Assembly (NCBI GenBank): GCA_023663185.1
Contig: JAMPHY010000027.1
Span: 1 to 37,720, forward strand
From: Clostridiales bacterium
GTDB lineage: Bacteria; Bacillota; Clostridia; Lachnospirales; Lachnospiraceae
Direction of reading: 5' to 3'
DNA length: 37,720 nucleotides
Positions 1-37,720 of the stretch are shown here, in pieces. The stretch's first letter is position 1, and each line of letters opens with the position of its first letter. The position numbers and the translations under genes were made by a program. The notes under the pieces are model-generated. The model searched no databases. It was not told where the DNA came from and saw only the letters and a program-made list of their open reading frames with translations.

Positions 1-42
1 TCTTTTCCTTAAAACAGTGTCTTTTATGGGCGGTGGAATTTT

Positions 43-72
43 ATTGTATCACCTGATATTATTGCTTGTCAA
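43..72 (-). promoter_or_regulatory. sigma-A-type promoter reading leftward out of the window
   Basis: On the minus strand there is TTGACA (67-72), an 18-base spacer and TACAAT (43-48). An AAGGAAAAGA stretch at the window edge could be the ribosome binding site of a gene starting just outside. It lies downstream of the XRE regulator, so it would drive the next minus-strand gene. The gene itself is not visible. Confidence 0.5.
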
Positions 73-100
73 GGAATTTCCCAAGGTAATTTTTATATTT

Positions 101-1093
101 TTATATCGCTCTATTTTTTCTATCTATCATCAAATTGCAAAGACTCATAACTACGGCAAACAGTATACCGGCAATCGGCCAAACTACCCAAGTATCCCCC
201 CAATCATTCGTCAAAAAGCTCCAGCCAAGATAGATAGCTGTTGTAATTAGCCAGTATGGTCTTCCAACTGCTTCTTTAATATGGCTTTTCTTTATTTCTT
301 CCGGTGCAAATTCACCTTCTTTTAAAAGCTTCTGCATACTTGCCCACTGTACTCCGGAAATGATAAAAAATACCACACCTATTCCCACAATAAGCATTGT
401 AACTATCAGCATAACCGCCATAAGAAACTCTCTTTCCGCAAAAAGCAAAGAACCGATAAACAGCGGTACAGGGGAAATAATACAAATACATGTACCAATA
501 ATATTACTTCTTGAATAGGCTCTTTTATATGCCTTTTGTCTCTCTTTCACCATACCAATAACGCCATATTCGGTTTCAAACGGTTCCTTATCTATGAACT
601 CGAAGGGCGCATTTTGGAAACCGCAGGCGACAAATATAGCCACCGCTCCTGAAATAATAATCGCCAACATAATTAAACCTATACCTGTCGCTAAATCCTC
701 AGAAACATGCAGCGTCGGTTCTTCTGCCGCCGCGCCTAACAGCAACAGCGGAATCGCTGCAAAAATGCACATAAAAGTGGCAATAGCTATTTTTATAGAC
801 GCCAATTTTCTCCATTCAAGGAATTCGTTAGCCTGTGCAAGCGTAAGGCGTTTTAAAGATGTATGCTCTTCTTCGTCCGAAAATTCTTCGTCCTCTATTT
901 CGTCTTTTAAAAGGTAATCGGTTGTTACGCCAAACAGATTGCTAAGCATTAAAATCTTCTCAAGGTCCGGCACAGTCTGCGCGCCCTCCCATTTAGATAT
1001 CGCCTGTCTGGACACCTGTACTTTCTCAGCAAGTTCTTCCTGTGACCAGCCGTTCTTTTTTCTCAGTCTGATAATCTTATCCGCTAAAATCAT
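101..1093 (-). CDS. XRE-family transcriptional regulator with C-terminal membrane domain
   Basis: Probable DNA-binding regulator anchored in the membrane. Residues about 5-60 form a lambda-Cro/C1-type helix-turn-helix ([21 protein letters not shown]), followed by an acidic linker ([14 protein letters not shown]). The rest carries about six hydrophobic segments, so the protein is about half membrane domain. An upstream in-frame ATG exists at 1106-1108, but I chose the ATG at 1091-1093 because GGAGG lies 8 bases before it and itself overlaps the upstream ATG; this gives 330 residues. The gene is divergent from the HD-GYP gene. Such soluble-HTH plus membrane proteins are common in Firmicutes next to transporters. 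The target and signal are unknown. The family call is strong, the function is not. Confidence 0.85.
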
Positions 1094-1209
1094 TTTCTTT
1101 TCCTCCATATTAATTTGTCAGCGGCACATTTGTCCTCCGCAGTAAAAAGCATAACTTATTCTATGGTTGCGTGCTACCAATCGGCAGCTGGAAATCTGTC
1201 AACTCCAAG

Positions 1210-1238
1210 TTGCAAAACGCTTTAATTTAGTTTATTAT
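1210..1238 (+). promoter_or_regulatory. promoter of the HD-GYP gene
   Basis: TTGCAA (1210-1215), a 17-base spacer and TATTAT (1233-1238), about 44 bases before the ATG of the HD-GYP gene. It is a good match to the housekeeping consensus. The rest of the 1094-1281 intergenic region holds no gene that I can support. Confidence 0.6.
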
Positions 1239-1281
1239 ATAGCTAATTGATTTTCAATATATTCAGGCAGGAGATAAGATA

Positions 1282-2634
1282 ATGGGATTAGTCTACAATA
1301 TTGATTTTGAAGTGGCAGGGTTATTATTTACTCTAGTGTTATATATTCACTTTTGTATGTATTATTCCAGTCAGTCAGAGATAAACAAAAAATTTAAAAC
1401 ATTGGTACGATATCTTATGCTGGCGGAACTTATGGATATAGTAACCGCCGTTACGATTACCTACGGAAGCGTGATTCCGCCTATATTAAATATGGCGGCT
1501 AACACATTTTATTTCGTATCTTCTTTTTGTCTGGCATATACTTTCCTGCAATATGTCTCCAGCTATGTAAGTCAGAACGAAAGGTCGAAAGCAGGAATAT
1601 CGGTTAATAGGATTATATTGTTAATACAACTGGCGCTGCTCTTTATTAATATGTTTACCGGCTACATATTCGGCTTTAATGAAAACGGGGAATATATACA
1701 CGGAACAATATATATGCTTGTATACATCGTTCCTTTGTATTATATCTTCGCCTCTGCATATGTGCTGTTTAGAAACAGGGAACGGTTTAAGAAAAAACAG
1801 ATTTTCTCTATTATCGCGTATATTATCTTATGTATGTTTGGTCCTTTGCTGCAAATGCTGTTATTCCCCGATATTCTGTTATCGGTATTTACCTGCTCGC
1901 TTGCTGTAGTGATGATTTTATTTTCAATGGAAACTCCCGATTATCAGCTATTGACAAAGACACTGGCTGAGCTTAATGATCTTAAAAAGAGTTTACAGCA
2001 GGAAGTTAAACGACAGACAAAAGCCGCTGAGGACAGAAGGGAAAAACTGGAACGCCTGTCACGGCAAATTGTTTTGACGTTGGCAAAAACAATCGATGCA
2101 AAAGATAAGTATACAAAAGGACATTCAGAGCGGGTTGCCGACTATTCCATGAAAATAGCCGCAAGGATAGGTCTGTCTGAACAGGAACAGCAGGAAATTT
2201 ACTGGATGGGGCTTCTTCATGATATCGGAAAAATCGGGGTTCCGGACACAATTATAAATAAAGCGGGAAAACTTACAGACGAGGAGTTTCATATTATACA
2301 AACGCACCCTGTAATAGGTTCTGAAATTTTGAGTACAATATCAGAAATTCCTAATATCACAAAAGGCGCAAGATTTCATCATGAAAAATATAACGGTACC
2401 GGTTATCCCGATAGACTGGCAGGAGAGGATATACCATTTGTGGCAAGAATCATCGGGGTTGCAGACGCCTATGACGCCATGACTTCTAAGAGAAGTTATC
2501 GCGATGTACTTCCGCAAGCGGTTGTTCGTGAGGAAATTGTCAAAGGCAAAGGGACGCAATTTGATCCGAAATGTGCCGATATCATGCTGGCAATGATAGA
2601 TGAAGATAAAGAATATACAATGAAAGAACATTGA
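1282..2634 (+). CDS. HD-GYP domain cyclic-di-GMP phosphodiesterase, membrane-bound
   Basis: Predicted to hydrolyse cyclic-di-GMP. The N-terminal ~220 residues hold about seven hydrophobic segments and look like a membrane sensor. A charged coiled-coil-like linker follows (about 230-270, rich in K/E/R). The C-terminal domain is a canonical HD-GYP: HSERVADYS, then HD at 313-314 in GLLHDIGKIGVPD, a further conserved His in the THPVIG stretch, HHEKYNGTGYPD with GYP at 374-376, and the DAYDAMTSKRSYR stretch. All expected metal and GYP residues are present, so it should be active. A ribosome binding site (AGGAGA) precedes the ATG. It stands alone, divergent from the XRE regulator. Cyclic-di-GMP commonly controls flagella and type IV pili, both encoded further along, but a direct link is inference. 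Confidence 0.95.
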   Translation: MGLVYNIDFEVAGLLFTLVLYIHFCMYYSSQSEINKKFKTLVRYLMLAELMDIVTAVTITYGSVIPPILNMAANTFYFVSSFCLAYTFLQYVSSYVSQNERSKAGISVNRIILLIQLALLFINMFTGYIFGFNENGEYIHGTIYMLVYIVPLYYIFASAYVLFRNRERFKKKQIFSIIAYIILCMFGPLLQMLLFPDILLSVFTCSLAVVMILFSMETPDYQLLTKTLAELNDLKKSLQQEVKRQTKAAEDRREKLERLSRQIVLTLAKTIDAKDKYTKGHSERVADYSMKIAARIGLSEQEQQEIYWMGLLHDIGKIGVPDTIINKAGKLTDEEFHIIQTHPVIGSEILSTISEIPNITKGARFHHEKYNGTGYPDRLAGEDIPFVARIIGVADAYDAMTSKRSYRDVLPQAVVREEIVKGKGTQFDPKCADIMLAMIDEDKEYTMKEH

Positions 2635-2655
2635 GGTACGAGGTTTGAAGCATTC

Positions 2656-2680
2656 TTTCGCTCTTTGGCGAAATTTCCTG
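2656..2680 (+). terminator. possible weak terminator after the HD-GYP gene
   Basis: TTTCGC (2656-2661) pairs with GCGAAA (2668-2673) around a 6-base loop, followed by TTTCC, 22 bases past the stop codon. The stem is short. The stronger hairpin at 2691-2714 could also stop plus-strand transcripts, although its T-run faces the other way. Confidence 0.35.
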
Positions 2681-2685
2681 TATGA

Positions 2686-2714
2686 CAAAAAATCGAGTGC
2701 GTCTGCACTCGATT
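2686..2714 (-). terminator. rho-independent terminator of tRNA-Ser
   Basis: A 10-bp perfect stem (2691-2700 with 2705-2714, AATCGAGTGC/GCACTCGATT) with a 4-base loop. On the minus strand it runs straight into a run of T. It lies 26 bases past the tRNA 3' end. Confidence 0.85.
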
Positions 2715-2740
2715 AAAATATATTCATTGGTAGTTATAAC

Positions 2741-2827
2741 GGAGAAAGAGGGATTTGAACCCTCGCGCCGCGTAAGCGACCTACACCCTTAGCAGGGGCG
2801 CCTCTTCAGCCTCTTGAGTATTTCTCC
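2741..2827 (-). tRNA. tRNA-Ser (anticodon GCT)
   Basis: On the minus strand the 7-bp acceptor stem GGAGAAA/TTTCTCC closes an 87-base cloverleaf. The anticodon loop reads CTGCTAA (anticodon GCT), there is a long variable arm as expected for class II serine tRNAs, and a T-arm with GGTTCAAATCC. CCA is not encoded. It reads AGC/AGT codons. Confidence 0.97.
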
Positions 2828-2885
2828 AAAGTCTGAACTTTCCTCTACCAATATGAAGCCCTGCCTATCAAACAAGGCAAATGTT

Positions 2886-2914
2886 ATTATACATAACACA
2901 AAAATATTTGTCAA
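2886..2914 (-). promoter_or_regulatory. promoter of tRNA-Ser
   Basis: On the minus strand, TTGACA (2909-2914), a 17-base spacer and TATAAT (2886-2891): a perfect consensus promoter about 60 bases upstream of the tRNA. It sits just past the stop codon of the fumarase beta gene. Confidence 0.9.
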
Positions 2915-2942
2915 TGCTTTTATTCTTGAATTTCAACTAATT

Positions 2943-3482
2943 TCAGTCATTCATTACTTTTTCATATAAATCCGTTCCTTCGGAATCTATTACAACTATC
3001 GCGGGAAAGTCTTTAACTTCCAGTCTGCGTATAGCTTCCGTCCCCAAATCATCATATGCAATCACTTCCGAAGCTTGAATGGACTTAGACAACAGCGCGC
3101 CCGCTCCGCCGACTGCTGCAAAATATACGGCGCCGTTTCTGACGATAGCTTCTTTGACCGCCTTAGAGCGTTTTCCCTTGCCTATCATTCCTATAAGTCC
3201 CAAATCTATTAATGATGGCGCATACTTATCCATGCGGCTTGCCGTAGTAGGCCCGGCGGAGCCTATAGCTCTGCCTTCCCTTGCAGGAGACGGTCCCATA
3301 TAATAAATCACATTATTTGCCATTTCCATAGGTAGTGATTCGCCTTTTTCCAACGCCTCATACATTCTTTTATGTGCTGCGTCTCTTGCCGTATAAATAG
3401 TCCCTGTAATATAAACATAATCTCCGGCATGCAGTTTGCTTACATCTTCTGTGCTCATCGGTGCCTGTATATGCTGTTCCAC
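2943..3482 (-). CDS. fumB: fumarate hydratase class I (Fe-S), beta subunit
   Basis: Beta subunit of the oxygen-sensitive two-subunit fumarase/tartrate dehydratase family, which interconverts fumarate and malate in the cytoplasm. Family signatures include AGDYVYITGTIYTARDAAHKRM, YYMGPSPA, IGSAGPTTASRMD and GLIGMIGKGKRS. The 179-residue length fits a stand-alone beta subunit. It lies 59 bases after the alpha subunit in the same operon. The start is uncertain: the GTG at 3480-3482 has its AGGAG (3496-3500) 13 bases upstream, too far, while an in-frame ATT at 3486-3488 would have 7-base spacing. The gene symbol is a family-based choice for the separated subunit and does not denote the E. coli single-chain FumB. 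Confidence 0.92.
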   Translation of the reverse strand: MEQHIQAPMSTEDVSKLHAGDYVYITGTIYTARDAAHKRMYEALEKGESLPMEMANNVIYYMGPSPAREGRAIGSAGPTTASRMDKYAPSLIDLGLIGMIGKGKRSKAVKEAIVRNGAVYFAAVGGAGALLSKSIQASEVIAYDDLGTEAIRRLEVKDFPAIVVIDSEGTDLYEKVMND

Positions 3483-3541
3483 TTTAATAATTATGCTCCT
3501 TCCTCCGCTTGCAAATTTTTAAGTCAACACTTTCGCGGAAA

Positions 3542-4384
3542 TCAAATAGTCCTCACCGCATGTCTGTTCACATGACAGCAGATATTAATACCTACCGGGA
3601 GTCCCGCAATATGCGTCGGATATGTATTAATATTGACGGCAAGCGCAGTCGTCGTTCCGCCCAAGCCCCCCGGTCCTATTCCGGTCTTATTTATTTTTTC
3701 AAGCATTTCCTCTTCCAATTCTTTCACATAGGGAATAGCAGAGCGTTCGTTGACTGGTCTGGTCAGCGCTTTTTTAGCCATTAATGCGCATTTTTCAAAT
3801 GTTCCGCCGATTCCTACGCCTATTACCATCGGCGGACAAGCGTTAGGTCCTGCGTCCTTTACCGCAGTAAGAATTGCATCTTTCACGCCTTCTATGCCGT
3901 CTGCCGGCTTAAGCATAAATACTCTGCTCATATTTTCGCTGCCAAAGCCTTTCGGCGCAACTGTAATCTTTACCCGTTCACCCGCAACCATTTCATAATG
4001 TATTACTGCCGGAGTATTATCCTTAGTATTTTCCCTGATAATCGGATCATTTACTACGGACTTTCTAAGGTATCCTTCTACATACCCTTCTCTTACTCCT
4101 TCATTGACCGCGTCTTCCAGCATACCGCCCATGAAGTGAACTTCCTGACCTATCTCAAGAAAAATTACCGCCATGCCTGTGTCCTGACAAATTGGTATCA
4201 TATCATCTCCGGAAATTTTTAAATTATCCTGAAGCTGACACAAAATCTTTCTGCCAAGCTCTGATTTCTCATTATCCGCCGCAGTTTTCATAACCGCGTC
4301 CATATCGTCCGCCAGAAAATGATTGGCTTCGATACACATTTCTTTAATATTTTTAGTGATTTCTGCTACATCTATCGTGCGCAT
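3542..4384 (-). CDS. fumA: fumarate hydratase class I (Fe-S), alpha subunit
   Basis: Alpha subunit, which carries the [4Fe-4S] cluster of class I fumarase. The three cysteines expected to bind the cluster are visible at about 66 (PICQDTG), 183 (GPNACPPMVIGVGIGG) and 199 (FEKCALMAKKAL). The C-terminus has GPGGLGGTTTALAVNI and ends in PVGINICCHVNRH, typical of the family. I chose the ATG at 4382-4384 because GGAGG lies 5 bases before it; the ATG four codons earlier has no ribosome binding site. The 280-residue length matches the family. It sits between the HIT gene and the beta subunit in one operon. Confidence 0.95.
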   Translation of the reverse strand: MRTIDVAEITKNIKEMCIEANHFLADDMDAVMKTAADNEKSELGRKILCQLQDNLKISGDDMIPICQDTGMAVIFLEIGQEVHFMGGMLEDAVNEGVREGYVEGYLRKSVVNDPIIRENTKDNTPAVIHYEMVAGERVKITVAPKGFGSENMSRVFMLKPADGIEGVKDAILTAVKDAGPNACPPMVIGVGIGGTFEKCALMAKKALTRPVNERSAIPYVKELEEEMLEKINKTGIGPGGLGGTTTALAVNINTYPTHIAGLPVGINICCHVNRHAVRTI

Positions 4385-4402
4385 TCCGTCCTCCATGCCA
4401 GA

Positions 4403-4813
4403 CTACATTACAATCTGATTTTTAATCTCTTCGAGTTCTTCCGGCGAAGGCTTACCGGCAATCCAGCCTATCTTCTGCCCGTCGTCTTTATATCGCGGAA
4501 TCAGATGCATATGGAAATGAAACACCGTCTGCCCCGCGCACTCGCCGTTATTCTGCATAAGGTTAAATCCATCGCAATGTAGTTTATCCGTCATATGAGT
4601 CATCATTTTCTTTGCAAGCAGCATTGCTTTTGACGCTGTCTCTTCCGGCAGTTCATACAGATTTGCATAGTGGTTTTTGGGTAAAATCAGCGCATGTCCC
4701 TTAGCTGCCGGTCCCAAATCCAGTATAACGCGGAACTCCTCGTCTTCATACAGAGTCTTAGACGGTATCTCTCCGCCCGCAATTTTACAAAAAATACAGT
4801 TATCGTCCTTCAT
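4403..4813 (-). CDS. HIT family nucleotide hydrolase/transferase
   Basis: A 136-residue histidine-triad protein of the Hint/PKCI type, expected to hydrolyse adenosine phosphoramidates or similar nucleotides. The triad is HFHMH at residues 99-103. An N-terminal CIFC (6-9) resembles the zinc-binding pair of bacterial HIT proteins, and the protein starts with the typical DNCIFCKI. I chose the ATG at 4811-4813 because upstream codons show no family similarity; the nearest GGAG is about 14 bases before it, so the ribosome binding site is poorly placed. It lies between the flavodoxin-SCP2 gene and the fumarase genes, probably co-transcribed. Confidence 0.93.
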   Translation of the reverse strand: MKDDNCIFCKIAGGEIPSKTLYEDEEFRVILDLGPAAKGHALILPKNHYANLYELPEETASKAMLLAKKMMTHMTDKLHCDGFNLMQNNGECAGQTVFHFHMHLIPRYKDDGQKIGWIAGKPSPEELEEIKNQIVM

Positions 4814-4860
4814 TATTAATCCCCATTCTCCTTTACCATTATTTATAAAATGCACAGCGC

Positions 4861-5850
4861 TTAAAATACAAAAAGCTGGTCAAGCGCTTTAAGAACCGTA
4901 AAGTCACCTTTCATCTTCATGTCTCCCGCCATAAATGAACGTTGGAAGGTTGCGGCTCCGGACACTATTTCCTGCATGATTTCTCTGCTAAGTTGTATCT
5001 CCACGCCGAAATCCTCTGCCTCGCCATAGAAACATTCCAGATTCGCACCGTCTACTTCCACTATTAGCGGTTTATCTTTTTCTTCAATAAAAATTTTATA
5101 TTTAGCTGCAAAGCCCGCTATCGGATTAAAATGCGCGCGCAGCTCCTGAAGAAACTCTGCCTCATTTTCTCTCTCGCTGCTTCCCATCATATCTCTGAAC
5201 AGGCTTGTAAGCTCCTGAATATCCGCCTTCTGACGCTGTACATAACTATCGTCTGAAACATACTGCGAAAGCTGCTCAGACTCCTGCGGCGTTAAGTCAA
5301 TATTATGCGGAACCGATATTTTCTGCTTAACCGCCTGATTACTTGCAGGGAGACAGGGCATTTTCTGATTGATTGTACGGTAAAGGTTCTCCGCCTTTTT
5401 CTCAATTATGCGCAGATAATCCTCATTATTCTCCAATATGCTTATATCCTCTATATATCCGCACAACCCGCTGCAGGGGCGTCCGCCCAAAATTTCCCAC
5501 GCGGTAGCAAGATTCAGCTTGCCGTCCTGCTCACCATAAGTCGTGGACATAACGATAGGACACATATATATATTGCTGATTTTCTCTTTATCCCCGTACA
5601 GCCAGCACGCATCAAGGAATTGCTGCATATATCCGCCGATACCATACCATTCCACCGTCGTCGCCAGAATAATTCCGTCGGCGTCCTTCAATGTCTGCGG
5701 CAGCGTAGTGATACTATTTTTCAGTTCCATAAGCTTAAAAGTCTCTACCGACACATGCAGCTCGTCCAGCACATCTCCTATTTTTCCCAATACATAAAGC
5801 GTCGGATCGTCGATTAATCCTCTGCCGCCGTAATAAATTTTAATTTTCAT
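4861..5850 (-). CDS. flavodoxin-fold reductase fused to a C-terminal SCP2 sterol-carrier-like domain
   Basis: Two-domain protein of 329 residues. Residues 1 to about 160 have an NAD(P)H:FMN-reductase/flavodoxin-like pattern: an N-terminal beta strand (MKIKIYYGGRG), ADGIILATTVEWYGIGGYMQQFLD, and an STTYGE stretch as in iron-sulfur flavoproteins, which suggests FMN binding. Residues about 160-220 are a linker with predicted helices. Residues about 225-329 resemble an SCP2 lipid-binding domain (IFIEEKDKPLIVEVDGANLECFYG followed by the MAGDMKMKGDFTVL motif). SCP2 domains bind apolar ligands, so the protein may reduce or carry a lipid-like or quinone-like substrate; this is inference. It lies 14 bases after the rhomboid gene. 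Confidence 0.75.
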   Translation of the reverse strand: MKIKIYYGGRGLIDDPTLYVLGKIGDVLDELHVSVETFKLMELKNSITTLPQTLKDADGIILATTVEWYGIGGYMQQFLDACWLYGDKEKISNIYMCPIVMSTTYGEQDGKLNLATAWEILGGRPCSGLCGYIEDISILENNEDYLRIIEKKAENLYRTINQKMPCLPASNQAVKQKISVPHNIDLTPQESEQLSQYVSDDSYVQRQKADIQELTSLFRDMMGSSERENEAEFLQELRAHFNPIAGFAAKYKIFIEEKDKPLIVEVDGANLECFYGEAEDFGVEIQLSREIMQEIVSGAATFQRSFMAGDMKMKGDFTVLKALDQLFVF

Positions 5851-5864
5851 AATATTTCGCTCCC

Positions 5865-6944
5865 TTACTTGCCTGCTTTCTTTTCTCTCTTTGCGGGAAT
5901 AAGCAGCCAGCAGATACCCGCCGCCGTAAATCCTGCCAGTAAACCGCCAATATGCGCTGCATTATTAATATTACTACTGGTAAACCCACAGTACAGCGAA
6001 AAGGCAATCGCAAACATCAGCCTGCCCGTCGTTACCTCAGCACATTTACCCTTATATATAAGCGCCAACATCAGAAGCGCGCCTTCTATGCCAAAAACCG
6101 CTCCGCTGGCTCCTACTGAGCTTACATAGTTTCCGCTCAACAATTCATATCCTGCGGAAACCATATTTCCAGCAATCCCCGATAGAAAATATATTATTAT
6201 ATATGGAATACCTCCCATATATTTTTCCACTGCATTCCCGATATAATACAATATCAACATGTTACTGACAAGGTGGTTTATGTCTACATGAAGAAACATG
6301 CTCGTAATAATGCGATACCACTCTCCCTTTGTAATAACATCGGCTATACTAAAGTCTCCCATATTATACAAAAGGCTTCCGGTAAATGAGCATACAATAT
6401 ACAAAATCACATTAGCTGCAACCAGTATAATGTTCCCCCAACACGACAAGTTTCTAACCGCTTCCCACATAGAAGCCATAGTTAATGGTTGTCTGCCGCG
6501 CCCTGCCTGCTGCGAAGATAAATCCTCCTCTGCATAAGGCGTATCGTTTATTTCATATAGAAACTTCTCCAGAACATCTTTCATTCCATAAAAATCGGCA
6601 ACCTGATTTTCATAAATCATCAGACGATTTTCCATAGGGTTAATAATCCAGCAGAATGCGTCCTCTCCGCACAACTGCTTTGCTTTTCCCACATCTGCAC
6701 TGATAAGCAGCGACAGGATATGCACGTCGCTTATTCCCTTTTCAATGAAAAAACTCTGAATCTTTTCCTTTATATGCTCGTATTGGTCTTTTGATATATA
6801 GAGTCCTTGTTTATAATCAATAACCTGAAGCACATTAATATATGTATTTTCACCATGAAAGAAAAATACAAATTCCGGAAGGTTAGATGAAACCTTATAA
6901 AAGCCCTGCTCAAGCAGCAGATTTTCTAATTGTCCAAGTACCAT
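5865..6944 (-). CDS. rhomboid-family intramembrane serine protease
   Basis: A 359-residue protein with an N-terminal soluble region (about 1-165) and a rhomboid core of six or seven membrane segments (about 170-355). The catalytic Ser is residue 280 in GASGAVFG (GxSG motif) and the catalytic His is residue 331 in NNAAHIGGLLAG. The HVDINHLVSNMLILYYIGNAVE segment is the conserved helix-2 region with its His and Asn. The soluble N-terminal region resembles the arrangement in larger Gram-positive rhomboids such as YqgP, but I cannot assign its fold. The substrate is unknown. It sits between the Cys-rich small protein and the flavodoxin-SCP2 gene. Confidence 0.93.
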   Translation of the reverse strand: MVLGQLENLLLEQGFYKVSSNLPEFVFFFHGENTYINVLQVIDYKQGLYISKDQYEHIKEKIQSFFIEKGISDVHILSLLISADVGKAKQLCGEDAFCWIINPMENRLMIYENQVADFYGMKDVLEKFLYEINDTPYAEEDLSSQQAGRGRQPLTMASMWEAVRNLSCWGNIILVAANVILYIVCSFTGSLLYNMGDFSIADVITKGEWYRIITSMFLHVDINHLVSNMLILYYIGNAVEKYMGGIPYIIIYFLSGIAGNMVSAGYELLSGNYVSSVGASGAVFGIEGALLMLALIYKGKCAEVTTGRLMFAIAFSLYCGFTSSNINNAAHIGGLLAGFTAAGICWLLIPAKREKKAGK

Positions 6945-6994
6945 GATATATGCCTCTCTCTCGCTTTTGAGAGTATCATTTTGATTTCATCATG

Positions 6995-7285
6995 TCAAAT
7001 CATATAACTTAAAGTCGTCTTCTGTGCCGTCCACTTATCATATGGGCAGCTATTCTTGCCAATAACTGCCCGTAGCTCAACAAAACAACCGCACGCCGCA
7101 CACATTCCGTCCATCAACAAATCACAGCTCTTACAGACTGCAAGCCGCTCATCATATATCTTCCCGCTAACCTTTATGTCCGCATCTAAGTTATTGATAT
7201 AATCATGCAGATTAGCAAAATACTCCGACTCGTTCATGTCTGTAGTCAGACATTTCCTACAAGGTCTCCTCTGCTGTTCCATCAT
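6995..7285 (-). CDS. small cysteine-rich protein (DUF6171-like)
   Basis: A 96-residue cytoplasmic protein with eight cysteines at 9, 12, 51, 54, 62, 65, 67 and 80 (CRKC, CKSC, CAACGC, C). The first pair and the last six are separated by a helical stretch. The spacing suggests two zinc sites, or possibly an iron-sulfur cluster in the CAACGC part. I recall similar proteins annotated as DUF6171 but cannot verify this. The ATG overlaps the TGA of the arabinofuranosidase gene (ATGA), implying translational coupling. The function is unknown. Confidence 0.75.
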
Positions 7286-8790
7286 TTAATACGCAGGCTG
7301 ATAACGCTGCATGCCGGCGCAGTAAAGCTTATTTTTCTTCCGTCTGTCTTAAACTCGCTAAAAGATTTTTCTTTTACGTTTTCCGGCTCGTCAAAAGTAT
7401 TATGCGCTTGGATTTCACCTGTTAAAATGCTTGCCTCTACCGAAGAGGGCTCCATTTCCGCTAATACTATCTCTATCGGAGCCGCCTCATCTGCCGACAG
7501 ATTATTTATAGTTACGTTTATAACTCCGTCTGCACCAACCGACGCCGACTCCATAACTTCTGATATCTGGTATTCTTTCTCCAGTCCTACGGATTTATTG
7601 CCTTCTACAAAGCTTTCCACAAGTTCAGCGTCCTGATGATATCTGTACATATGGAATACATGATATGTAGGAGTCAAAATCATTTTCGGTCCTTCCGTCA
7701 AAATAACGGATTGCAGGACATTGACAAGCTGAGCGATACACGCCATCTTGACACGGTCACAGTGCTTATTGAAAATATTCAATGTACTTCCCGCAATTAG
7801 CGCGTCTCGCATAGTATTCTGCTGATATAAGAAGCCGGGATTAGTTCCGGGCTCTACGTCATACCAGCCGCCCCATTCATCAACCATCATTCCTATCTTT
7901 TTCTCCGGATCATACTGGTCCATTATCGCACTATGGCGTGTAATCAGTTCGTCCATGTACAACGCCTTATACAATGTCTTATACCATGATTTCTCATCAA
8001 AGTCAGTCGCGCTTCCCTTCTTAGCCCAATTATCTTCCGGAAGCGTATAATAATGAAGCGATAAGCCGTCCATAAATCCGTGTATATGGTCTGCATGTGG
8101 TTTTGCATAGCAGGTTTTCAACACGCCTTCCGTCCAGAAATAATCATCTGCATTCGGACCACAGCAGATTTTCGTAATTGGTTTCTCCCCGCTGTACTGT
8201 CTGATATAGGTCTGATATCTTCTATAAAGATTACCGTAATAATCAGGCGTCATATTGCCGCCGCAGCCCCAGCTTTCATTACCTACTCCGAAATAATCAA
8301 GCTTCCACGGTTTCTCATGCCCGTTTGCCTTACGCATATCAGCCATAGGCGAGACTCCGTCAAAAGTTATGTATTCTACCCATTCGCTCATTTCCTGCAC
8401 CGTGCCGCTTCCTACGTTTCCGTTGACGTAAGTCTTACAGCCGAGCTGCTCGCACAGTTCAAAATATTCATTAGTACCAAAACTGTTATCTTCCAATACG
8501 CCGCCCCAGTGCGTATTTATCATTTTCTTTCTGTTTTCTTTAGGTCCTACGCCGTCTTTCCAGTGATATTCGTCCGCAAAACAACCGCCCGGCCAGCGAA
8601 GCACAGGTACTTTCATTTCCTTCAAAGCATCTACAACGTCTTTTCGCATACCATTCACATTGGGAATGTCCGAATTTTCTCCAACGTACAAGCCTTCGTA
8701 AATACATCTGCCCAAATGCTCGGAAAAATGTCCGTATACTTCGGGATTAATATGTCCTTTTTTGTTTTTTTCATTGATAAATATCTGCAC
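7282..8790 (-). CDS. alpha-L-arabinofuranosidase, GH51 family
   Basis: A 502-residue cytoplasmic GH51 enzyme that removes terminal alpha-L-arabinofuranosyl residues from plant arabinoxylan or arabinan oligosaccharides. There is no signal peptide, so imported oligosaccharides are the expected substrate. Family marks: [20 protein letters not shown] at the N-terminus, [21 protein letters not shown], the acid/base Glu172 in [10 protein letters not shown], the nucleophile Glu305 in VDEWGGWYD, and a C-terminal beta domain ending in [13 protein letters not shown]. The start is a GTG at 8788-8790 with AAAGGAGG seven bases upstream. It is the first gene of the metabolic minus-strand run. No transporter or sugar regulator is adjacent. 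Confidence 0.96.
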
Positions 8791-8832
8791 TTTGCTACCT
8801 CCTTTAATTATAAAAAAATACTATCAATAAGA

Positions 8833-8860
8833 ATTATATCAATTCCGCGCGATTAGTCAA
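8833..8860 (-). promoter_or_regulatory. promoter of the arabinofuranosidase-fumarase gene run
   Basis: On the minus strand, TTGACT (8855-8860), a 16-base spacer and TATAAT (8833-8838), about 43 bases before the GTG start of the GH51 gene. It immediately follows the stop codon of the FHA gene, so it separates the pilus operon from the metabolic run. I see no hairpin terminator between the two. Confidence 0.7.
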
Positions 8861-8864
8861 TATT

Positions 8865-10253
8865 TCACCGGTAGCAATAATTAAGTTTTCCAAAACGAAT
8901 TTCATCTCCCGGCTCAATTTCCAACGTCTCGCTCGGCTCCATGCGCAATCCGTTTTTATATGTTCCATTCATTGAGTTCATATCGGTAAGGAATACTTTG
9001 CCGTCCTGTTTCTCAATCCGCGCATGAACCCGACTTACTGAAGCGTCCGTCAGCACACAGTCCACGCACCCCGCCATCTTTCCTATTGTAAACGGGAACT
9101 TTGTAAGCTCTATATGTCTTTTATTTTTATTATCCATTGCATATAACTTATATTCTATCTCCCGTATTCCCGAATCCATAAAGACGGTTTCAGTGCTTGC
9201 AACAGATTTATTCTCCAAAGTATATTTTTCATATACATATGTATTCATGTTTTTGTCAATGACATTTTGTAAGTCAACCGGCTTTTCTTCCCGAAATTCG
9301 TCTTCAATATCCCTTAGAAGCCGCTGTTCTTCGTTCTCCTTCTTCTTGCCTTTTCTTCCGGCTAAAATGACCTGCAGCGCAGAAAAGACAAGACACAGCC
9401 CCATGACTGCCATACAGCATATAATTAATAACGTCTCCCGCGGCGTCAATTCATAATTATTATAAATCCAGCATACCGCACCTATCCCGCATATCGACAC
9501 TACTGCAAAAATCGAATAATATATAGTATTTTTCTTATTCTCCGTACTGACTTTTGTTTCAGGTTTAGAATGACTGTTTTTACAGTCTGTCTCCGTTATG
9601 ACGGCAGCCTCTTCATTTATAGCGCCTATTTCCTCAATATTTTTCTCTGCAAAATTATTCTCTACAAACGTCTTTGTATCAACCGCCATCGGCACGGCGC
9701 TTACATCTTGCGGCTCGTCGAAAAGCGCAAGCGCATCTGTAATAGAAAAAAATTTACTCTCCGCCATCTCATAGACCTGATAAATAATGTCCGCCAATTT
9801 CTGATTACCCGTATCCGTATGGTTAAGCAGAAAGTCCATAAGCGGCTCGTACCGATTATCACCTGACGTATCTGCTGCAGGATAGTATAGTCCGAAAAAT
9901 TTTTTAGATGTAAAATCATAGAAAATACAGTCCTGCCGCAGCAGCAAACCGCTTTCTTCCATAAAAAACTGCCCCAGATTGCGATATATCATATCCATCT
10001 GGGAGAAAAAATCCCTGACCTGTTCATAAGACATTTTCTTCCCCTGATACAAAGTTTCAAGCGTCACTTTAGAGCTGATATCATAGTAGAGATAAGTTTC
10101 ACTGTTTACATTCCTAACAGAACATTTCACTATTCCGTCTATTTTATTACAGGCAAGCATACTGTAGCGATAGCTTTCGCCTGCGTTAGCCTCGTCACAC
10201 TTCAAAATCATATAGTTATGTTTATAGTCTTTAAAATATTTTGCTTCTAACAT
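8865..10253 (-). CDS. DUF6382/FHA-domain membrane protein of the pilus cluster
   Basis: A 462-residue protein with three parts. Residues 1 to about 180 resemble the DUF6382 domain that I associate with FHA proteins of Firmicutes pilus clusters. Two membrane segments follow at about 245-290 (YSIFAVVSICGIGAVCWIY and LLIICCMAVMGLCLVFSAL). The C-terminal ~75 residues are a forkhead-associated domain (FTIGKMAGCVDCVLTDASVSRVHARI, then TDMNSMNGTYKNGLRM), with the conserved Ser/Arg/His and Asn-Gly that bind phosphothreonine. The termini should face the cytoplasm. I chose the ATG at 10251-10253, preceded by AAGGA at 9 bases. It is the last gene of the Tad operon. It may tie pilus assembly to Ser/Thr phosphorylation, but no kinase is visible here. 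Confidence 0.85.
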   Translation of the reverse strand: MLEAKYFKDYKHNYMILKCDEANAGESYRYSMLACNKIDGIVKCSVRNVNSETYLYYDISSKVTLETLYQGKKMSYEQVRDFFSQMDMIYRNLGQFFMEESGLLLRQDCIFYDFTSKKFFGLYYPAADTSGDNRYEPLMDFLLNHTDTGNQKLADIIYQVYEMAESKFFSITDALALFDEPQDVSAVPMAVDTKTFVENNFAEKNIEEIGAINEEAAVITETDCKNSHSKPETKVSTENKKNTIYYSIFAVVSICGIGAVCWIYNNYELTPRETLLIICCMAVMGLCLVFSALQVILAGRKGKKKENEEQRLLRDIEDEFREEKPVDLQNVIDKNMNTYVYEKYTLENKSVASTETVFMDSGIREIEYKLYAMDNKNKRHIELTKFPFTIGKMAGCVDCVLTDASVSRVHARIEKQDGKVFLTDMNSMNGTYKNGLRMEPSETLEIEPGDEIRFGKLNYCYR

Positions 10254-10327
10254 GCTTCTGTTCCTTTCACTCCTCTTTACTTTATTCTGTCGGCTTAGTA
10301 TCTGTCGTCTTAATATCATCTTTCTGC

Positions 10328-10780
10328 CTAGTGTAAAAGATTTTCCGCCATTCTAAAACTGCGGATTAATTTAGTCGGATTAATCTCCCACGCTTTAGCT
10401 TCTGTCTGAATATGCCAGCCGTCTGCGTTGAACATGGTAAAAAAATGTTTAAACGGTACTCTTACGCTGCATTCTGCATATATTTTTACTTCATTTCCAT
10501 GCTGCCCTGCGCTAGCTTCCACCCTATCTGCTCCAAAATATTTCCTGCCAAACTGTCCCGCCATATGTGAATTAATATAGCTTACCGCCGCGCCTTCCTC
10601 TTTCTGAATACTCCCGCGCAGGCATAGTGCATACGAGTCTTGATATAGGACGCATTTATCATATGAGTAGAAAGATATGTAGATTAAAAAAACAAAAATA
10701 AAAATAACCCACGGCATAATGAAACTTGCTTCTAATGTCATATAGGCATTTACAGATATACCATTTATTTTCTTAAACAA
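10328..10780 (-). CDS. TadE-like minor pilin / pseudopilin
   Basis: A 150-residue protein with a short basic N-terminus, then AYMTLEASFIMPWVIFIFVFLIYISFY, the TadE-type segment in which a Glu follows the start of the hydrophobic helix (positions about 13-40). The rest is a small extracytoplasmic domain ending with a basic tail. It may be a minor pilus subunit or pilus-anchoring pseudopilin. The start is TTG, with GGGGTGA 7 bases upstream, overlapping the preceding A24 peptidase gene by 8 bases. The FHA gene follows. Confidence 0.8.
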   Translation of the reverse strand: MFKKINGISVNAYMTLEASFIMPWVIFIFVFLIYISFYSYDKCVLYQDSYALCLRGSIQKEEGAAVSYINSHMAGQFGRKYFGADRVEASAGQHGNEVKIYAECSVRVPFKHFFTMFNADGWHIQTEAKAWEINPTKLIRSFRMAENLLH

Positions 10781-11222
10781 AAAAACTCACCCCCATTCCG
10801 ATTGCTAAGAACGGCACCAATGGCAGCCTGCTGTTTCTGCCCGCCTTACAAAATACTATTAAAATCAGGGCAAATACAGATGACGCAATCAGTCCAATAC
10901 ATATAATAAGAGAACATCTGCCAAATCCCAGCGACAGTCCTAAGAATACAATAAGCAGCCCGTCGCCATATCCTATCTTTTCTCCTGTACAGAAACTAAG
11001 CAAGAGAAAGAAAACTCCCGGCATTACTGATACTGCCATTTCTAATATAAACAGCTCTCCTTTGCATATCTGCCATATATTGATTCCTAACGCCGCCGAA
11101 AATCCTATCAGCAGTATAATAAGCGGAACTTCTTTTTTCTTTATGTCAATAGCTGAACATATACATAGCACAAGCAGAACCGTTATATTAATAAACATGT
11201 TTCCTATCTGCACCTTGCACAT
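10773..11222 (-). CDS. second A24-family prepilin peptidase
   Basis: A 149-residue, almost wholly hydrophobic protein with about five membrane segments. The two aspartates of the A24 (type IV prepilin peptidase) family are present: Asp26 in SAIDIKKKEVP and Asp87 in the GYGD motif (GEKIGYGDGLLIVFLGLSLGF). There is no methyltransferase domain, as in TadV/CpaA. The ATG at 11222 has GGAGGAAGGGGGAG before it and overlaps the preceding gene by 19 bases. This is the second such peptidase in the operon (see the one at 18302). Lying between two TadE-like genes, it may serve those minor subunits rather than the Flp pilin; this is inference. Confidence 0.85.
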   Translation of the reverse strand: MCKVQIGNMFINITVLLVLCICSAIDIKKKEVPLIILLIGFSAALGINIWQICKGELFILEMAVSVMPGVFFLLLSFCTGEKIGYGDGLLIVFLGLSLGFGRCSLIICIGLIASSVFALILIVFCKAGRNSRLPLVPFLAIGMGVSFFV

Positions 11223-12124
11223 CTCCCCCTTCCTCCTACCTGCGATAACGGTATAGTATAAATAGTCCTCTTTAATCCGGAGCAGTTAAGCTTTGTATGA
11301 TAACTGCTGCCCTGAGCGGTAATATATACCGTTTCTTGCGGATAAGCGCCGCACATTTCACATGGATAATATTTTCCACCGGATTGATTTCTCTTATCTG
11401 TTATATTCTCCATCTCGACGGAAGTAACAGAGAGATTCAGGTGCGTACAGTTTCGATTGGTATGGTACACCGTCCCTGTTTCCGTCACATAGACCATCGG
11501 CTCATCGCTTGTAAAATCGCTGATTCCCATTTCCACATCATAACCTGTCCACATTCTTGCATAATAACGCTGACACATATTGAAGTTCTCAAATCCAAGA
11601 ATCGCAATTAACGGCTGCACCTGATAGTTTAAACATATCTCTACAATATCGTTATTCTCCGCAATTACTGTTCCGTCATATCTAATGCCGCCCGCTCCGC
11701 TTTTTATGCACGACTTATTCAAATACTCTGCTCCCACATAATCTTCAATTTCCCCTCTGACATACAACCAAGAAACCGCCATTGAAGCAATTCCTTCTAT
11801 TTCATTTGGCAGCACATTCCCGATTGACTTTTCATAGGCGTAGCCGTAAAACGCAATTTTGTTACCGACTTGATGAAGCGCGGCGCTAAGCCTGCTCTGA
11901 GCTCCGATAATGTTCATCACATAAATCAGATTGACTATCAGAAAAATAAATAGCGGCAATGCAAACGCGGCTTCAACCGTCATGGACGCCTTATACTTTC
12001 GTGAGGTAAAAGATGACGCCCTCTTTATCAGTCCTGTTCGGTGAAGAACATTAAGACATGTCCGGAGAGAATTTGCTGTCGAATTATTTTTATTTGAATT
12101 TTGTGACTGTAAAAAGGGCATCAT
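11204..12124 (-). CDS. TadE-like pseudopilin with two C-terminal Cys/His modules
   Basis: A 306-residue protein. A basic N-terminal tail (1-46) precedes the TadE-type segment SMTVEAAFALPLFIFLIVNLIYV (about 48-70). An extracytoplasmic domain runs to about 215. Two similar modules of about 45 residues follow: VYVTETGTVYHTNRNCTHLN..YPCEMC and VYITAQGSSYHTKLNCSGLK..CARC. Each has the pattern V-Y-x-T-x-x-G-x-x-Y-H-x4-C followed by C-x2-C. The pattern suggests metal or disulfide sites outside the membrane. The start is ATG with AAGGAGG six bases upstream. It follows the DUF5702 gene by 11 bases. It is longer than ordinary TadE proteins because of the added modules. Confidence 0.8.
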   Translation of the reverse strand: MMPFLQSQNSNKNNSTANSLRTCLNVLHRTGLIKRASSFTSRKYKASMTVEAAFALPLFIFLIVNLIYVMNIIGAQSRLSAALHQVGNKIAFYGYAYEKSIGNVLPNEIEGIASMAVSWLYVRGEIEDYVGAEYLNKSCIKSGAGGIRYDGTVIAENNDIVEICLNYQVQPLIAILGFENFNMCQRYYARMWTGYDVEMGISDFTSDEPMVYVTETGTVYHTNRNCTHLNLSVTSVEMENITDKRNQSGGKYYPCEMCGAYPQETVYITAQGSSYHTKLNCSGLKRTIYTIPLSQVGGRGRCARCR

Positions 12125-12135
12125 CTTTTACCTCC

Positions 12136-13572
12136 TTAGTAATATCCATATAACCGCTCCATTTCATATCTGTAGCCGAAGCTGCTTTTAACCGCTAGTC
12201 TTGCCTTATATGTATCGAAGCAGCCGTCTATGCGAAACTCACTGTTCCCCGGAGTCTTTCGGATATCCATCTCCATAATATCCATAGCGCGAAAGGTCAT
12301 ATCATGTGAATCCATAAGAAATAGCATAACTTCCAGATATTCTTTATAGCTTAAGCCTCTACCATTATCATCACTATCCTTAAGACTCCCCTTGACATTC
12401 TTAATACTGTTGATTCCCGTCTTCCAATCAGCAGACGTCTTATAAATAGGCACGCGCCCTCCATTAAGTAAGTCTTTTACGTCCTGAAGGCTCTCCACAT
12501 ACGCCCATGCAAATAAAATCAAATACTTTACAGGCTCGGCAAGTTCAGGACTAAGCGTTACAGCCGCAAGCGTAAGCGCCATTGCTTCTGCCTCGGCAAC
12601 TTTAGCGCTGTCGGATAGAATATAAAGCACGTTAGCGGCTTCTCTCCATTTAAGCAGCTTCTTTGCCACATACTCAAGGTTCTTCCAGTCTGTATCTTTT
12701 CCTGCGATTATGTACTCAATCTGATACTGCAAAACGGATTCCTCCTTTTCTTTTCCGTAGTAGCCGCATTTTTCAAATAAATAGGCAAGAAAAAGAAGGT
12801 CGTTTGATTCTCCGGCAATCTGCTTAGCCTCTTCGCAAGTTCCGCTTCCCTGAAAAAGAGTCCGGGAAGATACATATTGTTCCGGCACAATCTTTACCGT
12901 AGAAATACTTTCTATGTTATCCACTACGAGATTCAGCACTCCTATACTGCGCGTCGCATTGGCGATATCCGCCGGATTATTAAGCGGCACCTCTTCGTAC
13001 ATGCCTTCTCCTACCTCTTGAAGCGGCAGTCCGATTTCATCAATACGCGCCTGAAATCCGTCTCTTTCGCCGGCAACGTCCCGCGTTTCCATTTGATAAT
13101 GTTCGGTCATAGATACATTGTCCGTAAGTCTCATCAGCAGATTTCCTAACGGATAATCCGCCATATAATCGCTAATCTGTCTCTTTATCACATCGCCGTC
13201 ATCATCAGAGGCGATAGAATATTCAGTAAGTTCTACGCTCTCCACGCTCATGTTAAGAAAATCCCTTGTCCTTTGAAATAAATTGCCGCTTTGATATTGC
13301 AGATTTTCCTGAATATATTTTTTCAGATGTTCCTCTGTATTGGCAATCGAGGGCAGGCTTCCCCCATAGGAAGTATCTACAAACAGCAAGTCATACTGAT
13401 TAAGCAACTCTCTATGGTATTCCGCCAGAATGGAATTCATGCCGATATCCGCCACGCACTCGAATTTCATTCTTATCGCACTGATTCGTGCCCCTTCTAT
13501 TACCGTGAATACAAGGGACAGAATCAATGTCAGCGATAATGACAAAAAAACTGTTATATATCCTTTTCTCAT
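12136..13572 (-). CDS. DUF5702-type pilus cluster protein (TadG-like)
   Basis: A 478-residue protein with one clear N-terminal membrane segment (ITVFLSLSLTLILSLVFTVIEGARI) and a large, mostly helical extracytoplasmic domain. It resembles the DUF5702 proteins found in Lachnospiraceae Tad clusters. The arrangement, a pilin-like N-terminus with a large outer domain, recalls TadG. An internal hydrophobic stretch near 345-370 may be a second membrane segment or a buried helix. The ATG overlaps the stop of the flp gene (ATGA), so translation is probably coupled. The exact role is unknown; a minor pilin or assembly factor is likely. Confidence 0.8.
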   Translation of the reverse strand: MRKGYITVFLSLSLTLILSLVFTVIEGARISAIRMKFECVADIGMNSILAEYHRELLNQYDLLFVDTSYGGSLPSIANTEEHLKKYIQENLQYQSGNLFQRTRDFLNMSVESVELTEYSIASDDDGDVIKRQISDYMADYPLGNLLMRLTDNVSMTEHYQMETRDVAGERDGFQARIDEIGLPLQEVGEGMYEEVPLNNPADIANATRSIGVLNLVVDNIESISTVKIVPEQYVSSRTLFQGSGTCEEAKQIAGESNDLLFLAYLFEKCGYYGKEKEESVLQYQIEYIIAGKDTDWKNLEYVAKKLLKWREAANVLYILSDSAKVAEAEAMALTLAAVTLSPELAEPVKYLILFAWAYVESLQDVKDLLNGGRVPIYKTSADWKTGINSIKNVKGSLKDSDDNGRGLSYKEYLEVMLFLMDSHDMTFRAMDIMEMDIRKTPGNSEFRIDGCFDTYKARLAVKSSFGYRYEMERLYGYY

Positions 13573-13757
13573 GACATTATCGTGTTGCTGTCTGAGGTGA
13601 TTTTATTAAATACGCTCTCAACCAGACTGCGAAGCTGCGATTTAAATATAATTACCAGGCCAACCAATACCACGATAATAAGAATAATTTCTACCGTTCC
13701 CATTCCATCTTCTTCTCTTAAAAAATCTTTAAACCCCTTTAGTTTTCTTTTACCCAT
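13569..13757 (-). CDS. flp: Flp-type pilin (major pilus subunit)
   Basis: A 62-residue prepilin. The leader is MGKRKLKGFKDFLREEDG and the predicted cleavage is after Gly18, giving a mature start MGTVEIILIIVVLVGLVIIF with Glu at position +5, as in type IV pilins. The hydrophobic helix forms the filament core and the C-terminus is very short, as in Flp pilins and the Flp1-like family. GGAGA lies 9 bases before the ATG. It follows tadC by 41 bases and precedes the DUF5702 gene with an overlap. It should be cleaved by one of the two A24 peptidases in the operon. Confidence 0.92.
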   Translation of the reverse strand: MGKRKLKGFKDFLREEDGMGTVEIILIIVVLVGLVIIFKSQLRSLVESVFNKITSDSNTIMS

Positions 13758-13798
13758 GACTCTTTTCTCCTTTACTAATTCTACTTTTACAAATCAAC

Positions 13799-15307
13799 TC
13801 AAAATGAACAGAACGCCGGAAACATTATAATTACCATGACGATACAGAGCATCATCATCATTGGCATAAGAAGCTTGGTTCCGGCTTCTTCCCCCAATCT
13901 TCTGGCGGTATTCTTCCTTTCTTCAAATGCGCTCGCCGCTTCCTGCCGCAGCATCATAAGCATATCGTTGCTGCCTTTTCGTATATTCTGTGACAAAAGC
14001 GCGCCCAGCTTCATATATGGCTGCAGCTGACATCTTTTTCCCAATCGCGCATACGCCTCCGTCTCCGAAATACCGCTTTGTAATTCGTTTACAAGCAACA
14101 GGATTTCTTCATAAGCATATCTTTTTTTGTCCGAATTTCCTTTTCTTTTATAATCCTCCCCCATCTTGTAGAAAGTTTTTCTAATGGACAAGCCCGCGCC
14201 CATATATAGCGTTACCTTGCTAACTACTTCCGGATAATCCAGCAATAATTCCTTTTTACGTTTCTCTAAATCTTTCTCTACGTCCTTCACTTTAGAAAAA
14301 TATATCAGTATAGAAGCGGCACACATGAGAAGAAAGAAATATCCGCTGTTGTCTTCAATCACCTCCTTCCAGATAACATTTTTGTTCTCTATATTATCCG
14401 GCAATATCATGACGCCGCCTGTTCTGCTCGCCTGATTTTGTTCTTCCAAAGACGCTTCAATGCTCTGCAATAATTGTTCCTCTCTGGTAAAAACCGCCGG
14501 TTGTACCTGAACCGGAAAGATTTCCTCATATTCTATTCCGTCATAACGCAGTATCGCCCGCAAAGTCACTATCTGCGCCTCTTCCAGCTCCCTATTATTA
14601 ACTTCGCCGTCAGTATGGATAATAGCGTAACTGCCGCTTTCCCATTCTATCTTGAATGGATAGCCCTCTATTTCGCTTGCCAGATTAAGATTCTTTGTTA
14701 CCGTCTCCAAGCTTTCGTTATCCCCTTTTATGATTTCCGCAAGGTTTTCTATAAATTTCTGATGAAGCAGTTCAATTTCCTCATGCGTGTATTTTTGCTC
14801 TTCCACGGTATAAGTAATGTTTTCAGGCTCGTTTCCTTCTATCTTTGCCGTCAGCGCCACTTCTATGCCACCCTGTCCATAACTTTTTCTGTTAATATAA
14901 TTTCCTTCCTTAATGAGTCCGCCCGTCTGCGCGCTTACCGCCACGCATAGCGAAAGAATATTTCCTACAAAAAGCACAAGCAGAGTAGTCGAATACTGCT
15001 TTATATAAAATTCATTTAACTGTTGCTTCTGTGACAATGACGGATGCAGAAGCTTTAAGTCTTTTCCCAGCTTACTTTTATGAAGTTGTTCTTTACTTCT
15101 CCAACTTCTCCCTATACCTTTGCCTATGCTTTTTCTTAAGAATTTTTCTTTCTGCCGTATACACCATATGGCTGCCTTTATAAAGTATTTCTCCCACGCT
15201 TTCGGCTTTTCTTCCCCCTGCTTCATATACTCAGCCGCATTTTCCGTTCGGGATACCATAAACAGTATAAGAAACAAAACCAACACAACAAGATATACAT
15301 AAATCAT
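13799..15307 (-). CDS. tadC: TadC-like pilus platform protein with large extracytoplasmic insert
   Basis: A 502-residue inner-membrane protein. An N-terminal membrane segment (1-20) is followed by a basic cytoplasmic stretch and a second segment (STTLLVLFVGNILSLCVAVSA, about 107-127). Then comes an Asp/Glu-rich domain of about 190 residues predicted to lie outside, and a third segment (FFLLMCAASILIYF, about 328-342). The C-terminal ~150 residues are a T2SSF-like platform domain (DYPEVVSKVTLYMGAGLSIRKTFYKMG ... LGEEAGTKLLMPMMMMLCIVMVIIMFP). The last part matches TadC. Ordinary TadC proteins are about 300 residues, so the outer domain is an unusual addition. It is 32 bases downstream of tadB. 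Confidence 0.85.
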   Translation of the reverse strand: MIYVYLVVLVLFLILFMVSRTENAAEYMKQGEEKPKAWEKYFIKAAIWCIRQKEKFLRKSIGKGIGRSWRSKEQLHKSKLGKDLKLLHPSLSQKQQLNEFYIKQYSTTLLVLFVGNILSLCVAVSAQTGGLIKEGNYINRKSYGQGGIEVALTAKIEGNEPENITYTVEEQKYTHEEIELLHQKFIENLAEIIKGDNESLETVTKNLNLASEIEGYPFKIEWESGSYAIIHTDGEVNNRELEEAQIVTLRAILRYDGIEYEEIFPVQVQPAVFTREEQLLQSIEASLEEQNQASRTGGVMILPDNIENKNVIWKEVIEDNSGYFFLLMCAASILIYFSKVKDVEKDLEKRKKELLLDYPEVVSKVTLYMGAGLSIRKTFYKMGEDYKRKGNSDKKRYAYEEILLLVNELQSGISETEAYARLGKRCQLQPYMKLGALLSQNIRKGSNDMLMMLRQEAASAFEERKNTARRLGEEAGTKLLMPMMMMLCIVMVIIMFPAFCSF

Positions 15308-15339
15308 AATAATCCCCCATTCTTATGCCGCCTGCCCAT

Positions 15340-16119
15340 CTATACTTCTATCTCCACCAATCTCCTTGAAATCATAAACGCCGCAAGATATACAATAAGG
15401 CAGACTGTCATAACAATGATTCCCGTCAGATTATGATATAGCGCGTCAAAAAATCCCTTCGACGTCATTTCTATGTAGATAATTATTAAAAACGGAACTA
15501 CATTCATAATCTTCTGCTCCATTTTCTTAGCGCTTACTATAACCTGTATCTCTTTATCCACCGCGATTTTCTGCTCAATGGTATCCGCCGTCTGCGCCAA
15601 AATCTCCGTCATATTGCCGCCGCTTCGCTTGGCAATCATAAAAACATCGGCAAACTGCATAATGTCCGGCACATGACTTCTAACTCCCAAATCATACAGA
15701 AGTCTTTCTAATGTGATGTTATTATCCAAGCCCTTCGTGATATAGTCGATTTCACGGCAGATATAACTTTCGCTTCCATATAACATAGCCATGTCCCGAT
15801 ATGCTTCCCTAAATGCATTCTCTACGGAATACCCTGCCCGCTGGTTCGCCGACACAGACAATACCATATCCTTAAACTGTACATTAAGCTCTTGCTTCCT
15901 GCTTTTATTAAGCTCTTCTTTCTTCTCCTTAAAGAAAATAATGATAATCGGAGATAAAATAAGACACGCCCAGATAGAACGGTAGAAAAAATATCCTATA
16001 ACGGCTAAAATCAAGATAGCTTCGACCAAGCACGCTATCCACTCTTTGCCGTTTAAAATATATTTCTCATAGTCCGTTCCCGTCCGTCTGTATTCCTGCG
16101 TTTTTAAGCTTCTCAACAT
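15340..16119 (-). CDS. tadB: TadB-like pilus platform protein
   Basis: A 259-residue inner-membrane protein of the type II secretion F (T2SSF) family. Two segments near the N-terminus (about 28-65) are followed by the cytoplasmic helical T2SSF domain (FKDMVLSVSANQRAGYSVENAFREAYRDM, then FADVFMIAKRSGGNMTEILAQTADTIEQK) and two C-terminal membrane segments. It forms the platform contacted by the TadA ATPase. The ATG has AAGGAG 9 bases upstream and lies inside the 3' end of tadA (53-base overlap). It is paired with tadC just downstream. Confidence 0.92.
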   Translation of the reverse strand: MLRSLKTQEYRRTGTDYEKYILNGKEWIACLVEAILILAVIGYFFYRSIWACLILSPIIIIFFKEKKEELNKSRKQELNVQFKDMVLSVSANQRAGYSVENAFREAYRDMAMLYGSESYICREIDYITKGLDNNITLERLLYDLGVRSHVPDIMQFADVFMIAKRSGGNMTEILAQTADTIEQKIAVDKEIQVIVSAKKMEQKIMNVVPFLIIIYIEMTSKGFFDALYHNLTGIIVMTVCLIVYLAAFMISRRLVEIEV

Positions 16120-17308
16120 AACTGAGTTCTCCTTTTTTACTTAGTTCTCCTAATACCCGACCGTCCGCGGCTTCTCCGTTTTCTTTAAAACGGTAGAGTG
16201 TATTAAGTTTGATTTCACCGTCCTCAAAGCCGAGAACTTCCACGATTTCCAGAACCTTTCTGGATTTATCCCTCAGCCGTCCGAGGTGGATTATGATATC
16301 AATACCTGAAGCAATCTGCTGTTTTATGGCGTTAAGCGGCAAATCCATTCCCATTAAAATCATATTTTCCAATCTGTAAAGCATGTCCTTAGAGCTATTG
16401 GCGTGTCCTGTGGACATAGAGCCGTCATGTCCCGTATTTAAGCATTGCATCATGTCAAAGGCTTCACCGCCCCTGACCTCACCGACTATTATCCTGTCGG
16501 GGCGCATTCTAAGAGACGATTTAATCAGTTCCCTAATCGTAATCTCCCTACACCCCTCCACGTTCGCATTCCTTGTTTCCAACCTGACTATATTAGGAAC
16601 ATTTAAAATCTGCAGTTCAGCGCTATCCTCAATGGTAATAATTCTTTCTTCCTTCGGGATATAATTAGACAGCGCGTTTAAGAAAGTCGTCTTACCGGAG
16701 CCGGTTCCGCCGCTGATAAAAATATTGTATCCCGCCTTAACCAAGCTCTCTAACCAGACACATACATCTTCCGGAACAGAACCGAATGAAATCAAGTCCT
16801 GCATGGTAATAGGCTTGTCCGGAAATCTTCTTATCGTGACAATCGGACCATTCAACGCTATCGGATTTAAAACCACATTAACCCTAGCTCCGTTTTTTAA
16901 TCTTGCGTCCACAATAGGCGAAGCCTCGTTGACAACCCTGTTGCACTCTGCTACAATCTGCTGGATTACGTCGATTAATTTTTCCTTACTTTCAAATTTC
17001 AAGTCGGAATGAATTAATCTGCCCTTTTTCTCGATAAAAATCTCTTCCGGTCCGTTAATCATTATTTCCGTAATCTCCGTATCGTCGATAAGCGCCTGTA
17101 AAACGTCTAATTTTCTGACTGCGTGGAAAAGTTCTTTCCTAAGACTCTCTTTCTCGGCAAGCGTCATTGAGCGCTTTTTCCCTTCTCTGATAAGCAGCTC
17201 GTCAATAAGCTCCTGAATTTCTTCGTCCGACATTTCTTTAGAATAGTCTATGCTTGCCGCAAGCGTCTCCCGTAATTCTTTTCTGGTCTCAATTTGCTTG
17301 ATTTTCAT
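16067..17308 (-). CDS. tadA: TadA/CpaF secretion ATPase
   Basis: A 413-residue hexameric ATPase that powers Flp pilus extension and possibly retraction. The N-terminal helical domain is followed by the EIMINGPEEIFIEKKG signature, DARLKNGARVNVVLNP, Walker A GGTGSGKTT at about 200-208, an Asp box ITIEDSAELQI, and Walker B DRIIVGEVRGGEAFDM with the His box HDGSMSTGHAN. All catalytic motifs are intact. I chose the ATG at 17306-17308 (MKIKQIETRK), preceded by AGGGTGA, rather than the start 13 codons upstream. It overlaps the end of tadZ by 20 bases. Confidence 0.97.
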   Translation of the reverse strand: MKIKQIETRKELRETLAASIDYSKEMSDEEIQELIDELLIREGKKRSMTLAEKESLRKELFHAVRKLDVLQALIDDTEITEIMINGPEEIFIEKKGRLIHSDLKFESKEKLIDVIQQIVAECNRVVNEASPIVDARLKNGARVNVVLNPIALNGPIVTIRRFPDKPITMQDLISFGSVPEDVCVWLESLVKAGYNIFISGGTGSGKTTFLNALSNYIPKEERIITIEDSAELQILNVPNIVRLETRNANVEGCREITIRELIKSSLRMRPDRIIVGEVRGGEAFDMMQCLNTGHDGSMSTGHANSSKDMLYRLENMILMGMDLPLNAIKQQIASGIDIIIHLGRLRDKSRKVLEIVEVLGFEDGEIKLNTLYRFKENGEAADGRVLGELSKKGELSYVEKLKNAGIQTDGNGL

Positions 17309-18305
17309 ATAAATCACCCTGTATGATTGCTTTGACATATCCTGCAAGCTCTCCGTGCGTCATTAAATTCAAATCCGACGGCAGCTTTTCAAAAAACGGA
17401 AAACGGCATTTCACGGTCTTTTCCGCAATATCGTCCATCTCGTTTAAGCGCAGAATTTTCTCATACTGCTCCATCTTCGCCATCGCAAAACTATCGTCTT
17501 TTATAATCGTATATATCTTGCAGCAGCGCGTCATCAACTCAAAGAGCCCGTTCATTCCGTCTGTCAAATCCAAAATCAGATATTCATAGTTGCTTATTTT
17601 GCCTATCGCTTCTAAAAGCTCCACCCATTTGTCGCCCGAAATCCCCTGCATATCAAGATTGGTCTCTCCCGGCGGAATATAATCTAAGCCGTTGATATTT
17701 TGCACTATGGACGGTAATCTGGTGGATAATTTTTCCTTAGCGCAGTTAAAATAATAGACCATGTCCATCATATCAGCCGCAAAATCCCGATGAAGCATTC
17801 TGCCAAAACCCGAATAGCTTTCAAAATTCAGATACAGCGCTTTATGCTCGCGTGCAAGCAACTGTCCCATAGTGAGCGCAAATGTGGTTTGAAGACATCT
17901 TTTGACCGGAGAATATACACCGATGATTTTCATTTTTAAGTCCTGCGCCGTATTTTCGTCACTCCAATTTTCAAACTCCGTGACTTGCTCTAATATCTGA
18001 GAAACTATCTGCTCCGGATTCTGATATTTATTTATGTATTTATAGTCTGTCTGTAAGCCATCAAGCTTCCCTTCATAGAGTACAAAAGTCTGCGTAATAT
18101 CCGGCTTTACCTTTATTTGCTTCAAGGCGCTCTCACCAATCAGCAAAATATTAATTTCCTCTCTGTCTAAAAACGGCTGCAATTCTTCTGTCTTAGTAAA
18201 AAGATGTAGGGTATACGGCATAGATATCCTATCCGTTATGTACTCCGCCATACGAAATGCGTAAGTCTCCTCCAAATCGCAGACCGCAAAAATCTTGTGT
18301 TTCAA
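17289..18305 (-). CDS. tadZ: TadZ/CpaE-like protein with degenerate nucleotide site
   Basis: A 338-residue protein. Residues 1 to about 120 resemble a receiver-like domain (EEINILLIGESALKQ), and residues about 125-338 a MinD/ParA-type fold (KMKIIGVYSPVKRCLQTTFALTMGQLLAREHKALYLNFE, later YEYLILDLTDGMNGLFELM). In Tad systems TadZ localises the assembly machine to the pole. The P-loop reads SPVKRCLQTTF, lacking the Gly-Lys of a deviant Walker A, so ATP hydrolysis is doubtful. The start is TTG with AGGAGG 6 bases upstream. It overlaps the tadV stop by 4 bases and tadA by 20. Confidence 0.85.
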   Translation of the reverse strand: MKHKIFAVCDLEETYAFRMAEYITDRISMPYTLHLFTKTEELQPFLDREEINILLIGESALKQIKVKPDITQTFVLYEGKLDGLQTDYKYINKYQNPEQIVSQILEQVTEFENWSDENTAQDLKMKIIGVYSPVKRCLQTTFALTMGQLLAREHKALYLNFESYSGFGRMLHRDFAADMMDMVYYFNCAKEKLSTRLPSIVQNINGLDYIPPGETNLDMQGISGDKWVELLEAIGKISNYEYLILDLTDGMNGLFELMTRCCKIYTIIKDDSFAMAKMEQYEKILRLNEMDDIAEKTVKCRFPFFEKLPSDLNLMTHGELAGYVKAIIQGDLYENQAN

Positions 18306-18835
18306 AGCATCCCTCCTAGTCCGAGCATTACACCGAAATAAATCGGTAATGCAAAATGTATTTTATTTCTCTTGTTCTTGTCAGAATCCCATTTGAGATT
18401 CTCTCCATACAGTTTCCATTGCCCCGTGTACATAACATCAAATAGATAAGAAAACAGATATTTCATTCTTTCCCTGAAATTCTTTTCTGATATTACTTTT
18501 AAAATGGATATTATAGCTCCGGTAATAAAAGAATATATCATGATATGAAGCTGCATATCTGCGGTGAAAAAACTGCCCGTCATAAGAAAAAGTTTTACAT
18601 CGCCGCCTCCTAAGCCGCCAATCCGATATACAGGATATAAAAGACAGAAAGAAATAAGTATTACCACTATGGCGTCGATTACGCCCCGCCAGCCGCCTCT
18701 CATGAAACTAAATAAGAAGCCTGTACATAGTCCGACTGCAATCAAAACATTAGGTATTCTGTCATACTTAAAATCCATAAAGACTGCCACTATCAGCAAT
18801 AGAATTAAAATGTAATAAAAATAAATCAGTCCAAT
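18302..18835 (-). CDS. tadV: A24-family prepilin peptidase (TadV/CpaA), probable ATT start
   Basis: Cleaves the Flp prepilin at the inner membrane. The catalytic aspartates are Asp21 in FMDFKYDRIPN and Asp79 in GGLGGGDVKL (GxGD motif). If started at the first conventional in-frame codon (TTG at 18797-18799), the protein would lose half of its first membrane helix. Reading back, the frame stays open to an ATT at 18833-18835, which has AAAGGAGG six bases upstream and restores a full first helix (GLIYFYYILILLLIVAVFM). I therefore call 177 residues with an ATT start; CTG two codons later is the alternative. It is the first gene of the Tad operon. Confidence 0.85.
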   Translation of the reverse strand: MGLIYFYYILILLLIVAVFMDFKYDRIPNVLIAVGLCTGFLFSFMRGGWRGVIDAIVVILISFCLLYPVYRIGGLGGGDVKLFLMTGSFFTADMQLHIMIYSFITGAIISILKVISEKNFRERMKYLFSYLFDVMYTGQWKLYGENLKWDSDKNKRNKIHFALPIYFGVMLGLGGML

Positions 18836-18936
18836 AAAACACCTCCTTTACCTTAAAGTCTACTCAACGAAATCATTGGAAGATACTTCCCGATATCTGC
18901 AAAGGCAGATTAAATGAAGTGAATTCATGAGTTGTA
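18836..18936 (-). promoter_or_regulatory. structured 5' leader of the Tad operon
   Basis: About 100 bases of untranslated leader. On the minus strand it contains three small hairpins: ATCTGC-CTTT-GCAGAT, GGAAG-TAT-CTTCC, and CTTTA-AGG-TAAAG. The last one ends at the GGAGG ribosome binding site of tadV and could mask it. I do not recognise a known riboswitch, including cyclic-di-GMP class I. Confidence 0.4.
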
Positions 18937-18942
18937 AATCGT

Positions 18943-18971
18943 ATTATATATGTCTTTGTTAATCTTGTCTA
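18943..18971 (-). promoter_or_regulatory. promoter of the Tad pilus operon
   Basis: On the minus strand, TAGACA (18966-18971), a 17-base spacer and TATAAT (18943-18948). It is five-of-six and six-of-six to the consensus and is the only strong promoter upstream of tadV. Confidence 0.75.
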
Positions 18972-19007
18972 TAGTTTTTTATAAAAAAATATTTTTTTGT
19001 GAAAAAT

Positions 19008-19280
19008 CTACAAAATTTTAAAAAAATTAATGCCGTAAAGCACTACAAGCCCCGGAAATCCGAGGATTCCAGATGTCAAAACCGTCATCGGATTAATGCC
19101 TACGATCACTAAAATATTACTTGAAAGCAGAAAATTATTCAGAAAATAAATTCCTATCGTCCCCAATACTGCACGCAGGACAAAGTTAATAATCCACTCT
19201 ATTTTTCTGCCAAGCGCACCTATTACCAGCACCAGTATACATACGCCTAGAATAGCCGCCATACTGCCCATTTTCTCCAT
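19008..19280 (-). CDS. bofA: BofA-like membrane protein
   Basis: A 90-residue protein with two or three membrane segments. The C-terminal VGINPMTVLTSGILGFPGLVVLYGINFF is the conserved signature of the BofA family, which in Bacillus inhibits the intramembrane protease SpoIVFB that activates sigma-K. The start is an ATG at 19278-19280; an ATG three codons later is the alternative. It is transcribed away from the yaaL-like gene. BofA relatives also occur in Firmicutes that do not sporulate, so the sporulation role is not certain here. Confidence 0.85.
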   Translation of the reverse strand: MEKMGSMAAILGVCILVLVIGALGRKIEWIINFVLRAVLGTIGIYFLNNFLLSSNILVIVGINPMTVLTSGILGFPGLVVLYGINFFKIL

Positions 19281-19294
19281 AATTATCTCTCTGC

Positions 19295-19462
19295 CCTTTC
19301 ATGCCGCCAAAGTTAGCACAGGTTTATTTGCGCAAACTTGTCAACCTTTTTACTAATCTATATTCACCATGCGGCATTAATATAACTGGAATATTTTTCC
19401 TATATCGCGACTATACTATTAAGAGAAGGATTATATTTTAGTCAAATCCGCGGCATGAAAGG
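19295..19462. repeat. 13-bp inverted repeat bracketing the bofA/yaaL divergent region
   Basis: GCGGCATGAAAGG occurs at 19450-19462 on the plus strand and its exact reverse complement at 19295-19307. Each copy thus lies in the 5' leader of one of the two divergent genes, in the same orientation relative to that gene. A partial copy (GCGGCAT) is at 19371-19377. It may be a shared operator or a leader element covering the ribosome binding site. Confidence 0.6.
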
Positions 19463-19477
19463 AGCATTAGTTTTGAT

Positions 19478-19729
19478 ATGAAGATTTTATTTCATCAAAA
19501 ATCCGACCAGATTAATACAGAAGACATTTTAGAGCTTCATAAACCGTCTATAATGGAGGAACTACTTCAAACAAGACGTGCTTTGGAAATTGCATACAGC
19601 GGTTTCGATTACGTGACCGATCCGGATTTGATAGACTGCTATATTTATGAATTAAATTCCATTATGAAAAGATATAAGTATCTATTGGAACAGGCTGAGA
19701 AGGACGGTATTATGCTTGAAGAATCCTAA
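19478..19729 (+). CDS. YaaL-like protein (DUF2508 family)
   Basis: An 83-residue soluble helical protein. The stretch LEIAYSGFDYVTDPDLIDCYIYELNSIMKRYKYLLEQA matches the DUF2508/YaaL pattern. In Bacillus and many Clostridia, yaaL lies directly upstream of bofA on the same strand; here the two are adjacent but divergent. The function of the family is unknown. The ATG has AAAGGAG about 13 bases upstream, a long spacing. Its stop codon overlaps the predicted flagellar promoter of the next gene. Confidence 0.8.
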   Translation: MKILFHQKSDQINTEDILELHKPSIMEELLQTRRALEIAYSGFDYVTDPDLIDCYIYELNSIMKRYKYLLEQAEKDGIMLEES

Positions 19730-19754
19730 ACTTTTTATAAGAAGCGTCCGATAC
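19727..19754 (+). promoter_or_regulatory. sigma-28 (SigD/FliA)-type promoter of the giant flagellin
   Basis: TAAA (19727-19730), then 16 bases, then TCCGATAC (19747-19754). This is close to the flagellar consensus TAAA-N15-GCCGATAA/T, with one extra spacer base. It is about 55 bases before the flagellin ATG and overlaps the stop of the yaaL-like gene. Confidence 0.6.
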
Positions 19755-19809
19755 ATTATTTGATATTGTATATAATTAATACTTGCGAATCAAAGTCAAG
19801 GAGGCAGTT

Positions 19810-22800
19810 ATGATTATTTCTCGCAATCTGGACGCAATGAATCTAAATCGAATCGTCAACGATAATATCAGTGCACATGCAAAATCCTCGGAAAGAGTTT
19901 CTTCCGGTTATAGAATAAATCTTGCAGCGGACAATCCTGTAGGACTAGCCATGTCCGAAACTATGCGAAGACAAATCAGAGGGCTTATGCAGGGAACCAA
20001 TAATACTAAAGACGGCGTTGCTTTTGTCCAGATTGCCGACGGAGCTATGTCGGAAATTCACGATATGTTACAGCGAATGAACGAGTTATCGCTCAAATCG
20101 GCGGACGGACTCTGTACCGCAGTTGACCGCGCTGCATTAAATGCTGAATTTGACCAGCTCCGCACGGAAATTGACCGCATTAACAGCAATACCTCATTTA
20201 ACACGATGCCGGTGTTTGAAGAACATGAGCCTTCCTATTATCAAATCTGTGGAAACAGACAGTGGAATGATAATCAGCTTCATACGATTACCGAATCGAC
20301 AAATGAGTTAAACATTCATCTGCCTGATGGTTATGTGCCAAAAGACTACACGATTACAGTTCCGGCAGGCACATATACTACGCAGGAGTTAATGGACGAA
20401 ATAGACGACGCTTTACATAAAATGTCCCCAGCTAATCCGGGGTTTGTGTTTGAGTACACTAGCGATGGTTATTGTAATTTGAATTTTGAAAGCGCTGATG
20501 GCAAGCCGACGATGATTGACTTTATCGACGGTTCGCTTTCGTATCTTATTTATGATTTTGAGACGGGGGGATCTGCTGCTACGCTATTGGGTACTACGGG
20601 ATTTGGTCCCGGTGAAACTCTGTCTATTTCCAGAGGAAACAATGATGTACTTGGTTTTTATCTTGAACGTGACGGAATTTCCCAAGAGGTTTCTATAACA
20701 CTTGCACCAAAATCATATACTTATGACGACCTGTTCAATGCAATCCAGTCAGAACTAAATAATGCTGCCACTAAAGCTTCTCTCGCTGCAGACGTCAAAG
20801 TTGAAACATATGAAGATGATGGTAAAAGGTATGTCCAGATTACAGGTACGAATAATGTAAATATTACCGGTTTGAAGGGTAATATGTTTCGGTTTGAAAA
20901 AAGTGGTCAAATTTATCACTCCGCATTTTATGATAATGCTATTTATGGTGAATTTAAAAATACGCCTGCTTCAATTACCGGTAATTATTATGACAGCAGC
21001 TATCCAATAGGAATATCAGATAATAATAATATCCTTAAGTTTAAAGTTAATAATAAAGAATATGAAATTAAAATTCCGGTAAAAGCTAATGGGGACGGCT
21101 ATACCGTTTCACAGCTTGTCAGTCTAATAAATAGTAATGCAGACGTTAAAGATGTAGTTACAGCCAGTTCTGTTTCTAAATATATTTCTGGACGCAACGA
21201 CTATTGCTATGCCTTGAAATTATCCGGAACCCAAGGTGCGCTTGTTTTTGATACTGATTCTGATGTTAATAAAAATACATATAATACACTTTTCTGCACT
21301 GATGGTGATTTCTCTACTATTATAACAGGTCAGCCTGCGTCAATAACAGGAACTGCTAATTTGACAGGAAAGATTTCTCTTCCAGATGAGCCTTTAATAT
21401 TTTATGTCGATGGCACGAAATGTACGCTTACCGGCATCGGTGGAGATTATAACAGTCTGGAGGATTTATGCACTAAATTAAATGGCATTATACCTGATGA
21501 TATAAAGACGAAAATAAAATTTGATAAAGACAGCAGTAACCATATACGTATAGTCGCTCAATCTTCTGCCGTTAAAAAGATAGAGATTAAAGATAAAAAT
21601 AATACTTATAATACCCTTTTTACGCAAAAGAGATATACTTACTATACTTCCTCATATAGCGGAAGGTTATATACTACCGGCAGTACACAGCAAGGTAATC
21701 TTAGTTCTGAGGAAAAATATGAAGCTGCAACCTATCGTAAATATGATTCTACATCAGACTTTCAGAAACCGATAGATTTAAGCGGCAATAATACAATGAC
21801 AATCAATCTTAGCAAGGGCAGTCCGATAACCATTACTTTAAACGAAAAATACGATACCATTGGGCAATTAGTTAATGATATTAATAGCAAACTTGGTTCC
21901 GCATCAAGCGAGGTAAGTGTATCATACACTAGCAGTAGTAGTAGCGGCAGTATAAATTTTAACTATAGCCCTGACAGATCTAAAGTTAAAGTCGGTGATA
22001 ATTGGTCAATTAGCGTAAATTTTAATTGGGACGCAATTTTTAAAACAAGTGTACAAGGACATTCATCAAGCAATCAATCCGACTCGACAATAACATCTTT
22101 TTCCACAATATCTAACGGGATTAAGATAGATGACAGTAATAATGTATTAGAATTAAAGTTAAACGGTATGACCAATGCCGGTATAGTAACCATTAAGAAT
22201 GGTACCTATAATACCAAAGAGGCGTTAGCAAAAGCAGTACAGGATGCAATCAATGCCACCAATGATTTAAAAGATAAAGGAATTACCGTATCCTGTGAAA
22301 ATTCCAAATTAGTATTAACCGCTCCATATGGAACATTCACCAGTAATTCTGTCAAAGGCAGTTTTTATTACAAAGTAATGTGCGAGATAAAAGATTTATC
22401 GCCAGATATTTCAGCAGGAGGCTCCAAATATGATCCGCCTGCCCGCATTATAGGTCGTGTAGACCTGACAAAAGAACCTCTTGAAATAATCAAGGGCGCT
22501 AATGACCAGATTACTTTTGATTTTACTTATCCCGGCTCCACGGATCCTCTAGTAATAACGATTACACTTCCTGCGGGAGAATATCAGGATGGAATTGCGC
22601 TTTTTGGCGATAAAAACAATCCCAATCAAGATCTGATTGACGAGATAAAAAGGCAAATTGATGACTATGATTCAAGCGTTCCTAATTGTGACGAAATTAA
22701 AAGACTGTTTGGTACAGGCGGTATTTTTGACTTAAACTTTACTATAGGAGGCGAGAGTACCGGTGCGGCAAATAGTGTAGACTCTTCCGCATTACAGATA

Positions 22801-23640
22801 TCTGCAACGCTAAGAGACGAAACAAACGTTCCCCCTCTTAGCGCAGGACAATATATTATTGACGGCGTTCGCGGAAGCGCAGCTCCCTTTGTCTTCTATA
22901 AGACAACTTCCCTGCCGATACCTTCTTATATCATCGGCACTAAGAATGTAATGGACGGAGTTACTATTGAATCGGGTAAGAATATACTCACACTCTCTTC
23001 CAACAACATACCTTTTCAGTATACGTTCCCGGAAGATACTTTTTATACCGCGGACGAATTGATTGATAAGTTAAATGATATGTTTGAAAACGGCGACGAC
23101 TATGGCAATCCGGCTCCGTTAGAAGCAGCATTGGAAAATGGCGCGGTAAAAATTTCCTACAAGCTTCTAGGTTCTAATAAAATAACAAACGTTGGCGGAA
23201 GCGCAAGAAGCACCATCTTTTTTGAGGAGGAAGGCAGGGATTCCAGAGATCCGTTGATTCTTCAAGTCGGCGCTGAGCAGCGTTCAACAATAGAATTGCC
23301 GCGTATAAGCGTTAGCTCCTGTTCACTGGGTATTAATTCTCTTACGATAAGCCAGATGAAATATGCTGACAAAGCCATAGAACGTATTAAGGAAGCAATT
23401 CATAAGCTGAACGCTAAGAGAAGCACTTATGGAGCCATGCAGAACCGCTTAGAACACACAATCAATAATAATGAGAATATAACAGAAAATGTTCAGGATA
23501 CAGAATCCGAAATCCGTGACACCGACATTGCTTCGGAAATGATACGATATTCTAATCTAAGCATATTGCTTAAAGCCGGACAGTCTATGATTGCACAGTC
23601 TAATCAAAGAATTGAAAAGCTTTTAACCATACTGCAATAA
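19810..23640 (+). CDS. giant flagellin with tandem Flagellin_IN-like modules
   Basis: A 1276-residue flagellin. The N-terminal D0/D1 region (1 to about 140) is canonical (SRNLDAMNLNRIVNDNISAHAKSSERVSSGYRIN ... RMNELSLKSADG), as is the C-terminal D1/D0 region (about 1160-1276, ending SMIAQSNQRIEKLLTILQ). The ~1000-residue variable region holds about eight degenerate repeats, near residues 163, 267, 400, 523, 656, 769, 890 and 1050. Each has a strand pair, an aromatic turn such as Y-T/N, and a helix ending near I-N or I-D (for example GDGYTVSQLVSLINS, EKYDTIGQLVNDINS, TFYTADELIDKLND). This resembles the Flagellin_IN motif. I chose the ATG with GGAGG five bases upstream. The gene converges on fliS. 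Confidence 0.93.
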   Translation: MIISRNLDAMNLNRIVNDNISAHAKSSERVSSGYRINLAADNPVGLAMSETMRRQIRGLMQGTNNTKDGVAFVQIADGAMSEIHDMLQRMNELSLKSADGLCTAVDRAALNAEFDQLRTEIDRINSNTSFNTMPVFEEHEPSYYQICGNRQWNDNQLHTITESTNELNIHLPDGYVPKDYTITVPAGTYTTQELMDEIDDALHKMSPANPGFVFEYTSDGYCNLNFESADGKPTMIDFIDGSLSYLIYDFETGGSAATLLGTTGFGPGETLSISRGNNDVLGFYLERDGISQEVSITLAPKSYTYDDLFNAIQSELNNAATKASLAADVKVETYEDDGKRYVQITGTNNVNITGLKGNMFRFEKSGQIYHSAFYDNAIYGEFKNTPASITGNYYDSSYPIGISDNNNILKFKVNNKEYEIKIPVKANGDGYTVSQLVSLINSNADVKDVVTASSVSKYISGRNDYCYALKLSGTQGALVFDTDSDVNKNTYNTLFCTDGDFSTIITGQPASITGTANLTGKISLPDEPLIFYVDGTKCTLTGIGGDYNSLEDLCTKLNGIIPDDIKTKIKFDKDSSNHIRIVAQSSAVKKIEIKDKNNTYNTLFTQKRYTYYTSSYSGRLYTTGSTQQGNLSSEEKYEAATYRKYDSTSDFQKPIDLSGNNTMTINLSKGSPITITLNEKYDTIGQLVNDINSKLGSASSEVSVSYTSSSSSGSINFNYSPDRSKVKVGDNWSISVNFNWDAIFKTSVQGHSSSNQSDSTITSFSTISNGIKIDDSNNVLELKLNGMTNAGIVTIKNGTYNTKEALAKAVQDAINATNDLKDKGITVSCENSKLVLTAPYGTFTSNSVKGSFYYKVMCEIKDLSPDISAGGSKYDPPARIIGRVDLTKEPLEIIKGANDQITFDFTYPGSTDPLVITITLPAGEYQDGIALFGDKNNPNQDLIDEIKRQIDDYDSSVPNCDEIKRLFGTGGIFDLNFTIGGESTGAANSVDSSALQISATLRDETNVPPLSAGQYIIDGVRGSAAPFVFYKTTSLPIPSYIIGTKNVMDGVTIESGKNILTLSSNNIPFQYTFPEDTFYTADELIDKLNDMFENGDDYGNPAPLEAALENGAVKISYKLLGSNKITNVGGSARSTIFFEEEGRDSRDPLILQVGAEQRSTIELPRISVSSCSLGINSLTISQMKYADKAIERIKEAIHKLNAKRSTYGAMQNRLEHTINNNENITENVQDTESEIRDTDIASEMIRYSNLSILLKAGQSMIAQSNQRIEKLLTILQ

Positions 23641-23670
23641 AAATGTGCGCCGCAAGGCACACTTAAAATA

Positions 23671-23708
23671 ACAGGGGCTTCTCAAACGAGAAAGCCCCTG
23701 TTTTCCTT
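23671..23708. terminator. bidirectional terminator between giant flagellin and fliS
   Basis: A G+C-rich stem (CAGGGGCTT with AAGCCCCTG, extended by CTC/GAG) is followed on the plus strand by TTTTCC and on the minus strand by TTATTTTA. The fliS stop codon lies inside the hairpin. It should end both convergent transcripts. Confidence 0.85.
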
Positions 23709-24158
23709 TGTATTTGACATATTTTCCGTCAAGGTATTTTTACCATAAGTCAGTCCCGCATATACTGTCTGTGTATTCCCCAGAACCGCTTCCGACGTAT
23801 CCTGTGGTTCTATCTGCTTCCACGCTGTATGAAGTCGTTTGATTATAGTCTCCACATGGTCCAGATTTTCTTGTTTACAATGCCTGTTTGCCTGCACTAA
23901 TTCTCTGTTAATATACAGATAAAGCTGCAATAAATTCCGCGCCACAGCGTACTCCATATGCAGCGACACGATTAGTTCATCTATGCAGCCACGAATCTTC
24001 CGGATTGCATTTTTATATTCAACCTTATCCTCTGCCAAAAGAGCTGCCTTCGCTTCGTCCAGATAAAGCAAAATCATCTCATACAGAATAGTAATCAGTT
24101 GAGTTTTGTTTGCATGTGTAATCTTCAACGTGAACTCCTGCTTTAATTCCTTAGTCAT
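23682..24158 (-). CDS. fliS: FliS flagellin export chaperone
   Basis: A 158-residue helical protein that should bind the C-terminal D0 helix of flagellin in the cytoplasm and prevent early polymerisation. Family pattern: TQLITILYEMILLYLDEAKAAL, then MEYAVARNLLQLYLYINRELVQAN and the helix with TIIKRLHTAWKQI. The last ~35 residues are an unrelated polar tail. The family usually has about 120-135 residues, so the tail is an extension. GAGG lies 8 bases before the ATG. It is 29 bases downstream of the conventional flagellin, a standard pairing. Confidence 0.88.
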   Translation of the reverse strand: MTKELKQEFTLKITHANKTQLITILYEMILLYLDEAKAALLAEDKVEYKNAIRKIRGCIDELIVSLHMEYAVARNLLQLYLYINRELVQANRHCKQENLDHVETIIKRLHTAWKQIEPQDTSEAVLGNTQTVYAGLTYGKNTLTENMSNTKENRGFLV

Positions 24159-24187
24159 ATATTATTCCTCTCCATATACTCAAATCA

Positions 24188-25321
24188 TTACTGCAATAAC
24201 TGCAATATCTGTGACGGTCTCTCGTTTGCCTGCGCCAGCATGGATACCGCTGCCTGCTCTACTACCTGCTGCGTCGTGTAATCAGTCATTTCTTCTGACA
24301 CATCTGCGTCCATAATGCGAGAATATGAAGCAGTCATATTTTCACTTGTGATATCCAAACTGCTAACCGTATGTTCCAAACGGTTCTGATATGCACCGAG
24401 ACGGCTGCGCGCCGACGATACATAAGCAATCGCGCCCTTAATAGCCTCGATAGCATCAGAGCTGCTCTCCTGTGTGGATAAATCCGCGTTGGTAAGTCCT
24501 AATCGCTGCAATGATATCGTCGGAATCCGAATTGCAAGGGTCTGACCTTCATTTGCCCCAATCTGCGTATCCATCGCACCGATACCGGTAATATCCACCT
24601 CTAAAGGTCCTACTGAATAAGGTGAGACGCCATTCGGCGTAACATCTAGTGTAAGCTCAAATCCATTGTTTGCCGTAATCGTAACACAGTTCTCTCCAAC
24701 AGCGGACAGTACCGCTCCTGTCGGAAAGCCCTTCCCGTCCTCTGCCTTAAAACTGTTCTTCGTCCTATCTAAATCAATTTTTCCTGTAGCGATATCTTCA
24801 TAGTAAATATCCAGTGCATCAATAGTATAAACCTTTGCTATTACTTCATCACTATAATAACCTACTTTAACATTCAGATTATCTGTATATCCTTTCAACT
24901 CAAAGCTGCCGTCCAGAAGCGTCTGTCCGTTAAATTCCGTATCTTTTGAAATTCTTGTAACCTCTTCTTTTAACTGCTTCATTTCTTCCTGTACGATAGC
25001 TCTGTCGCTTGTCGTCAGGGTGCCGGTAGCCGATTTAATAGCCAGCTCGTTCATTCTCTGCAGCATTTCATGCACTTCTACCAGAGCGCCGTCTGCGGTT
25101 TCAATAATTGAAATACCCGTACTTGCATTCTTTGTCGCAACTGAAACGCCTTCAATCTGCGCGTCCATTCTACGCGCAATCGCATAACCGGAAGGGTTAT
25201 CTTTTGCCTGATTCAATTTAAGTCCCGATGATAGTCTCTGTAAAGACGCCGATACTCTGTTGTCCGCTACATTCAATGAATTGTTAGCGCGCATTGCTGT
25301 TGCATTATAATTAATTCTCAT
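24188..25321 (-). CDS. conventional flagellin
   Basis: A 377-residue flagellin, probably the main filament subunit. N-terminal D0/D1: MRINYNATAMRANNSLNVADNRVSASLQRLSSGLKLNQAKDNPSGYAIARRM through DTEFNGQTLLDG. The variable middle is about 150 residues. C-terminal D1/D0: RLGAYQNRLEHTVSSLDITSENMTAS ... ISMLAQAN-like ending MLAQANERPSQILQLLQ. The ribosome binding site is strong (GAGGAGG, 8 bases before the ATG). It is followed by fliS and preceded, with a 39-base gap, by the 1007-residue protein. No separate flagellar promoter is evident directly upstream, so it may be read from the promoter at 28.45 kb. Confidence 0.93.
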   Translation of the reverse strand: MRINYNATAMRANNSLNVADNRVSASLQRLSSGLKLNQAKDNPSGYAIARRMDAQIEGVSVATKNASTGISIIETADGALVEVHEMLQRMNELAIKSATGTLTTSDRAIVQEEMKQLKEEVTRISKDTEFNGQTLLDGSFELKGYTDNLNVKVGYYSDEVIAKVYTIDALDIYYEDIATGKIDLDRTKNSFKAEDGKGFPTGAVLSAVGENCVTITANNGFELTLDVTPNGVSPYSVGPLEVDITGIGAMDTQIGANEGQTLAIRIPTISLQRLGLTNADLSTQESSSDAIEAIKGAIAYVSSARSRLGAYQNRLEHTVSSLDITSENMTASYSRIMDADVSEEMTDYTTQQVVEQAAVSMLAQANERPSQILQLLQ

Positions 25322-25360
25322 TTTACATTCCTCCTCGTATAGTCAACGATAAATTTATTT

Positions 25361-28300
25361 CTATTCTGCCATCACTGTTATAAACGCTTTGGCAATTTTA
25401 TACAGGTCAGCAGTTGCGACAGTTGATTCTTCCTGTGTCGTTTCAGCTATGAAATTATTCAAATTCAATTCATTGCTGTGAACTACACTGAGCGTTCCAA
25501 GTTCATGTTCGTTTCGTATAAGTGAATCTACATGTTCTTTAAAAGCTGCTTTTAGATTTTCTTCCCTGTTTTGCAGGTTCTTAGTTCCTTCCGCCGTATC
25601 GCAGGCAATATATCCGGATATCTTTTGATTTTTAATACTAAATTCTGCCGCAACCTCTCCATAACTTTCCGTAGAAAAGGCTGCCTTTACCTTACCGGCT
25701 CCCTCTTTACCATGCAGCACTTTCAAATGAATAGCTGTCATTTCTCCATTAATTTCAACCGGTATTTGATAGTTTTCTTCCTGTGCCAAATTTGCCGACA
25801 GCGCAAGCTGCCTATGGCAACTTTGAATGAACTTCAAATCAATGTACTTAATCTGTGTATCATTCTGCTGCTCTTCAAGAGCTTCCTCAAGAATCTGATT
25901 CATTTCCTTATATGCTTCCTGTGCAGTATCTTTATCTGTCAGGGCTTTTTTCATATGGGAAACAGCATCTTTGATTTTCTCTTTTCTTTCCGGCGTTGCA
26001 GCAGAGTTGATATCCTTATATAGAGAACCTCTTTTATTCATCAACATATCGGCTGCCAGCAGATTATTGGCGGTTACAGGCTGATGGTTCTGTAAAAGTT
26101 CATTAATGACTGTATCCTCTACTTCACTTGCCTGCCGATAGTCTTGAAGCTGTTCTTCTTTATAATCCGCCTCTATGTCTGAATCCTGCTTCGCCATTTG
26201 GTCTCTTATATCTCTGACAATATCACGGTAGCATTTTTTAAATCCGCTTTCTATCTGCGCGGTAATTGAGGCATTCTGCTCTACCGCTTTAAGACCTGTG
26301 AAATCATCATTAACGACATAGTCCATACCTTTTTTCTTCTGGCTTCTTATGGCGCTTAGCAGGTTTTTAAATGAAAGCTCCGCTCCGGTGTTCAGGATTG
26401 CTCCGACCGCAGCATCATCGGTTTTCTCAAATTGCCTGAACATACGGTAAATTCCGATATATGCTTCCCTCTCCGATTCTGTAATCTGGTTATTTTTTTC
26501 AAGGTTATATAAAAATTTACTGTACTTTTCAGTTTCCTGCTCCTGTTCATATTGGGAGTTAGTCAAATAGTCATTCAACTCAGGTATTGTCATTTCTAAC
26601 GGATTTCTACCGTCACGGATTGTCTGCAAAACGACTGCCGGCGTCATTTTAGTTATTACACTGTGCAGCTCTCTGTCGGCAGCTATTACATTCCGCATGT
26701 TCTCCTCGGACAGCTCCATTTTATTATAGCCAAGAATCCGAATTGCACGGCGATTTTCTTCGTCTACTTCCATTTCTAAGTCTTGCAGGATATCGTCCAC
26801 ATTACGAAATGCTTTCTTGATGGAATCGCCTAAATCAGTTCTTACTTCCGTCATCCACGCTTCATACTTTCTACCGGCGCTTTCATAATCATTTTTAAGA
26901 ACGCCGCCTTCAACATGAACATGATTTAAAGTAAAATCTTCATCAGTCACTTTAAATCTGCCAATCATGTCTATCGGATATTGCGGAATCTGTGCAATTT
27001 TATCGTTTGTTTCTGTATATAGCGCCGCTTTTTCTGCCGCCCGTTCAATATCGGGTTCATTAAATAAAAGCTGTTTTTGCTGGGCTTCAATTTTCTTCAA
27101 AGCCTCTACTAACTGTTCCAATTCCGTAGTATCAATCGAATATCCGCTTTCTAGCAGTTTTCGATTAGCCTCTATTGTCATAATCAGGCGGACTTCTTCT
27201 AACTGCCGCCTTGCAGTAATATCTTCCTTCGGCGCATAAGTATCTTCCGGCTTTACAGGCGCATGAGCATCTTCCGGCTTTACAGATACGCGGGCGTCTT
27301 CCGGCTTATCTTGAATTGCCTCTAGATTAGCAAGCGTCAGCGGCTTTTCTTCCGCCGCAGCTTTATCAACCGTCTCGTCCGTAATGTTTGAAAATCTTTC
27401 CACATAATCTGCCGCTTTTTCCAGATTGCTTCTGCCATCGGCAAGATTTGCCTCTCCTGCGCTTTTCCCATCTGCTATCGCTGAGGCAATCGCAGATAAA
27501 ATCTCTTTATCAGCCTGTGGCAGTTCCACAGTCTTTAAATTATGCAAATCTGCCAGTGCTTCCGGCGTAAGCGGCAATCCTTTTTCAATAATCCACTTTG
27601 CATCATTCAAGGTATCTTCTTCTACATCTAAGCCGGCTTCTTCTATTATTTTTTCCATCTGCGGTAATAACTGCTGCCAGTTAAATTCTTCCGCTTTTTT
27701 GGCATAATATCCGGAAGTATCGGCGTAATATCCTCTGCCCTGCCTGTCTCCGTCCGCCGTGGAACTATGGTCGGCAAGATACAGATTATCAATGGTCGGC
27801 TTCATATGGTTCTCAACCATATATTTCATACTGCCTTCCGTCATATCCTGAAGCTCTTTAGCTTTATCATAAGCTTCTTTTGCATTTTTTGCATTTTCTT
27901 CCGTAACAGGAATATCCTGCTTTGCAAACTGCATACACAGTTCTCTTGCAAAAGCTTCGCTGCCTACAATACTCTCAAGCTCCTCCATATCAATCTGGTC
28001 AGTATACCCGTCTATCTGTACGCCGCTCTTTGCCAGTTCTACTTTAATTGTATCAAGGATAGTGACAACTTCTTTTGCTTCCATATCTCCGGCATGATAG
28101 CCGTCTTCTTCCAGCTTCTTAAAATCGTCCGTAGACATAGTATTAGACATAACTGTGATATAGTCTCTCTGCATGGCAATATCCGCCTGCTCTGCCGTCT
28201 GCATTACATCTTCTGCGGTCTTTCCCTGACCTTTGTAAGCATTGTTATCCATAACTGTCCCAGAAATGTCTAATGTATATGCACTCATCTGACTCACTTC

Positions 28301-28384
28301 TTCCGTATGAGTGCTGCGATATGTAGTTGTCATTCCCCGCTCTACATTATTTATAGTGTTATTGTTATCAAATGTTATCTTCAT
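25361..28384 (-). CDS. large helical repeat protein of the flagellar locus, FliK-like C-terminus
   Basis: A 1007-residue soluble protein of unknown function with no signal peptide or membrane segment. A short motif recurs about six times: PVTEENAKNAKEA, PLTPEALADLHNL, PLTLANLEAI, ELSEENMRNVIAA, ELSFKNLLSAI, PVTANNLLAADML. A tandem nine-residue repeat (KPEDAxxxV) sits near residue 370. The C-terminal ~110 residues (YQIPVEINGEMTAIHLKVL ... YGEVAAEFSIKNQKISGYIAC) resemble the C-terminal domain of hook-length proteins such as FliK. I recall DUF6240 being used for similar Lachnospiraceae proteins, unverified. I chose the ATG with GGAG seven bases upstream, two codons after a GTG. It sits between flagellinolysin and flagellin. 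Confidence 0.6.
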   Translation of the reverse strand: MKITFDNNNTINNVERGMTTTYRSTHTEEVSQMSAYTLDISGTVMDNNAYKGQGKTAEDVMQTAEQADIAMQRDYITVMSNTMSTDDFKKLEEDGYHAGDMEAKEVVTILDTIKVELAKSGVQIDGYTDQIDMEELESIVGSEAFARELCMQFAKQDIPVTEENAKNAKEAYDKAKELQDMTEGSMKYMVENHMKPTIDNLYLADHSSTADGDRQGRGYYADTSGYYAKKAEEFNWQQLLPQMEKIIEEAGLDVEEDTLNDAKWIIEKGLPLTPEALADLHNLKTVELPQADKEILSAIASAIADGKSAGEANLADGRSNLEKAADYVERFSNITDETVDKAAAEEKPLTLANLEAIQDKPEDARVSVKPEDAHAPVKPEDTYAPKEDITARRQLEEVRLIMTIEANRKLLESGYSIDTTELEQLVEALKKIEAQQKQLLFNEPDIERAAEKAALYTETNDKIAQIPQYPIDMIGRFKVTDEDFTLNHVHVEGGVLKNDYESAGRKYEAWMTEVRTDLGDSIKKAFRNVDDILQDLEMEVDEENRRAIRILGYNKMELSEENMRNVIAADRELHSVITKMTPAVVLQTIRDGRNPLEMTIPELNDYLTNSQYEQEQETEKYSKFLYNLEKNNQITESEREAYIGIYRMFRQFEKTDDAAVGAILNTGAELSFKNLLSAIRSQKKKGMDYVVNDDFTGLKAVEQNASITAQIESGFKKCYRDIVRDIRDQMAKQDSDIEADYKEEQLQDYRQASEVEDTVINELLQNHQPVTANNLLAADMLMNKRGSLYKDINSAATPERKEKIKDAVSHMKKALTDKDTAQEAYKEMNQILEEALEEQQNDTQIKYIDLKFIQSCHRQLALSANLAQEENYQIPVEINGEMTAIHLKVLHGKEGAGKVKAAFSTESYGEVAAEFSIKNQKISGYIACDTAEGTKNLQNREENLKAAFKEHVDSLIRNEHELGTLSVVHSNELNLNNFIAETTQEESTVATADLYKIAKAFITVMAE
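27244..27307. repeat. 27-base tandem repeat inside the 1007-residue protein gene
   Basis: Two full copies and a partial third of a 27-base unit starting CTTCCGGCTTTACAG, at 27244-27270, 27271-27297 and 27298 onward. They encode the nine-residue Lys-Pro-Glu-Asp-rich repeat. A length-variable linker is likely. Confidence 0.75.
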
Positions 28385-28441
28385 ATACACTCTCCATGCA
28401 GCAGGTTATTTAATTTATAGTATTTGTACCGTACACACTTT

Positions 28442-28468
28442 ATTTCGGACTGATTCAAGGTTTTCTTA
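28442..28468 (-). promoter_or_regulatory. sigma-28-type promoter upstream of the 1007-residue protein
   Basis: On the minus strand, TAAG (28465-28468), 15 bases, then TCCGAAAT (28442-28449), similar to TAAA-N15-GCCGATAA/T. It lies just past the flagellinolysin stop codon and could serve the 1007-residue protein, flagellin and fliS. Confidence 0.45.
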
Positions 28469-28472
28469 ACCC

Positions 28473-30449
28473 CTACTGCAAAAGTCTCATTGCATTCTGT
28501 GCGCTTTGGTTTGCCTGCGCAAGAATAGATACGCCCGATTGCTCCAAAATATTATTGATAGAATACTCAACCATTTCTTCTGCAATGTCCGTATCTCGAA
28601 TAAGAGACTCGGCTGACTGCATTTTTTCCGCCATATTATCCAGATTAGCAATCGTATGCTCTAACCGGTTTTGTACAGCGCCATATTCCGAGCGCATAAT
28701 GGAGATACAGTTAATTGCCGTCTTATATTTATCAATGGCTTTTCCTGCATTATCCATCGAATCTACTTTAACGTCCGCAATACCTAAATCGTTCGTAGAT
28801 AACATAAATGTACTCATCTCTATCGTCTGGTGCGCTTCCGCGCCGACCTGTACGGAAAGGATACCCGAACGCTGCACGGTGCCTCTTTTGGCGTCCGATG
28901 AACTTCCCCATGTACTCTCGGCGTCAGGATTTGTGTTTCCATCTCTGTCTAAGCCGCTTGTTGTGGTAGCTCCCCCGCCTGTATATGTATTTTTTCCGTT
29001 TAATTCATTCGTATAGCTCTGGTTATCCACATTCAGAACAAAATAATCATCCTTGCTAATTGTTTGCGGGTTTTTATTAATAAGGGAAGCTTTGGTACCG
29101 GAAAGTCCGTCCGGCGATGCAATAGAGCCGGTGCCGCTTCCGATTGCTGTAACAAGGTCTTTGGTGAATTTCACCGCGTCTTTTGAAAAACTATCCTCAA
29201 AATCCGCCAAATCATAATACTTACCTTTCGTCTGCCGTGAAATAGCCTGTCCCAGAGAATATCCGTCCTCAATGTCCTTTAATATATTATCAAGACCAGA
29301 CGCAATGGTTCCTGCACTCACAGCCGGACCTACGCCCGCTGCACAGCCTGCAGTATAACCTAAATACATACTGGCAATATATCCTTGCGCATACGCATTG
29401 TAGGAATTGGAGGTATCCGTTAAGTCAGATAACCAATTACTAATTGCTCCATCGCCTTTTGGCATAGCACTATTAACAAGCGTCGAGCAGTAATTGATTG
29501 CCCCGCCAACTGCCTGCGCAGTACCTTCTACAAACCACGAAGGAAACTGGTCCGCCCCATATGCGCCTAACATACCGTTCGTCGTTGCATCAAACATAAC
29601 CGCATGTGTCATTTCATGGGCAATCGTCGTGGCAAGGTCCTCCTTCATTTCTATGCCTTTACCTGTTTCGTCTAAATATTTTAAATTTATACCAAGTTGA
29701 AAGGAAACTCCATTGGAAGATACATACGCCAATGTGGAATCATCGTTATAATACATTTTCAATCCAATCTGCATTCCTGAAACCGTAGGTATCGCCGACT
29801 GAGGCAGCGTGGAAACAATATCCCCCAATAATGTAGGCATATAAGTATTCCTTATCTCATTGGCAAAGCCTGACAACCCTGCCTGCGTAAATGTCTTGCC
29901 CGCTGCCTGCGCCTGTGAAATAGACGCCGAAAAATCCTGCATTTCAAACGACATATAATCTGCGTCTAGGAAAACAATATCAGAAATATTCTCCTTCTGT
30001 TCGGCGTTATTCTTTTCGTCAGAAGGCACGTGAGAAGAATCAAACATGTCGATTTCATTAAACTGCATACTTGTGGCAATTCTGTTAATCTCTTTATGCA
30101 GGTGTGCAATCTCATCATAGATTGCCTTTCTATCTTCCGGCTGATTTGTATCATTCGCCGCCTTAACTGCCAGCTCATTAGCTCTTTGCAGAAGGTCATG
30201 TACTTCATTCAGCGCGCCTTCCGCACTCTGCGCAAAAGAAATGCCGTCTTTAGTATTAAAAGAAGCCTGCTGCATTCCTCTGATTCGTCTGCGCATATTT
30301 TCAGATATTGCCATAGCCGCCGCATTATCCGCTCCGCTGTTGACTTTATATCCGGACGAAAGTTTTTCTGTTGAATTTGCTTTTTTACCAACCGTCGTAT
30401 TCAAATTGCGCGTGGCGTTTAAGCCTCTTAAATTATGCTGAATAACCAT
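28473..30449 (-). CDS. flagellinolysin: flagellin with an inserted metallopeptidase domain
   Basis: A 658-residue flagellin whose variable region contains a zinc metallopeptidase. N-terminal D0/D1 (1 to about 135: MVIQHNLRGLNATRNLN ... SSGYKVNSGADNAAAMAISENMRRRIRGM) and C-terminal D1/D0 (about 560-658, ending SILAQANQSAQNAMRLLQ) are intact, so it should polymerise into the filament. The middle carries HEMTH at 278-282 (TTIAHEMTHAVMFDA) and a downstream Glu at 308 in WFVEGTAQAVGG, the gluzincin arrangement of two His plus Glu. This matches the flagellinolysin family described in Clostridium haemolyticum and other bacteria, in which filaments carry proteolytic activity. A G-rich ribosome binding site precedes the ATG. 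It follows the zinc-ribbon gene by 19 bases. Confidence 0.95.
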   Translation of the reverse strand: MVIQHNLRGLNATRNLNTTVGKKANSTEKLSSGYKVNSGADNAAAMAISENMRRRIRGMQQASFNTKDGISFAQSAEGALNEVHDLLQRANELAVKAANDTNQPEDRKAIYDEIAHLHKEINRIATSMQFNEIDMFDSSHVPSDEKNNAEQKENISDIVFLDADYMSFEMQDFSASISQAQAAGKTFTQAGLSGFANEIRNTYMPTLLGDIVSTLPQSAIPTVSGMQIGLKMYYNDDSTLAYVSSNGVSFQLGINLKYLDETGKGIEMKEDLATTIAHEMTHAVMFDATTNGMLGAYGADQFPSWFVEGTAQAVGGAINYCSTLVNSAMPKGDGAISNWLSDLTDTSNSYNAYAQGYIASMYLGYTAGCAAGVGPAVSAGTIASGLDNILKDIEDGYSLGQAISRQTKGKYYDLADFEDSFSKDAVKFTKDLVTAIGSGTGSIASPDGLSGTKASLINKNPQTISKDDYFVLNVDNQSYTNELNGKNTYTGGGATTTSGLDRDGNTNPDAESTWGSSSDAKRGTVQRSGILSVQVGAEAHQTIEMSTFMLSTNDLGIADVKVDSMDNAGKAIDKYKTAINCISIMRSEYGAVQNRLEHTIANLDNMAEKMQSAESLIRDTDIAEEMVEYSINNILEQSGVSILAQANQSAQNAMRLLQ

Positions 30450-30468
30450 CTGGCGTTCCCCCCAATCC

Positions 30469-30855
30469 TTAATCCCACAAGCCGATTTGCTGCCAGCTAA
30501 AGTTCGTACCTTTACAGACAGGACATGGTCTATGTTTCTGCAGTATTATTTCGTACAGTTCTCTATTGCATTTTTTACATTTATTTCCTAATGTAACTTT
30601 ACTCCCATCTGTCAGCTCGGCGTCCACGGAAAGCAGAGCTGACACCTCGGCGCAATGGGCGCAATAATATGCCTTCTGCTCTGCCGCAAAAGAAGCTATC
30701 TTTTTCTGTTCAAGCAGCATTTTCCATTTTTGTGCATCTTCTTTATCCAGGCAGGAAGCAATAACATCAGTATTATTACTCATCAATCCGCTTCCTACCG
30801 ATATTTCCTTATGCAGCCCACATTCTTTGCATGATAAAACTATTCTCTGCCCCAT
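30469..30855 (-). CDS. zinc-ribbon-type small protein upstream of flagellinolysin
   Basis: A 128-residue soluble protein with four CxxC pairs: CKEC near the N-terminus (9-12), CAHC (about 64-67), CKKC (about 92-95) and CPVC (about 110-113), plus one lone Cys. The spacing suggests two zinc ribbons, one formed by the last two pairs. The middle is helical. There is no signal peptide. GAGGAG lies 7 bases before the ATG. It is 19 bases upstream of the flagellinolysin gene and likely shares its transcript. I do not recognise the family. A regulator or a nucleic-acid or protein-binding factor is possible. Confidence 0.75.
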   Translation of the reverse strand: MGQRIVLSCKECGLHKEISVGSGLMSNNTDVIASCLDKEDAQKWKMLLEQKKIASFAAEQKAYYCAHCAEVSALLSVDAELTDGSKVTLGNKCKKCNRELYEIILQKHRPCPVCKGTNFSWQQIGLWD

Positions 30856-30888
30856 GCTATCTCTCCTCTTCTATTGTACGCAAGTACA

Positions 30889-30960
30889 TTTCTATAACCG
30901 CAACTATTTATGTCCATCTATATCTATTTCGTCGAAATTCCATAATCCTTAACTATTTAT
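30889..30960 (-). repeat. direct repeat upstream of the zinc-ribbon/flagellinolysin genes
   Basis: Two imperfect copies of a sequence reading ATAAATAGTT(AA/GC)GG(A)TTAT on the minus strand, at 30938-30960 and 30889-30911, 49 bases apart. They lie 35-105 bases upstream of the zinc-ribbon gene start. They could be regulator binding sites. A possible TACAAT element follows the second copy, but its -35 spacing is poor. The 30856-31013 intergenic region holds nothing else that I can support. Confidence 0.45.
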
Positions 30961-31013
30961 AGCTGAATAATTACATTTATTTTACTATATTATTTCTATT
31001 TGCGCTACTATTT

Positions 31014-31043
31014 AAAAGCACCCCGCATTAATGCAGGGCGCTT
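31014..31043 (-). terminator. rho-independent terminator of glgB
   Basis: On the minus strand, AAAAGCGCCCTGCAT pairs with ATGCGGGGTGCTTTT along its full length (two G-U pairs, 2-base loop) and ends in GCTTTTAAAT. It starts 3 bases after the glgB stop. On the plus strand the two wobble positions become A-C mismatches, so it is oriented for glgB. Confidence 0.85.
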
Positions 31044-31046
31044 TTC

Positions 31047-32975
31047 TTAGAATTTGAAAACTAATGCCGTAAGCGGCGGTAAATCAAATGTAATGCAATA
31101 ATCCTTAAAGTTGCAGGTTTCCTTCTTCGCTGCAATTTCAGCCGGAACCTCATGACCGTTGCCGCCGAAACGCTTATCGTCGCTGTTTAAAAGCAGCTTG
31201 TATTTCTTCTTTACGGGGACTCCGAGCTTATAGCCTTCCCGCATTACCGGAGTCATATTGAGTACGAACAGAATATTATTTTTACCTGTGGCGTCTTTTC
31301 TGTAAAAGCTGTATGTACTGCGCTCGGCGTCGTCTGCGTTCAACCATTCAAATCCGCCCCAATCGTTATCAATCGAGTACATTGCCGGATATTTCCTGTA
31401 AATATTAAGCAGTTCTTTCACATAATCGTGCATACCGCGGTTCAAATCTTCGCCCAAAAGGAACCAGTCTAACTCCCTTGTCTCACTCCACTCTCTTTCC
31501 TGTGCAAAATCCTGCCCCATGAAAAGAAGCTTCTTTCCTGCATGTCCGAAGAAATAGCTATAGCCGACTCTTAAGTTTGCGTATTTATCCACCGGATAAC
31601 CGGGCATTTTATTGAGCATTGAACATTTCAGATGCACAACCTCGTCATGAGATAACGGAAGAATATAATTTTCGCTATGGTTATAACTCATGGCAAATGT
31701 CATGGCGTAATGATTGTTCTTGCGGAATATCGGATCCAACTTCATATATTCACAAAAGTCATGCATCCAGCCCATATTCCATTTAAAGCTAAAGCCCAAG
31801 CCTTCGTCCTCGACTTTGCCTGTAACAAGCGGCCACGCCGTTGATTCTTCCGCAATCGTCATAAATCCGGGAAGGGAACCCCGTACAACTGAATTCATAT
31901 GACGGAAAAATTCTATCGCTTCTAAATTCTTATTGCCGCCGTATTTATTAGGCAGCCATTGTCCGTCGCGTTTGCCATAATCCAGATACAGCATGGAGGC
32001 TACCGCATCCACTCTGATACCGTCTACATGATACTCTCTCGCCCAGAATAAGACATTCGCAATCAGGAAATTTTTTACCTCTGTCTTACCATAGTTAAAT
32101 ATTTTCGTACCCCAGTCCGGGTGCTCGCCAAGCCTCGGATCCGGGTGTTCAAAGATACATTCTCCGTCAAATCGTCCCAAACCATGCGCATCGGTAGCAA
32201 AATGCGCCGGAACCCAGTCCAAAATAACTCCTATCTTATGCTTATGAAGTTCATTAACTAAATACATGAAGTCATCAGGCGTCCCATACCTTGAAGTCGG
32301 CGCATAATATCCAGTTACCTGATATCCCCATGAACCGTCATACGGATACTCTGCAATTCCCATAAGCTCAATATGGGTATATTGCATTTCTTTCATATAG
32401 CCTACAATCCTGTCTGCAAACTCACGATAATTATAGAAGCCCTCTTCCGTTCCGTCAGGGTGCTTCATCCATGAACCGATATGGCACTCGTAAATCGCAA
32501 GCGGCTCTTTATTATAATCTTTGTTTTTCCTTGCTTCCAGCCAAGCGCTATCGCCCCACTTGAATTTGGAGATATCGAAAGTCTTAGAGGCATTCCCCGG
32601 ACGCATCTCCGCATAGTTGGCAAACGGATCCGCTTTATAACATTTCTCACCTCTGGGCGTGCGGATAAGATATTTATACATCTCATACTCACTGACATTC
32701 GGAATAAACAACTGATATATTCCGCCGGGACCTAACTTAGTCATCGTATGACTCTCTTCATTCCAATCATTAAATGTACCTATGACATTCACGCTCGCTG
32801 CGTTTGGCGCCCATACCGCAAAGGACATACCCTTTACGCCGTCCTCTACAGACGGATGCGCTCCCAGCTTTTTATAAATGTCATAGTGTGTGCCGTTGGC
32901 AAAAAGGTATTGATCGTCCTCAGAAATAAATACCTTATTATCAACTGCCTTTTTTGTAACTGTCTTACCAGCCAT
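31047..32975 (-). CDS. glgB: 1,4-alpha-glucan branching enzyme, GH13
   Basis: A 642-residue cytoplasmic enzyme that forms alpha-1,6 branches in glycogen. An N-terminal CBM48-like domain (AVWAPNAASVNVIGTFNDWNEESHTM) precedes the GH13 barrel, with nucleophile Asp323 in GIRVDAVASMLYLDYG, the acid Glu in AEESTAWP (about 376-377) and the His-Asp of ILPLSHDEVVH. The all-beta C-terminal domain ends in LPPLTALVFKF. I chose the ATG at 32973-32975 because a GGGGGG stretch precedes it at a suitable distance; the ATG five codons earlier has none. It follows the TPR/AAA-like gene by 20 bases and has its own terminator. No other glycogen gene is in the window. Confidence 0.96.
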   Translation of the reverse strand: MAGKTVTKKAVDNKVFISEDDQYLFANGTHYDIYKKLGAHPSVEDGVKGMSFAVWAPNAASVNVIGTFNDWNEESHTMTKLGPGGIYQLFIPNVSEYEMYKYLIRTPRGEKCYKADPFANYAEMRPGNASKTFDISKFKWGDSAWLEARKNKDYNKEPLAIYECHIGSWMKHPDGTEEGFYNYREFADRIVGYMKEMQYTHIELMGIAEYPYDGSWGYQVTGYYAPTSRYGTPDDFMYLVNELHKHKIGVILDWVPAHFATDAHGLGRFDGECIFEHPDPRLGEHPDWGTKIFNYGKTEVKNFLIANVLFWAREYHVDGIRVDAVASMLYLDYGKRDGQWLPNKYGGNKNLEAIEFFRHMNSVVRGSLPGFMTIAEESTAWPLVTGKVEDEGLGFSFKWNMGWMHDFCEYMKLDPIFRKNNHYAMTFAMSYNHSENYILPLSHDEVVHLKCSMLNKMPGYPVDKYANLRVGYSYFFGHAGKKLLFMGQDFAQEREWSETRELDWFLLGEDLNRGMHDYVKELLNIYRKYPAMYSIDNDWGGFEWLNADDAERSTYSFYRKDATGKNNILFVLNMTPVMREGYKLGVPVKKKYKLLLNSDDKRFGGNGHEVPAEIAAKKETCNFKDYCITFDLPPLTALVFKF

Positions 32976-32995
32976 CAAATAACCCCCCATTATTA

Positions 32996-35635
32996 TTAAT
33001 TATGCATAAAATCGCTTTCGCGTATTATAATCATATCATCATCATCATAACGCTTTGCTAAAAGAATATCCAGAAAATGTTTCGGCGTTTTTCTATTTGC
33101 ATAGTAAATAGCCTCGTCTACCAGTTCTTTTACTTCCGTCACGCTAACCTCATGGTCGCTCGTCTGCATTTCCGTAATTCTCGTATGCAGCGCCAATATG
33201 CCAAATTCATCAATGGAATATTCCATTTCCTGCGCATACATCTTCGCATAGGCAACCAAAGCCTCATTGTCTAAAGGTTCAATATCCACCCTTAAATTAA
33301 AGTTCTGCTTTAAAACCTCATTCTTTGACAACAGCTTATTCATTTCAAGCTTTGTATCTTCCATGAGCAGAAGCAGCCCTACATTGTACTTCTCCAACTC
33401 TTTATTAAGCTTTGCAATGGTTTCCGAATTTAACCCTGCTGCCTTTTCAATGATTAGCGCGCCGTTTACAAGCCTTCCTATCGTCTCGTGAATATCCTTC
33501 TTGTTCAGAACCGCGCCCGATATTTTTGCCGCCTTGCCAGAAAAATTACTGTCGTTATTCTGCATTTCACGAATCAGGTTCTTTGCCAGCTCTAACGTTC
33601 TTTCCTTTTCTCCGGTAATAATAACATTGCCGGTATATGCCGCCATACTCATATTATCCAATGCGTGAATAAGTTGGTCCTTAGTCTTTTTATTATTCAC
33701 GCTTGGTCCGAACAACTCTTTTTCATCGTCGGTTAATTCCCTGACTGCGCGATTGTTCTCCTGCGGCGGCTCATGGTGCGGTACATTTGTCTCTTGCGCG
33801 GGTTCTTCTTTTGCCGATTCTTGCGGCTCCTGCGCTTCCTGCTCGTCAACTATTCCGCTATTTTGCACTTCTACTTCCGGCTCTTCTATTTCTTCGAGTT
33901 CTTCAACTTCATCATCTTCTGTCAGTTCAGCTTCAGGTAATTCCTCAGAAAATGGCTCGTCGCTCGATATCTCGTCGGATAACGCTTCTTCGGGCGCTGT
34001 CTCATCGAATGTTGCCTCGTCGGTAGTTACCTCATTAGGCTCTATCTCGGTTTCGGGTACTTCCGCTTCGGGCGCCTCTTCTTGAGTCATTTCCTCCGGT
34101 TCGCTAGCAATTTCGTTAGACTCTTCCTGCTCGTATGTTGTTCCACGCAGTTCTGTCGCCGCTTCGTCGGGGTGTACCACTGTTTTAATTGCTGTTTCGC
34201 TGTCTATATCCTGAACAGCCGCCATATCGAAAACCTTCTCAAGCTGCTCTAATAGACCGCTCTTGGTAGCTTCGTCAAAATCCGCAAACAGACCGCCGGT
34301 ATTGCTGAGAATCCTTTGGCGGACCTCCTCCATACGCTTCTGCTCGTTACTCCTTTTTGTTCTTTCCCATTCAGCCATGACGTCTTCTATGCTAAGCTGT
34401 CCGGTAATCTGTTTCTCAACCTTCTTTTCGTCTGGAACTACCAGACTAATCTGCCCGTCATATTCCTGCGCAAGTACATCGTCATATATACTCTGCTGCA
34501 TATTGTACTGCGCCGCCATCTCGGAATAAGGCTCATTGTAATATGGTCTTTCACTATATGGTGCTTCGCTATATTCCGGTTCAGTATACGGTTCTTCTGC
34601 TTCATACGGCGTTGCCGCTTCCACGAGCTCCTCATCTTCCGCCTCTTCTTCCATAGGCTGTTCATACAACGACTGCTCAACTTCCATTGACGATATCTCG
34701 CCCGTCTCCTCTAAAAGCGGGGCAATAATCTGTTCCGCAATGGAAGGCTCAGACTCTTCTTCTGCCAAAACCTCTTTCATACTCTCCGCAAGTTCTCTTT
34801 GCAGATTAAGCGTATTGTACTGACCTACGTCTACCGTCTTTACCTCCGGAAGTTCTGTAGTAGGCAGCGTCAAAATGTCATTCATTTCCGCAGCGGAATC
34901 TTCGGTTTCATCTTCTGCGTTTTCTTCGGGTTCTTCCCCGTTATATTCTCCATATTCCTGATTGCTTCCATTCTCATCTGATTGAGACTCTTCCTCTGAA
35001 GCTGCTTCTTCCGCCGCCCCGCCGCCAAGCCATAAATCATATTTTGCCTGCTGCTGCGGGCTGAGCGGCACATGCAAAGCCTTAAGTTCAAGCGCCTTAC
35101 ATACGTACTTACCTTCTCCGAACCAAAGATACATTTCGTCACATTCTTCAACGCACTTTGTTGCAAGTCCGATTCTATGATAGAGATACGCCAGCTCATA
35201 AGCCCATTTTTCACGGTAATCACGCTTCTTAAATTCCTCAAGCACCGCAATCCGCTCTTCCAGACGAACCTCCTGCGCCTCATAAAGACGATACTGTAAG
35301 ATATATTTACCCGTATCTCTTGGCGCTATCTGTACAAATTCCTTAAAATACTCAACCGCACGGGCGTAATCTTCCATTTTAATCGCCAATTCACACAGCG
35401 AATAGACTATCAGCCTTCCCGTCGGGTGTTTTTCGTATGCTAACAATAAGATATCGTTACTTTCCTGATATCTTCGGTTTATTTTATATACATCGCTGAT
35501 GGTGCATAGCATCATGACGCTTCTTACCCTGCGCCAGTCAATGGTATCTGCAATCTTTACCGCCTCTGCATATTCCCCTTCTGCTATCAGTGACTTGATT
35601 TCATCTGCGCGAACCTTGTATTCGTATTTATCCAA
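32996..35635 (-). CDS. TPR, acidic-linker and AAA-like three-part protein
   Basis: An 879-residue cytoplasmic protein. Residues 1 to about 205 are TPR-like helical repeats ([52 protein letters not shown]). Residues about 206-635 are extremely acidic and low in complexity (long Glu/Asp runs, a [18 protein letters not shown] stretch). The last ~240 residues look like an AAA+ domain ([53 protein letters not shown], then [23 protein letters not shown]). The P-loop GEKERTLEL lacks the Gly-Lys-Thr/Ser. I chose TTG (35633-35635) with AGGTGA five bases upstream over the GTG three codons earlier, which would overlap that site. Its own promoter lies 56 bases upstream. Function unknown. Confidence 0.75.
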
Positions 35636-35690
35636 AATGTTCACCTCATAACGCTGTACTTTGCGTGAATAGTAGCTGTTTTTCTGTTTT

Positions 35691-35719
35691 AGTTTACCAT
35701 AGACAGTTATTGATGTAAA
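35691..35719 (-). promoter_or_regulatory. promoter of the TPR/AAA-like gene and glgB
   Basis: On the minus strand, TTTACA (35714-35719), a 17-base spacer and TAAACT (35691-35696). It lies between the rsmA terminator and the TPR/AAA-like gene. Confidence 0.65.
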
Positions 35720-35730
35720 TAAATATAAGA

Positions 35731-35778
35731 GAAAAATATCACCTCTATCTTAATAGTATATACCAGATATGGTGATAT
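35731..35778 (-). terminator. rho-independent terminator of rsmA
   Basis: ATATCACC (35736-35743) plus TATCT (35746-35750) pair with AGATA (35765-35769) plus GGTGATAT (35771-35778) with a small bulge. On the minus strand the hairpin is followed by TTTTTCTC. It is about 48 bases past the rsmA stop. The loop is A+T-rich and the stem weak, so efficiency is uncertain. Confidence 0.65.
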
Positions 35779-35825
35779 CGCAATATGCTTTTCCTTTATA
35801 TTGTATCTTTTAAAATAGAATTTCC

Positions 35826-36701
35826 CTACTTTTTCCATTGCACAAGGCAGTTGGAAAGTTCTGTAAATTGTTCCAGCGTCAACGCTTCTCCGCGTATCTG
35901 CGCGGGTAGTCCAATCTGCTCTATCGCCGCTGCCGCCGCTTCTTTGCTTATATTAAGCCCTGCGGCATTGGAGAGCCCATTTATAAGAGTTTTCCTCCTC
36001 TGATTAAAAGACGCTCTGATAACAGCAAACAAATATTCTTCGTCTAATGCTTCTACCAGCGGTTTCTCATACCGTACCAGTTTTATTACCGTACTGTCAA
36101 CATTAGGTCTTGGCATAAAACATGAAGCGGGAACATTGGTGATAATCTCAGGTTTGGTATAATACTGAACCGCAAGCGATAAAGCCCCGTAGTTCTTCGT
36201 TCCGGGGCCTGCCTGCATCCTGTCCGCTACTTCCTTCTGCACCATGATAGTAATACTTTGCAGTTTCACATGCTTTTCCAAAAGAGACATGATAATCGGC
36301 GTCGTTATATAATAAGGAAGATTCGCGACTATTTTAATCGAATTTCCTGCGTTTTGTTCTTCTACAATGCTGTTTATGTCCACTTTTAAAATATCATTAT
36401 TAATAATCGTTACATTATTACAAGAAGAAAGTGTGTCTTGTAAAATGGGAATCAGGTTAGCGTCAATCTCAACCGCAACGACCGATTTTGCCCGTTCTGC
36501 AAGATACTGCGTCATCGTACCTATACCGGGTCCAATCTCTAATACGCAGTCCGCCTCTGTTATCTGCGCCGCGTCTACAATCTTCTCTAAAATATTTCCA
36601 TCAATCAGAAAATTCTGCCCGAACTTCTTACGAAAGCTAAAATCATATTTCTGCAATATTTCTATAGTATTTCCTATATTTCCCAGACTTTTCATATCCA
36701 T
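35826..36701 (-). CDS. rsmA: 16S rRNA dimethyladenosine transferase (KsgA)
   Basis: A 291-residue cytoplasmic methyltransferase that dimethylates two adjacent adenosines in the 3' helix 45 of 16S rRNA, a late 30S assembly check. Motifs: FGQNFLIDGNILEKIV, the SAM-binding VLEIGPGIGTMTQYLAERAKSVVAVEID, and catalytic NLPYYITTPIIM. The C-terminal domain has VDSTVIKLVR and FNQRRKTLINGLS. AAGGG lies just before the ATG; an ATG two codons later is possible. It follows tatD by 50 bases, the usual gene order in Firmicutes. Confidence 0.97.
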   Translation of the reverse strand: MDMKSLGNIGNTIEILQKYDFSFRKKFGQNFLIDGNILEKIVDAAQITEADCVLEIGPGIGTMTQYLAERAKSVVAVEIDANLIPILQDTLSSCNNVTIINNDILKVDINSIVEEQNAGNSIKIVANLPYYITTPIIMSLLEKHVKLQSITIMVQKEVADRMQAGPGTKNYGALSLAVQYYTKPEIITNVPASCFMPRPNVDSTVIKLVRYEKPLVEALDEEYLFAVIRASFNQRRKTLINGLSNAAGLNISKEAAAAAIEQIGLPAQIRGEALTLEQFTELSNCLVQWKK

Positions 36702-36751
36702 TATCCCTTCTTTGCCTTTGCGCGCTATCCGAACCGGAACAGCCAGCTACG

Positions 36752-37519
36752 CTATCTGATGCGAAACAGCCTGCAGGCGTTTTCATGCGTATGCGCAACA
36801 ACTTCCTCATAACTCATTCCTTTTAACAGTGCAATCTCCTGCGCAATATAGGGGATATTCAAAGAAGAATTGCGCTTGCCGCGGTTCGGCTCCGGCGCCA
36901 GATACGGACTGTCCGTTTCCAGCAAAATTTTATTAATAGGAATATATTCTACTGCTTCTTTCAATTTTCTTGCATTTTTAAAAGTAATCACTCCGCCGAT
37001 TCCGAAATAAAAATCCATATCCAAATATTCTCTTGCGATTTCTTTTGTATACGAATAACAATGAATCACGCCGCCCAGCTTTTCTGCGTGCATATTCTTC
37101 ATAATATCCAAAGTATCTTTAGCGGCGTCTCTTGAATGAATAACCACCGGAAGTTCCAGTTCTTTCGCCATTTCAAGCTGACATTCAAACCATTTCTTCT
37201 GAACGGCATGTTCCGGTTCATCATAGTGATAGTCCAGACCTATCTCGCCCACGGCAACGGCTTTCTCATGGCGGCAGCTTTCTTTAAGCCATTTAAAATT
37301 TTCTTCATCAAGTTCCCCTGTCTCACTTGGGTGTATACCTATAGCGCCATAAATAAACGGGTACTTATCCATCAATTCGATTGTTTTCTTGCAACTCTCA
37401 AGGCTTGCGCCCACATTTATTACCGTGTCTATTCCGTTTGATAAAAGAGACTGCAAAAGCGCCTCCCTGTCCTCATCAAACGCCTTATCATCATAGTGGG
37501 CATGGCTCTCAAATATCAT
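36752..37519 (-). CDS. tatD: TatD-family metal-dependent deoxyribonuclease
   Basis: A 255-residue TIM-barrel metallohydrolase. Metal ligands are in HAHYDDKAF at the N-terminus, the Glu of VGEIGLDYHYDEP, VIHSRDA, HCYSYT, and the Asp of ETDSPYLAPEPNRGKRN. TatD enzymes have 3'-5' DNase activity and are linked to DNA repair or fragmentation. I chose the ATG at 37517-37519 (MIFESHAHYDD) with GGAGG six bases upstream, over a TTG seven codons earlier. It is the first gene of the tatD-rsmA pair, divergent from the tRNA-Lys operon. Confidence 0.95.
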   Translation of the reverse strand: MIFESHAHYDDKAFDEDREALLQSLLSNGIDTVINVGASLESCKKTIELMDKYPFIYGAIGIHPSETGELDEENFKWLKESCRHEKAVAVGEIGLDYHYDEPEHAVQKKWFECQLEMAKELELPVVIHSRDAAKDTLDIMKNMHAEKLGGVIHCYSYTKEIAREYLDMDFYFGIGGVITFKNARKLKEAVEYIPINKILLETDSPYLAPEPNRGKRNSSLNIPYIAQEIALLKGMSYEEVVAHTHENACRLFRIR

Positions 37520-37598
37520 TATTTTCCTCCGTAACTGCAATTCTAAGGCTATTTCTTTAAATTTCTTTAAAAACTATAAAAAAAATGTAAAAAAATAC

Positions 37599-37627
37599 TT
37601 GCAATCTAAAAAACATTATACTATAAT
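37599..37627 (+). promoter_or_regulatory. promoter of tRNA-Lys
   Basis: TTGCAA (37599-37604), a 17-base spacer and TATAAT (37622-37627), 20 bases upstream of the tRNA, within a strongly A-rich region that could act as an UP-element. Confidence 0.85.
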
Positions 37628-37647
37628 AACACTTACGTTGTAAATAC

Positions 37648-37720
37648 GCGCCTTTAGCTCAGTTGGTAGAGCACCTGACTCTTAATCAGGGTGTCCAGGG
37701 TTCGAGCCCCTGAAGGCGCA
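37648..37720 (+). tRNA. tRNA-Lys (anticodon CTT)
   Basis: The acceptor stem GCGCCTT (37648-37654) pairs with AAGGCGC (37713-37719), with discriminator A at the last base of the window. The anticodon loop CTCTTAA gives anticodon CTT, reading AAG. The D-arm and T-arm (CAGGG/CCCTG) are intact. Any encoded CCA lies outside the window, and more tRNAs may follow. Confidence 0.97.

Follow-up and report, generated by a model that had tools for sequence, protein, structure and literature searches.

The window, by which we mean the whole stretch of DNA that was analyzed, is one complete contig of 37,720 bases from a draft genome of 3.83 Mb in 54 contigs, whose host is Butyrivibrio-like; Butyrivibrio belongs to the Lachnospiraceae. 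On the minus strand it carries an intact open reading frame of 658 residues (28473..30449; ATG at 30449, stop at 28473), which matches the flagellinolysin model NF033876 and the two filament domains Flagellin_N and Flagellin_C. A preliminary description of this DNA had given the same coordinates, strand and length and had called both polymerization domains intact. The Pfam results bear this out: Flagellin_N (PF00669, 124.5 bits) spans residues 3-138 (30036..30443, minus strand) and Flagellin_C (PF00700, 76.3 bits) residues 573-657 (28479..28733, minus strand), both over their cut-offs and nearly full-length. The metallopeptidase region lies at about residues 150-450 (29100..30002, minus strand), with limits that derive from two alignments and are approximate. 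Upstream, 19 bp before the start codon and on the same strand, ends a gene for a protein of 128 residues (30469..30855), which we call ZnR; it has four CxxC pairs and a C-terminal Trp-Asp.

The two genes form part of a flagellin island. On the same strand lie a protein of 1,009 residues with a DUF6240 domain (25361..28390; PF19753, 404 bits), a plain flagellin of 377 residues identified by Pfam (24188..25321) and the flagellin export chaperone FliS (23682..24158; TIGR00208, 58 bits, over cut-off). At the other end of the island, on the plus strand, is a giant flagellin (19783..23640) of 1,285 residues from the first start codon or 1,276 from a likelier methionine; it has Flagellin_N and Flagellin_C, and its middle of about 1,050 residues matched no Pfam family over cut-off. 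The literature searched held no mention of DUF6240. The C-terminal part of the DUF6240 protein is, by eye, reminiscent of hook-length control proteins, but Pfam matched no hook domain there. Adjoining the island is a pilus-type secretion operon (12136-18799, minus strand) with Peptidase_A24, T2SSE, two T2SSF proteins and DUF5702, parts of which occupy the same place in several relatives.

NF033876 aligns collinearly with the window protein, residues 112-588 falling on positions 3-383 of the 384 of the profile, with 151.6 bits and an E-value of 4.2e-44 (152.9 bits for this copy in the genome-wide search). The curated cut-off of 205 bits is not reached. Because the score is below the cut-off, yet the match is collinear, the protein is best described, as far as its sequence tells, as a divergent class close to the flagellinolysin family, and not as a member by NCBI's own rule. 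The assignment to the flagellinolysins in the preliminary description is nevertheless right at this level, as judged by the architecture, the collinear match and the published signature residues.

That signature comprises an HExxH motif, a distal glutamate ligand and an alanine three residues beyond the glutamate (PMC5595980, main text), and all three elements are present in the window protein. The predicted zinc-binding and general-base motif, HEMTH, occupies residues 278-282 (29604..29618, minus strand) and the predicted third zinc ligand is Glu308 (29526..29528, minus strand), both of which had been pointed out before; the alanine of the predicted hydrophobic basement is Ala311 (29517-29519, minus strand). 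We aligned 23 proteins, namely the window copy, its orthologue from a Butyrivibrio sp. metagenome-assembled genome (JAMPEU010000006.1, 86% identity across residues 1-658), 20 other copies of the genus and one copy that comes from a different family within the order, leaving out L033, which has an in-frame stop, and L036, which lies on the same contig as L017. H278, E279, H282, W305, E308 and A311 are unvarying in all 23, the window's own protein counted. Shuffling residues 141-560 produced an HExxH motif in just 10 of 20,000 trials, which makes an origin by chance alone unlikely.

In Pfam searches with the window protein, no peptidase family scored over its cut-off, the best being Aspzincin_M35 (15 bits against 30), and Peptidase_M9 (collagenase) was absent from the matches at E up to 1. 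With the catalytic regions of the 23 aligned members, Peptidase_MA_2 matched weakly in seven (best E 0.003). The clostridial collagenases, peptidase family M9, are considered the closest structural relatives of flagellinolysins (PMC5595980, main text), but Peptidase_M9 matched one of the 23 members (E 0.063), and no collagenase came up when the solved structures of the PDB were searched with a catalytic-region profile. At E up to 10 that search yielded two matches, the better at 1.2, both to unrelated enzymes and neither beyond chance.

Among characterized proteins, FliA(H) of Clostridium haemolyticum (PMC5595980, main text) is likewise a flagellin with a gluzincin-type HExxH...E domain in its variable region. 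The spacing of the residues corresponds: the third ligand lies 25 residues beyond the second histidine in FliA(H) (His237, Glu262) and 26 in the window protein (His282, Glu308), and in both an alanine (Ala265 in FliA(H)) follows three residues after the ligand glutamate. Unlike FliA(H), the window copy is of a divergent class marked by an insert of about 45 residues and adjoins a zinc-ribbon gene, and its activity is predicted. HgrFlaMP of Hylemonella gracilis (PMC7643111, main text) has the same architecture, with HExxH in the variable region; its gene is placed among non-flagellar genes (a NUDIX hydrolase, a MarR regulator), in contrast to the window copy, which lies in a flagellin island with FliS.

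The insert follows the protease region, spans residues 466-510 (28920..29054, minus strand) and is characteristic of the window's class: the 17 other rows of the alignment have gaps or short linkers there, and residues 469-503 have no counterpart in 15-17 of these rows. It contains DRDGNTNPD at residues 501-509, a pattern (DxDGNxNPD) that recurs in all six aligned rows of the class, and in five of the nine class copies in a stricter form with a final glutamate. The loop resembles a calcium loop, and calcium binding by it would be a guess from this resemblance. A putative calcium site near the active site, Asp206, has been described for FliA(H) (PMC5595980, main text). We considered whether the window's class had lost a conserved aspartate of the putative calcium site and dropped the idea: Asn255 of the window protein aligns with a column that, read by eye in 49 sequences, is mostly D or N, asparagine being common.

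We searched 77 genomes of the genus, which are mutually related and in many cases incomplete drafts, so that their co-occurrence counts are not turned into a probability. Flagellinolysin (NF033876 match, E up to 1e-15) was found in 30 of them, in 32 copies: 23 over the NF033876 cut-off, which we call the main class, and nine below it, with 160 bits or less, the window copy included. Both classes occur together in genomes G031 and G050, with one copy each. HEMTH is present in all nine low-scoring copies, and the class also extends beyond the genus to G573, a genome of another genus with HEMTH and a ZnR gene beside it. In eight of the nine, the gene is part of an island that adjoins what we take to be a glycogen branching enzyme-like gene, in the order ZnR, flagellinolysin, DUF6240 protein and plain flagellin, followed by FliS where the stretch reaches that far and, in longer stretches, by the pilus-type secretion operon; gene names in these islands come from similarity to the window genes or from reading by eye. 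Six of the eight have a large flagellin immediately upstream of ZnR, of 1,268 residues in G056, where it is a relative of the window's giant flagellin, and of about 660-730 in the others; the window has its giant flagellin at the opposite end instead, seemingly like the Butyrivibrio orthologue. The ninth copy, in G499, is a ZnR-flagellinolysin pair in a different flagellar cluster. The main-class neighborhoods that we examined differ from the island, L075 and L076 being alike and L077, L078 and L079 each different.

The flagellinolysin gene is under purifying selection, with a dN/dS against the 86%-identical orthologue of 0.13 over the whole gene and 0.16 over residues 226-340. We infer that the outer, surface-exposed domain of the window protein adopts the fold of a gluzincin zinc metallopeptidase (MEROPS M101 type), binds zinc and is catalytic, and that the flagellin ends would let the protein pass the flagellar export channel and join the filament as a minor subunit, where the domain would cut proteins or peptides outside, near the cell. 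The subunit FliA(H) was indeed found in filaments of C. haemolyticum (PMC5595980, main text). The protease-bearing filament of the preliminary description is thus probable, with the rewording that the protein would be a component of the filament, and probably a minor one because the genome holds seven further Flagellin_N matches over cut-off.

That the window protein is an active filament protease we hold with good confidence, against two alternatives that both appear quite improbable. One is that the middle domain descends from a metallopeptidase but is inactive, and is kept at the surface for filament shape or for binding. The scores of the window's class, well under the family cut-off, would fit this, as would the relative G788, which lacks the general-base glutamate and is otherwise alike, down to an adjoining ZnR gene; a copy without this residue can therefore persist, unless that of G788 is freshly damaged or misread. 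The catalytic residues, however, are kept in 23 of 23 aligned copies and in nine of nine of the window's class, and the gene is under the selection noted above. The other alternative, which the main text of PMC7643111 discusses as secretion, is that the protein uses flagellar export but is released as a soluble protease and not built into filaments. Against it stand the completeness of both polymerization domains in the window protein and the filament location of the C. haemolyticum homologue (PMC5595980, main text).

The ZnR protein of the window matched no Pfam or NCBIfam family over cut-off. In an alignment of 22 ZnR proteins, one of which starts at a GTG read as methionine, the invariant positions are M1, G2, the eight cysteines of the four CxxC pairs, G21, G23, P112 and the final W127-D128, and the dN/dS of ZnR, 0.085, points to purifying selection. 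At E up to 0.1, nine of the 22 matched the ECs_2282 family putative zinc-binding protein (NF047912, best E 7.5e-05) and seven the FmdB-type zinc ribbons (TIGR02605, best E 0.00032), with a similarity that is weak and centered around the CxxC pairs. The window ZnR, with its four CxxC pairs, scores 13.4 bits with NF047912 against a cut-off of 37, and by tests of this type ZnR appears to be a member of no named family. Its profile, run against the PDB, had RNA polymerase, ribosomal and RNA-binding zinc ribbons as best matches, at E-values (best 0.019) little above chance. An initial idea that the C-terminal Trp-Asp might plug the active site of the protease was dropped, as four ZnR relatives without flagellin nearby have the same ending.

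Within the genus, ZnR and flagellinolysin go together. A ZnR gene adjoins 31 of the 32 flagellinolysins on the same strand, as judged by coordinates, with gaps of 17-108 bp in the 21 loci measured, and the pair is found in several different gene neighborhoods. The order depends on the class, ZnR being downstream in 22 of 23 main-class copies and upstream in all nine low-scoring ones. The ZnR profile (E up to 0.001) detected the gene in 33 of the 77 genomes, among them all 30 with flagellinolysin, and the two genomes with two flagellinolysins also carry ZnR twice; the second match in G043 is weak (E 3.7e-4) and falls in a frame of 570 residues. At the thresholds used, 44 of the 47 genomes without flagellinolysin also lack ZnR. 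The remaining three are G009, where ZnR starts 230 bases from a contig end; G048, where it lies beside a decayed flagellinolysin split into two separate frames; and G033, which has no flagellinolysin and a ZnR remnant of 67 residues. The remnant adjoins what is presumably a carboxypeptidase-like gene, resembling by eye the one beside the pair in G048, so that the two genomes show decay at a shared place. The one flagellinolysin without an adjacent ZnR, a main-class copy in G053, has a ZnR on another contig of the genome, in an island of the window type where the large flagellin and the DUF6240-like gene have no flagellinolysin between them.

We further compared distances among ZnR proteins with those among flagellinolysins in 25 loci, comprising 15 of the 23 main-class copies, all nine of the window's class and L133 from another genus; L018 and L025, which have no adjacent ZnR, and L033 and L036 were left out. 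In the main class (15 loci), ZnR correlated with the protease region at r 0.805 and with the filament core at r 0.634 (partial correlations 0.69 and 0.32). Neither correlation was reached in 5,000 permutations, run for each r by itself, and the contrast is weakened by the filament core being more conserved and so noisier. In the window's class (nine loci), ZnR tracks both parts equally, at 0.702 and 0.699.

Beyond the genus, the survey covered the family with 299 genomes, roughly one for each genus. In 21 of them the ZnR profile matched at E up to 0.001, and in 10 of these, window included, below 1e-13. Eight of the 10 strong matches adjoin a flagellin-fused copy (the window, G541, G616, G788, G573, G564, G606 and G701), although the copy of G541 has an in-frame stop and that of G788 is the one without the general-base glutamate; the others are G748, at a contig edge, and G557, which has no flagellin in the 9 kb read. 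Two of the 11 weaker matches were inspected (L120, L121), and no flagellin was seen. The flagellinolysin model matched in 13 of the 299 genomes at E up to 1e-15. In two of these, G624 and G747, the match is to the profile tail alone, with no catalytic motif, and in G601 the sole copy has a signal-like and not a flagellin-like start; G701 has two copies with signal-like starts beside its flagellin-fused one (first 100 residues read in both genomes). The flagellin-fused catalytic domain thus occurs in 10 genomes of the family, with ZnR beside it in eight; in the other two, G781 and G783, there was no ZnR match genome-wide at E up to 0.001. The HExxH...E domains with signal-like N-termini (L147 and L148 of G701, L143 of G601) are apparently secreted proteases without a flagellin start, and no zinc-ribbon gene was recognized in the flanks examined.

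Outside the family we examined 12 flagellinolysin loci (L018, L041-L051; some genomes contribute several, and two loci overlap one tandem pair). Ten of these have no ZnR-like neighbor in their flanks, and in the two loci of G399 a shorter cysteine-rich gene of 104 residues lies downstream of flagellinolysin. Across the phylum, the ZnR profile matched in six of 348 genomes at E up to 1e-6, all of other families, and no flagellin or HExxH...E frame was found in the surrounding 6-8.7 kb. Since these six and G557 have ZnR relatives without flagellin in the stretches read, ZnR belongs to a wider, unnamed family that as a whole has no exclusive bond with flagellinolysin, and the association of the two genes is a feature of the window's bacterial family. 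At four loci, L155-L158 (G284, G309, G230, G163), ZnR-like proteins that end in Trp-Asp are encoded in a non-flagellar context, three of them beside the same enzyme-like gene. Viral contigs from IMG/VR were tried as a source of more protease flagellins and rejected: all 18 loci (L052-L069) are flagellin-like and none has the catalytic pattern in the flagellin frame. These contigs carry either prophage-borne flagellin genes or are misfiled bacterial ones.

Scans for sigma-28 promoters, using what we take to be the consensus and shuffles that kept base composition only, did not support control of the window's ZnR-flagellinolysin pair by this factor. The best site before ZnR fits 9 of 11 positions, which 23 of 100 shuffles equalled. 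A second scan, stricter and run over the whole window, yielded two sites that both lie away from flagellin genes, compared with 0-3 in ten shuffles. Upstream of the giant flagellin, the first scan had a match of 10 of 11 (2 of 100 shuffles) and the stricter one had none. Among main-class loci, 9 of 16 show a match of 10-11 of 11 upstream of flagellinolysin.

Taken together, flagellinolysin in the filament with ZnR as its cytoplasmic partner is the explanation that we consider probable as a whole. ZnR would bind the protease domain ahead of export and hold it in an unfolded, zinc-free or inactive state, by withholding zinc, delaying folding or blocking the site, and the protease would thus be spared from cutting the cell's own flagellins or itself. 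One characterized flagellinolysin cuts flagellins of another species and itself (PMC7643111, main text), and this behavior gives the cell a reason to keep the domain inactive until it is exported. Since ZnR is conserved, adjoins the protease gene on one side or the other and co-diverges with the protease region, it is the best candidate for such a guard. A functional partnership of some kind is, on these data, strongly favored, and ZnR would likely act on the protease before export. Physical contact between the two and the kind of action are a further step: that ZnR is a chaperone or inhibitor rather than a regulator is a tentative proposal, somewhat short of an even chance.

A partner role has to contend with the flagellinolysins elsewhere that lack ZnR, and with the window's class, where ZnR tracks the filament core as closely as the protease region. 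ZnR could instead regulate the expression of flagellinolysin, for instance by binding nucleic acids, without touching the protein, a reading that we regard as rather unlikely but worth keeping in view. Zinc ribbons often bind nucleic acids, the weak PDB matches noted above are to ribbons of RNA polymerase, of ribosomes and of RNA-binding proteins, and ZnR relatives occur in non-flagellar settings; yet a transcription regulator would have no need to co-diverge with the protease region, as ZnR does in the main class. It is less likely still, indeed improbable, that ZnR is a hitchhiker in a pair that was assembled once and has since been passed on or transferred in one piece without any functional connection. 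Genomes drawn from a single genus do not count as independent, linkage is enough to account for co-transfer, and ZnR in the 15 main-class loci also tracks the filament core beyond all 5,000 permutations. The order of the genes, however, differs between the classes, so that the pair must have been re-joined or rearranged at least once; G053, the genome with the sole unpaired flagellinolysin of the genus, has kept a ZnR elsewhere; and ZnR itself is under purifying selection.

What was known before is the flagellinolysin as a kind of protein; the zinc-ribbon partner and the divergent class are added here. Both, like the surrounding flagellin island, go beyond the preliminary description. In the literature searched we found no example of a cytoplasmic safety partner for an enzyme displayed on flagella, within the parts of it that were consulted, and nothing that joins a zinc ribbon to flagellin, chaperone and Lachnospiraceae. 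The main texts of PMC5595980 and PMC7643111 contain neither a zinc ribbon nor Butyrivibrio, a supplementary gene-neighborhood figure of PMC5595980 lying outside the search.

The analysis thus delimits a divergent class of filament proteases in Butyrivibrio-like bacteria. For the Lachnospiraceae we put forward, as a speculative extension that we would not yet bet on, that the protease flagellin travels with the two-ribbon zinc protein as a portable cassette of two genes. The zinc protein would then be a cognate guard that binds the catalytic domain while still in the cytoplasm, deprives it of zinc or prevents its folding, and comes off at the flagellar export gate. How a broad protease is produced harmlessly in the cytoplasm and exported is a matter on which the parts of PMC5595980 and PMC7643111 that we consulted are silent, and the linked ZnR gene offers a concrete, testable candidate for this step of safe production and export of flagellinolysin.
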